Shown: positions 1 through 64,000 of the stretch, in pieces | Layout of the letters: each line of letters opens with the position of its first letter | Numbering within the stretch: the first letter of the stretch is position 1 | NCBI RefSeq assembly: GCF_016597785.1 | Contig: NZ_JAENJG010000002.1 | Coordinates: 124,001 to 188,000 of the forward strand | Direction of reading: 5' to 3' | Origin: Leucobacter sp. L43 | Lineage (GTDB): Bacteria > Actinomycetota > Actinomycetes > Actinomycetales > Microbacteriaceae | Length of the DNA stretch: 64,000 nucleotides | Position numbers and translations under genes: made by a program | Notes under the pieces: model-generated | The model's database searches: none | The model's input: the letters and a program-made list of their open reading frames with translations, nothing else | What the model was told of the DNA's origin: nothing

Positions 1-2
1 GC

Positions 3-1364
3 CACGTCACCATGATCACGCTGGGCGGCATCATCGGCGCGAGCCTCTTCGTCGGTTCGGGAAACGTGATCCGCACCGTCGGCCCGGCCGCCGTGCTCTC
101 GTACCTCATCGGCGGCCTCCTCGTGTTCCTCGCGATGCGCATGCTCGGTGAGATGGCGGCGGCCCGGCCGGCGATCGGCTCGTTCATGGAGTACGCGCGC
201 GTCGGTCTGGGCGACTGGGCCGCCTACCTCGTCGGCTGGCTGTACTGGTACTTCTGGGTGGGCGTGCTCGCCTACGAGGCCGTGCTCGGCGGCGAGACCC
301 TGCACGGGTGGTTCCCGGCACTGCCGTCGTGGGTCGGGTCGCTGCTCCTGCTCGCGATCTTCGTCGGCACCAACCTGATCTCCGTGCGCACCTTCGGCGA
401 GGTCGAGTTCTGGCTCGCGAGCGTCAAGGTGCTCGCGATCGTCGTCTTCCTCGGCGCCGGTGCGCTCTTCGCCTTCGGACTCTGGCCGAACGCGACCTAC
501 TCGATTCCGAACCTCTGGGAGCACGGCGGCTTCGCCCCCAATGGCTTCGGCGTCGCCTTCACCGGCGTCGCGCTCGTCATCTTCTCGTACTTCGGCACCG
601 AGATCGCGGTCATGGCCTCTGCGGAGTCGGAGGATCCGGCCAAGGGCATCCGTCAGGCGACCAGCACCGTGATCTGGCGCATCCTGCTCTTCTTCGTGGG
701 CGCGGTGCTCGTCATCACCACGATCGTTCCCTGGGACGAGCTGCCGGAGCCGGTCGACGTGGCCTCGGCGCCCTTCACGTATGTCTTCGAGCTCTTCGGG
801 CTTCCGGGGGCGGCGATCGTGATGCAGCTCGTCATCTTCACCGCGGTGATCTCCGTGCTGAACTCGGGGCTCTACTCGGCCTCGCGCATGTTCTCCTCCC
901 TTGCGGAGCAGGGCTTCGCGCCCCGATTCGTCGCGAAGAAGGCGAAGAACGGCGTGCCGGTCGCCGCGCTGCTCGCCTCGACCATCGGCGGAGTCGTCGC
1001 GACGATCGTGAACTTCGCGGCTCCCGATTCCGGCGTCTTCGCGTTCATCATGAACTCGGCCGGACTCGTCGCCCTCTTCGTCTACGTCTTCATCGCACTC
1101 ACGCAGATGCGCATGCGACAGAAGATGACCCCGGAGGAAGTCGCGGGGCTCAAGCTCAAGATGTGGCTGCACCCGTGGCTGAATCTGCTGCTCATCGCGG
1201 CCATCGTCGCCGTGCTGATCATCATGCTCACGACGGAGGAGGGGCGCACGCAGGTGTGGACGAGTCTCATCGCGACCGGCGTGCTGGTCGTGTGCTGGCC
1301 CTTCGTGCGGCGGGTGCGGGCGAAGCGCGCGCGTGCGCAGGCATCGGCGGCGCTCGAGGCCTAA
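3..1364 (+). CDS. Amino-acid permease, APC family (5' end outside window)
   Basis: Secondary transporter of the amino acid-polyamine-organocation superfamily, expected to import an amino acid with protons at the cytoplasmic membrane. The reading frame is open to the left edge and the first visible residues, HVTMITLGGIIGASLFVGSG, match the conserved first transmembrane helix of the family, where the residues before the Met are normally part of the protein. The true start is therefore upstream and only a short N-terminus is missing. About 450 residues follow with ten or more hydrophobic segments, and the GEMAAARP motif after helix 2 is typical. The C-terminal tail is short and basic. The substrate cannot be read from the sequence. 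The next gene follows in the same direction with its own promoter-like element. Confidence 0.9.
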   Translation, partial: HVTMITLGGIIGASLFVGSGNVIRTVGPAAVLSYLIGGLLVFLAMRMLGEMAAARPAIGSFMEYARVGLGDWAAYLVGWLYWYFWVGVLAYEAVLGGETLHGWFPALPSWVGSLLLLAIFVGTNLISVRTFGEVEFWLASVKVLAIVVFLGAGALFAFGLWPNATYSIPNLWEHGGFAPNGFGVAFTGVALVIFSYFGTEIAVMASAESEDPAKGIRQATSTVIWRILLFFVGAVLVITTIVPWDELPEPVDVASAPFTYVFELFGLPGAAIVMQLVIFTAVISVLNSGLYSASRMFSSLAEQGFAPRFVAKKAKNGVPVAALLASTIGGVVATIVNFAAPDSGVFAFIMNSAGLVALFVYVFIALTQMRMRQKMTPEEVAGLKLKMWLHPWLNLLLIAAIVAVLIIMLTTEEGRTQVWTSLIATGVLVVCWPFVRRVRAKRARAQASAALEA

Positions 1365-1400
1365 CCGTCTCTCGCCGTTGGCGTGTTCAGCGAACAGTGC

Positions 1401-1406
1401 CACACT
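1401..1406 (+). promoter_or_regulatory. -10-like element for the NYN-domain gene
   Basis: CACACT lies exactly 7 bases before the GTG at 1414, the spacing expected if transcription begins at the start codon (leaderless mRNA). It departs from TANNNT at the first base, so the call is tentative. Confidence 0.35.
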
Positions 1407-1413
1407 GGGGGGC

Positions 1414-2445
1414 GTGGCGGATACTCAGAATGGCCGGGTCGCGGTCTACCTCGACTTCGATAACATCGTGCTCTCGTGGTACGACCGAGTGCACGGGCGC
1501 AATTCGTTCGCGAGGGATCGCCAGCGCATCGCAGAGAACCCGTCCGAGCCCGAGATCGCCGAGCGCCTGCGCGCCGCTGTGGTCGATGTGGGCGCGATCA
1601 TCGACTACGCGTCGTCGTTCGGCACGCTCGTGCTCACGCGGGCGTACGCCGACTGGTCGGCGCCGATGAACGCGGAGTACCGCACGCAGCTCGTCTCGCG
1701 CGCGGTCGATCTGGTGCAGCTCTTCCCGGCCGCCGCCTATGCGAAGAACGGCGCCGATATCCGACTGGCGGTCGACACCGTGGAAGACATGTTCCGGCTC
1801 GACGACCTGACCCACGTGGTCATCGTCGCGGGCGACTCCGATTACGTGCCGCTCGCCCAGCGCTGCAAGCGGCTCGGCCGGTACGTCGTCGGCATCGGCG
1901 TCGCAGGGTCCACCGCGAAGGCGCTGACAGCCGCGTGCGACGAGTTCGCCTCGTACGACGCCCTCCCCGGCATCGAGACCGTGCCGCACGCGCCCGCAGC
2001 TCAGCGCGCGCAGCGCGATGACCAGCCCAAGCGGTCGCGCGGCCGCGGCGGCCGGGGTGCCGCGGCGAGCGAGCCAGCAGCCGAGGCCGAGACCGGGGGC
2101 ACCGTGGAGCAGGACCTCGCGGCTGCGCTCGAGGCCGCTGCGGAGGCGGCCACCGAAGTCGAACCGGGAGACACGATCGACACGATCGAGTCGGGGGAGG
2201 ACGCGGAGATCGCGGTCACCGGCCTGCTGATCCGCGCGCTCTGGCTGAGCCAGGATAAGGACGACTCCGGCTGGCTGTACAGTTCGGCGGTCAAGCAGCA
2301 GATGCGCCGCATGGATCCGTCGTTCAACGAGAAGGCGCTCGGGTTCCGATCCTTCTCCGACTTCTTGAAGTCGCGCTCCGATGTCGCGGAGCTCGAGGAG
2401 ACCGGGCACGAGCGACTCGTGCGCCTGCGAGACCAGAGCGCGTAG
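1414..2445 (+). CDS. NYN-domain RNase-like protein with C-terminal LOTUS (OST-HTH) domain
   Basis: 343-residue soluble protein. The NYN domain (about residues 9-165) is a PIN-like nuclease fold; its acidic residues are visible in VYLDFDNIV (Asp14, Asp16), in the segment GADIRLAVDTVEDM and in VAGDSDY near residue 141. A charged, Ala/Glu-rich linker of about 100 residues with basic RGRGGRG follows. Residues about 262-343 look like a LOTUS/OST-HTH domain, a winged helix that binds RNA. The family is expected to cleave or bind RNA, but the substrate is unknown. I chose GTG 1414 because the conserved NYN strand begins at once and a -10-like element lies 7 bases upstream; an ATG at 1333 would overlap the permease gene and add unrelated residues. 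Confidence 0.85.
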   Translation: MADTQNGRVAVYLDFDNIVLSWYDRVHGRNSFARDRQRIAENPSEPEIAERLRAAVVDVGAIIDYASSFGTLVLTRAYADWSAPMNAEYRTQLVSRAVDLVQLFPAAAYAKNGADIRLAVDTVEDMFRLDDLTHVVIVAGDSDYVPLAQRCKRLGRYVVGIGVAGSTAKALTAACDEFASYDALPGIETVPHAPAAQRAQRDDQPKRSRGRGGRGAAASEPAAEAETGGTVEQDLAAALEAAAEAATEVEPGDTIDTIESGEDAEIAVTGLLIRALWLSQDKDDSGWLYSSAVKQQMRRMDPSFNEKALGFRSFSDFLKSRSDVAELEETGHERLVRLRDQSA

Positions 2446-2478
2446 CGCGACGGGATCCAGCGGGCTCCGCGCCTCGGA

Positions 2479-3558
2479 TCAGGCCGCTCGGGCGCTGCCC
2501 AGCAGATATCGCCGCACACCGGCGGCCGCCGACCGGCCAGCCCGATTCGCTCCGATCGTGCTCGCGGACGGGCCGTATCCGACGAGCTGCACGCGGGCGT
2601 CGGCGACCGCAGTCGTGCCGCGCCCGCCGCGATCGAGCTGGATGCCGCCGGCCGCGCTCCGCAGATGCAGCGGCGCGAGGTGCGCGATGGCCGGGCGGAA
2701 CCCGGTCGCCCACAGAATGATGTCAACGCGTTCGAACGTGCCGTCGGCCCACCGCACCCCGTCGCGCTCGACGCTCGCGAACATCGGCCGCCGCCCGCGA
2801 TACGCCCCGAGGCGCTCGGCCTCGCGTTCCTGCTCGCGCAGCATGAGGCCGGTGACACTCACGACGCTCTGCGGAGGCAGGCCGGCTGCGACGCGCTGCT
2901 CGACGAGCGCCACGGAGGCGGCTCCGGCCTCCGGGGTGAAATCGTCGGTGCGCCACACGGGCTCGCTCCTGGTCGCCCAGATCGTGTCGGTGAGCGGAGC
3001 GATCGCTCCCAGGAACTGCACCGCCGAAGCGCCGCCGCCGACCACGAGCGTCCGCTTGCCGATGAAGTGCTGGGGTCCTGGATATCCGACCGTGTGGAAC
3101 TGCTCGCCGGCGAACGCCTCCATGCCAGGGTAGCGCGGCACGAACGGCTGCGACCACGTGCCCGTGGCGTTGACGAGGGTGCGCGAGCGCAGGCTCCGGT
3201 CGCCGGTGGTGACGACGAGCGTCTCGGGATCCTGCGCGTCGTTCTGCACGCGGTCGACGTGCGCGGGCCGGATCACCGGCAGTGCGTGCTCCCGCTCGTA
3301 CTCGGTGAAGTAAGCGGGAATGGCGGCGTTCGCCCGGTCCTCGGTGCGCGGGGGCGGTAGCGAACCGGGAAGCTCGGCGACGCCGTGCACGTCTCGCATC
3401 GTGAGCGCATCCCAGCGATGCTGCCACGCACCACCCGGCTCGCGGTCGGCGTCGAGCACCAGGTGCCGGATGCCGAGCCGCTGCAGGTGGAACGAGGCCG
3501 ACAGTCCGGCCTGCCCGGCACCGATGACGATGCTGTCGAGGAGGCCGGTGTCGTTCAC
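2479..3558 (-). CDS. FAD/NAD(P)-dependent oxidoreductase, flavin monooxygenase-like
   Basis: 359-residue enzyme of the pyridine-nucleotide-disulphide / flavin-containing monooxygenase group. It has an N-terminal FAD Rossmann motif, IGAGQAG (residues 12-18), and a second dinucleotide motif, VVGGGASAV (about 172-180), for NAD(P)H. Two ATG signatures link the domains (VNATGTW at about 130 and LWATGFRP near 290). The order FAD site, linker, NADPH site fits single-component monooxygenases that oxidise N or S atoms, but the substrate is not evident. It is convergent with the NYN gene (34-base gap) and shares strand with the azoreductase 43 bases upstream, so the two may be co-transcribed. Confidence 0.82.
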   Translation of the reverse strand: MNDTGLLDSIVIGAGQAGLSASFHLQRLGIRHLVLDADREPGGAWQHRWDALTMRDVHGVAELPGSLPPPRTEDRANAAIPAYFTEYEREHALPVIRPAHVDRVQNDAQDPETLVVTTGDRSLRSRTLVNATGTWSQPFVPRYPGMEAFAGEQFHTVGYPGPQHFIGKRTLVVGGGASAVQFLGAIAPLTDTIWATRSEPVWRTDDFTPEAGAASVALVEQRVAAGLPPQSVVSVTGLMLREQEREAERLGAYRGRRPMFASVERDGVRWADGTFERVDIILWATGFRPAIAHLAPLHLRSAAGGIQLDRGGRGTTAVADARVQLVGYGPSASTIGANRAGRSAAAGVRRYLLGSARAA

Positions 3559-3601
3559 AGCAGGTGCAACCGGCGGTGAGCGGAACCCATTCCCGGCGGG
3601 G

Positions 3602-4258
3602 TCAGGCGGAGCGCTGCGTCCGCAGTTCCGCGAGCTCGCGGCCTGAACGAGTCGCGTCTGCTTCGGCCTGCTCCTTGAGCGACGCCGCCAGATCCGCGAA
3701 GGCGTCGAGTGCGGGGTTCACGCCGACGAGGGTGAACGGCCGCTCGACGATGCGCAGATCGAGGCCCCACACATCCTCGAGCACTCGGCGCAGCCACGGG
3801 GTGGAGTGATCCCAGCCCTCCTTCGGGGTGCCGGGCCCGTAGTTGCCGCCGAGCACGGTGACGAGTGTCGCCGGCTTGCCCTGCAGGGCGGTGCCTTCGG
3901 GGTTGATGCGCGGGTCGGTGTACGCGACGTCGAACCAGGTCTTGAAGTGCTGCGAGACGCCGAAGTTGTAGAGCGGTACCGTGAAGAGGAGCGCGTCGGC
4001 CGTGATGAGTTCATCTGCGAGCGTCGTGGCGAATGCCATCGCGTCGCGCTGCGCTGGGCTCCGTTCGCTCTCGGGAACGAACCCGCCCGTGACGGCGGCC
4101 TGCCACACCTCGGCGGAGATGGGCTCGGCGGCGAGGTCGCGGCGCACCACGTCCGTCTCGGGATGAGAGTCGACCCACTCCTGCTCGACGCGGTCGCCGA
4201 GCGCGCGGCTCGCGGAGGTTGCGGGGAGGATGCTCGCATCCAGGCGGAAGAATGTCAT
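3602..4258 (-). CDS. FMN-dependent NADH:quinone/azo oxidoreductase (AzoR-like flavodoxin fold)
   Basis: 218-residue cytoplasmic flavoprotein of the flavodoxin-2 fold. It would reduce quinones or azo compounds with NAD(P)H by two-electron transfer. Family features are the N-terminal DASILPATSASR segment (phosphate loop for FMN), the VPLYNFGVSQHFKTWFD region that packs under the flavin, and VLGGNYGPGTPKEGWDH. The length fits AzoR enzymes (about 200-220). It is divergent from an HxlR-type regulator with a palindrome between them, as in the Bacillus YodB/azoreductase type of quinone and thiol-stress circuit. I infer induction by electrophiles such as quinones. Confidence 0.85.
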   Translation of the reverse strand: MTFFRLDASILPATSASRALGDRVEQEWVDSHPETDVVRRDLAAEPISAEVWQAAVTGGFVPESERSPAQRDAMAFATTLADELITADALLFTVPLYNFGVSQHFKTWFDVAYTDPRINPEGTALQGKPATLVTVLGGNYGPGTPKEGWDHSTPWLRRVLEDVWGLDLRIVERPFTLVGVNPALDAFADLAASLKEQAEADATRSGRELAELRTQRSA

Positions 4259-4278
4259 GCGGACTCCGATTCATTGAT

Positions 4279-4293
4279 TATGAGTCGCTCATA
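4279..4293. promoter_or_regulatory. Palindromic operator, likely for the HxlR regulator
   Basis: TATGAG-TCG-CTCATA is a perfect 6-base inverted repeat with a 3-base spacer, in an AT-rich island between the divergent azoreductase and HxlR genes. Its place and symmetry fit a dimeric winged-helix repressor. The binding protein is inferred. Confidence 0.55.
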
Positions 4294-4325
4294 TTTTCAG
4301 AGTGACTTCGGTGAGTGTAGCACCG

Positions 4326-4331
4326 TAGAAT
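4326..4331 (+). promoter_or_regulatory. -10 element of the HxlR gene
   Basis: TAGAAT ends 7 bases before ATG 4338, predicting transcription from or next to that ATG. This favours ATG 4338 over the in-frame GTG at 4332, which directly abuts the -10 hexamer. Confidence 0.5.
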
Positions 4332-4337
4332 GTGGGT

Positions 4338-4682
4338 ATGGAAGCCCCGCAGCACGATCGGCACGAGTGCGACGCCGCCGTCAGCCTCGCGTTCTCGATC
4401 CTCGGGAAGCGTTGGAACGGCATGATCATCGACGCCCTCGGCGACGGTCCACTCGCCTTCGCGGAGGTGCGCCGGGCGGTCTCCGGTATCAGCGACGCGG
4501 TGCTCTCCGACCGCCTCGCGGAGCTCGCCGAGGCGAAGCTCGTCTCCCGGACCGTCGCTCCCGGCCCGCCCGTTTCGGTGTCGTATGCGCTCACCGTCGG
4601 CGGCGAGCAGCTCGTGCCGGTGCTCGCCGACCTGGGGAAGTGGGCGTCCGCGAACCTGACCCCAGCCCCTCGCCGGGACTGA
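4338..4682 (+). CDS. HxlR-family winged-helix transcriptional regulator
   Basis: 114-residue regulator. The HECDAAVSLAFSILGKRW opening with a conserved Cys near residue 10, followed by RRAVSGISDAVLSDRLAELAEAKLV, is the classic HxlR winged helix. In YodB-type members the N-terminal Cys senses quinones or thiol-reactive compounds; the Cys is present here. It is divergent from an azoreductase and probably represses it and itself through the palindrome at 4279-4293. The transcript looks leaderless from ATG 4338. It is convergent with the MFS gene at 4701. Confidence 0.88.
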   Translation: MEAPQHDRHECDAAVSLAFSILGKRWNGMIIDALGDGPLAFAEVRRAVSGISDAVLSDRLAELAEAKLVSRTVAPGPPVSVSYALTVGGEQLVPVLADLGKWASANLTPAPRRD

Positions 4683-4700
4683 CAGGGGCGTCGCGACGCG

Positions 4701-6146
4701 TCAGTTCGGGAAGGCTGGGCGCTGCTCGCCCGCCGACCGCGGGATCAGCAGCGACAGCACCAGCGCGATCACGCCGGCGGCGATCGCCAGCCAGAAGCAG
4801 ACGTCGAATGCGGCGCGGCTCGGGATCGACTGCCCGTTGAACTCGATCGTCATCGAGGCGAGCACCCCGCCCATGACCGCGGACGCGCTCGATGTGCCGA
4901 CCGACCGGAACAGCGCGTTGAGCCCGTTCGACGCTCCCGTCTCATGCGCGGGCACCGACCGCATGATGATCATCGGCATCGCTGCGAAGCTGAACCCGAT
5001 GCCCACGCCGATGAAGAGGTTCGCCGCGAAGATGTGCCACACCTCGCTCGACCAGAGCAGCACGAACACGTACGCGAGCACGATCGCGGCCGTGCCGGCG
5101 GTGAACAGCGGCCTGGGGCCGACGGTGCGCTCGAGCCAGCCGGAGAGGGGGGACAGGATCATCATCACGATCCCGGCCGGCATCACGATGAGCGCGGCCT
5201 GCATCATGTCGAGACCGAAGCCGGATCCCGACGCGACGGGCAGCTCGAGCAGCTGGGGGAACGCGACGTTGGAGGAGAACAGGGCGAACCCCATGCCGAT
5301 CGCCGCGACATTCGTGAAGAGCACGGCGGGGCGAGCGGCGACGCGGAGATCGAGCAGCGGATCCTTCGCTCGCAACTGGTACCAGCCCCAGAGCAGCAGC
5401 ACGACGACGCCGCCGATGATGGTCGTGAGCGTCAGGGGCGAGGTCCAGCCCCACTGCGCCCCGCGCGAAACGAAGAGCAGAATCCCCGAGAGGCCGACTG
5501 CGAGGCCGAAGGCTCCGAGGATGTCGAGACGACCGCCGGAACGCAGCACGTCGCCCGGAACGCACCAGGCGATCATCGGGACCCCGAGCACTCCGAGCCC
5601 GGCCGCAAGCCAGAAGAGCGCGTGCCAGTCGGCGTTGATCGCGAGGTAGGCGGCGAGCGGCATGCCGACGGCGCCGCCGACTCCCATGGTCGCGCTCATC
5701 AGAGCCACTGCGGTGCTCAGTCGCTCGGGCGGCAGCACGTCGCGCATGATCGCGATGCCGAGCGGAATCACTCCCGTCACCGCGCCCTGCAATGCGCGAC
5801 CGATGATCACGCCGACGATCGAGCCGGCGACCGCGGCGATCACCGATCCGACCACGAGCAGGGCGAGCAGCACGAGGACGACCCGCTTCTTGCCGAAGAG
5901 GTCGCCGAGCCGTCCCGAGATCGGCGTCGCGATGGCGGCGACGAGCAGCGTGATGGTGACCACCCATGACGTGTCTTCGCGGGAGGCATCCAGCAGCCTC
6001 GGGAGTTCGGCTTGGAGCGGAACGACGAGGGTGAACATGAACGAGGAGCAGAGCCCCGCGTACGCGAGCGCTGCGACCGTGGCCCAGCGCGGCGGGGTGC
6101 GGGAGAGGCGGCTTCTGCCTCCCCGATCCGCATTCCTCACGCACAC
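4701..6146 (-). CDS. MFS transporter, DHA2 (14-helix) drug:proton antiporter type
   Basis: 481-residue membrane protein with about 14 hydrophobic segments. The motif GRLGDLFGKKRVVL between helices 2 and 3 is the MFS motif A, and the sequence LGIAIMRDVLPPERLSTAVAL in helix 4-5 is typical of EmrB/QacA relatives. Expected to export a small molecule with the proton gradient. The GTG start gives a basic N-terminus before helix 1. It lies 36 bases downstream of the dehydrogenase gene on the same strand, so the two likely form an operon under the divergent operator at 7387. That would make it the exporter, or importer, of this catabolic regulon, although the family name suggests drugs. Confidence 0.87.
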   Translation of the reverse strand: MCVRNADRGGRSRLSRTPPRWATVAALAYAGLCSSFMFTLVVPLQAELPRLLDASREDTSWVVTITLLVAAIATPISGRLGDLFGKKRVVLVLLALLVVGSVIAAVAGSIVGVIIGRALQGAVTGVIPLGIAIMRDVLPPERLSTAVALMSATMGVGGAVGMPLAAYLAINADWHALFWLAAGLGVLGVPMIAWCVPGDVLRSGGRLDILGAFGLAVGLSGILLFVSRGAQWGWTSPLTLTTIIGGVVVLLLWGWYQLRAKDPLLDLRVAARPAVLFTNVAAIGMGFALFSSNVAFPQLLELPVASGSGFGLDMMQAALIVMPAGIVMMILSPLSGWLERTVGPRPLFTAGTAAIVLAYVFVLLWSSEVWHIFAANLFIGVGIGFSFAAMPMIIMRSVPAHETGASNGLNALFRSVGTSSASAVMGGVLASMTIEFNGQSIPSRAAFDVCFWLAIAAGVIALVLSLLIPRSAGEQRPAFPN

Positions 6147-6182
6147 ACCCTATCGGTGCGGGCGGGACCCTCCCTGCCGGCG

Positions 6183-7319
6183 TCAGCGGGCGAGCCGCGA
6201 CGGCGCCATGCCCGCGAGCACCCCGAGGAGGGAGTCGGGCACGAGTGCCGTGTCGGCGCGCCCCTCGCGCACGATCGCCGCGATGCGCGACCCGAGTTCC
6301 GAGGTCGAGGCTCCCATGTCGGCACCGGCCAGGCTCGGCAGCGACCCGAGCACCTCGACGGTCGCAGCCTCGACCGCACGTGCCGCTTCGCCCTCGCCGA
6401 GATGGCCGAGCATGAGTGCGAGCGAGAGGATCGCGCCGGCCGGGTTCGCCCACCCCTTGCCCGCGATGTCGGGCGCCGATCCGTGGATGGCCTCGAACAT
6501 GCTCGGGGCGCTGCCGTCGAGGTTGAGGTTCGCGCTGGTGGCGACCCCGAGCCCGCCCTGGATCACGGCGCCCAGGTCGGTGATGATGTCCCCGAAGAGG
6601 TTGTCGGTGACGACCACGTCGAAGCGCTCCGGGGTGAGCGGCAGGTGGAAGCACATCGCGTCGACGTGCACGTAGTCGACCTCCACCTCGGGGTAGCGGG
6701 CGCCCACCTCGGCGACCACCTGCTGCCAGAGCTGCCCGGCAGCCACGAGGATGTTGGTCTTGTGGCAGAGCGTCAGCTTCTTGCGGCGCCCGAGTGCGAG
6801 GCGGAACGCGAAGTCGACGACGCGTTCGATGCCGGCGTGGGTGTTGAGCGACTCCTGCATGGCGACCGCGTTGGGCGTGCCGGCGTGCACGGTCGAACCG
6901 CGGCCGACGTAGGCGCCCTCGGTGTTCTCGCGCACGATCACCATCTCGCAGCGCTCCGGGGTGAGCTCGGCGATCGGGGTCGGAACGCCCGGGTACAGCC
7001 GCACCGGGCGCACGTTCGCCGCCTGCTGGAAGCGCTGGCGCATCTCGAGGATGAAGCCGCGCTCGAGGATGCCGGGGGTGACTCTCGGGTCTCCCATGGA
7101 GCCGAAGAGGATCGCCTGCTTGTCGCGGAGCTGCGCCTCGACGGCGTCGAACAGCTCCCCGGTCTCGAGGTAGTGGTTCGCTCCAGCCGCGAAGGTGCTG
7201 CGGTCGGTCGAGAAGCCGAATCGTTCCTCCGCGGCGTCGAGCACCTCGAGCGCGCACCCGACGACCTCCGGACCGATTCCGTCTCCGGGGAGTACCGCGA
7301 TGGCGTAGCTGTTCGTCAT
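6183..7319 (-). CDS. Beta-decarboxylating dehydrogenase (isopropylmalate/tartrate dehydrogenase family)
   Basis: 378-residue NAD(P)-dependent enzyme that oxidises and decarboxylates a 2-hydroxy-3-carboxy acid such as 3-isopropylmalate, tartrate or a homologue. Visible are VLPGDGIGPEV at the N-terminus, VRENTEGAYVGRG (substrate and cofactor loop), the conserved Lys in CHKTNI, DAMCFHLP, and the metal and substrate Asp region TDNLFGDIITDLGA. It is not next to leuA, leuC or leuD. Its neighbours are an MFS transporter, an aldehyde dehydrogenase, an SDR and a peptide-type ABC importer, so a catabolic role is more likely than leucine synthesis. A good RBS (AAAGGA) precedes the ATG. It is divergent from the aldehyde dehydrogenase across the operator. 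Confidence 0.8.
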   Translation of the reverse strand: MTNSYAIAVLPGDGIGPEVVGCALEVLDAAEERFGFSTDRSTFAAGANHYLETGELFDAVEAQLRDKQAILFGSMGDPRVTPGILERGFILEMRQRFQQAANVRPVRLYPGVPTPIAELTPERCEMVIVRENTEGAYVGRGSTVHAGTPNAVAMQESLNTHAGIERVVDFAFRLALGRRKKLTLCHKTNILVAAGQLWQQVVAEVGARYPEVEVDYVHVDAMCFHLPLTPERFDVVVTDNLFGDIITDLGAVIQGGLGVATSANLNLDGSAPSMFEAIHGSAPDIAGKGWANPAGAILSLALMLGHLGEGEAARAVEAATVEVLGSLPSLAGADMGASTSELGSRIAAIVREGRADTALVPDSLLGVLAGMAPSRLAR

Positions 7320-7378
7320 GTCGATCCTTTCGAGAACGTGCGGCCGCTCGCGCCTTGGAGATGGGCCTCTGGTGAACT

Positions 7379-7384
7379 ATATTA
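7379..7384 (+). promoter_or_regulatory. -10 element of the aldehyde dehydrogenase operon, overlapping a minus-strand -10
   Basis: TATATT followed within 10 bases by the operator at 7387-7397, which would cover the start of transcription. On the minus strand TATAGT (7382-7377) could serve the dehydrogenase gene. This AT-rich patch stands out in the GC-rich region. Confidence 0.45.
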
Positions 7385-7386
7385 AA

Positions 7387-7397
7387 TGGTAAGACCA
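7387..7397. promoter_or_regulatory. GntR/FCD-type operator (site 1)
   Basis: TGGTAAGACCA has TGGT/ACCA arms, the form expected for FadR/FCD-subfamily GntR proteins. The 14-base context ATGGTAAGACCACT recurs with one change at 16779-16792 upstream of the GntR gene itself. It lies in the overlapping divergent promoters of the two dehydrogenase operons. Confidence 0.65.
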
Positions 7398-7466
7398 CTC
7401 GGCGCGAAGGGTTCGCGTGCACGGCCGCACGTGAACGGATCCGCCGCCCGCTGCAGAGGAACCACC

Positions 7467-8939
7467 ATGCCCGAGGCACTCGAACTCATCGCACCCGCAG
7501 GAGCACTGCCCATCGGCGGCGAATGGCGCGCGATCGCCGAGCGCTCCGACATCGTCTTCCCGTTCGACGGCAGCGTCGTGGGTCAGGCACCGGTCAGCGG
7601 CGAACAGGATTCGCGCGACGCGCTCGACGCTGCTGAGGCGGCGCGAGCGGCCGTCGCAGCGCTGACCACGGCGCAGCGGAAGGCGATCCTCACCGACCTC
7701 ACGAGCCGCGTGCGCGCGAGCGCCCAGCACCTCGAAGACCTGCTCGTGCTCGAGACCGGCAAGCCCCGCGTCGACTGCCGCACGGAGGTGAACCGCACCA
7801 TCGTCACCCTCGAGGCGACCGCCGAAGAGGTATCGCACATCCATGGCGAGACCGTGCCGCTCGACCTGCAGGAGCTCGGCCGCGGCATGATCGGCTACTA
7901 CACCCGCAAACCCGCCGGCATCGTCATCGGCATCGCCGGCTTCAACTACCCGCTGCTGCTCGCCACCCACAAGCTCGCGCCGGCCATCGCGGCCGGCTGC
8001 CCCGTCATCATCAAACCGGCCCCGAACACGCCGCTCGCGACGATCGAACTGCTCGCCATCACGCGCGAGATCCTCGACGCGCACGGCGTGACGCCGGCGG
8101 CGGTGCAGCTCGTGAACGGCGACCCGATCGTCGGTGAGACGCTCGTCCGCGACCCCCGCGCCTCCGTCGTCTCGTTCACCGGCTCGGCGAAGATCGGCCA
8201 CCTCATCGCGCAGCAGGCCGCACCCCGCAAGGCCGTGCTCGAACTCGGATCCAACACCGGATTCATCGTCGCAGCCGACGCCGACCTCGAAGCCGCCGTC
8301 GACGCCGTGCTGCGCGGCGGCTTCTACGCCAACGGGCAGGCCTGCATCTCGGTGCAGCGCGTCGTGCTCGAGCGCGGGATCGCCGAGCGCTTCTCCGCTC
8401 GTCTCGTCGAACGCATGGGCGAACTCGTCGTGGGCGACCCCCGCGACCTCGCGACGAACGTCGCGCCCGTCATCAACGCCGCCTCGGGTGAGCGCATCCG
8501 CGCCATGATCGACCGGGCCCTCGCCGCGGGAGCGGAACTGCTCACCGACGGCCCTGGCGACGGCGAAGCCGCCCACGTGCGACCCGTCGTGCTCGGCAAC
8601 GTACCGTCCGACGTCGACGTGTGGTGCGAAGAGATCTTCGGCCCGGTCGTCTGCCTCACCGTCGTCGACTCGGTCGACGCCGCGATCGACCTCGTCAACG
8701 ACTCCCGCTACGGGTTGCAGGCCGCCATCTACACCGCCTCGCTCGCGAGCGCCTTCGACGCCATCGAGCGGCTCGAGGTCGGTGGGGTCGTCGTCAACGA
8801 GATCCCCGGCTTCCGCTCCGACATCATGCCGTACGGCGGCGTGAAGGACTCCGGCATCGGCCGAGAGGGCCCCCGCTTCGCGATCGAAGAGTTCACCGTG
8901 ACCCGCATGGCGATGATCCGCCCGCAGGCGCGCAGCTGA
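7467..8939 (+). CDS. NAD(P)-dependent aldehyde dehydrogenase
   Basis: 490-residue ALDH that oxidises an aldehyde to an acid. The catalytic Cys is residue 293 (NGQACISVQR) and the general base Glu is residue 259 in LELGSNTG. The cofactor-site sequence GFNYPLLLATHKLAPA, the Lys in IIKPAPNTPL and EEIFGPV near the C-terminus are all present. I chose ATG 7467 (RBS AGAGGA, 6-base spacing) because an in-frame ATG at 7386 lies inside the operator and promoter. Downstream, 62 bases away, is a short-chain dehydrogenase; an alcohol-to-aldehyde-to-acid sequence by this pair is plausible. The substrate is unknown, and the fit to succinate-semialdehyde-like ALDHs is loose. Confidence 0.88.
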   Translation: MPEALELIAPAGALPIGGEWRAIAERSDIVFPFDGSVVGQAPVSGEQDSRDALDAAEAARAAVAALTTAQRKAILTDLTSRVRASAQHLEDLLVLETGKPRVDCRTEVNRTIVTLEATAEEVSHIHGETVPLDLQELGRGMIGYYTRKPAGIVIGIAGFNYPLLLATHKLAPAIAAGCPVIIKPAPNTPLATIELLAITREILDAHGVTPAAVQLVNGDPIVGETLVRDPRASVVSFTGSAKIGHLIAQQAAPRKAVLELGSNTGFIVAADADLEAAVDAVLRGGFYANGQACISVQRVVLERGIAERFSARLVERMGELVVGDPRDLATNVAPVINAASGERIRAMIDRALAAGAELLTDGPGDGEAAHVRPVVLGNVPSDVDVWCEEIFGPVVCLTVVDSVDAAIDLVNDSRYGLQAAIYTASLASAFDAIERLEVGGVVVNEIPGFRSDIMPYGGVKDSGIGREGPRFAIEEFTVTRMAMIRPQARS

Positions 8940-9001
8940 GATCCCATCACGATCCTGCCGCATCCCGAACTACATCCCGCACTGACCCTGGAGACACCAG
9001 C

Positions 9002-9799
9002 ATGAGCCACACGCAGATCGACTACTCGCAGCTCTTCCGCCTCGACGGACGCACCGTGGTCGTGATCGGCGCGGGCAGCGGCATCGGCCGCGAATCGGCG
9101 CAGGCGCTCGCCGCGCAGGGCGCGCACGTCGTCGTCGCCGACTACTCGCTCGAGGGAGCCGAGGCGACCGCCGCGCTCATCACGCAGCGCGGCGGCATCG
9201 CCGAGGCGTACGAGGTCAACGTGCTGGACGACGACGCCGTCGTCGCCGCGGCCGAGCGCTTCGGCGATGCGTCGGCGCTCGTCTTCACCGCCGCCACCAA
9301 CGTGCGCAAGCGCATGGAGGACTACACGCTCGACGAGTTCGACCGCGTCGTCAACCTGAACCTGCGCGCCTCGTTCCAGCTGATCCGCCACTTCGGCACA
9401 CGGTTCGCCGCCAACGGCGGAGGGTCGATCATCGGCTTCGCGTCGATCCGCGCTCAGGTCGTCGAACCCGGCCAGGGCGTGTACGCCGCGACGAAGGCCG
9501 GTCTCGTGCAGCTCGCGAAGACCGCCGCCGCCGAGTACGGCGCTCAGGGCGTGCGCGTGAACGTGGTGGCTCCCGGGGTCGTTGAGACCCCGCTCACCGC
9601 GCAGATCAAGGCGAACGACGAGTGGTACGGGGCGTACGCGCAGAAGAGCGCGCTCGGCCGCTGGTCGCGACCGGAGGAGCTCGCCGGCGCCGTCGTGTAC
9701 CTGGCCTCAGACGCGTCCTCGTTCGTCACCGGATCCACCCTCTTCGTCGACGGCGGCTGGACCGCGATCGACGGCCGCTTCACGCCGCCGGCTTCGTAG
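9002..9799 (+). CDS. Short-chain dehydrogenase/reductase (SDR)
   Basis: 265-residue classical SDR. The cofactor motif GAGSGIG sits at residues 23-29, Asp in VVADYS suggests NAD(H) preference, and the catalytic Ser (GFASIRA), Tyr161 and Lys165 (VYAATKAG) are intact. The C-terminal FVTGSTLFVDGGW is standard. Likely acts on a hydroxyl group of the compound handled by the adjacent ALDH, with which it shares the promoter at 7379. It is convergent with the amidase gene (60-base gap). Confidence 0.88.
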   Translation: MSHTQIDYSQLFRLDGRTVVVIGAGSGIGRESAQALAAQGAHVVVADYSLEGAEATAALITQRGGIAEAYEVNVLDDDAVVAAAERFGDASALVFTAATNVRKRMEDYTLDEFDRVVNLNLRASFQLIRHFGTRFAANGGGSIIGFASIRAQVVEPGQGVYAATKAGLVQLAKTAAAEYGAQGVRVNVVAPGVVETPLTAQIKANDEWYGAYAQKSALGRWSRPEELAGAVVYLASDASSFVTGSTLFVDGGWTAIDGRFTPPAS

Positions 9800-9859
9800 G
9801 GCGCTCCCGGCTCGGCTCGTGTTCGGCGGGTGCAGCCGGGCAGCGGGTGCGCCCGGTGA

Positions 9860-11260
9860 TCAGGCGACCTGCGACCAGTCGACCTCTGCGTCACTGCCGC
9901 GCACGCCTTCGAACCAGAGCGCGACTCGCATGAGGCGATCGTCGGTTCCGATCTTCGACGCGATCTGGAGGCCGACGGTGCGACCGTCCGGCTGCACGCC
10001 AGCGCCGATCGATACCGCAGGCTGACCCGACATGTTGTAGGGCACGGTGAACGAGATGTGTCCCATCGTTTCGAGCGGGTCGAGGATCGGCATCGGGTCC
10101 TCCGCGGCGAACGCCGCGACCGGGGTCACGGGCGAGAGCACGAGGTCGAACGGCTGCGTCGCGGCTCTCGTGAGGCGGGCCATCTCGTCGATCATGTTGC
10201 GGTTGCGCACCGTTTGAGCGGCGGAGAACGTTGCTCCAGCGGCGCACCACTCGGCGATGAAGGGAAGGACCACGGCCCGCTCGGCGTCGGTGAGGGCCTC
10301 GAAGTCGGCGTATGAACGGCTGCGCCAGAAGTCGGCGATGCCGTCGAGCACCGCTGCGGGGATGAACGGCTCGAGCGGTACGACGGTCGCGCCCGCCTCC
10401 TCGAATCGGGCCGCGGCGCGCTCGATGATCGCACGCGTCTCGGGCTCGACCGGCAGGCCCGAGCCGGCGTCGAGCTGCAGGGCGACGCGGAGACCGGCGG
10501 GGGAGAGCGGCTCGGTCGACCAGTCCATCTCGGCGTACGCGCGCGTCAGATAGTCACGGGGATCGGGCTGCGCGACGATCGACATGAGCCGGATCGCGTC
10601 GGCAGCCGTGCGCGTCAGCGGACCGGCGGCGCGTCCGGCGTAGGGCACGTCGAGCGGGATGAGGCCCTCGCTCGGCTTGAGCGCGGTGAGCCCCTGCCAG
10701 GAGCCGGGCAGGCGGATGGATCCGCCGATGTCGGTGCCGATGTGGAACGGGCCGTATCCCGCCGCAGCCGCCGTGCCGGCTCCTGCGCTCGAACCGCCGG
10801 AGGTGTGCGCCGGGTTCAGCGCTCCGCGGGTGATCCCGTGCAGGCTCGAAACGCCGGACGAGAGCATGCCCCAGTCGGGCATGGTCGTCGAACCCACGAT
10901 GACGGCGCCCGCTTCGAGCAGTCGATCCGTGGTCGGAGCGTTGTGAGCTGCGACCGGCGGGTTCGGGATCGCCGTCCCGGCGGGTTTCGGCTGCCCGGCG
11001 CGCGCGATGTTCTCCTTGACCGTCGCCGGCACCCCGTCGAACGGGCCGAGCTGCGTCCCGGTGCGCCAGCGCTCGGTTGAAGCGGCGGCGTCGGCGCGCA
11101 CCTGCGCGGCGTCGAACAGGTAGAGCGCGTTGAGCTCCGGCTCGCGCGCTTCGACGCGGGCGATGACGTCTTCGGCGACCTCGCTGGGGGTGAGCGATCC
11201 GTCGGCGTAGCGCTCGCTGAGAGCGGCGGCGTCGAGAGCGGCGGGGCGGTGCGAGGTCAT
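9860..11260 (-). CDS. Amidase (amidase-signature family)
   Basis: 466-residue hydrolase of C-N amide bonds. The Ser-cisSer-Lys triad is visible: Lys82 (TVKENI), Ser157 (TSGGSSAGAG) and nucleophile Ser181 (TDIGGSIRLP). ATG 11260 is preceded by AAAGG and starts the alignable protein; the frame stays open further upstream but into intergenic sequence. It is the last gene of the minus-strand operon carrying the Dpp-like importer, 43 bases after the ATPase gene. It would hydrolyse the imported amide, peptide or amino-acid amide. It lacks the features of GatA context (no gatB or gatC nearby), so a tRNA role is unlikely. Confidence 0.87.
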   Translation of the reverse strand: MTSHRPAALDAAALSERYADGSLTPSEVAEDVIARVEAREPELNALYLFDAAQVRADAAASTERWRTGTQLGPFDGVPATVKENIARAGQPKPAGTAIPNPPVAAHNAPTTDRLLEAGAVIVGSTTMPDWGMLSSGVSSLHGITRGALNPAHTSGGSSAGAGTAAAAGYGPFHIGTDIGGSIRLPGSWQGLTALKPSEGLIPLDVPYAGRAAGPLTRTAADAIRLMSIVAQPDPRDYLTRAYAEMDWSTEPLSPAGLRVALQLDAGSGLPVEPETRAIIERAAARFEEAGATVVPLEPFIPAAVLDGIADFWRSRSYADFEALTDAERAVVLPFIAEWCAAGATFSAAQTVRNRNMIDEMARLTRAATQPFDLVLSPVTPVAAFAAEDPMPILDPLETMGHISFTVPYNMSGQPAVSIGAGVQPDGRTVGLQIASKIGTDDRLMRVALWFEGVRGSDAEVDWSQVA

Positions 11261-11303
11261 CCTGGGCCTTTCGTCGAGGTGGTGCGGGTCGAAGACGTCC
11301 GCG

Positions 11304-13085
11304 CTAGGCGCTCTGGGCGAGCTCCTGACGCAGCGTGAGGGAGGAATCGATGAGGCGCTTCGTGTAGGGGTGCTGCGGGGTGCGATACACCGTCTCCGTG
11401 TCACCGGCTTCGACGATCTCGCCCGACTGCATCACGATCACCGAGTCGCACAGGTACCGCACGACGTTGAGGTCGTGCGACACGAACACGAGGGTGAGGC
11501 CGTACTCGTCGACGAGGTCGGCGAGCAGGTTGAGCACCTGGGCGCGCACCGAGACGTCGAGGGCGCTCACCGGCTCATCTGCGACGACCACCTGGGGGCG
11601 GCAGATCAGCGCGCGGGCGATCGAGATGCGCTGACGCTGACCGCCCGAGAACTGGTGGGGGAAGCGCTCCGCGGAAGACGCGGGCAGACCCACGGCTTCG
11701 AGCATCTCCGCGACCATGCGCTTGCGGTCGGCGGCGGTCTCACCGCGCCCGGGCACGAGCAGCGGCTCGGAGATGATCTGCTCGACGGTCATGCGCGGAT
11801 CGAGCGAACCCATCGGGTCCTGGAACACGATCTGCAGGTTCTGCCGCAGCGCGCGGAGCTGCGGCTCCTTCGCACCCTTCACCTCGTTGCCCGCGACGAC
11901 GGCGCTGCCCGAGGTCGGCTGGTCGAGCCCGGCGAGAATGCGCAGCAGCGTCGACTTGCCGGATCCCGACTCACCGACGACCCCGAGACGGCCGCCCTCC
12001 GGCACCTCGAAGGAGATGCCCTTGAGCGCGTGCACCTCGGGGGCAGGCTTGAGGATGCTCGTGCGTCCGCGCGTGTAGGTGCGCACCAGATCGGTGACGC
12101 GCATCACCGGTTCGGCGTGCGCGGGCGCGGTGCCGGCAGCAGCAGTGCCAGCCGCAGCAGCGCCGGCGACCGCCGCGGATGCCTCCGGGCGCGCGACGAT
12201 CTGCTCGTCGGCGGTCGGCGGCACGTACTCCTGCGCGGTCGCGACGGTGAAGAGGCGGCCCCTCGCATCGACGGCGTCGAGGTCGGACGCCGCGAGCAGC
12301 CCCCGCGTGTACGGGTGGGTCGGGCGGGTGAAGACGTCTTCGGTCGTGCCCTCCTCGACGACGGCGCCGTTGTTCATGACGAGCACGCGCGTGCACATGT
12401 TCGCGACCACGGCGAGGTCGTGCGTGATGAAGAGCAGGCCAGTGCCGCGTTCGCGCACGAGTTCGAGAATGAGGTCGAGCACCTGCCGCTGCACGGTGAC
12501 GTCGAGCGCCGTCGTCGGCTCATCGCAGAGCAGCAGCGACGGATCGTTTGCGAGCGCCATGGCCAGCATCACGCGCTGGCGCTGCCCGCCGGAGAGCTGA
12601 TGCGGGTAGGCCCGCGCGGCCTGAGCGGGATCGGGGAGGTGCACGGCGTCGAGCATCTCGACCGCACGGCGGTTCGCCTCGGCCTTGTTCGGCGCGAGCT
12701 TGTGCTGCAGGATGATCTCCGCGACCTGGGCTCCCGCGCGCATCAGCGGATTCAGCGCCGTGAGGGGCTCCTGGAACACCATCGCCATGTTGTTGCCGCG
12801 CAGCTTCATGAGATCGGATTCCGGGGCCTGGAGCAGGTTGCCGGAGTATCCGTCGATCTCGACGGACCCGTCGGCGGTGACGCCGTTCGGGAGCAGGCCG
12901 AGCAGCGCGGTCGTGGTCATCGATTTGCCCGATCCGGATTCCCCGATGAGGCCGATGCGCTCGCCATGAGCCATGTGCAGGGAGAAATCGGAGACGAGCG
13001 TGCGATAGGGGGTGCGCACGTTGAGGTCGTCTACGCGCACCAGCAGGTCTGCGCCGGTGCGCGGGACGTTGGATTCGGTGCGCAT
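11304..13085 (-). CDS. Peptide/nickel-type ABC transporter ATPase, fused DppD-DppF
   Basis: 593-residue protein with two complete ABC domains. Domain 1 covers about residues 14-275 and domain 2 about 325-585, each with GESGSGKS Walker A, LSGGQRQR or FSGGQRQR signature and DEP Walker B (CDEPTTALD; ADEPVSALD). Each ends in the oligopeptide-transporter C-terminal extension. An Ala/Gly-rich linker (about 295-320) joins them. A single fused ATPase would power the DppB/DppC channel. The start codon overlaps the stop of the upstream permease by one base (TGATG). Such fusions occur widely in actinobacteria. Confidence 0.92.
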   Translation of the reverse strand: MRTESNVPRTGADLLVRVDDLNVRTPYRTLVSDFSLHMAHGERIGLIGESGSGKSMTTTALLGLLPNGVTADGSVEIDGYSGNLLQAPESDLMKLRGNNMAMVFQEPLTALNPLMRAGAQVAEIILQHKLAPNKAEANRRAVEMLDAVHLPDPAQAARAYPHQLSGGQRQRVMLAMALANDPSLLLCDEPTTALDVTVQRQVLDLILELVRERGTGLLFITHDLAVVANMCTRVLVMNNGAVVEEGTTEDVFTRPTHPYTRGLLAASDLDAVDARGRLFTVATAQEYVPPTADEQIVARPEASAAVAGAAAAGTAAAGTAPAHAEPVMRVTDLVRTYTRGRTSILKPAPEVHALKGISFEVPEGGRLGVVGESGSGKSTLLRILAGLDQPTSGSAVVAGNEVKGAKEPQLRALRQNLQIVFQDPMGSLDPRMTVEQIISEPLLVPGRGETAADRKRMVAEMLEAVGLPASSAERFPHQFSGGQRQRISIARALICRPQVVVADEPVSALDVSVRAQVLNLLADLVDEYGLTLVFVSHDLNVVRYLCDSVIVMQSGEIVEAGDTETVYRTPQHPYTKRLIDSSLTLRQELAQSA

Positions 13086-14008
13086 CAGCCGCGGCTCCCG
13101 TTCAGTTTCGGATCGAAGCGGTCGCGCAGGCCGTCACCCAGCAGGTTGAAGCCCATGACCGCGATGGCGATGGCGATGCCGGGCCAGACGGCGAGCATCG
13201 GTTCGGTGCCGAGGAACTGCTGCGACTCCTGCAGCATGCGTCCCCACGACGGGGTGGGCGGTGGCGTTCCGAGCCCCAGGAAGCTGAGGCCCGCCTCCGC
13301 GAGCACCGCCAGTGCGAACGACACGGAGGACTGCACGACCACCATGCCGATGATGTTGGGCAGCACGTGGCGCAAGGCGATCCTGAATCGCGACTGACTG
13401 GCGGCTCGTGCAGCGAGCACGTACTCCGTGGTCATCACCTGCAGGGTGCCCGAGCGCGCGACGCGGGCGAACCCGGGAATGGTCGCGATGCCGATCGCCA
13501 CCATGGCGGTGAGCGTCGATGCGCCGAAGACGGCGCTGAACATGATCGCGAGCAGCAGCGCCGGGAACGCGAGTGCGATGTCGGAGGCGCGCATGATGAC
13601 CTCTTCGATCCATCCGCCCCTGATGCCTGCGAGAATGCCGAGCGGCGTGCCGATCACGATCGCGATGCCGACCGAGATGACGCCGACGAACAGCGTGATG
13701 CGCGCGCCGTAGAGCATGGCGGAGAAGACGTCGCGACCGTACTTGTCGGTGCCCATCAGGTGCGCGAGGCTCGAGCCCTGCAACCGGTCGGCGGGCATCG
13801 CCTGGGTCGGATCGTACGGCGTCCAGAAGAAGGACACGATCGCCGCGAGTGCGACGAGCCCGATCAGGATCAACCCGATCAGCAGCGTCGCCGACAGCTT
13901 GCGCTTGCCCGACCTCGAGACGACGCTCGTGCTGGCATTGCCGGGGGCGCTGATCGCGGTGGTGCGCGGCGCCTGAGAGGGTGGGGTGGGAACCTGTTGC
14001 GTGCTCAT
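13085..14008 (-). CDS. Peptide-type ABC transporter permease, DppC-like
   Basis: 307-residue inner-membrane permease. A 30-residue Ser/Thr/Pro-rich tail precedes transmembrane helix 1 (ATLLIGLILIGLVALAAIV). The motif LMGTDKYGRDVFSAMLYGAR is the family hallmark at the start of the permease domain and the EAA loop AARAASQSRFRIALRHVLPN contacts the ATPase. It starts 2 bases after the DppB-like gene stop. Together they form the channel for a di- or oligopeptide-like or amide substrate. Confidence 0.92.
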   Translation of the reverse strand: MSTQQVPTPPSQAPRTTAISAPGNASTSVVSRSGKRKLSATLLIGLILIGLVALAAIVSFFWTPYDPTQAMPADRLQGSSLAHLMGTDKYGRDVFSAMLYGARITLFVGVISVGIAIVIGTPLGILAGIRGGWIEEVIMRASDIALAFPALLLAIMFSAVFGASTLTAMVAIGIATIPGFARVARSGTLQVMTTEYVLAARAASQSRFRIALRHVLPNIIGMVVVQSSVSFALAVLAEAGLSFLGLGTPPPTPSWGRMLQESQQFLGTEPMLAVWPGIAIAIAVMGFNLLGDGLRDRFDPKLNGSRG

Positions 14009-14010
14009 GG

Positions 14011-14958
14011 CTAGGCGCTCCTTCGCAGACGCGGATCGATGAGCGTGTAGAGCACATCGACGACGAGGTTGAGAATCAGGGTGATGGCGACGAGCACCAT
14101 GACGACGGACTGCACGGTGAGCATGTCGCGGTTGCCGACGGCGTCGAGCAGCATCGAGCCGAGCCCGGGGATGACGAACACGCGCTCGATGACCACGGCG
14201 CCGATGATGAGGGCCGCGATCTGCACGCCGGTGACCGTGATGACGGGGATCGCCGCGTTGCGCAGGCCGTGCTTGAGCAGCGCGCCGTTCTTGCTGAGCC
14301 CCTTGGCGCGAGCGGTGCGGAGGTAGTCCTCGCTCATCACCTCGAGCACGGCGGAGCGCACGTATCGCGTGAGGATCGCGCCCTGCACCGAGGCGAGTGC
14401 GACGACGGGCAGGATCAGCCGGCGTATGAAGTCGCCGAAGTCGACGGCCGGCGCCGTCCAGCCGTTCGCGGGAAGCCAGCCGAGGCCGACAGCGAAGACG
14501 ATGACCAGCAGGATGCCGGCGAGGAAGCCGGGAACCGCGACGCCGATCTGCGAGCCGAGGCCGATCGCGACGCCCGAGAAGTTGCGATGCTTGACGGCCG
14601 CCCAGGTGCCGAGCGGGATCGCGACGAGCAGCGCGACCACCATCGCCGTGAGCACGAGGATGAGGCTGACCTGCACGCGGTCGAGCACCATCGGGCTGAT
14701 ATCGGTGCGCGTCACGTACGAGGTGCCGAAGTCGCCCGTGAGCAGCCCGCCGAACCACTCGAAGTACTGCACGATCAGCGGTCGATCCGTGCCGAACTGC
14801 TCGCGCGTCTGCTCGAGCAACTCGGGGGTGGCGTTCACGCCGAGTGCGATCTGCGCCGGGTCGCCCGGGATCAGTCGCATGAAGAGGAACACGACGACCG
14901 TGGCGACGACGTACGTCACCGCGAATCTCGCGAGATTGATCAGGATCCGTATGGCCAT
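14011..14958 (-). CDS. Peptide-type ABC transporter permease, DppB-like
   Basis: 315-residue permease with an N-terminal helix (FAVTYVVATVVVFLFMRLIPGDP) followed by the GTDRPLIVQY and LLTGDFGTSYVTR segments typical of DppB/OppB, about six transmembrane helices, and the EAA loop TARAKGLSKNGALLKHGLRN. It follows the binding-protein gene after 148 bases that hold a strong hairpin, so it may be expressed at a lower level than the binding protein. Confidence 0.92.
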   Translation of the reverse strand: MAIRILINLARFAVTYVVATVVVFLFMRLIPGDPAQIALGVNATPELLEQTREQFGTDRPLIVQYFEWFGGLLTGDFGTSYVTRTDISPMVLDRVQVSLILVLTAMVVALLVAIPLGTWAAVKHRNFSGVAIGLGSQIGVAVPGFLAGILLVIVFAVGLGWLPANGWTAPAVDFGDFIRRLILPVVALASVQGAILTRYVRSAVLEVMSEDYLRTARAKGLSKNGALLKHGLRNAAIPVITVTGVQIAALIIGAVVIERVFVIPGLGSMLLDAVGNRDMLTVQSVVMVLVAITLILNLVVDVLYTLIDPRLRRSA

Positions 14959-14997
14959 GCGGGTTCGGGTTCCTCGGTTCAGTGGCGGGTTGGTGTG

Positions 14998-15068
14998 GTG
15001 CGCCCGCGAGAGCGCAGTTGTGGTCTCAGGCGTACGCCTCGTGCGACCTCAACTGCGCTCTCGCGCAC
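14998..15068. repeat. Long inverted repeat (intra-operon hairpin)
   Basis: A 15-base perfect stem (15006-15020 with 15050-15064; arms GCGAGAGCGCAGTTG / CAACTGCGCTCTCGC) is extended inward by four pairs after one mismatch and outward by GTGCGC/GCGCAC across a bulge. It lies between the binding-protein gene and dppB, 42 bases after the stop codon. Likely an mRNA-stabilising or attenuating hairpin, or a dispersed palindromic repeat. Confidence 0.75.
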
Positions 15069-15106
15069 TGGAGGGGCGAGAGCGGCGGTTCGCACCGCCG
15101 CTCCGC

Positions 15107-16627
15107 TTACTTCCAGCTCAGGTTCGTCAGGTCGAGCGCCTCGATGATGGCGTTCTCCGGCATGCCCTGGAGATCCGCCTTCGCGACGGTGATGTTCGGG
15201 AACAGGAAGAGCACGCCGGAAGCGGCGTCCTCGACGATCTGCTCGGCGACCTGCTTAATGCCGTCGACGTACCCGTCCTCATCGGCGGCGTCCGCTTCCT
15301 CGGCGATCGGGGCGATCTTCGAGTTGTCGTAGCCGATGTAGTAGTTCGGGTCGTTGAAGACGGTCAGAATGTCGCGGGCCTCGACGGCGAGCACCGTGGT
15401 CATCTGGTAGTCGTGCTTCGTGAAGACCTCGTCGAGCCAGACCGCCGGGAACTCGGCGGACTCGATGGTCGCGTTGATGCCGACGTCCTTCAGCTGCGAG
15501 ACGACGATCTCCGAGACGGCCTGCGCGTAGGGGCGCGTCGGCACGGTGAAGGTGATGTCGAGGTTCTCCTGGCCGGCTTCCTGCAGCAGCTCCTTGGCCT
15601 TCGCGGGATCGTACGGGTACGCGTCGTTCAGATCTTCGTAGTACGGATCCGTCGGGGCCGCGTACGTGGCGACGAGCGAGCCGTAGCCGTTCCATGCGGT
15701 GTCGAGGATCGCCTGCTTGTCGAGGGCGTAGAGCACTGCCTGGCGCACGCGCACGTCGTCGAACGGGGCGGCCTTGTTGTTCATGGAGAGCGAGACCTCG
15801 CCGCTCGACGTGCCGGTGGTGACGACGAACTGGTCATCGGACTCGAAGCTCGAGAGCAGCTCGGGGGCCTGCAGGTTCGCGATCGCGTCGACGTCGCCGG
15901 TCTGCAGCGCGTTCGTGGTGGCGGTCGCATCGGCGAAGTACTTCAGCGTGACCTGCTCGACGCCAGGGGCCTCGCCCCAGTAGTCGTCGCGCGTGTCGAA
16001 GACGAGGCTCTCGTTCGGGGTCCACGACTCGACGGCGTACGGGCCGGTGCCGACGGGGGTGTTCGCGAGATCGTCGACGGCGTCTTCCGAGAAGATCGCG
16101 CCGACCGGCGTCGCGAGGCTGAAGAGCCACGCGTTCGAGGGCTTGCTCAGCGTGACCGCGACCTCGGTGGGGGAGACGACCTCGACGCTCTCGACGACGT
16201 CCATCTTCGCCTTGAGGCTCGACACCCAGTCGGTCTTGACGCGGTCGAAGCTGAACTTCACGTCGTCTGCCGTGAACTCGTCGCCGTTCGAGAAGGTCAC
16301 GCCTTCCTGCAGGGTGAATGTGTACGTCTTGCGGTCATCGCTGACCGTCCACTCACTCGCGAGCAGCGGCTGGATCTCGCCCGACTGGTCGAGCTCGACG
16401 AGGCCCTCGTAGACGTTCGACATGAGTGCCTGCGGAATCGCAGAGCCGGCGGTCGTCGTGAAGTCGAGGTTCGTGGGGGTGCCGGTCAGGGCGATGGTCG
16501 CGGTGGTGGGGGTCTCCCCGTCGCTTCCCGAGCTGTTGCCGGCGCCCGCGGAGCAGCCCGCGAGACCGAGGATGGCCGCGGTCGCGATTGCAGCCGTGGT
16601 GAGAATCGCATTCTTACGTCGCATCAT
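15107..16627 (-). CDS. Peptide-type ABC transporter substrate-binding lipoprotein
   Basis: 506-residue extracytoplasmic solute-binding protein, family 5 (DppA/OppA). A basic N-terminus and hydrophobic stretch end in a lipobox, LGLAGC, so Cys25 should be lipid-modified and anchor the protein outside the membrane. The family-5 signature is present (ASEWTVSDDRKTYTFTLQEGVTFSNGDEFTADDV). Two adjacent ATGs (16627, 16624) sit behind AGGAAAG; the second has the better spacing. It heads the operon SBP-dppB-dppC-dppDF-amidase and is divergent from the GntR gene, with the operator at 16780 between them. The ligand is unknown; with an amidase downstream an amide or peptide is likely. Confidence 0.9.
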   Translation of the reverse strand: MMRRKNAILTTAAIATAAILGLAGCSAGAGNSSGSDGETPTTATIALTGTPTNLDFTTTAGSAIPQALMSNVYEGLVELDQSGEIQPLLASEWTVSDDRKTYTFTLQEGVTFSNGDEFTADDVKFSFDRVKTDWVSSLKAKMDVVESVEVVSPTEVAVTLSKPSNAWLFSLATPVGAIFSEDAVDDLANTPVGTGPYAVESWTPNESLVFDTRDDYWGEAPGVEQVTLKYFADATATTNALQTGDVDAIANLQAPELLSSFESDDQFVVTTGTSSGEVSLSMNNKAAPFDDVRVRQAVLYALDKQAILDTAWNGYGSLVATYAAPTDPYYEDLNDAYPYDPAKAKELLQEAGQENLDITFTVPTRPYAQAVSEIVVSQLKDVGINATIESAEFPAVWLDEVFTKHDYQMTTVLAVEARDILTVFNDPNYYIGYDNSKIAPIAEEADAADEDGYVDGIKQVAEQIVEDAASGVLFLFPNITVAKADLQGMPENAIIEALDLTNLSWK

Positions 16628-16779
16628 TGCTTTCCTGTGACTGAGGCCTCGCTGGGCGAAGCCGGGATGGAGGGTGGAGTCGGGCGACGATGCCCAGTCG
16701 CCGGTCCGCATGCACAGCGTATTCGCGAAACCGGAGACGGTGTTCCAACAAATCCCGAGAGATTTCGAACCAGGATACA

Positions 16780-16790
16780 TGGTAAGGCCA
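16780..16790. promoter_or_regulatory. GntR/FCD-type operator (site 2)
   Basis: TGGTAAGGCCA, one base different from site 1 at 7387, with 13 of 14 bases shared in the wider context ATGGTAAG-CCACT. It is located between the binding-protein gene and the GntR gene, so the regulator probably controls the importer and itself as well as the dehydrogenases. Confidence 0.6.
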
Positions 16791-16864
16791 CTTACGTGGG
16801 CGCTATCATCGGAGCACGCAGCCGACTCCACAGTGCTGCGCCCCTCGATCAGGAAGAGACTCAG

Positions 16865-17623
16865 GTGTCCACCACCCACAGCTTCGAGCCCGCGGTGCCC
16901 GTGCACACCTATCAGCGCATCGTCGATCAGATCGAGCAGGCGATCATCTCCGGAGGCATCCCGGTGGGATCGCAGCTCGCGAGCGAGCGGGATCTCATGG
17001 TGCAGTTCGGCGTGAGCCGGCCGACCGTGCGCGAGGCGCTGCGCATTCTGCAGAGCATGGGGCTGATCGAGTCGCGCCCGGGCACCCGCGGCGGGCCCGT
17101 CGTGCTCGCGCCGTCGTCGAAAACCCTGTCTCGCTCGCTGCGCGCCCTCGTGGGCACCGATGCGCTCGACGTCTCAGCGCTCGTCGAGTACCGCGTCGTG
17201 CTCGAGGGCACCACGAGTCGCCTGGCTGCCGTGCGGCACGACGCCGAGCAGCTGGAGCGCATGCGCGCCGCGATCGAGCAGATGGAGCGCTACGCCGAGG
17301 CGAACTCGGACTCGTTCGCCGCCGCCGACATCGAGTTCCACGAGGCCATCTGGGAGGCCAGCGGCAACGAGGTGCTGCGCCTCACCGGTGAGGCGGTGTC
17401 CGGCGTGCTGCGCGCCATCATCCAGCGCGACGTCGAGAACGAGCACCACGACAACCGGTTGAAGCTCGAGTCCGCTGCGATCGACCGGAGCCTCTTCGCT
17501 GCGATCGAGCAGCGGGACGGCGCCCGCGCGAGCGGGATCGCGCGACGGGCGGTCGCCGATCGATTCGGGCTGCTCGTCGAGAGCGATCTGGATCGCCGCG
17601 CGCTCGCGGCCCTCGCGGAGTAG
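16865..17623 (+). CDS. GntR-family regulator with FCD effector domain
   Basis: 252-residue regulator. The N-terminal winged helix (about residues 10-78, with SERDLMVQFGVSRPTVREALRILQ) is a clear GntR domain. The C-terminal all-helical FCD domain (about 90-235) keeps DIEFHEAIWEASGNE. The His positions that usually bind metal in the second half of FCD domains seem to be Asp here (AIDRSLFAAI, AVADRF), so metal binding may be changed. The GTG start has RBS AGGAAG at 8-base spacing. It is divergent from the ABC importer and is the likely reader of the two TGGTAAG operators; the inducer should be a pathway acid. Confidence 0.88.
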   Translation: MSTTHSFEPAVPVHTYQRIVDQIEQAIISGGIPVGSQLASERDLMVQFGVSRPTVREALRILQSMGLIESRPGTRGGPVVLAPSSKTLSRSLRALVGTDALDVSALVEYRVVLEGTTSRLAAVRHDAEQLERMRAAIEQMERYAEANSDSFAAADIEFHEAIWEASGNEVLRLTGEAVSGVLRAIIQRDVENEHHDNRLKLESAAIDRSLFAAIEQRDGARASGIARRAVADRFGLLVESDLDRRALAALAE

Positions 17624-17642
17624 AGCGGGCCGCGGGACGGGA

Positions 17643-17698
17643 CGCCTCACGGGAGGCGCCCGCCCCGCCGAACCCGAGGCGCGCCGGGCGAACGCGCC
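17643..17698. terminator. Two GC-rich hairpins between convergent genes
   Basis: CGCCTC-ACGG-GAGGCG (17643-17658) and GGCGCG...CGCGCC (17678-17698) lie in the 87-base gap between the GntR and MFS stops. There is no U-run, so termination is only plausible. Confidence 0.4.
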
Positions 17699-17710
17699 GG
17701 CGCCACTCCC

Positions 17711-19000
17711 TCAGTGGGAGCGGCGGGCCGAGACGCACGCGAGCGCGAGGCTCATGGCTGCCGCGATGAGCGAGAAGACGACGACCGCCTGCGAGAGGCC
17801 GAACTGCTCGGCCATCGCACCGAGAGCGATGACCGGCACCGCGCTCCCGAGGTAGGTGACGGTGTACACCGCGCTGACGGTGGAGGCGTGCCGCAGCGGG
17901 TGCACTGCAGCCGTGGCCGCGGTGAACGCCGCCTGGAACGCGATGCCCTGCCCCACACCGGCGAGTGCGCTCGCGATGACGAGGAACCACACCGCTCCCA
18001 CTCCGCCGGCGGCGGCGATCCCGATGAGCGCCACGGCGAGCGCGCTGAGCCCGACCGGCAGTCGCCACGTGCCAGAGAGCGGGACCAGCTGCACGAGTGC
18101 TGACGAGGCGAGCGTGACCGCGGCGAGCACTCCGATGACGACGCGCGAATCCGTGCCGGCGATCGTTGCGAAATGCGAGGGCGCCAGGGAGAGGCAGAAG
18201 CCGAACACCATGAAGCTCAGGAACCCGGTCGCGGCCGCGATGCGGAACGCGCGGGCGGCAGCGGGATCGTTGCGCCCATTCGCCCCCGGCGCGTCGGGTC
18301 GCGGATCGGGCGCGTCGGCGAGTGCGATGCCCGCGAGTCGCGGGGTGCACTCGTCGTGGGGCGCGACGGCGATGATCACGGGGACGAGTGCGGCGAGTAC
18401 GACTGCGACGACCAGGTACGGCGTCTGCAGGGGCACGCCGACGAGAGAGAGCAGGCCGCCCGCCACGGGGCCGGCGGCGACGCCGCCTGAGGTCGCGAGC
18501 AGTGTCAGGCGCCCGACGAGGGCGGGGCGTCCGGGAAGCAGCACGCGCAGGGCACCGGAGCCGGTGCCCGTCGCGCACGCCACCGCGATGCCCTGCACGG
18601 CGCGGGCGACGCAGAACCAGCCGAGCGTCGGCGCGAAGGCAAGGGCCGCGGTGGCGAGCGCGGCGGCCGCGAGTGCCGCGATGAGCACGGTGCGGCGATT
18701 GACCCGGTCGGCGATGCGGCGGAACAGGGTCAGACCTACGATCAGCGAGAGCACGTAGCTCGAGAACGCGATCGAGATGCCGAGGGACCCGGTATTCAGC
18801 TGCGCCTCGAGCAGTGGGAACAGCGGCGTGCTGAGATTCGCGCTCACGAGCAGGGCGAAGAGCGCCAGCGAGGTGAGTGCGACGCGGGCCCGAGGGCGGT
18901 GCAGTGCAGGAGGAGCCGGGAAGTACGGGGCCTGGGTCGGGGGCGGGGCGCTCGGGGTGCTGAGCGGGGGTCTCGCGGTCGCTGATGCGGTCGCACGCAT
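17711..19000 (-). CDS. MFS transporter (12-helix, YnfM/AraJ-like exporter)
   Basis: 429-residue major facilitator protein with about 12 hydrophobic segments, a long Pro/Ala-rich cytoplasmic N-terminus of about 40 residues, and motif A as [17 protein letters not shown]. The [15 protein letters not shown] helix is typical of sugar-efflux and inner-membrane YnfM-type members. ATG 19000 has GAAGGAG 7 bases upstream and is preferred over an ATG 24 bases further out. It is divergent from an Lrp/AsnC regulator across 204 bases, so the regulator probably controls it. An amino acid or a related metabolite is a reasonable cargo guess because of that regulator, but the sequence does not prove it. Confidence 0.85.
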
Positions 19001-19159
19001 GGCGGGCTCCTTCTTCGGGCGCAAGGGTGGCGCGTCCGGTGGTTCAGCCCACGGGGTGGTGCGGGCGTTGATCCGAGTGCGGCGGGGGTGTCCGCCTGCA
19101 CATGAATGAGTTCATCGTACCCCGTCGATCTGCGCAAGCGAGCTCTCGCTAATTGGGCG

Positions 19160-19172
19160 ATATGATCAATAT
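19160..19172. promoter_or_regulatory. AT-rich near-palindrome in the MFS/AsnC divergent region
   Basis: ATATGATCAATAT contains the perfect palindrome TGATCA and near-symmetric flanks, and overlaps a TATGAT -10-like hexamer. It is a candidate site for the Lrp-type protein encoded just downstream. Confidence 0.35.
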
Positions 19173-19204
19173 GTCACCGGTGAACCGATCAGAAAGTGGT
19201 CAAA

Positions 19205-19726
19205 ATGAGCGAACTTGACGCGACGGATCGGAGAATCCTCGTCCTGCTTGATCAGGATGCGCGGATGCCGACCGCGATGATCGCCTCGAAACTCGGCCTC
19301 GCGCGCGGCACCGTTCAAGCGCGGCTCGAGAAGCTGAAGGATGCTGGGGCGCTGCGCCTGCACAGTTCCCGCGTCACGCCAGCGGCTCTCGGGAGGCCGG
19401 TCGGCGCGAGCGTGCAGGTCGAACTCGACCAGCATCAGATCGGCGCCGCGGTCGAAGCGCTCGCGAACATCCCCGAGGTGCTGGAGTGCTTCGCGCCCGC
19501 CGGCAGCACAGATCTCCTGCTGCGGGTCGTCGCGCGGCATCCCGACGACCTGTACCGCGTCAGCGAGGAGATCCGTCTCTGCCCGGGCATCACCCGCACG
19601 TCGACGAGCCTGTTCCTGCGCGAGGTGATCCCTTACCGCGTCACGGGCCTGCTGGGTGAGCGCGCCCTGCGAGCCGGCGGCTCGGAGGGGCCGGCGCCCA
19701 CGAAGCGCCGACCCATCGGAGCATAG
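19205..19726 (+). CDS. Lrp/AsnC-family transcriptional regulator
   Basis: 173-residue regulator. The N-terminal helix-turn-helix begins at ELDATDRRILVLLDQDARMPTAMIA and the C-terminal RAM/ligand-binding domain includes TDLLLRVVARHPDDLYRVSEE and ends in a Ser/Arg-rich tail. Lrp-type proteins form octamers and answer to amino acids or small acids. ATG 19205 gives the canonical N-terminus; an in-frame GTG sits 9 bases upstream. It is divergent from an MFS exporter and immediately precedes a ligase-ketosynthase operon that has its own promoter, so it may control both sides. Confidence 0.88.
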   Translation: MSELDATDRRILVLLDQDARMPTAMIASKLGLARGTVQARLEKLKDAGALRLHSSRVTPAALGRPVGASVQVELDQHQIGAAVEALANIPEVLECFAPAGSTDLLLRVVARHPDDLYRVSEEIRLCPGITRTSTSLFLREVIPYRVTGLLGERALRAGGSEGPAPTKRRPIGA

Positions 19727-19729
19727 ACT
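19724..19729 (+). promoter_or_regulatory. -10 element of the ligase operon
   Basis: TAGACT overlaps the AsnC stop codon and lies exactly 7 bases before ATG 19736, predicting a leaderless transcript for the ligase-KS-ACAD operon. Confidence 0.45.
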
Positions 19730-19735
19730 GGGCGC

Positions 19736-21262
19736 ATGCCCATCACGTCGGCGATGCTGCGCATCGCGGAGCATCATCCCGAGCGCCTCGCGATCGCGGG
19801 CGACGGGCAGCTGCTCACGTACGGGGAGCTGGTCGAGCGCTCGCGTCGTACGGCAGCGGTCATCGACGCTCTGCAGAACGCACTCGGCGAGACGGGGACT
19901 CCGCCGTCGCCCGCGCCCGAGACCGGCGGCATCCCGATCAGCGCGATCAGCGTCGACTCGGCGTTCGCCGCGGCTCGATTCGTGGCGGCGCTCGCCGGGT
20001 ACCGCGCGGTGTCGGCGACGATCGATCCGCGCTGGCCGCTCGAGCACCGGGTCGGCGTGGTGCTCGCGACGGGCATCAGCGTGATCGTCTCCGACTCCGC
20101 GGACCTGGCGGCAGCGCTCGCGGCGCAGGGATGGGGCGGCACGATCCTGACCCTCGCAGCGTTCGAGGAGCGCGAGCGGGCCGTCGATCCGGCTCCGCCG
20201 CCCGAGGTGCGCGACGGGCGTGAAGCGTTCCTCCTCCTCTTCTCCTCGGGAACGACGAGCCGCCCGAAAGCGTTCCTCAAGACGAGGCAGCAGTACCGGG
20301 AGAACGTCGCGGTGTCGAGCGCGCACCTCGAACCGCTGCCAGGCGTCGCGACACTCGCCCCTGGCCCGGTCTCGTACAGCCTGACGCTCTACGCCGTCAT
20401 CGAGTGCCTCGCCACGGGCGGCAGCGTGCACGTCGCAGACGCGTTCGATCCCTTCGGCGTGGCGGCGCGCGTGCGCGACGAGGCCATCACCCGGGTGGTC
20501 GCCGTGCCTGCGGTGGTGCAGACGCTGACCGACGCCGCCCGACGCGAACCCGACGCGTTCGATCGGCTCGAGCTCGTCGTGACGGGTGGGGCGAACCTTC
20601 CGGCTGCGATTCGCGACGGGTTGGCCCGCGCGCTGCCGCAGACGCGCCTCATCAGCTACTACGGTGCCGCCGAGATCGGGTTCATCGGCGACAGTCGCGA
20701 CGGCGACGGCACCGCGATCACGATCTACCCCGGCATCGACGCGAGCGTGCGGGACGAGTCGGGTCGCGAGGTGCCGGAGGGGAGTGCCGGCACGCTCTGG
20801 ATCCGTGCCGCCGCCTGCTCCGACGGCTACCTCGCAGGCACGACCGATGACGTGCTCCGCGGCGCCGACGGGTGGGCGACCGTGCACGACCAGGCCCGAC
20901 TCGTCGCCGGCAGGCTGCATCTGCTCGGCCGCGCCGGCGACGTCGCGGTGACGGGCGGGCACAAGGTCTCGCTGCCCGAGGTCGATCGCGCCTTCGCGGC
21001 GGCGCCCTGCGTCGGGGCGGCGATCGCCGTGGCGCTCCCGCATGCGTCGCTCGGCAGCATCGTCGCTCTGGTCGTCGAGGCGAACGGCGAAGCGGTGCCG
21101 GATCGCGAGGCGCTCGCCGCCTGGGCCTCGGAGCGCCTGGCTCCGCAGTTCGTGCCTCGCCGCTGGTTCTCGCTGCCGCAGTTGCCCCGCACCGTGGGCG
21201 GCAAGGTGCGTCGCGGGGAGACGGCCGAGCGCATCGCCGACGGATCGGCGGTGCGCCTGTGA
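19736..21262 (+). CDS. AMP-forming acyl/aryl-acid ligase (ANL superfamily)
   Basis: 508-residue adenylate-forming enzyme that activates a carboxylic acid with ATP and loads it on CoA or a carrier thiol. Motif A3 is FSSGTTSRPKAF (about residue 168), motif A5 is YYGAAEIGFI, and the C-terminal catalytic Lys is residue 490 in GGKVRRGE. A hinge Asp/Arg region precedes VAVTGGHKVSLPEVDRAF. The length fits single-domain ligases without a fused carrier. Its stop overlaps the start of the ketosynthase gene (GTGA), so the two are translationally coupled. The substrate is unknown. No acyl-carrier protein or phosphopantetheinyl transferase is nearby. Confidence 0.85.
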   Translation: MPITSAMLRIAEHHPERLAIAGDGQLLTYGELVERSRRTAAVIDALQNALGETGTPPSPAPETGGIPISAISVDSAFAAARFVAALAGYRAVSATIDPRWPLEHRVGVVLATGISVIVSDSADLAAALAAQGWGGTILTLAAFEERERAVDPAPPPEVRDGREAFLLLFSSGTTSRPKAFLKTRQQYRENVAVSSAHLEPLPGVATLAPGPVSYSLTLYAVIECLATGGSVHVADAFDPFGVAARVRDEAITRVVAVPAVVQTLTDAARREPDAFDRLELVVTGGANLPAAIRDGLARALPQTRLISYYGAAEIGFIGDSRDGDGTAITIYPGIDASVRDESGREVPEGSAGTLWIRAAACSDGYLAGTTDDVLRGADGWATVHDQARLVAGRLHLLGRAGDVAVTGGHKVSLPEVDRAFAAAPCVGAAIAVALPHASLGSIVALVVEANGEAVPDREALAAWASERLAPQFVPRRWFSLPQLPRTVGGKVRRGETAERIADGSAVRL

Positions 21263-22623
21263 GCGCCGCCGCGCGGGGGCGCCGGGTCGTCGTCACGGGC
21301 ATGGGGGCGGTGACGCCGAGCGGGATCGGCGTCGGAGCGCTGTGGGACGCGGTGATGGGCGGGCGCAGTGCGATCCAGCGCTTGGACGGGCCGGAGTTAG
21401 ATGCGCTGCCGGTGCGCATCGGGGGCAGGATCGAGGGGTTCAGCGCTGAGGGTCTCGTACCGGCCGGACTCGTGCGTCGTCTCAGCCCCGTGCAGCTCTG
21501 GGCGATCGCCGCAGCCGACGAGGCGCTGCGGCATGCTGGAGTGATCGGGGGAGATGCTGCCGGTGCGCACGGCGAGGCGTTCTCGGCGGGCGAGGTGTTC
21601 TCCGACGACGCGGATCGCGTGGCGATCATCGCGGCGACCGGGTCCGGCCCCGTCGACGCCATGCAGGCCGCCACCCGGGCGCTCGACGCGCGCGGGCCCA
21701 GAGCGGTTCCCCTGGCGCTCGCCGTGTACGGGGCGCCCGACGCGGCCGCTGCGCTCCTCTCGCAACGGTACGGTGCGACGGGCCCCGCGCAGGGGGTGTC
21801 GGCGACCTGCGCGAGCGGGGCGATCGCGCTCGGCGAGGGGCTTCGACGCATCCGCCACGGGTATGCGGACGCGGTGCTGGTCGTCGGCATGGAGGACTGC
21901 CTGGGTCCGGTGAACCTCGCCTCGAACGCGAACCTGCGCGCGCTGGCCGCCGGTTTCGAAGACGCCCCGCAGCTGGCGAGCCGTCCCTTCGACCGCGCCC
22001 GCAACGGGTTCGTCATGTCGCAGGGGGCCGGCGCGATCCTGCTCGAATCGGCTGAGCGCGCCGCTTCGCGCGGTGCGACGCCGCTCGCCGAGCTCGCGGG
22101 CTTCGGGGCGTCGAGTGACGCCCACCACCCGACGGCCCCGCACCCGGAGGGGCGGGGAGCCGCACGCGCGGTCGCCGAGTGCCTCGACGACGCGGGCGTC
22201 GCGCCGGAGCAGGTCGATCACGTCAACGTGCACGGCACCGGCACCCCCGCGGGCGACGCCGCCGAACTCGCGGCTCTCGATCTGGCACTCGGAGCCCGTG
22301 CGCGAACGGTTCCGCTTTCGGCGACCAAGTCGACCACCGGCCACTTGCTCGGCGCTGCCGGTGTGGTCGAGGCGGTGATCTCGGTGCAGTCGCTGCGGGA
22401 GCAGCGCGTTCCCCCGACGCTCAACCTCACCGACCCCGAGTTCCCCGATTTCGATGTGGTGACGGGGCGGGCGCGGGCGGTCGAGCTCCGCACGGTGCTC
22501 TCGACCTCGTTCGGATTCGGCGGTCACAACGGGGCGATTCTGCTGCGCGAACCCGGGACCGACGCGAGCGAGAGCCATGCGCGCCCTGCAGCGCGCCGAG
22601 ACCGTACAGAGGAGATGCGATGA
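21259..22623 (+). CDS. Beta-ketoacyl synthase, FabF (KAS II)-like
   Basis: 454-residue condensing enzyme. The triad is intact: nucleophile Cys184 (VSATCASG), His325 (NVHGTGTPAGD) and His362 (TTGHLLGAAG). The N-terminal VVVTGMGAVTPSG and C-terminal SFGFGGHNGAI are standard for the decarboxylating Claisen KAS I/II group. It should extend an acyl chain with a malonyl thioester. It sits between a ligase and an ACAD-like gene with GTGA and ATGA overlaps, far from any fab cluster in this window, so it is probably dedicated to a special acid rather than bulk fatty-acid synthesis. The insertion with GEVFSDDADR near residue 110 distinguishes it from a housekeeping FabF. Confidence 0.88.
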   Translation: MSAAARGRRVVVTGMGAVTPSGIGVGALWDAVMGGRSAIQRLDGPELDALPVRIGGRIEGFSAEGLVPAGLVRRLSPVQLWAIAAADEALRHAGVIGGDAAGAHGEAFSAGEVFSDDADRVAIIAATGSGPVDAMQAATRALDARGPRAVPLALAVYGAPDAAAALLSQRYGATGPAQGVSATCASGAIALGEGLRRIRHGYADAVLVVGMEDCLGPVNLASNANLRALAAGFEDAPQLASRPFDRARNGFVMSQGAGAILLESAERAASRGATPLAELAGFGASSDAHHPTAPHPEGRGAARAVAECLDDAGVAPEQVDHVNVHGTGTPAGDAAELAALDLALGARARTVPLSATKSTTGHLLGAAGVVEAVISVQSLREQRVPPTLNLTDPEFPDFDVVTGRARAVELRTVLSTSFGFGGHNGAILLREPGTDASESHARPAARRDRTEEMR

Positions 22624-23801
22624 CCGATCGAGAACTCAGGCACGCCGAGCTTGCCGAGCGCTATCTGCCCGACGCACTGCTCGCACGGTTCCGCGAGCGC
22701 GCCGCCGTCGTCGACCGCGAGAACGGGTTCTTCGACGAAGACCTGGGCGACCTGCGCGAGCGCGGATACCTGCAGATCTTCGTGCCCGCGGAGTTCGGCG
22801 GGCCCGGCCTGTCGCTGCACGAGGTCTCGCGCCTGCAGCAGCGCCTCGCGGGTGCGGCGCCGGGCACCGCGCTCGGCATCAACATGCACCTCATGTGCAC
22901 GGGGGTGGCAGCGGCGATGCTCGCGCGCGGGGATCGCTCGCTCTCCCACGTCTTCGCAGAGGCTGCAGCCGGCGAGATCTTCGCGTTCGGCATCAGCGAG
23001 CCGGCGAATGACTGGGTGCTGCAGGGCTCGAACACGATCGCTGATCCGCAGCCCGACGGGAGCTACCGGTTGACCGGGACGAAGATCTTCACCTCCCTCT
23101 CGCCCGTGTGGACCCGGCTCATCACTCACGGGCTCGATGCGAGCGACCCCGGTGACCCGCAGCTCGTCTTCGGGTTCGTCGAGCGCACCTCGCCCGGGAT
23201 CACCGTGTCCGATTACTGGGACGTGCTCGGCATGCGCGCGTCGCAGAGTCGCTCGACGAGGCTCGAAGGCGCGGTTATGCGCGCCGATCGTGTCGCGCGC
23301 CGCATCGCGCCGGGGCGTACGCCCGACCTCCTGACGTTTGCGATCACGAGCAACTTCCAACTGCTCGTCGCCTCGGTCTACGCCGGCGTCGCGCGGCGCG
23401 CCCTCGACGTGGCGGCCGAGGCGCTGCACCGGCGCCGCTCCGCGTCACGAGACGCCCCGCTCGCCGACGTGCCGGAATGGCGCACACGGCTCGCCGATGC
23501 GTACCGCGACTTCCTCGCCGTGCCGGCACAACTCGACGCGTACACCCGCGACTTCGATGAGCTCGTCGACCACGGCGCCGGGTGGCCGCCCCGCCTCGTC
23601 GCGGCGCGGATCGCGGCGGGCGAAGCGGCGCGGCGGGCGGCCGAGACGGCGCTCGCGTGCTCCGGCGGGGCGGGCTTCGACAGCGGCAGCGAAGCGGGCA
23701 GGCTCTTGCGCGACGCGACGGCGGGGCTCTTCCACCCGCCGAGCACGGATGCCTCGCGGCCGATGTTCGCCGCCGCGCTGCTCGATCAGGCGTCGGCGTA
23801 A
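22620..23801 (+). CDS. Acyl-CoA dehydrogenase-fold flavoprotein
   Basis: 393-residue protein of the acyl-CoA dehydrogenase fold. N-terminal helices are followed by the beta-domain (FGISEPANDW, LTGTKIFTSLSPVWT, VLGMRASQSRSTRLEG) and a C-terminal helical domain. The usual catalytic Glu near the C-terminus (YEGTxE in medium-chain enzymes) is not there; the corresponding region reads RLLRDATAGLFHPPSTDASR. It could use another base, or be an oxygenase or desaturase relative rather than a true dehydrogenase. The start overlaps the ketosynthase stop (ATGA). It is the last gene of the operon; 152 non-coding bases follow. Confidence 0.8.
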   Translation: MTDRELRHAELAERYLPDALLARFRERAAVVDRENGFFDEDLGDLRERGYLQIFVPAEFGGPGLSLHEVSRLQQRLAGAAPGTALGINMHLMCTGVAAAMLARGDRSLSHVFAEAAAGEIFAFGISEPANDWVLQGSNTIADPQPDGSYRLTGTKIFTSLSPVWTRLITHGLDASDPGDPQLVFGFVERTSPGITVSDYWDVLGMRASQSRSTRLEGAVMRADRVARRIAPGRTPDLLTFAITSNFQLLVASVYAGVARRALDVAAEALHRRRSASRDAPLADVPEWRTRLADAYRDFLAVPAQLDAYTRDFDELVDHGAGWPPRLVAARIAAGEAARRAAETALACSGGAGFDSGSEAGRLLRDATAGLFHPPSTDASRPMFAAALLDQASA

Positions 23802-23953
23802 CCGCGCCGCCGTGCCGTACGACGTGCAGCCGGCGCATCGTCCGAGCGGAAGCAGGCGACCGGCGACTCCGTTGTCGGCGGTCTCGGGCCACCTTAGCCC
23901 GGCGTCTCGGCTTTGGGAAGCGGTGGACGAGGGACGTCTGAGAAGATGAACGC

Positions 23954-24424
23954 ATGAATCCGCACGACCCCTTGGCGCTCGAGCGCCAAGTCTGCTTCGC
24001 GCTCACCGTCGCCTCTCGTGGCATCGTCGCCGCCTACAAGCCGGTGCTCGATCCGATGGGCATCACGCATCCGCAGTATCTGGTGCTCCTCGCGCTCTGG
24101 GAGCACCGCACCCTCGATTTGCGCACGCTCGCCGAACTGCTGCATCAAGAGGCCTCCACCCTGTCGCCGCTGATCAAACGACTCGAGGCGCAGGGGCTCG
24201 CGCGACGTGAGCGGAGCTCGGCGGATGAACGGCGTCTCGAGATCACTCTCACGGAAGCGGGGGAGGCCCTGCGAGCGCACGCCGAGCAGGTGCCGGTGCG
24301 CATGGCGGAGCGGCTCGGCATGACACCGGCTGAGCTGGAGGAGCTGCACCGATCGATGCTGCGGCTCATCGACGCGAGCCAGATCTCGCTCGATGCGGGA
24401 GGCGATCCGACTCCGGCCGCCTGA
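23954..24424 (+). CDS. MarR-family regulator, OhrR-like
   Basis: 156-residue winged-helix repressor. The N-terminal LERQVCFALTVASRG with Cys14, the downstream YKPVLDPMGITHPQYLVLLALWE and a winged helix with TLSPLIKRLEAQGLARRERS match the OhrR subgroup, in which the N-terminal Cys is oxidised by organic hydroperoxides and the protein leaves DNA. No ohr peroxidase gene is next to it; the neighbours are an ACAD-like gene upstream and an M23 peptidase downstream. Its target may lie elsewhere or be itself. Confidence 0.87.
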   Translation: MNPHDPLALERQVCFALTVASRGIVAAYKPVLDPMGITHPQYLVLLALWEHRTLDLRTLAELLHQEASTLSPLIKRLEAQGLARRERSSADERRLEITLTEAGEALRAHAEQVPVRMAERLGMTPAELEELHRSMLRLIDASQISLDAGGDPTPAA

Positions 24425-24490
24425 GCGCATCGCGCCTCGAGATGCTACCGTTGCCGGAGAACTGCGTACATTGCACGATATGGGGGCAGG

Positions 24491-25861
24491 ATGCAGAAAC
24501 GGAAGACGAGCACGATGAGGCGTGTGCTCGGAGTGCTCGCCGCATGCGCGATCGGCGCCGGAGTGCTCGTCGGAGGCCAGCTCACTGCGCCCCCCGCTCA
24601 GGCCCTCGATCTTCCCACCTGGGACGATGTGCAGGAGGCGAAGCAGAACCAGTCGTCCGCCGCGAAGAAGGTCAAGGAGATCGAGTCGCTCATCGCCGAG
24701 GGCGAGAAAGAACTCGACCGACTGCGCAACCTGCATGCGACGACGATCGACGAATTGCATGCGGCAGAAGATGCGCTGGCCGTCGCCTCTGAGAAGGCGG
24801 CGAACCTCGAGGTGCAGGCGGAAGCGAGCCGCAAGGAGGCCGACGAGGCCGCCGACCGCGCCGGGGCGCTCGTCGCTCAGATGTACCGATCGGGCGGAGT
24901 GGACCGCAGCGTCGAGATGTTCCTCGACTCCGACGGCAGCACGGCAGACGCGCTGCTCGACCGCATGGCGTCGATGTCGAAGGCGACCGAGCGGAACACG
25001 ACGCTCTCGCAGGAGGCCGAGCAGGCCGCGAACACGGCCGATACCCTCGGCCAGCAGGCGGAGGCGGCCGCGCAGGAGCGCGAGCGGCTGCGCCAGGTGC
25101 AGCAGGAGAAGGAGCTGGCCGCTGCCGAAGCCGTCGCCGGGCAAGGCGAGAAGGTCAAGGAGCAGGAAGCGCAGCAGAAGACGCTGCAGACGCAGCTCGC
25201 GGCGCTGAAGGACACCACGACGAAGACCGTCGAGGGGTACGAGGAGCGCCTCCGCATCGAGGAGGAGCAGCGGCGAGCCGAGGCCGAGCGTCTGCGCAAG
25301 GAAGCTGAAGCGGCGCGGAAAGCCGCTGAGGAGGAGGCCGCCCGTCGTGCTGCGGAGGGCGGCGGCAACCCCGGCGGCGGCGGCGGAGCTCCGGCTCCCG
25401 GCGGCGGAGGCGGTGGCGGCGGCGGTGTCGCACCGCCGCCCCCCGGCGGCGGTGGCGGCGGATCGAACGGCTGGATGTACCCGACCGCCGGCTTCTACGT
25501 CTCGGAAGGGTTCCGGCCCCCGGGCCGACCCGATCACACGGGCATCGATCTCGCGACCGGCTGCGGCACCCCGATCTTCGCGGCTGCAGAGGGCACCGTC
25601 GCGATGACGTACTGGGACGGCGGCGGCGGCGGCAACATGGTCACCATCAATCACCCCAACGGATGGCAGACCCGGTACGCGCACATGATCGGATGGGCGG
25701 TCGTCGGTCAGGGCAGCTACGTGTCGGCCGGTCAGGTCGTCGGCTACGTCGGGAACACCGGCGCGAGCACCGGCTGCCACCTGCACTTCGAGATGCGGCC
25801 CAACCAGGACAACGGCTGGTACGACTTCGTGGATCCCGCCTGGTACATCGTCTTCCCCTGA
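24491..25861 (+). CDS. Secreted coiled-coil M23 metallopeptidase (EnvC/NlpD-type murein hydrolase)
   Basis: 456-residue secreted protein. The signal peptide (about residues 1-38) ends near PPAQALD. A long Glu/Ala/Lys-rich coiled coil spans about 45-290. A Gly/Pro-rich linker with runs of up to nine Gly follows, then the C-terminal LytM/M23 domain from about 330. Zinc ligands are His349 and Asp353 (HTGID) and His432 in HLHF (His430 and His432), with YAHM near 395. It should cleave, or activate cleavage of, peptidoglycan cross-bridges during growth or division, as the EnvC and RipA partner families do. It ends at a strong bidirectional terminator. Confidence 0.9.
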   Translation: MQKRKTSTMRRVLGVLAACAIGAGVLVGGQLTAPPAQALDLPTWDDVQEAKQNQSSAAKKVKEIESLIAEGEKELDRLRNLHATTIDELHAAEDALAVASEKAANLEVQAEASRKEADEAADRAGALVAQMYRSGGVDRSVEMFLDSDGSTADALLDRMASMSKATERNTTLSQEAEQAANTADTLGQQAEAAAQERERLRQVQQEKELAAAEAVAGQGEKVKEQEAQQKTLQTQLAALKDTTTKTVEGYEERLRIEEEQRRAEAERLRKEAEAARKAAEEEAARRAAEGGGNPGGGGGAPAPGGGGGGGGGVAPPPPGGGGGGSNGWMYPTAGFYVSEGFRPPGRPDHTGIDLATGCGTPIFAAAEGTVAMTYWDGGGGGNMVTINHPNGWQTRYAHMIGWAVVGQGSYVSAGQVVGYVGNTGASTGCHLHFEMRPNQDNGWYDFVDPAWYIVFP

Positions 25862-25885
25862 TCGGGGAGACGCGCAGGAGACGCG

Positions 25886-25924
25886 GAGAGGGGCTCGGGA
25901 TCGCTGTGATCCCGAGCCCCTCTC
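25886..25924. terminator. Bidirectional hairpin terminator between M23 peptidase and ppa
   Basis: A 17-base perfect stem (25886-25902 with 25908-25924; GAGAGGGGCTCGGGATC and its complement) with a 5-base loop lies between the two convergent genes. There is no long U-run but the stem is very strong. Confidence 0.85.
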
Positions 25925-25954
25925 GTCGTGCGGCGGCGCGTGCGCGCCCGGAGG

Positions 25955-26449
25955 TCAGTGCCCTTCGGACGTGAGGCGATCCTGCGCCTCGACGATGAGC
26001 CGCTCGGCGTCGGCTGCGGAACCCCACGCGTCGACCTTCACCCACTTGCCCGGCTCGAGATCCTTGTAGTGCTCGAAGAAGTGCTCGATCTCCTTGCGGG
26101 TGTACTCCGGGATGTCGGAGACGTCCTGGATGTGCGCCCAGCGCGGATCCTTGTGCTGCACGGCGATGACCTTGTCGTCGCCCCCCGCCTCGTCGCTCAT
26201 CTTGAGCACGCCGACGGGGCGCACCTTCACGCCGACGCCCGGGAACACCGGGAAGTCGAGCAGCACGAGCACGTCCAGCGGATCCCCGTCCTCGCCGAGG
26301 GTCTCCTCGAAGAACCCGTAGTCGGTGGGGTAGACGAACCCGGTGTAGAGCACGCGGTCGAGGTACACCCGACCGGTCTCGTGGTCGACCTCGTACTTGT
26401 TGCGGCTCCCCTTGGGGATCTCGATAACAGCGTCGAATGCTGCGGCCAT
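25955..26449 (-). CDS. ppa: Inorganic pyrophosphatase, family I
   Basis: 164-residue cytoplasmic enzyme that hydrolyses pyrophosphate and drives biosynthesis. The family I signature is intact: [13 protein letters not shown], the [20 protein letters not shown] metal-binding cluster with its Asp residues, and the KxxDPRW and [18 protein letters not shown] segments. Length is typical of bacterial hexameric enzymes. ATG 26449 has GAGGAG upstream. It is divergent from tilS with about 100 bases between them and convergent with the M23 gene through a strong terminator. Its place near tilS-hpt-ftsH is conserved in actinobacteria. Confidence 0.96.
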
Positions 26450-26536
26450 GCGCGCTCCTCCGTGCTTTCTGTGAGCGGCCGCGAGCGGCCGAGTGTGCAT
26501 ATGCGGCTCCCAGGCTACCCGACCCCGCTCGCCGGG

Positions 26537-26542
26537 TACCGT
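26537..26542 (+). promoter_or_regulatory. -10 element of tilS
   Basis: TACCGT, with 6 bases between it and ATG 26549, the leaderless spacing also seen before other genes in this window. Confidence 0.4.
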
Positions 26543-26548
26543 TGAGGC

Positions 26549-27649
26549 ATGCTGCAGACCGCGCTCCTCGCCACACGTCTCGCCGTCAGGGATGCGCTCC
26601 GGGCGGAGTTCGGGGGAGCGGGGTCGTCGAGCTCAGGCGTGCGGGGGCGGGTGCTCGTCGCAGTGTCGGGGGGTGCCGATTCGCTCGCACTCTCGGCCGC
26701 TGCGGCGTTCTCAGCGGTCCGCGAGGGCTTCACAGTGGCCGCGGTCGTCGTCGATCACGGCCTGCAGGCCGGTTCTGCTGACGTTGCGGATCGTGCCGCC
26801 GAGCAGGTTCGCTCACTCGGGATCGACCCCGTGCTCGTGCGCCGCGCTGAGGTGTCGGCGTCGCGCGCACGACGATCCGGACCGGAGGCCTCTGCGCGTC
26901 ATGCGCGCTACGCCGTGCTGGCGGAGTCCGCGCGGGAGGTCGGCGCCGTCGCGATCCTGACCGGTCACACTCGCGATGACCAGGCCGAGCAAGTGCTGCT
27001 CGGGATCGCGCGGGGCTCTGGGGCTCGGAGTCTCGCGGGCATCCCACCGCGTCGCGGCCTCGGCGACGGCATCGTCGTGCTGCGCCCGTTCGTCCGGGCC
27101 GAGCACGGGATCACCCGTTCGGTCACGGCGGCGGCGTGCCGGGAGGCGCAGCTCGAAGCGTGGCAGGATCCGCAGAACTCCGACCGCGCCTACACGCGCG
27201 TGCGCGTGCGCGCCGCCGTGCTTCCCCTGCTCGAGCGCGAACTCGGGCCCGGCGTCGCCGCGGCTCTCGCGCGCACGGCTGACCTCGCCAGGGAAGACGC
27301 GGAGGCCTTCGACGCGATGGTCGAGGAGCAGATCGAGGAGATCGTCGAGCACGCGGAGGCCGGGATCGCGGTCTCCGCAGGAGCGCTCGCGGCGAACCCT
27401 GCGGCGCTGCGTCACCGGATCATCCGGAGGGTGGCCGAAGCGGAGTTCGGCAGCGAGCTCAGTCGAGAGCACACCCTCGCGATCGCCGCCCTCGTCACGC
27501 ACTGGCGCGGTCAGGGGCCGATCGAGGCTCCCGGAATCACCGTCGCCCGCGTCGCCGGCCGCGTCGAGTTCACGAGGCGCGCGGGTTCGCCCCGCGGACC
27601 GGCCGCGAGCGCCCGTGTCGCAGACGGCGCCGCAGCAATGGAAGAATAG
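26549..27649 (+). CDS. tilS: tRNA(Ile)-lysidine synthetase
   Basis: 366-residue enzyme that attaches lysine to the wobble cytidine of the tRNA(Ile) CAU anticodon so that it reads AUA. The PP-loop motif [12 protein letters not shown] (Ser40-Ser45) and the downstream [24 protein letters not shown] segment are diagnostic. As in other actinobacteria it lacks the large C-terminal extension of the E. coli enzyme. It is followed after 4 bases by hpt on the same strand, an arrangement conserved from Bacillus to actinobacteria. Confidence 0.93.
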
Positions 27650-27653
27650 ACGC

Positions 27654-28211
27654 ATGGATGCGAAACATCTGGGCGACCAGCTCTCCGTCGTACTGCACAC
27701 CGAAGCAGAGCTGCATCAGCGGCTCGCCGAACTCGCTCGTGAGATCGAGGCCGACTACGGCGACGAGCCGCCGCTGCTCGTCGGCGTGCTGAAAGGCGCC
27801 GTCATGGTGATGGCCGACCTCGCCCGCGAGCTCCGGTTCCACGCGCAGATGGACTGGATGGCGGTCTCGTCGTACGGCGCGAGCACGAAGTCGAGCGGCG
27901 TCGTGAAGATTCTGAAGGATCTCGACGCCGACATCACCGGGCGCGATGTGCTGATCGTCGAGGACATCATCGATTCGGGCCTCACGCTCTCCTGGCTCAA
28001 GGAGAACCTCGAGAGCCGCGGCGCCAAGTCGGTGCGCATCTGCACGATGCTGCGCAAGCCGGAAGCGCTCAAGGTGCAGGTCGACGTCGCCTACGTCGGC
28101 TTCGACATCCCGGTCGAGTTCGTCGTCGGGTACGGCCTCGACTACGCCGAGGACTACCGCAACCTCCGCGACGTCGCCGTGCTCGCGCCGCACGTCTACG
28201 GCGGCGAGTAA
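27654..28211 (+). CDS. hpt: Hypoxanthine-guanine phosphoribosyltransferase
   Basis: 185-residue purine-salvage enzyme that makes IMP or GMP from hypoxanthine or guanine and PRPP. The PRPP-binding motif VLIVEDIIDSGLTL and the pyrophosphate loop VGVLKGAVMVMADL are clear, and the flexible loop SSYGASTKSSG and C-terminal VEFVVGYGLDYAEDYRNL are typical. Coupled to tilS upstream and to ftsH 141 bases downstream, the usual order. Confidence 0.95.
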   Translation: MDAKHLGDQLSVVLHTEAELHQRLAELAREIEADYGDEPPLLVGVLKGAVMVMADLARELRFHAQMDWMAVSSYGASTKSSGVVKILKDLDADITGRDVLIVEDIIDSGLTLSWLKENLESRGAKSVRICTMLRKPEALKVQVDVAYVGFDIPVEFVVGYGLDYAEDYRNLRDVAVLAPHVYGGE

Positions 28212-28352
28212 CGTCCGCAGCACTGCAGCAGGCCCGGGGCGCCGAGTGCGCCGTGAGCGGACAAGCGCCCGCGGCTCAGACCGATGTCAGTGGCATTGGC
28301 TACGCTTACCGATGCTGGATCTCCCGGCACGCTCCTTCTGAAAGGTCCAGAC

Positions 28353-30473
<2,121 letters not shown>

Positions 30474-30478
30474 TCACC

Positions 30479-31081
30479 ATGGGTGACACGGTGGATCGGG
30501 AGCGGATCGCTTCGGCGGTGCGCGAGCTCATCGGGGCTATCGGGGAGAACCCCGACAGCCCCGAGCTCGCGAGCACTCCCTTCCGTGTGGCGGACGCGTA
30601 CGCCGAGTTCTTCGCGGGCGTCGGCCGCGACCCGTCGGTGCTGCTCTCCGACTCCGTCCCGGTCGGCGAAGACACCGGGGAGCTCGTCGTCGTACGCGAC
30701 ATCACCCTGCGTTCGATGTGCGAGCATCACCTGCTCCCGTTCCGCGGGCGAGCGCACATCGCCTACCGGCCGAACGAGCGCGTCGTCGGGTTGAGCGCCA
30801 TCCCTCGCGTCGTCGAGATGCTCGCAGCGCGACCCCAGATGCAGGAGCGGCTCGGCGAGCAGATCGCGCAGACCCTCCACGACGGATTGGACCCGCACGG
30901 CGTGCTCGTCGTGCTCGAGGCGAGCCACGGATGCGTGGCCGACCGGGGCGTGCGGCAGAGCGAATCGACGATCATCACCGTGGCGTCTCGCGGGTCGCTC
31001 GCAGACGCGGCCGAGCAAGCCGCGGTCTTCGCCCTGCTGGGCCGAGCGCCTCTCGCTGGAGCAGAGAGCGGCGAGGCGTGA
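30479..31081 (+). CDS. folE: GTP cyclohydrolase I
   Basis: 200-residue enzyme for the first step of folate synthesis, GTP to dihydroneopterin triphosphate. Zinc ligands are Cys81 and His84 in MCEHHLLPF and Cys152 in GCVADRG; the RSMCEHH and VVGLSAIPRVVEMLA segments are typical. The start follows the ftsH stop by 5 bases. The stop overlaps the GTG of the folP-folB gene (GTGA). Confidence 0.95.
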   Translation: MGDTVDRERIASAVRELIGAIGENPDSPELASTPFRVADAYAEFFAGVGRDPSVLLSDSVPVGEDTGELVVVRDITLRSMCEHHLLPFRGRAHIAYRPNERVVGLSAIPRVVEMLAARPQMQERLGEQIAQTLHDGLDPHGVLVVLEASHGCVADRGVRQSESTIITVASRGSLADAAEQAAVFALLGRAPLAGAESGEA

Positions 31082-32376
31082 CCGGCTCCGTCTCACGGGC
31101 GCGGCCGCGGGCGCGCGAGCGGGCACGTCCGACGGTGATGGGCGTGCTCAACGTGACCCCCGACTCGTTCAGCGACGGCGGATCGTATGCTGCGCACGAT
31201 CTGGCGATCGAACGCGGCCTCGAACTCGTGGCCCAGGGCGCCGACGTGGTCGACGTGGGCGGTGAGTCGACGCGTCCGGGAGCGACGCCGGTGAGCAGCT
31301 CGGAGGAGCAGGCGCGCGTCCTCCCCGTGATCCGCGCCCTCGCCGAGGCCGGTGCCACGGTCTCGGTCGATACGCTGCACGCCGACACGGCAGCCGCTGC
31401 GGTCGCAGCGGGCGCGCGCTGGATCAACGACGTCTCGGGCGGCCTGCACGACCCCGCGATGCTCGCCGTCGCCGCCGGCGCCAGCCGTCATCGATCAGTC
31501 GGATTCATCATCGGCCACTGGCGCGGCATCCCCGACCCCGCCCACCTGCGCTCCGAGTACGGGGACGTCGTGAGCGAGGTGGCGGACGCCCTCGCGGAGC
31601 GGGTCCGTGCCGCGATCGCGGCGGGGGTGCGCCCCGAACATCTCGTGCTCGATCCCGGACTCGGCTTCGACAAGACCGGAGATCAGGGCTGGCAGCTGCT
31701 CGCCGCGCTTGGGGAGCTCAACGCCGTGGGGTTCCCCGTGCTCGTCGGAGCGTCGCGCAAGCGCATGCTGGGGGAGGCCATCGCGGAGCTCGCGACGCCC
31801 CGACGTGAACCCGGCGAGATCAACCGCTCCCACGAGCGGGATCTCGCAACGGCCGTGGTCAGCGCGCTGGCTGCCGACGCCGGGGCCTGGGGCGTGCGCG
31901 TGCACGACGTCGTCGGCACGCGCCAGGCGCTCGCCGTGCAGGCGGCCTGGAGCGGGGCTCGCCGGCGCACGGCGGAGCCGGAGCGCACGAGCGGTCCTCA
32001 GGAAGACCGGATCACCCTCACCGGCCTCGAAGTGTTCGCCCACCACGGGGTCTTCGACTTCGAGCGCGAGCAGGGCCAGCGCTTCATCATCGACGCCGAC
32101 GTGCAGGTGAGCCTCGCCGGCGCTGCCGCCGACGATGCGCTCGCGCGAACCGTGCACTACGGGGAACTCGCCGACGCGATCGCCGCCGCCGTCGGCGGAG
32201 ACCCGGTCGACCTGATCGAGACGGTCGCCGAGCGGGCCGCGACGGTCGCACTCGGGTTCGCCGGCGTGCGCCGCGCGCGCATCACCGTGCACAAACCGGA
32301 TGCCCCGATCGCGCAGACCTTCTCAGACGTCTCGGTCACCGTCGTGCGTCATGCTGCGGAGAGGACCCCGCTGTGA
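31078..32376 (+). CDS. folP: Fused dihydropteroate synthase (FolP) and dihydroneopterin aldolase (FolB)
   Basis: 432-residue bifunctional folate enzyme. The FolP part (about residues 18-295) has MGVLNVTPDSFSDGG, SVDT, INDVSGG, HWRG, DPGLGFDKTG, VGASRKRMLG and RVHDV, all the usual substrate loops, and would join pterin pyrophosphate to p-aminobenzoate. After a charged linker the FolB part (about 312-428) has HHGVFDFEREQGQ with the active-site Glu, VHYGEL with Tyr, LIETVAE and VHKPDAPI with Lys, and would convert dihydroneopterin to hydroxymethylpterin plus glycolaldehyde. There is no stop between them. In M. tuberculosis these are separate adjacent genes. The GTG start overlaps the folE stop, and the 3' end overlaps folK (GTGA). 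Confidence 0.92.
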   Translation: MTGSVSRARPRARERARPTVMGVLNVTPDSFSDGGSYAAHDLAIERGLELVAQGADVVDVGGESTRPGATPVSSSEEQARVLPVIRALAEAGATVSVDTLHADTAAAAVAAGARWINDVSGGLHDPAMLAVAAGASRHRSVGFIIGHWRGIPDPAHLRSEYGDVVSEVADALAERVRAAIAAGVRPEHLVLDPGLGFDKTGDQGWQLLAALGELNAVGFPVLVGASRKRMLGEAIAELATPRREPGEINRSHERDLATAVVSALAADAGAWGVRVHDVVGTRQALAVQAAWSGARRRTAEPERTSGPQEDRITLTGLEVFAHHGVFDFEREQGQRFIIDADVQVSLAGAAADDALARTVHYGELADAIAAAVGGDPVDLIETVAERAATVALGFAGVRRARITVHKPDAPIAQTFSDVSVTVVRHAAERTPL

Positions 32377-32942
32377 TCGCCCAGGTCGTTCCCGTGCTCT
32401 TCGCCTTCGGCGCGAACCTCGGGGATCGCGGAGAGACCATCCGCTCAGCGCAGCGCGCACTCGCCGCGACTCCGGGCATCGAGCGGTTCGAGGCGTCTGC
32501 GCTGCGCGAGACGATCGCGCTGACGGCGTCGGGGCCGGATCCCGATGCTCCCCGCTACGTCAACGGCGTCGCCACCGCACGGACGACACTCGACCCCCAT
32601 GCGCTGCTCGATGCCGTGCAGGCGATCGAGACGACGCACGGCCGCGTTCGCGACATCCGCTGGGGCGACCGGACGCTCGACATCGACCTCGTGCTGTTCG
32701 GCGGGCGCGTGATATCGGATGACCGGCTGCAGGTGCCCCATCCCCGCGCGCACGAGCGAGATTTCGTGCTCGCCCCCTGGCTCGATCTCGACCCCGACGC
32801 GGTGCTCATGGGCCACGGCCGCGTTGCGGACCTGCTCGCGCGGATCGGCGATACCACCGTGCCCCTGAGTCATGACGACCACGCGAATGCCGGCTCGAAG
32901 GTCGTGCCGGGCAGATCGGGAGGGCTCGATGCGCAAGGTTGA
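32373..32942 (+). CDS. folK: HPPK, hydroxymethyl-dihydropterin pyrophosphokinase
   Basis: 189-residue kinase that pyrophosphorylates 6-hydroxymethyl-dihydropterin just before the FolP step. FGANLGDRGETI at the N-terminus, the catalytic region RWGDRTLDIDLVLFG with two metal Asp residues, and VPHPRAHERDFVLAPW are diagnostic. GTG start overlaps the folP-folB stop, and its 3' end overlaps the DUF3180 gene by 14 bases. Confidence 0.94.
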   Translation: MIAQVVPVLFAFGANLGDRGETIRSAQRALAATPGIERFEASALRETIALTASGPDPDAPRYVNGVATARTTLDPHALLDAVQAIETTHGRVRDIRWGDRTLDIDLVLFGGRVISDDRLQVPHPRAHERDFVLAPWLDLDPDAVLMGHGRVADLLARIGDTTVPLSHDDHANAGSKVVPGRSGGLDAQG

Positions 32943-33444
32943 GCGCAGCAACCCGCTCGTCACGCTCGCGGTCGCCGCGATGGGCGCAGCCGTCGGACTG
33001 GTGGTGCAATTCGCCCTGTCGAGCCGCGGGCACGCCCCGCTCTCCCCGCCGCTCTCGCTGCCCGCCTCCCTGGTGCTGGTCGCGGGGGTGCTGCTCGTCT
33101 TCGGCCTGCGCCTGCGTCGCCAGATCCGCAAGCAGCCCGGAGCGATCGATCCGTTCCACGCCGTCCGGCTGCTCGTGACGGCGCGAGCCGGGCAGATCGT
33201 GGGGGCGCTCTTCGGCGGGTTCGGGGCCGGGCTGCTGCTCTCGCTGACCGGTCGGAGCGTGGCCGCCACGGCTGCGGCGTGGGTGCCGATGATGCTCGTC
33301 GTCATCGCCGGTGCGGTGCTGCTCGGGTGCGCCGCGATCGTCGAGCACTGGTGCCGCGTGCCGCCGGGCGATGAGACGGACGAGGACGGCGGGCTCGATC
33401 CCGAGCGAGGACCGGCGGACCCGGCGGTGTACCGAGACCGCTGA
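32929..33444 (+). CDS. DUF3180 membrane protein
   Basis: 171-residue protein with four hydrophobic segments (about residues 12-31, 40-60, 85-105, 112-135) and an acidic C-terminal tail. It matches the conserved actinobacterial gene found directly after folK (Rv3605c in M. tuberculosis). Function unknown. The start ATG 32929 lies inside the folK 3' end, so translation is coupled to the folate operon. Confidence 0.85.
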   Translation: MRKVERSNPLVTLAVAAMGAAVGLVVQFALSSRGHAPLSPPLSLPASLVLVAGVLLVFGLRLRRQIRKQPGAIDPFHAVRLLVTARAGQIVGALFGGFGAGLLLSLTGRSVAATAAAWVPMMLVVIAGAVLLGCAAIVEHWCRVPPGDETDEDGGLDPERGPADPAVYRDR

Positions 33445-33456
33445 TCGGCCTGGGCC

Positions 33457-33462
33457 TAAGCT
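33457..33462 (+). promoter_or_regulatory. -10 element of the PH-domain pair
   Basis: TAAGCT lies exactly 7 bases before ATG 33469, suggesting a leaderless transcript starting a new unit after the folate operon. Confidence 0.4.
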
Positions 33463-33468
33463 GGTGCC

Positions 33469-33993
33469 ATGACTACGGGTGATGTCGAGGTAACGGAGTC
33501 CGCAGCCGGGTGGCAGACGGAGCGGGTCGACTGGAAGCGCGTCTCGCCGTCGTACGCGTGGGCGGATCTCGCGGTGAACCTGCTCTTCGTCATCGCGCTG
33601 GCCGCCGTCTTCGCGGTGATCTTCGTGTCGACCGGTGGCGACGCGCCGCTCTTCCTGCGCATCGGTCTCCCGGCGCTGATCCTGATCTTCCTGATCAACG
33701 CGATCTTCGCGTTCCGGCGCGTGCGCGCGATCGGATACGTGCTGCGCGACGACGATCTGCTCTTCCGCCGCGGCATCATGTTCGAGCGCGTCATCGCCGT
33801 GCCGTACGGACGCCTGCAATTGGTCGACGTCACTCGCGGTCCGCTGCTGCGGGCACTCGGACTGGCGACGCTCAAGTTCGTCACCGCGTCGGCCGCGACC
33901 GGAGTCAATCTGCCCGGTCTGCGCCACGAAGACGCCGAGCAGCTGCGCGACCGTCTCGTTGAGCTCGCCGAGGCGCGGAGGTCGGGCCTGTGA
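33469..33993 (+). CDS. Bacterial PH-domain membrane protein (YdbS-like)
   Basis: 174-residue protein with two transmembrane segments (about 31-52 and 60-80) followed by a bPH2 (formerly DUF304) domain, about residues 85-160, with DDLLFRRGIMFERVIAVPYGRLQLVDVTRGPLLRALGL split over two strands and a helix. Paired with a longer bPH2 protein whose start overlaps its stop (GTGA). In Bacillus the YdbS/YdbT pair has the same layout and is linked to resistance to antimicrobial peptides; the function here is unproven. Confidence 0.87.
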   Translation: MTTGDVEVTESAAGWQTERVDWKRVSPSYAWADLAVNLLFVIALAAVFAVIFVSTGGDAPLFLRIGLPALILIFLINAIFAFRRVRAIGYVLRDDDLLFRRGIMFERVIAVPYGRLQLVDVTRGPLLRALGLATLKFVTASAATGVNLPGLRHEDAEQLRDRLVELAEARRSGL

Positions 33994-35837
33994 CCGTCGA
34001 CCCCGAAGTCGACGCCCAACTGCCCGGCTCCTCCGACGCCGAGGGCTGGCGGCGCATGCATCCGCTGTCGCCGCTCCTTCGCGGCGGGCTCGCGCTGCTC
34101 GTGATCGCCGGCATCATCGTCGCGAACTTCCGAGATCACTTCGTGCAGTTCTTCTTCGCGAACAACCTCGATGACGGGGATGCGTCCGTCGACGTCTCCG
34201 GTGATCGCGACCTGGTCGACCTGTACGAGTTCCTGGTCGCCGAGGGGCTGCTGCTCGCCGTGCTCGGCGGCCTCGTGCTGATCCTCCTGCTGATCGTGCT
34301 GTTCTCCTGGCTGGCGTGGCGGTTCGCCACGTACCGCATTACGGAGGCCGCCGTGGAGGTGCGGAACGGGGTGCTGTTCCGCTCGCATCGACGCGCCCCG
34401 CTCGAGCGCATCCAGAGCGTGAATCTGCAGCGATCTCTCTTGGCCCGCGCGCTCGGCCTCACGAAGATCGAGGTCGTCACCGCGGGGCAGGGGGGCAAGG
34501 TCGAGCTGTCGTTCCTCGGCCATCGAGACGCGAAAACCGTGCGCGAGCAGATTCTGCAGGTGTCAGGATCGCGTCGACGCGGCGGTGCCGCAGGTCAGCG
34601 CGCCGTCGCCGACGTGTCAGCCCCGGCGCCCGTCGGATTGGACGGAACGGTCTACTCGACTGCGGGTGACGCGCTCACTGCCCGCGCGCATGACTTCGTC
34701 GACGCCGACATCGACCCGGAGGCGCTCGAAGCGCAGACGCTGGTGAAAGTGCCCGTCGGTCGGCTCGCGGCGAGTATCGCGCTCGGGTGGGAGGCGATCA
34801 TCCTCGTGGTGCTCATCGCCGGCATCATCATCGGCGGCGCCGTGCTCGAAGCCTTCCTGATCTTTGGCGTCATCCCGCTGCTGATCGTGATGGCGAGCGT
34901 CATGTTCGGGCAGTTCAACAAGGGCTTCAATTTCACGCTCTCGCGCACGGACGACGCGGTGCGCACCGGTTCCGGCCTCACGTCGACCATCACCGAGTCG
35001 ATCCCGTTCGGGCGCATCCACGCGGTGGAAGCGCGGCAGCCGCTGCTCTGGCGCCCGCTCGGTTGGTGGAAGGTGCGCATCACCACGGCGGGCCACTCCG
35101 TCGCGCAGGGCGGGCAGAACGCGACCCAGAACGTCGTGCTGCCCGTCGGGCGAGAGGCCGACGTGCTCCGGGTGATCGAGACACTGCTCCCCGGCACCGG
35201 GACGGAGGCCGACGAGATCGCGACCCTGCGCGACGGACTGATCGGCCCGGCCGACGGGTATGTGCGCGGGGGCCGACGCTCGGCAGCCGTGCTGCTCTGG
35301 GGTCGTCGTCGCGCCGGCCTCCGCATCGAAGACACCGGCGGTGACGACGCGACGCTGCGCATCCGGCGCGGCGTGCTGACGCGCTCGTTCGCGATCATGC
35401 CCATCCTCCGCGCGCAATCGATCCAGCTGCGACGGCCGCTCGTGCATCGCATGCTCGGCCTCGCATCGATCTCGGCGCACACGGTGCTCGGGCCCGTGCG
35501 CATGGAGATGCGCGGGCTCGAACTCGGCGCCGCTCGCCGACTCTTCGATGAGCTCGCAGCGCTCGTGCTCCGCGTGCAGGGCGCCGAAGCCCAGCGCATC
35601 CTCGAGGCGCGCGCTCCGCTGGCCGAGCCGGTGCCCGCCGAGCCGGTGCCCGCCGAGCCGGTGCCCGCCGAGTCCGCGCTGCCGGAGCCTGTATCGCCCG
35701 AGCCCGTATCGACCGAGCCTGTATCGCCCGAGCCCGTATCGCCGGAGCCTGTATCGCCCGAGCCCGTATCGCCCGAGCCGCTCCGCGCCCCGCGCCACGG
35801 CGACGGGCTCACGAGTGGACGGGCGCACGAGGCGTGA
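33990..35837 (+). CDS. Multi-PH-domain membrane protein (YdbT-like) with repetitive EPVSP tail
   Basis: 615-residue protein with bPH2 repeats: after helices at about 30-50 and 85-110 the first PH domain (VRNGVLFRSHRRAPLERIQSV), then a second hydrophobic pair (about 255-300) with PH domain 2 (VRTGSGLTSTITESIPFGRI), and a third PH domain near 445-525 (LRIRRGVLTRSFAIMPILRAQ). The C-terminal tail from about 545 is a tandem repeat of EPVPA and EPVSP pentapeptides encoded by 15-bp repeats. It is the partner of the short YdbS-like protein. The GTGA overlap continues to the DUF2520 gene. Confidence 0.87.
   Translation: MTVDPEVDAQLPGSSDAEGWRRMHPLSPLLRGGLALLVIAGIIVANFRDHFVQFFFANNLDDGDASVDVSGDRDLVDLYEFLVAEGLLLAVLGGLVLILLLIVLFSWLAWRFATYRITEAAVEVRNGVLFRSHRRAPLERIQSVNLQRSLLARALGLTKIEVVTAGQGGKVELSFLGHRDAKTVREQILQVSGSRRRGGAAGQRAVADVSAPAPVGLDGTVYSTAGDALTARAHDFVDADIDPEALEAQTLVKVPVGRLAASIALGWEAIILVVLIAGIIIGGAVLEAFLIFGVIPLLIVMASVMFGQFNKGFNFTLSRTDDAVRTGSGLTSTITESIPFGRIHAVEARQPLLWRPLGWWKVRITTAGHSVAQGGQNATQNVVLPVGREADVLRVIETLLPGTGTEADEIATLRDGLIGPADGYVRGGRRSAAVLLWGRRRAGLRIEDTGGDDATLRIRRGVLTRSFAIMPILRAQSIQLRRPLVHRMLGLASISAHTVLGPVRMEMRGLELGAARRLFDELAALVLRVQGAEAQRILEARAPLAEPVPAEPVPAEPVPAESALPEPVSPEPVSTEPVSPEPVSPEPVSPEPVSPEPLRAPRHGDGLTSGRAHEA
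35625..35774 (+). repeat. 15-bp tandem repeat encoding EPVPA/EPVSP units
   Basis: Ten in-frame 15-bp units: three GAGCCGGTGCCCGCC, one divergent unit (ESALP), then six GAGCCYGTATCGCCC-type units in which CCT and CCC alternate, giving a partial 30-bp higher-order period. Copy number is likely to vary between strains by slippage. Confidence 0.85.
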
Positions 35838-36538
35838 GCGCGGGTGCAGCCGCGTCCAGGCTCGGCATCGGCGTCGTCGGCGCCGGCCGCGTCGGGCCCG
35901 TACTCGCCCGGGCGCTCGCAGGAGCCGGGCATGCGATCGTCGGCATCACGGCGCTCGGAGTCGACGGGCGGGAGCGCGCGGAGGCGATGCTGCCCGGAGT
36001 GCCGGTGCTCGACGTCGCCGAGGTCGTACGGCGCTCAGAACTCGTGCTGTTCGCCGTTCCGGGCAGCGAACTTCCCGACCTGGTCACCGGGCTCGCCGCG
36101 ACCGGCGCCTGGCAGCCCGGGCAGCTCGCGATCCACACCGCGCCCGAGCACGGGTACGGTGTGTTCGCCCCGGCGCTCGCTGCCGGGGTGATTCCACTCG
36201 CCCTCCACCCGGCGATGGTGTTCACGGGGACCAGTCTCGACCTCACGCGACTCGCCGAGGCGACGGTGGCCGTCACCGCCCCTGCGCCGGTGCTGCCCAT
36301 CGGGCAGGCGCTCGCCGTCGAGATGGGCGCCGAGCCCGTCATCGTCGCCGAGGAGGATCGCGCGGCCTACGCCGAAGCCGTGAGTGCGGCGAGCGAGTTC
36401 TCCCGCGCGATCGTGCGGCAGAACATCGACGCCCTCCGGGCGCTCGGGATCGAGCGCCCGGGCCAGATCGTCGCCGGGATCGTGCGTGCCGCGGTCGAGG
36501 AGGAGCTGATCGCGGGGGAGCCCGATCCCGAACTGTGA
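35834..36538 (+). CDS. Rossmann-like DUF2520 protein
   Basis: 234-residue protein with an N-terminal dinucleotide motif GIGVVGAGRVGPVLARAL (about residues 10-27), a middle segment with LFAVPGSEL and HPAMVFTGTSLDL, and a helical DUF2520 C-terminal domain. In actinobacteria this gene normally sits before panC-panD, and it resembles NADP-dependent hydroxyacid reductases of the pantothenate group; its activity is not established. Here panC and panD are missing and lysS follows after 96 bases. Confidence 0.86.
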   Translation: MSAGAAASRLGIGVVGAGRVGPVLARALAGAGHAIVGITALGVDGRERAEAMLPGVPVLDVAEVVRRSELVLFAVPGSELPDLVTGLAATGAWQPGQLAIHTAPEHGYGVFAPALAAGVIPLALHPAMVFTGTSLDLTRLAEATVAVTAPAPVLPIGQALAVEMGAEPVIVAEEDRAAYAEAVSAASEFSRAIVRQNIDALRALGIERPGQIVAGIVRAAVEEELIAGEPDPEL

Positions 36539-36589
36539 CTCGCGGGCCCCGGCAACCGCCGTGGGCCAGCCGACGCCGCAGGCGGAAGC

Positions 36590-36595
36590 TAGGAT
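36590..36595 (+). promoter_or_regulatory. -10 element of lysS
   Basis: TAGGAT about 40 bases before the lysS ATG, followed by the RBS GGAGGA at 36619-36624. This is a leadered start, unlike several neighbours. Confidence 0.4.
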
Positions 36596-36634
36596 GGGTC
36601 GGTACGCCGACACGATCCGGAGGACCCCGCCCCT

Positions 36635-38182
36635 ATGAGCGAGCAGACCGCAGCACCCGCAGAGAGCGCCCCGGAGGCGACCGCCGAAGAGATCTTCGAG
36701 CAGAAGCGGGTGCGACTCGAGAAGCGCGACCGGCTGAACGCCGACGCGGACCTCGCGGGCGGAGCCTATCCCGTCGCACTGCCGGTGACCACCACGATTC
36801 CGGCGGTCCGCGCCCAATACGGTCACCTGGAGGAGACGCCCGATACGGCCTCCGGCGATCGCGTGGGCCTGGCGGGGCGCATCGTGTTCCAGCGCAACAC
36901 GGGCAAGCTCTGCTTCGCCTCGCTGCAGGCCGGCGACGGCACGCGCATCCAGGCGATGGTGAGCCTCGCCGAGGTGGGCGAGGAATCGCTCGCACGCTAC
37001 AAGGAGCTCACCGACCTCGGCGACCACCTGTTCGTGAGCGGCGAGGTCATCTCGAGCCGCCGCGGCGAGCTGTCGATCATGGTGAGCGACTGGGCCATCG
37101 CCGCGAAGGCGATCGCGCCGCTGCCGAACATGTACGCCGAGCTCAACGAGGAGACGCGCATCCGCCAGCGCTACCTCGATCTGATCCAGCGGGAGCAGGC
37201 CCGCATCAACGTCGTCACCCGTGCGCGCACCATGGCCAGCCTGCGCAGCACGTTCGCGGAGCGCGACTTCATCGAGGTCGAGACGCCGATGCTGCAGACG
37301 ATGCACGGCGGCGCTTCGGCCCGTCCGTTCGTCACGAAGTCGAACGCCTTCGACACCGAGCTCTACCTGCGCATCGCACCCGAACTGTACCTCAAGCGCG
37401 CGGCCGTCGGCGGCCTCGAGCGCGTCTTCGAGATCAACCGCAACTTCCGCAACGAGGGCGCCGACTCGACGCACAGCCCCGAATTCGCGATGCTCGAGGC
37501 GTACGAGGCGTACTCCGACTACAACGGCATCGCCGATCTCACGCAGTTGCTCGTGCAGAACGCGGCCCTCGCGGCCAACGCGGGAACGGAGCGCGAGGGC
37601 ACCCATGTGGTGCGCTGGGCCGACGGGACGCTGTTCGATCTCGGCGGCGACTGGGAGCGCATCTCGATGTACGGCACGCTCTCGGAGGCCGTCGGCCGCG
37701 AGATCACGCCGGAGACGAGCGTCGGCGATCTGCAGGCGCTCGCCGACGCCGAGGGCGTCGAGGTGCACCTGCCCAACCACGGCAAGCTCGTCGAAGAACT
37801 GTGGGAGCACTTCGTGAAGGACGGACTGACCCGTCCCACCTTCGTCATGGACTTCCCGGTCGAGACGAGCCCCCTCACCCGGCACCACCGCTCGATCCCC
37901 GGCCTCGTCGAGAAATGGGATCTCTACGTGCGCGGCTTCGAGCTCGCGACCGGGTACTCGGAGCTCGTCGACCCCGTGGTGCAGCGCGAGCGCTTCACGC
38001 AGCAGGCGGCGGAGGCGGCGCGCGGCGACGACGAGGCGATGCCGATCGACGAGGACTTCCTGCGCGCGCTCGAGCACGGCATGCCTCCGTCGGGCGGCAT
38101 GGGCATGGGCATGGATCGACTGCTCATGGCGCTCACGGGCCTCGGGATCCGGGAGACGATCCTCTTCCCGCTCGTCAAGTAA
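36635..38182 (+). CDS. lysS: Lysyl-tRNA synthetase, class II
   Basis: 515-residue enzyme that charges tRNA(Lys). The N-terminal anticodon-binding OB fold (about residues 65-170; VGLAGRIVFQRNTGKLCFASLQ) is followed by the catalytic domain with motif 2 (RVFEINRNFRNEGADSTHSPEF) and motif 3 (PPSGGMGMGMDRLLMALTG). Length is standard for bacterial LysRS without the membrane MprF-like fusion found in some mycobacterial paralogues. It closes the ftsH-fol-lysS block. Confidence 0.97.
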   Translation: MSEQTAAPAESAPEATAEEIFEQKRVRLEKRDRLNADADLAGGAYPVALPVTTTIPAVRAQYGHLEETPDTASGDRVGLAGRIVFQRNTGKLCFASLQAGDGTRIQAMVSLAEVGEESLARYKELTDLGDHLFVSGEVISSRRGELSIMVSDWAIAAKAIAPLPNMYAELNEETRIRQRYLDLIQREQARINVVTRARTMASLRSTFAERDFIEVETPMLQTMHGGASARPFVTKSNAFDTELYLRIAPELYLKRAAVGGLERVFEINRNFRNEGADSTHSPEFAMLEAYEAYSDYNGIADLTQLLVQNAALAANAGTEREGTHVVRWADGTLFDLGGDWERISMYGTLSEAVGREITPETSVGDLQALADAEGVEVHLPNHGKLVEELWEHFVKDGLTRPTFVMDFPVETSPLTRHHRSIPGLVEKWDLYVRGFELATGYSELVDPVVQRERFTQQAAEAARGDDEAMPIDEDFLRALEHGMPPSGGMGMGMDRLLMALTGLGIRETILFPLVK

Positions 38183-38238
38183 GCACCTTCCGAGCTCCCC
38201 AGGTTTCCGCGCGGGAGCGCACGTACACTGGGGGAACT

Positions 38239-38418
38239 ATGGACAATTGGTGGTTGAACGCGATCTGGTCGCTGACTCCGACCGTGCTGATCGGCATCTT
38301 CTTCTGGCTGGTGCTGCGGCTGATCCTGCGCGCCGATCGCACGGAGCGCCAGGCGTACCAGCGCATCGAGGCCGAGGAGCGCGCGAAAGCCGGACTGCCC
38401 GCTCGAGACGAGGCCTGA
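38239..38418 (+). CDS. Small single-helix membrane protein
   Basis: 59-residue protein: a short polar start with MDNWWLNAIW, one transmembrane helix (about residues 13-32, LTPTVLIGIFFWLVLRLILR) and a charged Glu/Arg-rich cytoplasmic tail. It starts 56 bases after lysS, 9 bases after a TACACT -10-like element (38224-38229). Similar tiny membrane proteins follow lysS in relatives, but I know no function. Confidence 0.7.
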   Translation: MDNWWLNAIWSLTPTVLIGIFFWLVLRLILRADRTERQAYQRIEAEERAKAGLPARDEA

Positions 38419-38496
38419 GCGCCGACGGTTCCCCGCTACAGTGGACGTACGCGCACTCGCGCAATCATGGCACTGAGGTGACGCGGAGGGAGCCAG

Positions 38497-39978
38497 ATGG
38501 AATTCGACTGGTTCGGACTGGATTGGCCCGTCGTCTGGGCCTGGTTCGTGCTCGTCGTCGACAATCTGATTCGTCTCGTCGCCATCTTCGTCGTCCCGCG
38601 CAATCGGCGCCCCACCGCCGGCATGGCCTGGCTCATGGCGATCTTCGCCCTGCCGGTGCCCGGTCTGCTGCTCTTCCTGGTCATCGGGAGCAAGCGGCTC
38701 CCTCGTGCACGCGAGCGGAAGCAGGAGGCGATCAATCACTTCGTCGCCCAGATCGCCGACCAGGAGGAAGCCGAACTCATCACGCCGCCGGAACGGATGC
38801 TTCCGGGGCTCGACAGTGTGGTGAAGCTCGGCCGTGAGCTCGGAGCGCAGCCGATGCTGCAGGGCAATACGGCGTCGCTCTGCATCGACTACGAGGAATC
38901 GTTCGCTCGGATGGCCGAGGCCATTCGCGCCGCGAAAGCGTACGTGCACGTCGAGTTCTACATCTTGGTGCACGACGAGACCACGAACGACGTCTTCGCC
39001 GCTCTGCGCGAGGCCGTGGCCCGCGGGGTGACGGTGCGCGTGCTGCTCGACCACATCTCGGCCGTGCGGAATCCCGGCTCGAAGCGCACGGCGCAGAGTC
39101 TGACCGACATGGGCGCCCAGTGGTCGTACATGCTGCCGGTGCGGCCGTGGCGCGGCGAGTATCAGCGCCCCGACCTGCGCAACCACCGCAAGCTCATCGT
39201 CATCGACGGCTCCGTCGGCTTCATGGGATCGCAGAACCTCGTCGACTCCAGCTACAACAAGCGGTCGAATCGGCGGCGCGGTCTGCATTGGAAAGACCTC
39301 ATGGTGCGGGTCGAAGGGCCCATCGTGCTCGGACTCGAAGCGGTGTTCCAAGGCGACTGGTACCTCGAAACCGGCGAGTACCTGACGAACCTCACCGACG
39401 AGGCGGTCAACGTGCAGCAGCCCGGCGACCTCGACTGCCAGATCGTGCCGAGCGGCCCGGGATACGCAGGCGAGAACAACCTGCAGGTCTTCGTCGCCCT
39501 CATGTACTCGGCGCAGCGTCGCATCAGCATCACGAGCCCGTACTTCGTTCCGGACGGCTCCATCATGAACGCCGTGCGCGCCGCGACGGCTCGCGGGGTC
39601 GAGGTCGAGCTCTTCGTCTCGGAGGTCGGCGACCAGGCGATGGTGTACCACGCCCAGCGCTCCTACTACGAGGAGCTGCTGCGCGCCGGGGTGCGCATCA
39701 TGATGTTCCGCCCGCCGTACATCCTCCACTCGAAGCACTTCACCGTCGACGAGGAGGTCGCGGTCGTCGGATCGTCGAACATGGATCAGCGATCCTTCGG
39801 GCTCAACATGGAGATCTCGATGGTGGTGCACGGAGCGGAATTCGTGCGCGATCTCGACGGCGTCACCGATTACTACCGCGAGAACTCGCGCGAGCTGACC
39901 CTTGAGGAGTGGGAGAAGCAGTCACTGCCCTCTCAGCTGCTCGACGGCATCGCGCGACTCACCTCGGCGCTGCAGTAG
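38497..39978 (+). CDS. cls: Cardiolipin synthase (phospholipase D superfamily)
   Basis: 493-residue membrane enzyme that joins two phosphatidylglycerol molecules into cardiolipin plus glycerol. It has two N-terminal transmembrane helices (about residues 13-32 and 42-62) and two HKD motifs, HRKLIVIDG starting at His230 and HSKHFTVDE starting at His411, each followed by the GSxN pocket (MGSQN, VGSSN). The usual Cls sequence HVEFYILVHDET marks the domain start. RBS GGAGG precedes ATG 38497, and TACAGT (38437) is a candidate -10. Confidence 0.93.
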   Translation: MEFDWFGLDWPVVWAWFVLVVDNLIRLVAIFVVPRNRRPTAGMAWLMAIFALPVPGLLLFLVIGSKRLPRARERKQEAINHFVAQIADQEEAELITPPERMLPGLDSVVKLGRELGAQPMLQGNTASLCIDYEESFARMAEAIRAAKAYVHVEFYILVHDETTNDVFAALREAVARGVTVRVLLDHISAVRNPGSKRTAQSLTDMGAQWSYMLPVRPWRGEYQRPDLRNHRKLIVIDGSVGFMGSQNLVDSSYNKRSNRRRGLHWKDLMVRVEGPIVLGLEAVFQGDWYLETGEYLTNLTDEAVNVQQPGDLDCQIVPSGPGYAGENNLQVFVALMYSAQRRISITSPYFVPDGSIMNAVRAATARGVEVELFVSEVGDQAMVYHAQRSYYEELLRAGVRIMMFRPPYILHSKHFTVDEEVAVVGSSNMDQRSFGLNMEISMVVHGAEFVRDLDGVTDYYRENSRELTLEEWEKQSLPSQLLDGIARLTSALQ

Positions 39979-40060
39979 CCTCGCCGCGAGCGGCGAGGGT
40001 CTACGCTGAACTCAGCTGCGCCGGCGGGTGCGAGCAGAGTCGTACGAGGGGAATCAGATC

Positions 40061-40417
40061 ATGTTCGCAGTGACCACCAACGACGTACCGGGATACCGGA
40101 TCACCCAGGTGCTCGGGGAGGTGATGGGGCTCACCGTGCGTTCGGCGAACTTCGGGCAGAACTTCACCGCGGGCTTCCGGGCACTGGGCGGCGGCGAGAT
40201 GCCCGAGTACACGAAGGTGATCTACGAATCGCGCTGGGAAGTGATGCACCGCATGTGGGCGGAGGCCCAGTCCCGCGGGGGGAATGCGGTGGTGGCGATG
40301 CGGTTCGACTCAGGCGCGATCGGCAACTTCACCGAGTTCTGCGCGTACGGCACGGCCGTCGTCATCGAACCGCTCGCTCCGCAGGCGCCCGCGACGCCGC
40401 AGAACCCGGCGCAGTAG
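40061..40417 (+). CDS. YbjQ/UPF0145 (DUF74) family protein
   Basis: 118-residue protein of the small YbjQ family, described as heavy-metal-binding by analogy only. The signature VTTNDVPGYRITQVLGEVMGLTVRS, the GGNAVVAMRFDS strand and EFCAYGTAVVIEP are present; a Pro/Gln tail follows. The family forms pentamers; function unknown. RBS GAGGGG is 10 bases before the ATG. It is convergent with the histidine-phosphatase gene. Confidence 0.88.
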   Translation: MFAVTTNDVPGYRITQVLGEVMGLTVRSANFGQNFTAGFRALGGGEMPEYTKVIYESRWEVMHRMWAEAQSRGGNAVVAMRFDSGAIGNFTEFCAYGTAVVIEPLAPQAPATPQNPAQ

Positions 40418-40447
40418 TCGGGGAAGCGCGACCAGACGGGCTCGGCG

Positions 40448-41092
40448 TCAGAACGCGTGCTGCTCAGCCGGGGTGCCGAGGCGGCGGATCGCGATCCGCG
40501 GCCCGTTCCGCGTCTCGTCGACCGGGAACGGGATCTCGTGGGCTGCCGGTGCATCCCTCGCGGCCGCCGGTGAGATCAGCCAGGCCTCGCCGTTGAGAAT
40601 GCGCGGGGCTTCCGTTCCGCTCAGCGCTGTCAGGGCGGAGCGGATGAGCGCTCCGTGGGCCACGACGATCGACCCGGGGGCCTCGCGCAGGATCCGCCCG
40701 AAAGCTGATGCTCCGCGTTCCGCGAGCGCCGCGAGAGCTTCCGCGTCGGGGACGTCGAGGCCGGGCCACCGGGCGCTGGCATCGGTGACGAGCATCCCCT
40801 CGGCCGAACCGAAGTCGCGCTCGATGACGTCATCCGCGATCTCCGCCTGCGGCAGCTCGAGCCGGTCGGAGATGATGCGAGCGGTTTCGGCGGCGCGACT
40901 GAGCGGGGACGCGATGACGCGCCGCCACGGCCCTGCATCGTGCAGCAGCTCGGCGATCTCACCGGCCTGGCTGCGGCCGCGCTCGTTCAGCGGGATATCG
41001 GTGCGGCCCTGGATGCGGCGACCGATGTTCCAGTCGGTCTCGCCGTGCCGAACGATGACGATGGATGCGGCTCGAGATTCAGGGGTGCTCAT
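40448..41092 (-). CDS. Histidine phosphatase (phosphoglycerate-mutase-like)
   Basis: 214-residue enzyme of the histidine phosphatase superfamily, branch 1. The RHG motif is VIVRHGETDWNIGRR with the phospho-acceptor His near residue 15, followed by DIPLNERGRSQA and SPLSRAAETARII; the second His is in VAHGALIRS. It would remove phosphate from a small phospho-compound. Its ATG overlaps the stop of the ABC ATPase gene (ATGA), making it the last gene of the minus-strand importer operon. Confidence 0.88.
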   Translation of the reverse strand: MSTPESRAASIVIVRHGETDWNIGRRIQGRTDIPLNERGRSQAGEIAELLHDAGPWRRVIASPLSRAAETARIISDRLELPQAEIADDVIERDFGSAEGMLVTDASARWPGLDVPDAEALAALAERGASAFGRILREAPGSIVVAHGALIRSALTALSGTEAPRILNGEAWLISPAAARDAPAAHEIPFPVDETRNGPRIAIRRLGTPAEQHAF

Positions 41093-42246
41093 ACTCCCAC
41101 GCTAACCGGTCGAGGTCGTGCTGCGCCCGCGACGGGGGAACCGGCTGACGGTTCGGAGACCACTCGCCCGTGCGTCTCGGTCGTCGGGCTGCGGAAGGCG
41201 GTCGCCCGTTCGATCTCCACGCGCACACGGGTGCCAGCAGCGCAACGCACGCCGTGCGCACGCGAGCGGATCGAGAGCCCCTGCCAGTCGATCACGAGGT
41301 CGTCGCCGCCTCGGCCGAAGAGCGACGAGGTGACGGTCGCGGGGCCCGATGGGTCTGGAATCGCGCGCACGTGCTCGGGCGAGACGGCGAGTTCCACTGC
41401 AGCGCCACCGTTTCGCCCCTGGCCGTCGAGTCGTGTCCCGTCCACACGCTCGAACGGCAGCGCGAGCGGGTGCTGATCAGCGCGGAACCCGGCGTGGTCG
41501 AGCACTCCCAGCACGATCGCCGCATCGGAGACGAACCCCGCGACGAAGGCCGACGCGGGGCGCTCGACCAACTCAGCGGGGGTCGCCACTTGCTGGACTC
41601 GGCCGCCGTCGACGACGACCACCCGATCGGCGAGCGCGAGCGCCTCGCTCCGATCGTGGGTGACGTGCAGCACGGTCAGGCCGAGCTCGCGGGTGAGCGC
41701 GCGGAGTTCGAGCCGGAGGCGATCGCGCAGCGGCTCGTCGAGTGCGGAGAGCGCCTCGTCGAGGAGCAGCACGCGCGGGCGTGCGACGATTGCTCGGGCG
41801 ATCGCGACGCGCTGCCGCTGGCCGCCGGAGAGCGTGGCGGGGTTGCGCCGCTCGGCGCCGGGGAGACCCACGAGATCGAGTGCCTCTGCGACGCGGCGGC
41901 GGCGCTCCGCTCGCGAGACGCCGCCCCGGCGCAAGGGGTACTCGATGTTGCGGCCGACGTTCCAGTGCGGCCAGACCGCGTGCTGCTGGAACACCATGCC
42001 GAGCCCGCGCCGCTCGGGCTCCAGGCTCCGGCTCGGCGAAGCCACCACGGTATCGCCGATGCGCACGGTTCCGGCGGTCGGGGCGATGAAACCGGCGACC
42101 GTGCGCAGCAGGGTCGTCTTGCCGGAGCCCGACGGGCCGACGAGGGCCACGAACTCGCCGTCGCCGATGCGGAGATCGACGTCGGCGAGCCCGAGATGGC
42201 CCCCGGGGTAGGAGAGACTGACCGATTCGAGTGCGACGGAAGACAC
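41089..42246 (-). CDS. ABC transporter ATPase (FbpC/PotA-type)
   Basis: 385-residue ATPase: Walker [12 protein letters not shown] (near residue 38), Q-loop [11 protein letters not shown], signature LSGGQRQR, Walker [13 protein letters not shown]-loop [12 protein letters not shown], and a C-terminal TOBE-like domain (about 255-370). It belongs to the iron(III)/spermidine/aminoethylphosphonate class. The GTG start has AGGAA just upstream and follows the permease stop by 8 bases. Confidence 0.9.
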
Positions 42247-42254
42247 GAGCGTTC

Positions 42255-44006
42255 CTAACGTGGGGTGCGGGCGGTGAGGCCGAGACCGGCGAGTCCGACG
42301 AGTGCGACGATGAGCGAGAGCGCGGACGAGGCGTTGTAGGCGCCTGCCTGCTGCAAGTTGAAGATGACGACGCCGAGCGTCTGGGAGCCGGGCGAGAGCA
42401 GGAGTACGGAGAGCGTGAGCTCGCGCACAGCGGTGAGCCCGACGAGAACCGCCCCCGAGATCGCTGCGGGAACGGCCATGCGGCACGAGATGTCCCAGAG
42501 CGCCCGCAGACGGGTGGCGCCCGAGATGCGGGCTGCCTCCTCCGCAGTCGTCGGGGTCGCGGAGAGCGGGGCGTGCACGGATTGCACGACCAGGGCGAGG
42601 AACGACGTCAGATAGGCGCAGAGGATCAGCCAGGGCGTGTTGGAGAGGCCGATCTTCGGTGCGATCACGAGCCAGGCGACAGCGATGACGAGTCCGGGGA
42701 TCGCCTGCGGCAGGAGCGACAGACCGAGCAGCGCGGGGTTGCTCCGAGCGCGCGTGCGGGTCACGAACGTGCCGATCCCGAGTCCCAGCACTCCGCAGAT
42801 GATGGCGGCGAGTGTCGCCAGCATCAGTGAGTTGCCGATACCGGTGAGTGTGCCCGATGCCGACAGGGCCCGTTCGAAGCTCGCGAGTGTGACCGTCTCG
42901 AGCGTGAGCGGCACCCCGGGCGCTGGCAAGAGGGATTGGATGGCGAGCGTGATGAGCGGCAGCACGGTGACCGCGAGCACTGCGATGGCGGTGAGCGCGC
43001 CGACCGGCACCCTGGCACGTCCGAGCGGGAGCCGTGCCGGTGCTCCGGCTTGTGCGTCGAGCTCGACCCGTGTGCGCGTGCGCAGAAGATCGACGACGAC
43101 ACCGAGCAGCGCGATGACGAGCAGTACGAACCCGATGGCCGAGACCACCGCGAGGGGGTCGTCGACGGTGCCCGACTGCAGGTAGCGGTAGACGAGGGTG
43201 GAGAGCGTGACGTAGCGCTCGGGCAGACCGATGATGGAGGGGATGCCGAAATCGGCGAGATTCGACACGGCGATGAGTGTGAACGAGGAGAGCATGGCGG
43301 GTCGCAGCAGCAGCGTCGTGACCTCCCAGAGCGCGCGGGGCGCGGAGGAGCCGGAGATGCGCGCCGCCTGCTCCAGGTCCGCGGGAATGCGCCGCAGTGC
43401 AGCTGTCACGATCATCATCGCGATCGGGTAGCTGTGGAGGGTGAGGAGGAAGATCACGCCGTCGCCGCCGTAGAGATTCCAGAGCGGTGCGCCGAACCGC
43501 TGCGTCCAGAACGTGTTCACCGCTGCCGAGGGGCCGAGCAGGCTGAGCCAGGCGATCGCCCCGACGAACGGCGGCATGAGCATCGGGCTGAGTGCGAGCA
43601 GGCGGAGCGCGCGACGGCCGGGCAGGTCGGTGCGTTCGAGCAGCACGGCGAGCGCGCTGCCGATGACCACGGCGAGCACGGCTGAGACGGCGGCGGAGAC
43701 GAGCGAGTTGCCGGCGGCTCCGAGCACGTCGGGATCGCCGAGGGCCGTCCATCCGCCGCCGGTCGCGGCGAGGACGACGATCGCGATGATCGGTACGAGG
43801 ATGAGGGCGGCGACCGCGCACCACAGGGCGATGCGCACCGCGCCGAGGCCGTCGAGCGAGAACCGGGACCTCGCCGCATCGGTGGCGCGATCCCGGCCGG
43901 TCCCGCGGGCGTCCCCGGCACCTCGGACGTCCCCGGCACCGCGGGCCCGACCGTGGTCGGTCGAGCCCGCGAGCGGCGGCGAGAGCGTGTTACTGGAAGA
44001 GGCCAT
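42255..44006 (-). CDS. ABC transporter permease, FbpB/PhnU-like double permease
   Basis: 583-residue membrane protein with about 12 helices: two permease domains in one chain, each with an EAA loop (ARISGSSAPRALWEVTTLLLRP and ARISGATRLRALWDISCRMAVP). This two-in-one layout is typical of iron(III) and 2-aminoethylphosphonate importers. The N-terminus contains imperfect Gly/Arg repeats (RGAGDVRGAGDARGTG). ATG 44006 overlaps the binding-protein gene by 17 bases. Confidence 0.9.
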   Translation of the reverse strand: MASSSNTLSPPLAGSTDHGRARGAGDVRGAGDARGTGRDRATDAARSRFSLDGLGAVRIALWCAVAALILVPIIAIVVLAATGGGWTALGDPDVLGAAGNSLVSAAVSAVLAVVIGSALAVLLERTDLPGRRALRLLALSPMLMPPFVGAIAWLSLLGPSAAVNTFWTQRFGAPLWNLYGGDGVIFLLTLHSYPIAMMIVTAALRRIPADLEQAARISGSSAPRALWEVTTLLLRPAMLSSFTLIAVSNLADFGIPSIIGLPERYVTLSTLVYRYLQSGTVDDPLAVVSAIGFVLLVIALLGVVVDLLRTRTRVELDAQAGAPARLPLGRARVPVGALTAIAVLAVTVLPLITLAIQSLLPAPGVPLTLETVTLASFERALSASGTLTGIGNSLMLATLAAIICGVLGLGIGTFVTRTRARSNPALLGLSLLPQAIPGLVIAVAWLVIAPKIGLSNTPWLILCAYLTSFLALVVQSVHAPLSATPTTAEEAARISGATRLRALWDISCRMAVPAAISGAVLVGLTAVRELTLSVLLLSPGSQTLGVVIFNLQQAGAYNASSALSLIVALVGLAGLGLTARTPR

Positions 44007-45018
44007 TGAAAGTCTCGACGGCGTCGGCCTGCGACGCGCGGATCGTCTCGAGGTCGGGGGTGAGCAGTGTGATGTCGGCAGTCGCGGGCGCGCCTTCCGG
44101 GCTCTCGACGTCATCGCGGATCGGGAGGTACGACTGCGATGCTGCGATCTCCTGCCCTTCCTTGCTGATGAGGAAGTCGACGAGCAACTGGGAGGCCTCT
44201 GGCTCCGCGGTATCGGCGAAGATGCCGACCGGCTGCGACACGAAGGGCACGCCCTCCTCGGGGTAGACCGCCTCGATGGGCGAACCCGCGGCGGCGAGGT
44301 CCCGCACGAGGGAGTCGACGACGATCCCGACCGGGCTGCTGCCGTCGGCGACGGCCTGCGAGACGGGGCCGTTGCTCTCCGCGATCAGGGGCTGGTTGGC
44401 GGCGAGCCCCTCGAGCCAGGTCATGCCCAGGTCGTCGTTGTCGAGCCACACGGCGGCGTTGTACGCAGCGGCGCCCGAGACGTCGGGGTTCGGCATCGCG
44501 ATCTTCCCCGCGTACTCGGGGTCGGTGAGATCCTGCCACGACTCGGGGGCCTCGGTGATGACGTTCGTGTTGATCGCGACGACGGTCGGCAGTACTCGCG
44601 TGCCGACGTAGAAGTGCTCGGGATCGACGAGATCCTGATTGATGGCCGCGGCTTCGGGGGATTCGTACTCGAGGAGCAGGTCGCGCTCGGCGTAGTCCTC
44701 GAACGTGCCGGCGTCGGCCGCCAGCAGCAGGTCGGCGCCGATGTCGCCCGACTTCTCCTCGGCTGCGATACGAGCGGTGAGATCTCCGGTGCCGGCGCGG
44801 AAGACGTCGACGGTGATCTCCGGGTGCTGCTCGGTGAACGCCGTGACGATCGCGTCGATCTTCTCCTGCGGCTCCGAGGTGTACAGGGTGATCGTCGACG
44901 CATCGGGGGTGCCGGCATCGCCGGAGTCGGTTGCGTCCGCCGAAGCGGCGCATCCGGTGAGTGCGAGGGCCGACAGGGCGAACGCGGCGATGACGCCGGT
45001 GGAACGATTACGAGACAT
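43990..45018 (-). CDS. ABC transporter substrate-binding lipoprotein (FbpA/PhnS-type)
   Basis: 342-residue lipoprotein with lipobox LALTGC (Cys23) after a hydrophobic signal. The fold is that of the Fe(III)/2-aminoethylphosphonate binding group, with ITLYTSEPQEKIDAIVTAF at the N-terminus and ADLLLAADAGTFEDY. The paired Tyr that hold iron in classical FbpA are not obvious, and the three phosphatases around it favour a phosphorylated or phosphonate ligand. It overlaps the metallophosphoesterase gene by 11 bases. Confidence 0.87.
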   Translation of the reverse strand: MSRNRSTGVIAAFALSALALTGCAASADATDSGDAGTPDASTITLYTSEPQEKIDAIVTAFTEQHPEITVDVFRAGTGDLTARIAAEEKSGDIGADLLLAADAGTFEDYAERDLLLEYESPEAAAINQDLVDPEHFYVGTRVLPTVVAINTNVITEAPESWQDLTDPEYAGKIAMPNPDVSGAAAYNAAVWLDNDDLGMTWLEGLAANQPLIAESNGPVSQAVADGSSPVGIVVDSLVRDLAAAGSPIEAVYPEEGVPFVSQPVGIFADTAEPEASQLLVDFLISKEGQEIAASQSYLPIRDDVESPEGAPATADITLLTPDLETIRASQADAVETFNGLFQ

Positions 45019-45823
45019 GGGTCGCTTTCTGTGCAGAGCGGGTGATGGATTGGGTGAAGAGGGGCTCGGGTGAGTGCAGCGCGATCGTGGAAGCGCTCAC
45101 TCCCTCGCTCGTGAACTGGACGAGCGAGAACATGGGGGAGTCGTGCCCGGCGACGGCGTCGGGGCCGGCGTTCATCACCTGGTGGTAGGCGAGAGAGGGG
45201 CCGACGAAGATGGGAATGCCGTGCATCGATGCCGTGAGGCCGTGGTGGAAATGCCCGGCGAGGATCGCGCGGACGTCGCTGCCGTCGAGTACGTGGAGCA
45301 GCTCCTCCGCGTTGCGGAGGCCCTGGCGGCGGAGCGCCGGCAGCGGTGAGCCGAGCGGCGCGTGGTGCAGCGCGACGACCGTGCCGCGTTCCGCCGGTGC
45401 AGCGAGCTCGGAGGCGAGCCACTCGAGTTGATCGGCGTCGATGCGGCCGGTGCGCGAGTCGAGACGGACCACGCGGACGCCGTCGACGAGGTGGGCGCCG
45501 AAGTGTGCGCGCGCGTGGCCGGGAAGTGCGTGCGCGGCGATGGGGTCGTCGTGGTTGCCGAGCACGGTGAGCACCGGTGCGGCCAGGCGATCCTGCAGGC
45601 GATCGCACGCCCGTGCCACCGCGGCGTAGGCGCCGGCGTTGCCGCGTTCGATGAGGTCGCCGGTGATGACGACCGCCTCCGGCGTGATGCCGGTCGCGAG
45701 CGCGTAATCGCCCACCCGTTCGAGCCGACCCAGGCCGTCGACCGCGTCGTAGAGCAGACCGCTCTCCGTGGCGTGGAGGTCGCTCACGTGGAGCACCGTG
45801 AACCGGCCGGTGCGGCGGCTCAT
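45008..45823 (-). CDS. Calcineurin-like metallophosphoesterase (CpdA/GpdQ-type)
   Basis: 271-residue phosphodiesterase or phosphomonoesterase. All five metal-binding blocks are visible: DLH (Asp15, His17), GDL (Asp56), GNHDD (Asn90, His91), HH in VALHHAPLG, and GHFHHG. The class III layout suits cyclic-nucleotide or glycerophosphodiester substrates. There is no signal peptide, so it acts in the cytoplasm on imported material. Start overlaps the stop of the tyrosine-phosphatase gene (ATGA). Confidence 0.88.
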   Translation of the reverse strand: MSRRTGRFTVLHVSDLHATESGLLYDAVDGLGRLERVGDYALATGITPEAVVITGDLIERGNAGAYAAVARACDRLQDRLAAPVLTVLGNHDDPIAAHALPGHARAHFGAHLVDGVRVVRLDSRTGRIDADQLEWLASELAAPAERGTVVALHHAPLGSPLPALRRQGLRNAEELLHVLDGSDVRAILAGHFHHGLTASMHGIPIFVGPSLAYHQVMNAGPDAVAGHDSPMFSLVQFTSEGVSASTIALHSPEPLFTQSITRSAQKATHVS

Positions 45824-46524
45824 GCGACTGATCCCGAGGCGATGGCGGCGTGCGCGTCCGCCCGATCCGCGAGGGCGGCCACGTGCCCGGACGTCGCGCC
45901 GTGCGTGCGGAGATACTGCGCGACCCCTCCCAGCTCATCCACGATGTCGAGTGCCGATTCGAGGGCCTCCGCGGGGCTGTCCAGGTGGAGTCGCTCCGAC
46001 GCGGCGCGCGCCGCAGCTGAGAGCGTGACGCCCGAGAGCTGCGCGGCGGCGATCGCCTCCCGCTGCGGGCGCACGGTCTCGCCCGATACTGCGTAGTCAG
46101 CCACGACTTCGGCACGCGCGTCTCCCGCGGCGAGTCTCGCCAGGGCGACGACGAGTCCGGTGCGGTCCTTCCCGGCTGTGCAGTGCACGACCGCGGTTCC
46201 CGGGTGCTCGGCGATGGCGATGACAGCGGCGGTGAGCCGTGAGCCGCGATCGCGGACGAGCCCCGCGTAGACGGATTCGAGCGTTCCCGAGGTGGGCGGC
46301 GCTGCGCCGTAGAGCGGCACGGAGCGCACGGGGATCGTGTGCGTGCGCCCCGCCTGCTCCGATTCCTCGCGCAGGTCGATGACGAGGTCGACGCCGACGT
46401 CTCGGAGGCTGCGCTCGCCGCCGGAGGTGAGCGCATCGAGGCCCGCCGAGCGCACGAGCCAGGGGCGACGGCGGTGACCGATGCCTCGTGCGTTGTAGCT
46501 GCCGTCGAGTGAAATGTCGTGCAC
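45820..46524 (-). CDS. Tyrosine-phosphatase-like protein (Y_phosphatase3 family)
   Basis: 234-residue phosphatase. The P-loop HCTAGKDRTG contains the nucleophile Cys115 and Arg121; the N-terminal NARGIG and DLREESE match the Y_phosphatase3 family, members of which act on phosphotyrosine, phosphoinositides or small phospho-compounds. It is the first structural gene of the importer operon, 153 bases downstream of the RpiR gene; the gap contains regular direct repeats at 46552-46579. Confidence 0.87.
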   Translation of the reverse strand: MHDISLDGSYNARGIGHRRRPWLVRSAGLDALTSGGERSLRDVGVDLVIDLREESEQAGRTHTIPVRSVPLYGAAPPTSGTLESVYAGLVRDRGSRLTAAVIAIAEHPGTAVVHCTAGKDRTGLVVALARLAAGDARAEVVADYAVSGETVRPQREAIAAAQLSGVTLSAAARAASERLHLDSPAEALESALDIVDELGGVAQYLRTHGATSGHVAALADRADAHAAIASGSVA

Positions 46525-46551
46525 TGCTCTGTTCTCCTGCCGGTGTCGCCC

Positions 46552-46579
46552 GTTACATCGGGCGTGAAATGCGGTTACA
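46552..46579. promoter_or_regulatory. Direct-repeat array with 11-base period upstream of the phosphatase-importer operon
   Basis: GTTACA at 46552 and 46574 and CGTGAA at 46563 start exactly 11 bases apart; on the minus strand they read TGTAAC, TTCACG, TGTAAC. One-turn spacing is typical of OmpR/PhoB-type response regulators. The array ends 28 bases before the ATG of the tyrosine-phosphatase gene. Confidence 0.5.
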
Positions 46580-46677
46580 TGAGCAGCATCGCCGGGCAGG
46601 GTGTCGCGGTGGTGAACGGGTGGGGACGCGCAGCTGTCGAACTGGAGAAGGGTGCGAAAATCCCAGATCAGAAAGAC

Positions 46678-47532
46678 TTACTGCTGAGAGTCGACGAGGG
46701 CGTCAGCGACGACCTCGCGCATGTCGAGCGCGTCGGTGCTCGATCGCAGGCCTGCGACCTCCGTGACGAGCGCCTGCAACAGCACGGAGTGGCCGAGTCG
46801 GCTGAAGAAGGGATCGACCGCGTGCTGGGTGCCGACTGCGCCGGTCGAGAGCGCGACGTCCGAGAGCTCGACCAGGGGGGCCCTCGGGTAGCTGCAGAGC
46901 GACACGATTCGCGCACCGCGCTTGCGCGCGGCGCGCACCGTCGCCAGTGTGTGCGCGTTCGCCCCGGAATGACTGAGTGCGAAACAGACGTCAGCATCGG
47001 TGAGGCTGTGAGCGGCGAACTGCTGAGCGAGGATGTCGAGCGGCGCTTCCACCGGGCGGCCGACCGTGGCGAGGCGCATGGCGGCGTCTTGCAGTGGTGG
47101 AGCGGAGAACCCGTTGGCGGCGCACACGACGCGCGAGGCGCGCGCGAGCAGCGCGGCGGCCTCGGCGAGGGCGGTGCGGTCGATCGAAGCCCGCCCGACG
47201 AGCAATGCGGCCCGCGCGCTCTCGAAGACCTGGTCCACGGCGTCTCCCGGGGTGCGCTCCTCGGTACCGGAGGCGGGCATCTCCCGTGCCAGTTCGAGGC
47301 GCAGATGCTGGAACCCGCGGAATCCGAGCCGCTGGCAGGCTCTGATGACGGTGGCGGTCGATGTTCCGGCCGCCGCGGCGAGCTCCTGCGTCGACCACTG
47401 CGGGACGTCGGCGGGGCGATCGAGGATCACTCGGGCGACCGCGCCCTCGCTCTGCCCGAGGGTCGCGGCGAACGCGCGGATCAGGGCGAGCGCAGACGCG
47501 GGTGCTGCTGGGGAGAGCGAGGGCGACGACAT
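46678..47532 (-). CDS. MurR/RpiR-family regulator with SIS domain
   Basis: 284-residue regulator. The N-terminal HTH_6 domain (about residues 15-90) includes SEGAVARVILDRPADVPQWSTQELAAAAGTSTATVIRACQRLG in two adjoining helices and the C-terminal SIS domain (about 125-260; VCAANGFSAPPLQDAAMRL, DVCFALSHSG) binds phosphosugars. It sits on the same strand just upstream of the phosphatase-importer operon, so the effector is probably a phosphorylated compound brought in or made by it. Confidence 0.9.
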   Translation of the reverse strand: MSSPSLSPAAPASALALIRAFAATLGQSEGAVARVILDRPADVPQWSTQELAAAAGTSTATVIRACQRLGFRGFQHLRLELAREMPASGTEERTPGDAVDQVFESARAALLVGRASIDRTALAEAAALLARASRVVCAANGFSAPPLQDAAMRLATVGRPVEAPLDILAQQFAAHSLTDADVCFALSHSGANAHTLATVRAARKRGARIVSLCSYPRAPLVELSDVALSTGAVGTQHAVDPFFSRLGHSVLLQALVTEVAGLRSSTDALDMREVVADALVDSQQ

Positions 47533-47630
47533 GCGTTCACGGTAAGCGGCACGGGTGAACGCGGGGTGTCGAGCCAGTGGACGGCGCGGGTCCGCCTCCG
47601 GCGTGCACGGGCTCTGGCTCCGACGTCGCG

Positions 47631-47861
47631 CTACTCGGAGACGACGAGCAGGTCGCCCACCTCGCAGTCGAGCGCACGGCAGATCGCGGTGAGCGTCGAG
47701 AAGCGGATCGCTCGCGCGCGATCATTCTTCAGCACGGAGAGGTTCACGAGGCTCACCCCGACCATCTCGCTCACCTGCGTGAGGGTGAGACCCCGCTCTG
47801 CGAGCAGCTCGTCGAGCCGGCAGTGGATCGCGTGCCCCTCGCCGGGGTCGACGGGAGTCAT
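47631..47861 (-). CDS. Small XRE (Cro/CI, YozG-like) helix-turn-helix protein
   Basis: 76-residue DNA-binding protein consisting of one HTH_26 domain: RLDELLAERGLTLTQVSEMVG followed by the recognition helix and TLTAICRALDCEVGDLLV. This is the usual partner of DUF2975 membrane proteins, which are thought to control it. Its ATG overlaps the DUF2975 stop (ATGA). A likely target is the TTATCG repeat cluster at 48539-48571. Confidence 0.87.
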   Translation of the reverse strand: MTPVDPGEGHAIHCRLDELLAERGLTLTQVSEMVGVSLVNLSVLKNDRARAIRFSTLTAICRALDCEVGDLLVVSE

Positions 47862-48529
47862 ACGAGGCCCTCGGTCTCGCGCTCGAGGCGCATCGCGCGT
47901 CGGATTGCGATGTCGATCAGTCCGAGGGCGGAGATCCCGAAGAGGATGATCACGTACCATCCCCACCACGCCAGAGTTCCGGTGTCTGTGGCACGGACGT
48001 CGAGTGCTGCGGCTACCCCGTTCGCCGCGAAGTGCCGGAACGCATACGCCGCGAGCGCTCCGCCGACGCCGCTCCACATGGCTGCGCTGAATGCTCGGCT
48101 CACGGCGGGCGTGAAGAACTCGCCGCGCAGCACACTCCGCGTCAGTCGCGCCGTGCAGGCGATCACGACCAGGGCGGCAATGGCCGCGAGCACGATCGAG
48201 ATCGCCAGGCACACCGTCGAGACCGGGTTGACATCGGGCACGATCACGTCGATCCGCGTCGCGATCCCGGAGATGGGGTCCGCTGCGATCGGTCCGTCTG
48301 CGCCGTACTCCGTCACCCCCTCCGCGGTGATCTCCCGCGGTTGGATCGGAAGGGTCCACGCGATGCCACCGGGGACGAAGCGACGCCGGAACTCGGCGAT
48401 CGCGAGCGCGACGACGGCGATCGCGGCGAGTGAGCACATGACGAGTACGCCGATGGCGTCCGAGCGGATCCTGCGCGGAGTGAACTCGCCTCGGGAGGGT
48501 GGGCGCTGGGGGAGCTGCGACGCTGACAT
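47858..48529 (-). CDS. DUF2975 membrane protein
   Basis: 223-residue membrane protein with four transmembrane helices (about residues 25-47, 105-125, 150-170, 185-205) and an extracellular loop between the first two. DUF2975 proteins are regularly paired with a small XRE regulator, as here. Function is unknown; the pair resembles membrane-protein/antirepressor switches. Confidence 0.82.
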   Translation of the reverse strand: MSASQLPQRPPSRGEFTPRRIRSDAIGVLVMCSLAAIAVVALAIAEFRRRFVPGGIAWTLPIQPREITAEGVTEYGADGPIAADPISGIATRIDVIVPDVNPVSTVCLAISIVLAAIAALVVIACTARLTRSVLRGEFFTPAVSRAFSAAMWSGVGGALAAYAFRHFAANGVAAALDVRATDTGTLAWWGWYVIILFGISALGLIDIAIRRAMRLERETEGLV

Positions 48530-48538
48530 GGCGCCTCC

Positions 48539-48571
48539 TTATCGTTCATCGTTATTATCGGTGATCGATAA
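48539..48571. promoter_or_regulatory. TTATCG repeat cluster, operator of the DUF2975/XRE operon
   Basis: TTATCG occurs at 48539 and 48555 and its complement CGATAA at 48566; TTATCG-GTGAT-CGATAA (48555-48571) is a perfect 6-base inverted repeat. The cluster begins 10 bases upstream of the DUF2975 start, in an otherwise GC-rich region, and fits a small HTH protein binding as a dimer. Confidence 0.55.
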
Positions 48572-48609
48572 GCTACGGGATGCTGGGCTCGTCCGTCAAC
48601 CGCCCGTCA

Positions 48610-48623
48610 CGCCTGCGGCGAAC
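48610..48623. promoter_or_regulatory. ClgR-like site upstream of clpC
   Basis: CGCC-TGC-GGCGAAC agrees with the actinobacterial ClgR motif as I remember it (CGCY-N3-RGCGWWS), with one mismatch in the less conserved centre. ClgR activates clp genes in Corynebacterium and Streptomyces. It lies 87 bases before the clpC ATG. Confidence 0.35.
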
Positions 48624-48696
48624 ACGGCCCCGCGATACGGGATCACCACGTAGCCTGTTTCCATCGGCGGCGCCTTTCCCGTGCTACAGGCGTCGC

Positions 48697-48704
48697 AAGG
48701 AGGT
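48697..48704 (+). promoter_or_regulatory. Consensus ribosome binding site of clpC
   Basis: AAGGAGGT at 5-base spacing from ATG 48710, the strongest Shine-Dalgarno in the window, consistent with high expression. Confidence 0.85.
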
Positions 48705-48709
48705 AGGAG

Positions 48710-51235
<2,526 letters not shown>

Positions 51236-51244
51236 CGCACTCCG

Positions 51245-51284
51245 CGCAGAAGGGCCCGCTGCTCACGCAGCGGGCCCTTCTGCG
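51245..51284 (+). terminator. Rho-independent-like terminator after clpC
   Basis: An 18-base perfect stem (51245-51262 with 51267-51284; CGCAGAAGGGCCCGCTGC and its complement) with a 4-base loop begins 9 bases after the clpC stop. There is no U-run. Confidence 0.85.
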
Positions 51285-51330
51285 TCTGCGGGAGCGCACG
51301 CCGCGAGGCGGGGCGCGGGCACCCCGGGCG

Positions 51331-51336
51331 TAGACT
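51331..51336 (+). promoter_or_regulatory. -10 element of the GNAT gene
   Basis: TAGACT ends 7 bases before ATG 51343; leaderless transcript likely. Confidence 0.45.
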
Positions 51337-51342
51337 GGAACG

Positions 51343-51861
51343 ATGAGCGCCGCACCTGAGATCAGCATCCGCAGCGCGCGCACGGGAGACGTGCCGCAGA
51401 TGGTCGCACTGATGGAGCCGCTCGTCGCGAGACGCATTCTTCTCGGCAAGGACCTCGTCGATCTCTACGCCGCCGTGCCCGAGTTCCTGGTCGCGGTCGA
51501 CGTCGACGACGCCGTCGTGGGGTACGGAGCCGTGCACGTCATGTGGGAGCAGCTGGGCGAGGTGCGCACGCTCGGGGTGGCCGAAGCGCTGCTCGGGCGG
51601 GGGGTGGGGCATCTCCTGCTCACCGCGCTCGAAGAACGAGCACGCTCCCTCGGACTCGCGCAGCTCTTCTGCCTCACGTTCGAAACCGAGTTCTTCGGCA
51701 AGCACGGCTTCGAGCGCATGAGCGAAGACACCGAGCTCATCGCCGCCGAGGTGTACGCCGAGCTGCTGCGCTCGAGCGATGAGGGCGTCGCGGAATTCCT
51801 GGACCTGGCGAGGGTGAAACCGAACACGCTGGGCAACACGCGCATGCTGAAGCACCTGTAG
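51343..51861 (+). CDS. argA: Short amino-acid N-acetyltransferase (actinobacterial NAGS type)
   Basis: 172-residue single-domain GNAT acetyltransferase resembling the short N-acetylglutamate synthases of actinobacteria (Rv2747 type), which start arginine synthesis by acetylating glutamate. The acetyl-CoA motif is VRTLGVAEALLGRGVGHLLL, followed by LFCLTFETEFFGKHGFERM, characteristic of NAGS. There is no amino-acid-kinase domain. It stands alone, not in an arg operon, which is usual for this type. Confidence 0.8.
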   Translation: MSAAPEISIRSARTGDVPQMVALMEPLVARRILLGKDLVDLYAAVPEFLVAVDVDDAVVGYGAVHVMWEQLGEVRTLGVAEALLGRGVGHLLLTALEERARSLGLAQLFCLTFETEFFGKHGFERMSEDTELIAAEVYAELLRSSDEGVAEFLDLARVKPNTLGNTRMLKHL

Positions 51862-51875
51862 GGCGCGAACGCCGC

Positions 51876-51881
51876 TACGCT
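51876..51881 (+). promoter_or_regulatory. -10 element of the membrane-anchored protein gene
   Basis: TACGCT ends 7 bases before ATG 51888; leaderless transcript likely. Confidence 0.4.
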
Positions 51882-51887
51882 GACGCC

Positions 51888-52523
51888 ATGTCGACACTGA
51901 GGGATCCGGTGGGGCCGAAAGACCGCAAGGTATACGTCCGCCGTCGGCTGATCGTGCTGCTGGTGCTGCTCGCCGTGGTCGCGGTCGTCGTGCTGATCAT
52001 CGTGCGACCGGGGTCGAGCGGGGGCGTGGCCAGCGCGGGCGAGGTCGAAGTGCCCGAAGACCTCGTCGAATCCCCGGCACCCGATTCCGACGACGCCGAC
52101 GGCGCCGGAGACGGCGACGTCGCAGCCTGCAGCGCGGGCCAGTTCTCGGTGACCCCGGCGACCGACAAGGGGGACTACGCCGCGGGTGAGCTGCCTCAGC
52201 TCTCGCTCAGCGTCGAGAACACCGGCGAGGAGCCGTGCTCCGCCGACCTCGGCAGCGCGAACCTGCAGTTCGTCATCGTCAGCGGTGATGACGAGGTGTG
52301 GCGGTCGGCGGATTGCCAGGAGAACGCGGAGCACCTCGCCGTGATCCTCGAACCCGGCAAGCCACTCGACACCGAAGCGATTCCCTGGGATCGCACCCGG
52401 TCGAGCCCCGAGACCTGCGACATCTCCCGCGATCCGGTCGCCGCTGGCGGCGCGTCGTATCACCTCCGCGTCACCGCCGCTGGAGCGCAGGGCACGGGCA
52501 CCGCTCAGTTCCTGCTCTACTGA
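51888..52523 (+). CDS. Membrane-anchored extracellular protein, unknown function
   Basis: 211-residue protein: basic N-terminus, one transmembrane helix (about residues 20-42), an acidic Ala/Asp/Gly-rich spacer (55-80) and an extracellular beta-rich domain (about 80-211) with four Cys that may form disulphides (AACSAGQ, EPCSAD, SADCQE, ETCDIS). Similar one-helix proteins with this C-terminal domain are common in actinobacteria and unassigned. Its stop overlaps the 3' end of the convergent PucR gene by 7 bases. Confidence 0.72.
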   Translation: MSTLRDPVGPKDRKVYVRRRLIVLLVLLAVVAVVVLIIVRPGSSGGVASAGEVEVPEDLVESPAPDSDDADGAGDGDVAACSAGQFSVTPATDKGDYAAGELPQLSLSVENTGEEPCSADLGSANLQFVIVSGDDEVWRSADCQENAEHLAVILEPGKPLDTEAIPWDRTRSSPETCDISRDPVAAGGASYHLRVTAAGAQGTGTAQFLLY

Positions 52524-54076
52524 GACCGCTCCGGCGCGACGGCCGCCTCGAGTCGCAGCGCGATCCAGAGCTCCGCCCGGTCGTCGGGATCGCTGACGGA
52601 GCGGGCGGTCACGCGCTCGATGCGGGCGACGCGATCGCGAAGCGTGTTGCGGTGGATCCCGAGGGTTGCCGCCGTCGGGCCTCGCTGACCGTTCGCGGCG
52701 AAGAGCGCATGGAGCGTCTCGCGGAGCATGGCGCGATCCTCGGCGCTCATCGCATCCGGGGCGAGCGCGTCGTATGACTCGGAGAGCGGGCCGAGTACCC
52801 GCTGCGACATCGGTGCGGCGCCGGATCCCGCCGCGCCCGTGCCCGCATCAGACCCTGCGGCGTCGCGGGCGTCTGCGGCGTCGAGCTCCAGGAGGGCTTC
52901 GAGAATCGGCGTATCGCGATCCGCCCAGATGACCGCTGGCACCCGCGGCGCCGTGTAAAGGGGCGCGGTGGGGGAGAGGGCGCGCAATCGGCCCGCCGCC
53001 GACCGCCGGCTCTGCACGGCGTCTGCGAGCGGTGACGGGCGGCCGACAACGACATCGAGGTTGTACGACGCGGCGGTCGCGAGTGCAGTGTCGAGCGCTC
53101 CGGGGTGGTCGTCGACGATCTGCCAGGCGCGGCCGACGCCCGGCGCGGGGGCCGGGGCATCGTTGGAGGCGACGAGCCGGTCGAGACCCGAACGCGGCTT
53201 CCTGCGCCACGATGCCAGATCTTCCGCCGTGCCCTGCACGGCGAGCACGCGCACGCGACCCGGAGGCTCGAGACCGGGCGCGAGGATCCCGAACCCCTGG
53301 ACGGCCGAGCCCCGCGCGAGGAGCGCAGCGGTCAATCGTTCCCATCGCTCGCGCTCTCGGGCATTCTCGGCTCGGTTCTCGCCCAGGGCGAGGCCGAGCA
53401 CCATGGCGCCCGCTGCGACGATCGAGCGCCCCTCCGCCGAGAGCGGGGACCCGCCCGCGATGGCCAGCTGAAAACGGCCGCCGGCGTCGAGGTCGATGAC
53501 CTCGGCCTCGGCCGCCTCCGCGGCGGAGGCGAATCCGGCGGTGGCCGCGAGCGTGCCGCCGTCGGATCCCAGCAGCGCGAGGTGCTTGCCGGTCGCTTGA
53601 GCGAGGCTCGCGAGCACCTCGGCGGGTTGCTGCTCCCCGCGCGCGCCCTCGAGTAGGCGCTGCTGGGCCTGCAGCGCCCCGCGCGCAGCACCGAGATCGT
53701 CAGCGCGCAAGAGCTCGGCGACGGCCTTGCTCACCGCGATGAAGGGGACGGGAAGCGGGACTTCGAAGAGCGCGACCCGGTACGCACTCGCCGCCTGGAC
53801 GAGGGGTTTCGGGATGCGCTCGTGATTGACTCCGATCCCGAAACCGATGGCGGCGACGCGCGCCCGATTGAGGCCGGCGACGAAGTCGCGCCACCGGCGG
53901 TCGTCGTGTGCGAGGGCGAGCCCGGTGGTCAGCACGATCTCTCCGCCTTCGAGGTACGAACCGAGGTCGAGCAGCTCGGTGTTCGACACCCACGTGATCG
54001 TGGGATCGCCCGCGCCCGATTGCACGAGGCGCAGGTGCAGGTGGGGTATCGCGAGGAGCTGCGAGAAGGCGACCAT
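52517..54076 (-). CDS. PucR-family transcriptional regulator
   Basis: 519-residue regulator. The N-terminal purine-catabolism-regulator domain (about residues 10-120; LVQSGAGDPTITWVSNTELLDLGSYLEGGEIVLTTG spread over two strands), a middle GAF/GGDEF-like region and the C-terminal HTH_30 domain (about 455-510; ALFAANGQRGPTAATLGIHRNTLRDR) are in the usual order. It is divergent from the CoA transferase-dehydrogenase operon across 154 bases and probably activates it. Confidence 0.88.
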   Translation of the reverse strand: MVAFSQLLAIPHLHLRLVQSGAGDPTITWVSNTELLDLGSYLEGGEIVLTTGLALAHDDRRWRDFVAGLNRARVAAIGFGIGVNHERIPKPLVQAASAYRVALFEVPLPVPFIAVSKAVAELLRADDLGAARGALQAQQRLLEGARGEQQPAEVLASLAQATGKHLALLGSDGGTLAATAGFASAAEAAEAEVIDLDAGGRFQLAIAGGSPLSAEGRSIVAAGAMVLGLALGENRAENARERERWERLTAALLARGSAVQGFGILAPGLEPPGRVRVLAVQGTAEDLASWRRKPRSGLDRLVASNDAPAPAPGVGRAWQIVDDHPGALDTALATAASYNLDVVVGRPSPLADAVQSRRSAAGRLRALSPTAPLYTAPRVPAVIWADRDTPILEALLELDAADARDAAGSDAGTGAAGSGAAPMSQRVLGPLSESYDALAPDAMSAEDRAMLRETLHALFAANGQRGPTAATLGIHRNTLRDRVARIERVTARSVSDPDDRAELWIALRLEAAVAPERSQ

Positions 54077-54148
54077 GATGCGATTCTTGCACAGGTCACC
54101 CACGTCGGGATATGCAAGCATGCCGCGGGCAGCGGGCAGGCCTGCGCC

Positions 54149-54154
54149 TACACT
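54149..54154 (+). promoter_or_regulatory. -10-like element of the CoA transferase operon
   Basis: TACACT in the PucR/CaiB divergent region; followed by a leader of about 70 bases with an AGGAG RBS before ATG 54231. Inferred only from the hexamer and its place. Confidence 0.3.
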
Positions 54155-54230
54155 GGCGGTACGGGAACGGCGCACCGCACCGACGTCCGCTCCGCCCCCG
54201 CACGAGCAGCAGACGATGAGGAGCGCACCG

Positions 54231-55454
54231 ATGACGGGCACCGGGCAGCCGAGGCACGAGAACGAATCCACCGAACGCGTGCCGCGGGGGGCCCTCCACG
54301 GCATCCGCGTCGCGGACTTCTCGCGAGTGCTGGCCGGTCCGCACGCGACGATGATCCTCGCCGATCTCGGCGCCGATGTCATCAAGATCGAGAGCCCGGA
54401 GGGCGATGGCACCCGCCAGTGGAACCCTCCGGTCAACGCGGTCGGGCAGAGCACCTACTTCGCGGGGGTCAACCGAGGCAAGCGCTCCGTCGTCTGCGAC
54501 CTGCGCGACGAAGCAGGGCTCGCTCGCGCACGCGAACTCGCCCGCACGGCAGACGTCGTCATCGAGAACTTCAAGCCGGGCACGATGGAGAGATTCGGCC
54601 TCGGATACGACGCCGTCGCGGCCGAGAACCCCGGAGTGGTGTTCTGCTCGATCTCAGGATTCGGCGACACCGAGGGGCGCGACCTTCCGGGGTACGATCT
54701 GCTCGTGCAGGCCGTCGGCGGCTTGATGAGCATCACAGGCCAGGCCGACGACGCCGGGGGAGAGCCGACCAAGGTCGGCGTGGCCCTCGTCGACATCCTC
54801 ACCGGGCTCAACTCCGTGATCGGGATTCAGGCGGCGCTCCGCGCTCGCGACTCCGCGGAGTCTCCCACCGCCGGTCGCGGCCAGCACGTCAAAGTCACAC
54901 TGCTCGGATCACTGCTCTCGGCGCTCGCGAACCAGGCGTCCTCCACCCTCGAGACGGGCGTCGCGCCCGGCCGAATGGGCAACGCCCACCCGTCGATCGC
55001 GCCGTATGAGACCTTCGCCGCCGCCGATCAGTCGATCGCCCTCGCCGTCGGCACTGACGGGCAGTTCGCGCGGCTCTGCGACGTACTCGGCATCGCCGAA
55101 CTCGCCCGTGGCGATCGCTTCGCCACGAACCCGCAGCGCGTCGCACACCGGGTCGAGCTGCGCACAGAGCTCGAGACGGCATTGAGGGAGCGATCCGCAG
55201 CCGACTGGATCGCCGCCTTCACAGCCGCCAACATCCCCGCCGGCCGTGTCAACTCCATCGCGCAGGCACTCGACCTCGCCGAATCACTCGGCCTGGAACC
55301 GGTCGCGGCGACCGCGGCGACGGCTCCCGACGGTTCCGAGCAGACGGTGCGCTCCGTGGCGACGCCGATCTCGCTCTCGGAGACGCCGGCCCGCTACGAG
55401 GTGCCGCCACCGGGCATCGGCGAGCACCAGGACGCCAGTTGGCTCCCGCGGTAA
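54231..55454 (+). CDS. Family III CoA transferase (CaiB/BaiF)
   Basis: 407-residue enzyme that moves CoA between acids through an acyl-aspartyl intermediate. The nucleophile is Asp156 in LPGYDLLVQAVGG; the N-terminal GIRVADFSRVLAGPHATMILADLGADVIKIE and GRGQHVKVTLLGSLLSAL are family signatures. The next gene encodes a glutaryl-CoA dehydrogenase-like enzyme, so succinyl-CoA:glutarate CoA transfer is a sensible guess. ATG 54231 sits behind AGGAG; an in-frame ATG at 54216 is possible. Confidence 0.88.
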   Translation: MTGTGQPRHENESTERVPRGALHGIRVADFSRVLAGPHATMILADLGADVIKIESPEGDGTRQWNPPVNAVGQSTYFAGVNRGKRSVVCDLRDEAGLARARELARTADVVIENFKPGTMERFGLGYDAVAAENPGVVFCSISGFGDTEGRDLPGYDLLVQAVGGLMSITGQADDAGGEPTKVGVALVDILTGLNSVIGIQAALRARDSAESPTAGRGQHVKVTLLGSLLSALANQASSTLETGVAPGRMGNAHPSIAPYETFAAADQSIALAVGTDGQFARLCDVLGIAELARGDRFATNPQRVAHRVELRTELETALRERSAADWIAAFTAANIPAGRVNSIAQALDLAESLGLEPVAATAATAPDGSEQTVRSVATPISLSETPARYEVPPPGIGEHQDASWLPR

Positions 55455-55502
55455 ACGCACCCCATTCTCACCCCTTCGCCCGAACCTTCCCCGAGGAGCA
55501 CC

Positions 55503-56666
55503 ATGACCACCACCATCGATCAGCTGTTCGACGTCGCCGACTTCGTCACCGAGGAAGAGCGCGAGTGGCAGCTCAAAGCCCGTGAGTTCGCGCAGACGCG
55601 CATTCGCCCCATCATCGACCAGGCCTTCGAAGATCGCCGCCTCCCCGTGGAACTGCTGCCCGAGGTCGGCGAGTTCGGGGCGTTCGGCATGTACCTCGAC
55701 GGCTACGGCCTGCGCGGCGCATCCTCCGTCGCCTACGGCCTGGTCGCCATGGAATTCGAGGCGGTCGACTCCGGCTTCCGCACCGCACTCTCCGTGCAGG
55801 GTTCGCTCGCGATGGGTGCGATCTACAAGTTCGGCTCGGAAGAGCAGAAGCAGCGCTGGCTGCCGCTCATGGGCCGCGGCGAAGCCATCGGCTTCTTCGG
55901 GCTCACCGAACCGCAGGGCGGCTCCGACCCCAACACCATGCTGACGACCGCGCGACGCGAGGGCGACGAGTGGGTGCTGAACGGCAAGAAGCGCTGGATC
56001 GGCCTCGCCACCATCGCGCAGCTCGGCGTCATCTGGGCGAAGGACGACGAGGGCATCGTGCGCGGCTTCATCGTGGAGACCGACACCCCCGGCTTCACCG
56101 CCACCGCGATCGAGAACAAGCTGTCGATGCGGGCCTCGCTGCAGACCGAGATCGTGCTCGAAGACGTGCGCATTCCGGCCGATGCGATCCTCCCCGGCTC
56201 GAAGGGGCTCTCGTCACCGTTCAAATGCCTGAACGAGGCGCGCTACGGCATCGCGTGGGGCGTCATGGGCGCGGCCCGATCCTGCCTCGAGGTCGCCGTC
56301 GAGCGCTCGCAGACCCGCGAGGTCTTCGGTGCGCCCATCGGAGGCAAGCAGATCATCCAGGCGAAGCTCGCCGACATGTTCCTCGAGTACCAGAAGGGCC
56401 TGCTGCTTGCACTGCACCTCGGGCGTCTGAAGGATGCTGGCAACCTCACCTACGGGCAGATCTCCGTCGGCAAGCTGAACAATGTGCGCGAGGCCATCAA
56501 GATCGCCGGTGCCGCCCGCTCGATTCTCGGCGGCGACGGCATCACCTCGGAGTTCCCCGTCATGCGCCACATGGCGAACCTCGAGTCCGTGCGCACCTAC
56601 GAGGGCACGGACGAGGTGCACCAGCTGGTCATCGGGCGCGAGCTGACGGGCATCGCAGCCTTCTAG
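55503..56666 (+). CDS. Acyl-CoA dehydrogenase, glutaryl-CoA dehydrogenase-like
   Basis: 387-residue flavoenzyme. The catalytic Glu367 is in TYEGTDEVH. The sequence VDSGFRTALSVQGSL near residues 90-105 contains the Arg and surrounding residues that bind the second carboxylate in glutaryl-CoA dehydrogenase, and FGLTEPQGGSD and NGKKRWIGLA are the standard flavin loops. It would oxidise and decarboxylate glutaryl-CoA to crotonyl-CoA. It is in an operon with the CaiB transferase (48-base gap), under the divergent PucR regulator. The alternative is another short dicarboxyl-CoA. Confidence 0.87.
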   Translation: MTTTIDQLFDVADFVTEEEREWQLKAREFAQTRIRPIIDQAFEDRRLPVELLPEVGEFGAFGMYLDGYGLRGASSVAYGLVAMEFEAVDSGFRTALSVQGSLAMGAIYKFGSEEQKQRWLPLMGRGEAIGFFGLTEPQGGSDPNTMLTTARREGDEWVLNGKKRWIGLATIAQLGVIWAKDDEGIVRGFIVETDTPGFTATAIENKLSMRASLQTEIVLEDVRIPADAILPGSKGLSSPFKCLNEARYGIAWGVMGAARSCLEVAVERSQTREVFGAPIGGKQIIQAKLADMFLEYQKGLLLALHLGRLKDAGNLTYGQISVGKLNNVREAIKIAGAARSILGGDGITSEFPVMRHMANLESVRTYEGTDEVHQLVIGRELTGIAAF

Positions 56667-56776
56667 TCGGTCGGGCGGGCGCGGCCTCGATCCACCCTCC
56701 TGCCTGCCCCTCCCGGTGTCGTGGCCGCGCGGATCGCCCGTGAGCTAGGGTGACTGGCGGACGGAAGGAGCACGTG

Positions 56777-57880
56777 GTGGACGTGAAACGGGTGAGGGCG
56801 TCGACGGCAGGCCGGGTCGGGAGCTCAGACCGGGCGGACCGCCTCGAGCGGGTGCCGTGGGCGGCGGTCGCCGTGTTCGTGGTGCTGTCGTTCGGTCTCG
56901 CCTGGCTGATCGCGATGCCGCTCTGGCGCATGGGCACCGACGCCGACGCATACACGCTGTGGTTCGGCCTCCTCGCGGCAGCGATGATGTTCACCCCGGC
57001 GATCGCAACCGCGGTGGCGCTCTTCGTGATGCGTGCGCCGCGACGGGAGCGCCTCCGCTTTCTCGGCATGTGGCCCCTGCGCCCGGCGCGCCGGGTCGTC
57101 TGGTTCACGGTCGCAGCACTCGTCGCGCCGCTCATCGTCGTGCTGGCCGCCGTCGGCGTATCGGTGCTGTTCGGCTGGGCGCGCCTCGACCTCGTGAACT
57201 TCTCCGGTTTCCAGGCGACCCTCGACGCGCAGTTCGCCTCGCTCGACGCCGAGACCGCCGAGCTCGCACAGCAGAGCATGCCGCCGCTCGGATGGCTCGT
57301 CGCTCTGCAGGTGCTGCTCGTGCCGATCGGCGGCCTCGCGAACAGCCTGCTGGCGTTCGGGGAGGAGATCGGATGGCGGGGATGGCTGCTCACGGCGCTG
57401 CGTCCGCTCGGCACTTGGCCGGCGATCCTCATCACCGGGGTGATCTGGGGGCTCTGGCACACGCCCCTCATCCTGCTCGGGTACAACTTCGGGCTCACCG
57501 ATTGGCGGGGCGTCGCTCTCATGACCGGAGGCTGCGTGGCGTGGGGCGCGCTGCTCGCCTGGTCGCGACTGCGCAGCGGGTCGGTATGGCCGGCAGTGGT
57601 CGGCCACGGGGCGCTCAACGCCTCTGCCGGCATGATCGTGGTGCTCGCGGCCGCAGATGCGCCGATCAATCCCGCGCTGGCCATGCCGTTGGGGGTATCG
57701 GGGTGGATCGTGATCGCGGTCGTGGTGGCGGTGCTCGTCGCCACGGGGCAGTTCCGCGAGGATCACCAGCCTCCGCTCGCCCCGCGCGCCCGACGAGGAG
57801 GCGGAGTGGGCGGCGCGACCTATGACGCTGCAGGCCCTGAGCGCGTCAACGCGACGATGCGGTCCGAAACGTCGGGGTAG
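56777..57880 (+). CDS. CPBP-family intramembrane metalloprotease
   Basis: 367-residue membrane protein with about eight hydrophobic segments. The CPBP (Rce1/Abi) core is visible: EEIGWRGWLL (Glu-Glu and Arg) and GVIWGLWHTPLILLGY with the catalytic His, plus VVGHGALNA near the end. Members cleave substrates in the membrane or serve in bacteriocin self-immunity. I prefer GTG 56777 (AAGGAG, 6-base spacing) among several candidate GTGs between 56750 and 56783. A TAGGGT -10-like hexamer lies at 56746. The 3' end overlaps the convergent cupin gene by 61 bases. Confidence 0.83.
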   Translation: MDVKRVRASTAGRVGSSDRADRLERVPWAAVAVFVVLSFGLAWLIAMPLWRMGTDADAYTLWFGLLAAAMMFTPAIATAVALFVMRAPRRERLRFLGMWPLRPARRVVWFTVAALVAPLIVVLAAVGVSVLFGWARLDLVNFSGFQATLDAQFASLDAETAELAQQSMPPLGWLVALQVLLVPIGGLANSLLAFGEEIGWRGWLLTALRPLGTWPAILITGVIWGLWHTPLILLGYNFGLTDWRGVALMTGGCVAWGALLAWSRLRSGSVWPAVVGHGALNASAGMIVVLAAADAPINPALAMPLGVSGWIVIAVVVAVLVATGQFREDHQPPLAPRARRGGGVGGATYDAAGPERVNATMRSETSG

Positions 57881-58335
57881 CGCGCGCGCAGCGCGTCGCG
57901 CTCGCCGAGTGCGAATCCGTTCCACGCGAACGGGGGCGACATCGTCGTGCCGACCAGGCTCCACGCTCCGAGCGATGAGGAGCCCTGCATGACACCGGCC
58001 GGCACGACGAGCTGGGGCAGCTGGCCGGCATCCGGGTCAGGGCCCAGCAGCCGCTCCTCGGCGCGGCCGTCGGGGTGCAGGAGGAGTACTCGCAGCGGGT
58101 CGCCGGCGTACCAGTGGTACACCTCGACCGAAGCGAGAGCATGCAGCGCCGAGAAGTCCGGGTCGGCCAGCAGGTAGTAGATCGCGCTCGAGTGGTCGTC
58201 GAGGTGCATGCGGCGGAAGAGGCCGCCCTCGTGCTCGAGCGGTTCGAGCGAGAGGCGCTCGACCCAGCGCGCCGCCTCCTCAGGGAGCGGAGGCGTGTCG
58301 GAGCGGTGCGCGGGGGACGCCGGCGACGCGTTCAC
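57820..58335 (-). CDS. DUF985 cupin-fold protein
   Basis: 171-residue single-domain cupin of the DUF985/Cupin_5 family. The family pattern LEPLEHEGGLFRR, SAIYYLLADPDFSALHAL, VYHWYAGDPLRVLLL and QLVVPAGVMQGSSSLGAWSLVGTTMSPPF is complete, with a His in EVYHWYAGD. Function unknown; cupins often isomerise or dioxygenate small molecules. The GTG start overlaps the stop of the ABC permease gene (GTGA), so it belongs to the mtnA/nucleoside-importer operon. Confidence 0.82.
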   Translation of the reverse strand: MNASPASPAHRSDTPPLPEEAARWVERLSLEPLEHEGGLFRRMHLDDHSSAIYYLLADPDFSALHALASVEVYHWYAGDPLRVLLLHPDGRAEERLLGPDPDAGQLPQLVVPAGVMQGSSSLGAWSLVGTTMSPPFAWNGFALGERDALRARYPDVSDRIVALTRSGPAAS

Positions 58336-59246
58336 GCGAGCGCGGCTTCGCGGGTCTTGCGGAACCGCTTGCTGAGCAGGATGAGCACAATGAGCGTCAC
58401 GACGTACGGGCCGGCGTCGGTCAACTGCTGCGGCAGGCCGAACGACTGCAGGCGGAATCCGATGGCGTCCGCGAAGCCGAAGAGCAGCGCGGCGCCGAGC
58501 ACTCCGACGGGATGGGCGCGGGCCAGCATCACGGCGACCACGGCGATCCATCCGCGACCGGCCGACATGTTCTCGGTGAACTGCACCACATTTCCGAGGG
58601 CGAGCTGCGCTCCGCCGAGCCCGGCGAGCGCGCCGGAGACGATGACGGCACCCAGCTGGTACCGCTGCGGGTCGACGCCCATGGTGGCCGCGGCGAGCGG
58701 GCGTTCACCGACGCCGCGCAGACGGAGGCCGAGGGGGGTGCGGAAGAGCACGATCCAGAGCGTCGGCACCAGCAGCAGCGCGAGGTACCCGAGCGGTGTC
58801 AGCGCGAAGAGCTGGCCGATCCAGGGGATGTCGGCGAGCACGGGGATGCGCCACACGGGAATGCCGACGATGCCCGGATCCTGGAACACGCCCTGCACGT
58901 CGAAGATCGCGACGAGGAGGAAGCTCGTCATGCCGACGGCGAGGATGTTCATGGCGACCGCGAGAACGATCGGGTCGCCCTTGCGGTAGACCGCACCGTA
59001 CCCCAGGATGAGCGAGAACAGCGCCCCGGCGATCATGGCGACGATCACTCCGAGCAGCCAACTGTGCGTGAAGAACGATGCCGCGACACCGGCGAATGCG
59101 CCGACGAGGATCATGCCCTCGAGGCCGATGTTGAAGATGCCGGCCCGTTCGGCGATCATGCCGCCGAGTGCGGCGAGCAGGATCGGGATGAGCGACCGGA
59201 GGACGGACCCGATGAGGTCCTGGTCGAAGAGTTCGAGGACGTTCAT
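58332..59246 (-). CDS. BMP/nucleoside-type ABC transporter permease 2 (YufQ-like)
   Basis: 304-residue membrane protein, about eight to nine helices, branched-chain-permease-like family used with BMP binding proteins. GGMIAERAGIFNIGLEGMILVGA near residues 28-50 is the family hallmark. Its start overlaps the stop of permease 1 (ATGA) and its stop overlaps the cupin start. Confidence 0.9.
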   Translation of the reverse strand: MNVLELFDQDLIGSVLRSLIPILLAALGGMIAERAGIFNIGLEGMILVGAFAGVAASFFTHSWLLGVIVAMIAGALFSLILGYGAVYRKGDPIVLAVAMNILAVGMTSFLLVAIFDVQGVFQDPGIVGIPVWRIPVLADIPWIGQLFALTPLGYLALLLVPTLWIVLFRTPLGLRLRGVGERPLAAATMGVDPQRYQLGAVIVSGALAGLGGAQLALGNVVQFTENMSAGRGWIAVVAVMLARAHPVGVLGAALLFGFADAIGFRLQSFGLPQQLTDAGPYVVTLIVLILLSKRFRKTREAALA

Positions 59247-60469
59247 CGATCGGACTCCTTCGTCTCGGTGCCGGCACCGGGCACCGGAGCATGCGGTTCG
59301 GCGATCGCCGCCTCGTTCAACGGCGGCTCGGCCGTCGGCGGCCCCGAGGATGCTCCGTCAGCGGAGCCGCGTCTGCGGAACCGGGGAAGCGCCACGCGGA
59401 ACGCGAGCAGTACGATGACGAGCGCTTGAATCACGGCGGCGATCTGCGGCGAGAGCCCGAGTTCGCGTCCCATCGCATCGCTGCCGACCATGATCGCCGC
59501 GAAGAACAGACCGGCGATGGCCGTGCCGATGGGCCGGTAGAGGGCCAGCAGCGTGACGAGCAGCGCGGTGAAGGCGTAGTTCGTCTGCACGAAGTACCCC
59601 TCGATGAGCCGGGTGCTCGGGGCCCCGATGATGAGCATGACGCCGAAGAGCCCGGCGAGGCCGCCGGAGAGCGCCATCGTGCGCGTGACGAGCGGGCCCG
59701 GCTTCACGCCTCCGTAGCGCACGAATTCCGCGTTCTGGCCGCTGAGACCCGACTCGAAGCCGAACCGGGTGCGACGATTCACGAAGACGGCGCCCGCGAT
59801 CACGACGATGAGCACGATGATCGACCAGTTGACTCCGGTGAGCACCGCGGTGACCGGGCTCGTGGGCCCGAACGTCGATCGCAGCGTCTCGGCGAAGGAG
59901 GAATCCTTCGGCACGAGCATGCCGAGCTGCACCTCGGGTCGCAGCTGCTGGGTCGCGACGAGGTCCGTGCTCGGGTCGTTCAGCTGGAACCGGATCAGCC
60001 ACGAGGAGAAGTAGCGAGCGGGGTAGTTCAGCAGCAGCGTCGAGAGCAGGATCGGCACCCCGAGCAGATTCTGGAGGAGCGCCGAGATGAGCCCCCACGC
60101 CGCGCCGGTCGCAATCGCGACGATGAAGGCGAGCGGCACGATGAGGATCGCCGGGCCGGGGACGTAGACCGCGACGATGCCGCCGGTCAGCGCCCCCAGG
60201 CCGGCCTGTCCCTCGGTGCCGAGGTTGAGCACTCCGGCACGGAAAGCGACGGCGATCGCGATGCCGATACCGATGATGGGAACGGCGCGCTGGAGCGTGT
60301 TCGCGAGTCCCGAACCGGTGCCGAACGATCCCTGGAGCATCGCGACGTATCCGCTGATCGGATCGACGCCTGCGATGAGCATGAAGCAGGCGCCGATGAG
60401 CAGGGCGAGCACCACCGACACCGGGATGGGGCCTGCGAGCCAGCGACCCGCTGTGCGTGCGGCATTCAT
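59243..60469 (-). CDS. BMP/nucleoside-type ABC transporter permease 1 (YufP-like)
   Basis: 408-residue membrane protein with about eight to ten helices and a charged C-terminal tail. The AFRAGVLNLGTEGQAGLGAL motif is the equivalent of that in permease 2. A large loop (about residues 160-215) lies between central helices. Its start overlaps the ATPase stop (ATGA). The order ATPase, permease 1, permease 2 matches the Bacillus yufOPQ (nup) guanosine importer. Confidence 0.9.
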   Translation of the reverse strand: MNAARTAGRWLAGPIPVSVVLALLIGACFMLIAGVDPISGYVAMLQGSFGTGSGLANTLQRAVPIIGIGIAIAVAFRAGVLNLGTEGQAGLGALTGGIVAVYVPGPAILIVPLAFIVAIATGAAWGLISALLQNLLGVPILLSTLLLNYPARYFSSWLIRFQLNDPSTDLVATQQLRPEVQLGMLVPKDSSFAETLRSTFGPTSPVTAVLTGVNWSIIVLIVVIAGAVFVNRRTRFGFESGLSGQNAEFVRYGGVKPGPLVTRTMALSGGLAGLFGVMLIIGAPSTRLIEGYFVQTNYAFTALLVTLLALYRPIGTAIAGLFFAAIMVGSDAMGRELGLSPQIAAVIQALVIVLLAFRVALPRFRRRGSADGASSGPPTAEPPLNEAAIAEPHAPVPGAGTETKESDR

Positions 60470-62067
60470 CGTGCGGTCCCCTTCTCGGTGACATCAGGGC
60501 GTGGAGCGTCGTCGGTGCGGTCGCGCAGCGCGTCGAACGATCCGGGTCGGTGGCGCTCCTCGGGTGCGTGCCCTGCCATGTAGAGGCCGAGCAGCGCCTC
60601 GCTCGCTTCGGCTTTCGGTACCTCGGCCACGATTCGACCCTCGAACATCACGACGATGCGCGACGAGAGCGACATGATCTCGCTCAGTTCGGCGGAGATC
60701 AGGAGCAGCGCGCCACCCGTGTCGCGGTACTCGCAGAGCTCGCGGTGAATCGATTCGATCGCTCCGATGTCGACGCCGCGCGTCGGCTGCTCGGCGATGA
60801 GCAGCGGAGAGCCGTAGTCGAGCTCGCGAGCGACCACGACCTTCTGGAGGTTGCCGCCGGAGAGCGTGCCGACCCGCGTCGTCGGGCCGGCGATCTTGAC
60901 GCCGAAACGGCTGATCAACCGTTTCGAGTGCTCGAGCATGGCCGATCGCGAGAGCAGGCCTCGCTTCAGGAGGGGGGCGCGCCGATGATGGCCGAGTGCG
61001 AGGTTGTCGATCGCGTCGGCGCCGCCGGCACTGCCGACGGCATGGCGATCCTCCGGGATATAGGCGATTCCGCCGTCGCGACGCTGAGCGATCGACGAGG
61101 CGCTGAGATCGCGTCCCACGACCGACACGGTGCCCTCGTCGGCTTTGCGCATGCCGATGATCGCCTCGGCGAGTTCGACCTGGCCGTTGCCCGCGACGCC
61201 CGCGATGCCGACGACCTCGTTGCGGCGCACGAACACACTGGCATCCGAGACGGCGTCGCGCCCGGCCGACCCCGGCACGGTCAATCCGCGAACATCGAGC
61301 ACCACGTCGCCCGGTGCGTGCGCGGGGGGCGGGGTGGCGAGGTTGACATCGCGACCGGTCATGTGGCGGGTGATCTCATCGGGAGAACTGTCGGCCGTGA
61401 CGAGTTGCGCCACGTTGCGCCCGTCTCGCAGCACGGTGACGCGGTCTGAGATGGCCATGACCTCGCCGAGCTTGTGGGTGATGAGGATGATCGTGCGTCC
61501 ATCGGCTTTGAGCGCCCGGAGCACGTCGAAGAGACGCTCGGTCTCTTGCGGGGTGAGTACCGCGGTCGGCTCGTCGAGAATGAGCACGCGAGCCTCGCGG
61601 TAGAGCGCCTTCACGATCTCGACGCGCTGCAGCACGCCGACCGGCACGGAATCCACTCGCGCCGCGGGGTCGAGCGAGAGGCCGTAGCGCTCGGCGATCT
61701 CCGCAACGGCGCGGTTCGCCTCTGCGCGATCGATGAGCCCGCGCTTCTTCGGCTCGCTGCGGAACACGACGTTCTCCGCGATGGTGAGCGACGGGAAGAG
61801 TTTGAACGACTGGAACACCATGCCGATGCCGGCATCGATGGCGTCAAGGGGTGAGGAGAATTCTCGTCGCTCGCCCCTGATGTAGATCTCGCCCTCATCG
61901 GGCTGATAGACGCCGGCGAGCTGCGACATCAAGATCGACTTGCCCGCCCCGTTCTCGCCCATGAGCGCGTGGATCTCACCGGCTTCGACCTCGAAGTCGA
62001 CGCGATCGTCGGCGAGTACGCCGGGGAAGCGCTTGGTGATCCCGCGCATCGAGACTTCGGCGACCAT
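60466..62067 (-). CDS. Nucleoside-type ABC transporter ATPase with two ABC domains (YufO-like)
   Basis: 533-residue protein. Domain 1 has Walker A GENGAGKSILM (Ile where Thr is usual after the Ser) and Walker B LDEPTAVLT. Domain 2 has the degenerate GVAGNGQVEL typical of the second half of this class, LSGGNLQKVVVAREL signature and IAEQPTRGVD. It powers the two permeases. ATG 62067 sits behind AAAAGGA; the 123-base gap upstream holds a long hairpin. Confidence 0.9.
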   Translation of the reverse strand: MVAEVSMRGITKRFPGVLADDRVDFEVEAGEIHALMGENGAGKSILMSQLAGVYQPDEGEIYIRGERREFSSPLDAIDAGIGMVFQSFKLFPSLTIAENVVFRSEPKKRGLIDRAEANRAVAEIAERYGLSLDPAARVDSVPVGVLQRVEIVKALYREARVLILDEPTAVLTPQETERLFDVLRALKADGRTIILITHKLGEVMAISDRVTVLRDGRNVAQLVTADSSPDEITRHMTGRDVNLATPPPAHAPGDVVLDVRGLTVPGSAGRDAVSDASVFVRRNEVVGIAGVAGNGQVELAEAIIGMRKADEGTVSVVGRDLSASSIAQRRDGGIAYIPEDRHAVGSAGGADAIDNLALGHHRRAPLLKRGLLSRSAMLEHSKRLISRFGVKIAGPTTRVGTLSGGNLQKVVVARELDYGSPLLIAEQPTRGVDIGAIESIHRELCEYRDTGGALLLISAELSEIMSLSSRIVVMFEGRIVAEVPKAEASEALLGLYMAGHAPEERHRPGSFDALRDRTDDAPRPDVTEKGTAR

Positions 62068-62098
62068 CCGTGTTCCTTTTCTTGGTGGTGCATGAAAC

Positions 62099-62182
62099 TC
62101 GCCGGTTGAGCGAGCGCGGGAAGACGAGACCCAGGGTACTGCGAAACGGTCTCGACTTCGGCGCGCTCGGCTCAACCGGCGA
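62099..62182. repeat. 84-base inverted-repeat element (REP-like)
   Basis: Outer arms of about 20 bases, TCGCCGGTTGAGCGAGCGCG (62099-62118) and its complement with one extra G (62161-62182), enclose a second stem GAAGACGAGACC / GGTCTCGACTTC. It starts 9 bases after the binding-protein stop and lies before the ATPase gene. GGTTGAGCGAGCG / CTCAACC elements of this kind look like a dispersed actinobacterial repeat family. Confidence 0.75.
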
Positions 62183-62190
62183 TCCGGGGG

Positions 62191-63243
62191 TTATGCGAGC
62201 GGGTCGGTGACCTTGATCTTGCCCGAGACGATGTCGTCGCGCGCCTGGGTCACCTCATCGAGCACATCCTGGTGCTCCATGATCGTGCACTGCGAATCAG
62301 CGGCATCCTCGGTGAGGCTGACGATGGTCATGCCCTCCTCCTTGAGGCCGAAGGAGCTCGTCGCATCCTTCGAGCTCTTACCGTCCATGATCTCGCCGAC
62401 GACGGTCTCCACGACGCGGTTGACCGACTTCACCGTGCCGTCGACGACCGACCCGGGTGCGATCGGGCACTGGTTCGCGTCGACGCCGTAGGCGGAGAAG
62501 CCCTTTTCAGCTGCGGCCTCCATGATGCCGCCGTTCGAGGCAGCGCCGACGGCGAAGACCTCGTCCACGCCGCTCGCTGCGAACGCGAGGGCCTGCTCCT
62601 TGCCGCGCGCCGGATCGGCGAACGGGTTGTCGCCGCCGATGACCTGCGGAGCCACCGTGTCGACATCCTCGTTCACGCTCTTGGCGCCTTCGGCGAAGCC
62701 GTCGGAGTACTTCTTCAGCAGTTCGTTGTCGACCGAGATGACCGAGCCGACCTTGTTCGCCTCGGTGAGGAGCCCGGCTTCCATGCCGAGCAGGTACGAC
62801 GGCTCCTGCTCGCGGAACGTCGCCTGGTAGAGGTTGTCGGGGGCGCCCTCGACGAACGTGTCGATGAGCATGAAGTTCTGCTGCGGGTTCTGCTCGGCGA
62901 GCTCCTTGGCGACATCGCCGAACTGGAAGCCGAGCATCACGACGACCTCGGGAGCTTCGGCGATCGCGGCTTCCAGGTTGGAACGGCGCGTCGCATCGTC
63001 CTTCGATTCGAAGGTCTTCGCGGTGCCCTCGAAGGTCTCGGCGACCGATTCGATGCCGACCTTGCCCGACTTCAAGAACTCGTTCTGGCCGATCGGATCG
63101 CTCGTGATGTAGATGAAGCTGGGGCCGTCGCTGGCCGCCTCATCCGAGGTGCCGCCGCCGCCGGAGCAGGACGTGAGCAGCAGTGCAGCGGATGCCGCGC
63201 CTGCGACGAGAGCCGCGCGAACGCGACGCTGGGTGAAGAACAT
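62191..63243 (-). CDS. BMP-family substrate-binding lipoprotein (BmpA/YufN-like)
   Basis: 350-residue lipoprotein; signal with lipobox LLTSC (Cys26), then a Gly/Ser spacer and the BMP domain. Nucleoside-binding relatives (PnrA, YufN) share the layout with NVxYQATFREQEPSYLLGMEAG-like segment and VFAVGAASNGGIMEAA and YGVDANQCP. Expected ligand is a purine nucleoside or analogue. It follows mtnA after 35 bases; the hairpin behind it may favour its higher expression. Confidence 0.88.
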   Translation of the reverse strand: MFFTQRRVRAALVAGAASAALLLTSCSGGGGTSDEAASDGPSFIYITSDPIGQNEFLKSGKVGIESVAETFEGTAKTFESKDDATRRSNLEAAIAEAPEVVVMLGFQFGDVAKELAEQNPQQNFMLIDTFVEGAPDNLYQATFREQEPSYLLGMEAGLLTEANKVGSVISVDNELLKKYSDGFAEGAKSVNEDVDTVAPQVIGGDNPFADPARGKEQALAFAASGVDEVFAVGAASNGGIMEAAAEKGFSAYGVDANQCPIAPGSVVDGTVKSVNRVVETVVGEIMDGKSSKDATSSFGLKEEGMTIVSLTEDAADSQCTIMEHQDVLDEVTQARDDIVSGKIKVTDPLA

Positions 63244-63278
63244 GGGTGTTCCTTTCGAACGGGAGGGTTGGGGTGAGC

Positions 63279-64000
<722 letters not shown>

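Follow-up and report, generated by a model that had tools for sequence, protein, structure and literature searches.

What would an operon take up that joins an RpiR regulator, three phosphatases and an ABC importer? The question is raised by seven minus-strand genes at positions 40448-47532 of the window, the 64,000-nucleotide stretch of Leucobacter sp. L43 DNA analysed here, which encode in order the RpiR regulator, a Y_phosphatase3 protein (atypical lipid phosphatase, ALP), a calcineurin-like phosphodiesterase, a binding lipoprotein, a double permease, an ATPase and a histidine phosphatase (Table 1). An earlier note on this DNA had described them as one unit, and all genes lie where it placed them. 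The junctions that it listed (ATGA overlaps, 11- and 17-base overlaps and an 8-base gap) are exactly as written: from RpiR to the histidine phosphatase, a 153-bp gap is followed by overlaps of 4, 11 and 17 bp, an 8-bp gap and a 4-bp overlap. Its family names also stand, Pfam placing each of the seven genes above the cut-off of the family named. The 153-bp gap between the RpiR and ALP genes contains in addition a predicted operator and a PHO-box-like array, neither of which appeared in that note.

Table 1 Features of the seven-gene operon and of its regulatory gap, in window coordinates.
Feature	Position	Strand	Basis
RpiR regulator (HTH_6 + SIS), 284 aa	46678..47532	-	PF01418 58.9 bits, PF01380 40.6 bits
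PHO-box-like direct repeat GTTCACC-accg-CGACACC	46600..46617	-	11-nt phase in relatives and literature motif
Predicted RpiR operator, palindromic, TGTAACCGCATTTCACGCCCGATGTAAC	46552..46579	-	Motif model and genome scan
Y_phosphatase3 / atypical lipid phosphatase (ALP, MptpB-type)	45820..46524	-	PF13350 118.9 bits; P-loop HCTAGKDRTG
Calcineurin-like class III metallophosphodiesterase (Rv0805/GpdQ type, predicted)	45008..45823	-	PF00149
Binding lipoprotein (SBP_bac_6), AfuA-like	43990..45018	-	Pfam family and phosphate-site residues
Double ABC permease, 583 aa	42255..44006	-	PF00528, two stretches
ABC ATPase, 385 aa	41089..42246	-	PF00005 120.2 bits
Histidine phosphatase (branch 1)	40448..41092	-	PF00300 130.9 bits

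The loci of relatives were retrieved with the binding protein as the sole query, and genes in them were called by a heuristic combining GC by codon position with homology. Among the 80 loci obtained, which are partly non-independent (L042 and L043 are seemingly one locus twice, and a single MAG supplied both L051 and L053), the partners encoded on the same strand and no farther than 7 kb away were the phosphodiesterase in 68, ALP in 65, and RpiR and the histidine phosphatase in 54 each. All four non-transporter genes were present in 42 of the 80, under 12 genus-level labels, and in locus L072 the phosphodiesterase was the sole partner remaining with the transporter. Gene order is constant across relatives while the flanks vary, and the 4-bp overlap between the ALP and phosphodiesterase genes recurs in several genera. 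Thus the phosphatase genes do accompany the transporter in relatives, as the earlier note had proposed to check, though ten loci carry none of the four partners (two of these being cut contigs). It is clear that the seven genes are a conserved cassette in Leucobacter and many other actinobacteria, beyond what chance would give.

The binding protein was compared with its named and solved relatives. In a HMMER alignment to HiFbpA the iron ligands Tyr195-Tyr196 of FbpA fall on S236 and L237; position 237 is Leu in 12 of 12 rows, and 236 is Tyr in most rows. The sugar motif of AfuA (H205, D206 and E229, listed in the accessible part of PMC4546632) is likewise not kept, being S236, L237 and V260 here, and the loss of these three residues rules out strict AfuA membership. 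Three phosphate-site positions are retained (T77, S181-G182 invariant, S215 in at least 90%; 56 rows), and helices of the binding-protein model start at 77, 182 and 216; the phosphate-site T149/T150 of AfuA/P5PA is replaced by A183. The choice between a Tyr-rich iron pocket and a phosphate pocket, suggested in advance as a check, thereby leans to the side of phosphate. The window transporter is AfuA-like and did not qualify as a member of the Ugp family.

The phosphodiesterase matches Rv0805 with an E-value of 1.8e-35, and its AF2 model (pLDDT 90.3) retrieves Rv0805 at Foldseek ranks 1-4 and GpdQ at ranks 5-7. The dimetal motifs D15, H17, D56, N90-H91, H153, H191 and H193 are invariant in 20 rows, and together with the modelled Metallophos fold they place the protein in the Rv0805/GpdQ class III group; it scores below the NCBIfam equivalog cut-offs for CpdA (68.0 vs 225 bits) and SpdA (75.5 vs 400 bits). 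A search of 299 family genomes, scoring 8 candidates per genome (another genome search scored 5), gave 18 operon-type matches of at least 277 bits, with the next score at 236, and all 18 adjoin a binding-protein gene, within about 250 bp by coordinates; with so few candidates scored, the search missed genomes G188 and G274, whose matching loci L035 and L037 do carry the phosphodiesterase. The ALP P-loop HCTAGKDRTG fits HCXXGKDR[TA]G, with H, C, G, K, D, R, T and G invariant in 18 of 18 rows, and in the histidine phosphatase R15-H16-G17 is kept in at least 90% and E91 and H146-G147 are invariant (18 rows). N-termini read by eye show no evident signal peptide on the three enzymes, and hydrolysis should therefore be intracellular.

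Fusions of ALP with the phosphodiesterase occur at three distinct positions in the tree; in L025 and L049, for example, the two are a single protein. With one fusion as query, in a search that admits only lengths of 0.55-1.75 of the query, 18 of 21 retrieved proteins had both Pfam domains. The Rhodococcus loci L061 and L067 lack phosphatases beside their AfuA-like transporter, but the reading of Rhodococcus as devoid of them was overturned by a fused protein in 4 of the 18 genomes of this genus, located inside the cassette in all four fetched loci and accompanied by a visible histidine phosphatase in three (the fourth stretch was too short to cover it). A candidate fusion in R. rhodnii (L151) was ruled out, its translation being two genes in one frame. 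Searches of viral contigs for fusion relatives and of the literature for VcA0625 found none.

In building the operator model, a Gibbs run that had settled on the start codon of ALP was discarded; L031, L041, L058, L068 and L078 were excluded from building but included in scoring. The consensus has one perfect match in the 3.15 Mb genome, the copy in the RpiR-ALP gap. In a leave-one-genus-out model the top-scoring site anywhere in the locus lies in the gap for 48 of the 54 RpiR-bearing loci. The 26 loci without RpiR, among them L051 and L087 with little sequence or none upstream, include just one, L088, whose best site precedes the transporter, with a score of 6.4. The two score ranges overlap at the low end, in-gap sites scoring 6.7-35.7 and sites elsewhere in loci without RpiR up to 13.1. 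Four of four Rhodococcus loci outside the model agree with it. The presence of the operator is thus coupled to the presence of RpiR across loci. As to a wider RpiR regulon, two 2-mismatch sites near C1:1.692-1.693 Mb, in or beside what reads by eye as a cluster of sugar-acid type that includes an IclR-type regulator, were taken as chance because their best scores were only 12.6 and 6.4.

Upstream of the operator, the window has one perfect and one 4-of-7 repeat unit, which begin 35 and 24 nt ahead of the 32-nt operator motif. In 31 of 54 loci GTTCAC[CT] lies no more than 75 nt from the operator on its upstream side (shuffled mean 0.5, maximum 3). Among 49 sequences the five highest-ranking offsets fall into a single 11-nt phase, with a phase mean of 3.22 where shuffling reached at most 2.27; when each genus is represented by one sequence, the in-phase offsets are limited to the top three. 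The array is significant at p<=0.05 in 41 of 54 upstream regions and not in 13, and four Rhodococcus gaps read by eye had no clear array. The only perfect GTTCACC double repeat of the genome lies upstream of pstS, and since 17 of the 30 double-repeat sites examined in the genome fall inside predicted genes, a single such site means little. In its motif the array resembles the actinobacterial PHO box (11-nt GTTCACC direct repeats), and Pho control is predicted. At L186, a PHO-box reading for its PhnD-like gene was given up because the repeat is on the other strand, pointing at the divergent neighbour.

Gene content, co-conservation, the fusions, the operator-RpiR coupling and the array phase are established here, and for the function we propose, with a probability of about 0.6, an importer that is induced by phosphate starvation and gated by its substrate. 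This substrate would be a small phosphodiester, with the glycerophosphodiester class the most probable one, and would be imported whole and hydrolysed in the cytoplasm. Judging from hand-mapped residues and the AlphaFold model, the lipoprotein would grip its ligand via a phosphate site of three helix ends, and the permease and ATPase would carry it inward intact. The Rv0805-type enzyme is predicted to convert the diester to a monoester, from which ALP and the histidine phosphatase would take the phosphate. Control would be dual, the PHO-box-like array activating at phosphate starvation and RpiR acting on the operator just downstream until, as its SIS domain suggests, a phosphorylated intermediate releases it. 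The earlier note had left the ligand as a phosphodiester or a multiply phosphorylated compound; the former appears to fit somewhat better because no partner gene is found more often than that of the phosphodiesterase (68 of 80, ALP 65).

The same note's preference for phosphate-ester scavenging over iron uptake is supported by the missing Tyr pair and by the phosphatases conserved with the transporter. Iron-box control was a further refuting result that it had named; the control elements found are the predicted RpiR operator and the PHO-box-like array. Database names would have it otherwise, as 'iron(III) transport system' and, with PhnS2 as the best NCBIfam match to the binding protein, as 2-aminoethylphosphonate uptake; but PhnS2 reaches 133.3 bits against a cut-off of 392.75, and phosphonate-cleaving families have no match among the seven genes. 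On residues and cut-offs both readings were rejected, and we rate them as scarcely credible. A better claim, though still an unlikely one, is that of an AfuABC-like importer of a phosphomonoester (a sugar phosphate or similar), the three phosphatases being broad dephosphorylating enzymes and no diester being involved. RpiR regulators sense sugar phosphates, and the nearest solved binding proteins bind glucose-6-phosphate. The ALP Pho16B, moreover, accepts many monoesters according to the accessible part of PMC6409689. This account has to contend with the replacement of AfuA's three sugar residues and with an Rv0805/GpdQ-type phosphodiesterase as the commonest partner, and the sole one left in L072.

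Scavenging of a cyclic nucleotide (2',3'-cNMP or cAMP) or nucleotide, with the Rv0805-type enzyme opening the cyclic phosphate and the others freeing the nucleoside, draws on the best solved relative, Rv0805, being a cyclic nucleotide phosphodiesterase and on the sub-cut-off SpdA and CpdA matches. We find it quite improbable: no nucleoside-using family recurs among the genes that span RpiR to the histidine phosphatase, relatives of the binding protein take sugar phosphates, and Rv0805 itself has low affinity for cAMP and uses other cyclic and linear substrates (PMC13001264, in part). Nor is it at all likely that the cassette is dedicated to an inositol phosphodiester, for instance glycerophosphoinositol. 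The ALP signature HCXXGKDR is tied to enzymes active on phosphoinositides (PMC3091653, in part), but a single genome of the 299 had IolE above its curated cut-off (sub-cut-off matches in 129, and 2 of 14 control genomes over it), and IolE reached 154 vs 290 bits in the cassette's own genome. Inositol as a carbon source is thus unsupported by the IolE test; the benefit might yet be the phosphate by itself.

The same genome contains a second RpiR, ALP and phosphodiesterase set, on a different, weakly Ugp-like importer whose Ugp scores are all below cut-off (UgpE 145/297, UgpA 102/335, UgpB 28/411 bits); the best NCBIfam match of its binding protein is NgcE at 33.4 bits, ahead of UgpB at 28.4, far below the cut-off (UgpB 411). 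Rv0805 and MptpB are known mainly as a cAMP phosphodiesterase and a virulence phosphatase of M. tuberculosis, respectively. We tentatively raise the possibility that RpiR, ALP and the Rv0805-type phosphodiesterase form a portable 'import whole, cut inside' module that actinobacteria attached to two unrelated ABC importers, in which case phosphodiester scavenging would be the original job of both enzyme families.

The cassette places two enzyme families with unsettled natural substrates in a defined catabolic context and corrects the 'iron transporter' label in many actinobacteria. The predicted two-input switch (phosphate starvation and RpiR) is testable on one operon, and an intracellular route would keep the freed phosphate and carbon private, unlike secreted phosphatases.

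Among known systems, the AfuABC hexose-phosphate importer, likewise formerly labelled an iron importer, shares the fold of the binding protein, the transporter class and the phosphate-site positions, whereas the sugar-coordinating H205, D206 and E229 of AfuA are missing here; the accessible part of its description (PMC4546632) mentions no operon with RpiR, ALP, phosphodiesterase or histidine phosphatase. The pyridoxal-phosphate importer P5PA, 20% identical in its binding protein, makes phosphate contacts through T37, S147-G148 and S183 that correspond to T77, S181-G182 and S215 of the cassette, its T149 becoming A183 (PMC8427247, in part). A predicted phosphodiesterase induced under phosphate stress in Phaeobacter has a locus number neighbouring that of a sugar ABC transporter, a pair described, in the accessible part of PMC10132767, without ALP, RpiR or histidine phosphatase alongside. 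Rv0805 and MptpB/ALP share their enzyme families and catalytic motifs with the cassette's two overlapping or fused genes; in the cassette the two are linked to an importer, and reading by eye showed no signal peptide on their products. The same logic of an organophosphate imported whole, a linked phosphodiesterase gene and phosphate control is found in UgpBAEC with UgpQ/GlpQ, including the phosphate-starvation ugp cluster of Corynebacterium glutamicum (PMC7866108, in part); Ugp-like permeases serve the second set of the genome, while the window operon employs another transporter class, a metallophosphoesterase in place of GlpQ, and ALP, a histidine phosphatase and RpiR besides.

The seven minus-strand genes, which the earlier note had read as one operon, proved to be just that when the sequence was re-read, with every junction exactly as it had been described, and they fall into the Pfam families HTH_6+SIS, Y_phosphatase3, Metallophos, SBP_bac_6, BPD_transp_1 (twice), ABC_tran and His_Phos_1. 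As set out below, the cassette is real and conserved, and is probably a regulated phosphate-ester utilisation unit, for which we infer the diester step and the ligand class. No description of the seven-gene combination was found in the literature searched, the coverage of which was partial with many journals missing. The Leucobacter host genome is 3.15 Mb in size, and named Leucobacter proteins are 90-91% identical to the binding protein of the window.

For quantification of the conservation, 80 loci were kept from a single scan with the binding-protein profile, and a partner was counted as present at a profile score above 100 bits on the same strand within 7 kb. The phosphodiesterase was present in 68 loci, the atypical lipid phosphatase (ALP) in 65, and RpiR and the histidine phosphatase in 54 each; all four partners were found in 42 of the 80 loci (41 of the 71 with at least 4.5 kb on each side of the binding protein) and none in 10. 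While the flanks vary, the order RpiR-gap-ALP-phosphodiesterase-binding protein-permease-ATPase-histidine phosphatase is constant across loci, except in Yaniella, where the histidine phosphatase is placed ahead of RpiR. Clusters resembling the window's flanking genes (c7, cardiolipin-synthase-like, and c6, ClpC-like) were each found in 14 of the 80 loci. An assembly labelled Vibrio cholerae 35D (L033), which is probably mislabelled or contaminated, carries the cassette, its binding protein sharing 61% identity with that of the window, and in a Cryobacterium MAG (L055) the frames of the cassette are broken by decay or assembly error.

Among 299 family genomes, the binding protein scored at least 480 bits in 21, the next score being 135. 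With eight candidates scored per genome, the operon-type phosphodiesterase formed a distinct group of 18 matches (277-416 bits; next 236), all in binding-protein-positive genomes and each adjoining the binding-protein gene. The ALP gave 21 matches of at least 254 bits, three of them away from the cassette (G071, G051:C9 and G121:C2). G071 has no binding-protein match; its ALP adjoins a histidine phosphatase, with importer genes absent nearby (L125). At L126 and L127 a lone ALP close in sequence to the operon type lies in a conserved neighbourhood without the cassette binding protein or permease.

Coordinates of the features discussed
Feature	Location	Position	Content
Operon flanks	window	38497-39978 (+) and 48710-51235 (+)	cardiolipin-synthase-like, ClpC-like genes (by eye)
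Second set (L123)	same genome, C1:1406000-1424000	about 5935-13253	RpiR + ALP + Rv0805-like + other ABC importer
L125	G071:C1:2517000-2533000	7096-8440	ALP, histidine phosphatase
L126		6990-7620	lone ALP
L127		7222-7852	lone ALP
L174 / L003	same genome, C1	1459456-1462146	another SBP_bac_6 lipoprotein

A Gibbs search of 54 RpiR-ALP gaps (53 relatives and the window) returned a 32-nt motif of 28.8 bits, compared with 9.6 in shuffled gaps, and a predicted operator core TGTAAY-N3-RTTYCA-N7-YGNAAY. The window holds the sole perfect copy in the genome, with two more at two mismatches and none in the reversed control; when the model is built without its genus, the window site scores 30.2, against 7.9 for the next site in the 64 kb. 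With one genus left out at a time, the best site of the locus lay in the gap for 48 of 54 RpiR loci (scores 6.7-35.7), 44 on the plus strand and 4 on the minus strand, as the palindromic operator allows, and outside it in L019, L020, L021, L055, L063 and L066. The top score in the 26 RpiR-less loci was 13.1, and only in L088 (6.4) was the best site ahead of the transporter. The contrast was consistent within Leucobacter (L025), Cryobacterium (L042) and Paeniglutamicibacter (L080, L083 and L085 vs L076), and in all four Rhodococcus cassettes, none of which went into the model, the gap held the highest-scoring site (18.1-20.7 vs at most 7.6 elsewhere).

The repeat GTTCAC[CT] occurs within 75 nt upstream of the operator in 31 of 54 loci (shuffled mean 0.5, maximum 3). 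GTTCACC matches in 49 sequences peak at -35, -57, -24, -68 and -46 relative to the start of the 32-nt motif, a single 11-nt phase; when each genus was reduced to a single sequence (16 in all), the three highest offsets kept the phase and the fourth fell out of it. GTTCACC is the published PHO-box unit of Streptomyces coelicolor (PMC4415409), and in Microlunatus PolR binds to a repeat resembling it (PMC6754071). The only perfect GTTCACCNNNNGTTCACC in the Leucobacter genome sits upstream of pstS, and a 2-mismatch copy upstream of ppk1. Genome-wide there are 34 double-repeat matches against 6 in the reversed control, 17 of 30 inspected falling within predicted genes. A 300-nt array test gave p<=0.05 in 41/54 RpiR loci, 10/16 RpiR-less loci with phosphatases, 2/9 transporter-only loci and 2/4 second-type cassettes. 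The L174 / L003 lipoprotein has a same-strand 2-mismatch GTTCACC double repeat upstream and possibly belongs to a further phosphate-controlled importer.

Gene fusion suggests enzymes acting in consecutive steps, and ALP and phosphodiesterase share a single open frame at L025, from Leucobacter sp. OH1287, and at L049, from Zimmermannella faecalis, which suggests such steps here. A search with the L049 fusion, limited to candidates of similar length, gave 21 proteins; both Pfam domains are present in 18 of them, and several are named Rhodococcus. L061 is a Rhodococcus, and 4 of the 18 genomes of its genus carry the fused protein, in each case downstream of RpiR and upstream of binding protein, permease and ATPase. 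The fusions take three supported tree positions (P0128, a long and oddly composed row, with P0131; P0129 with the unfused L036; the four Rhodococcus-type), which would mean three fusion events, or fewer plus later splits.

The second set, in the same genome, forms one run of RpiR, ATPase, a binding protein that is weakly Ugp-like, ALP, a phosphodiesterase matching Rv0805 at E 3e-100 and two Ugp-like permeases, with identities to the window counterparts of 36% (RpiR), 42% (ALP) and 33% (phosphodiesterase). A related palindrome, GTTTCC...GGAAAC, was seen by eye in its RpiR-ATPase gap. At a score above 580 bits its binding protein is present in 4 of the 299 genomes, adjoined by an ALP gene in all four, and it occurs also in Rhodococcus rhodnii. 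In the tree its phosphodiesterases join the stand-alone Rv0805-like genes and are separated from the window type (support 100/100). The window type is itself not a clean group there, with Yaniella, Paeniglutamicibacter and Arthrobacter rows and the long rows L058 and L072 outside. The two sets may be old paralogs or separate assemblies.

The dimetal motif residues are unchanged in all 20 phosphodiesterases aligned, and the P-loop HC..GKDRTG is invariant in 18 ALP rows. The histidine phosphatase alignment (18 rows, that of L076 starting within the gene) has E91 and H146-G147 invariant and R15-H16-G17 conserved to at least 90%. The phosphodiesterase model (pLDDT 90.3) best matches Rv0805, then GpdQ. 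The ALP signature is tied to phosphoinositide activity (PMC3091653), and a soil ALP also attacks phytate and many monoesters (PMC6409689).

The binding-protein model has a pLDDT of 89.7. For AfuA and P5PA, the offsets between chain and paper numbering, derived manually from the sequence alignment, are 2 and 38, respectively. The iron tyrosines are absent at the aligned positions of the window protein. T77 and S181-G182 are unchanged in all 56 rows aligned, and S215 in almost all; these rows include relatives without phosphatases. The closest solved structures are VcA0625, G6P-binding by its entry title, and AfuA, from which the window protein differs in lacking both the sugar residues and T150.
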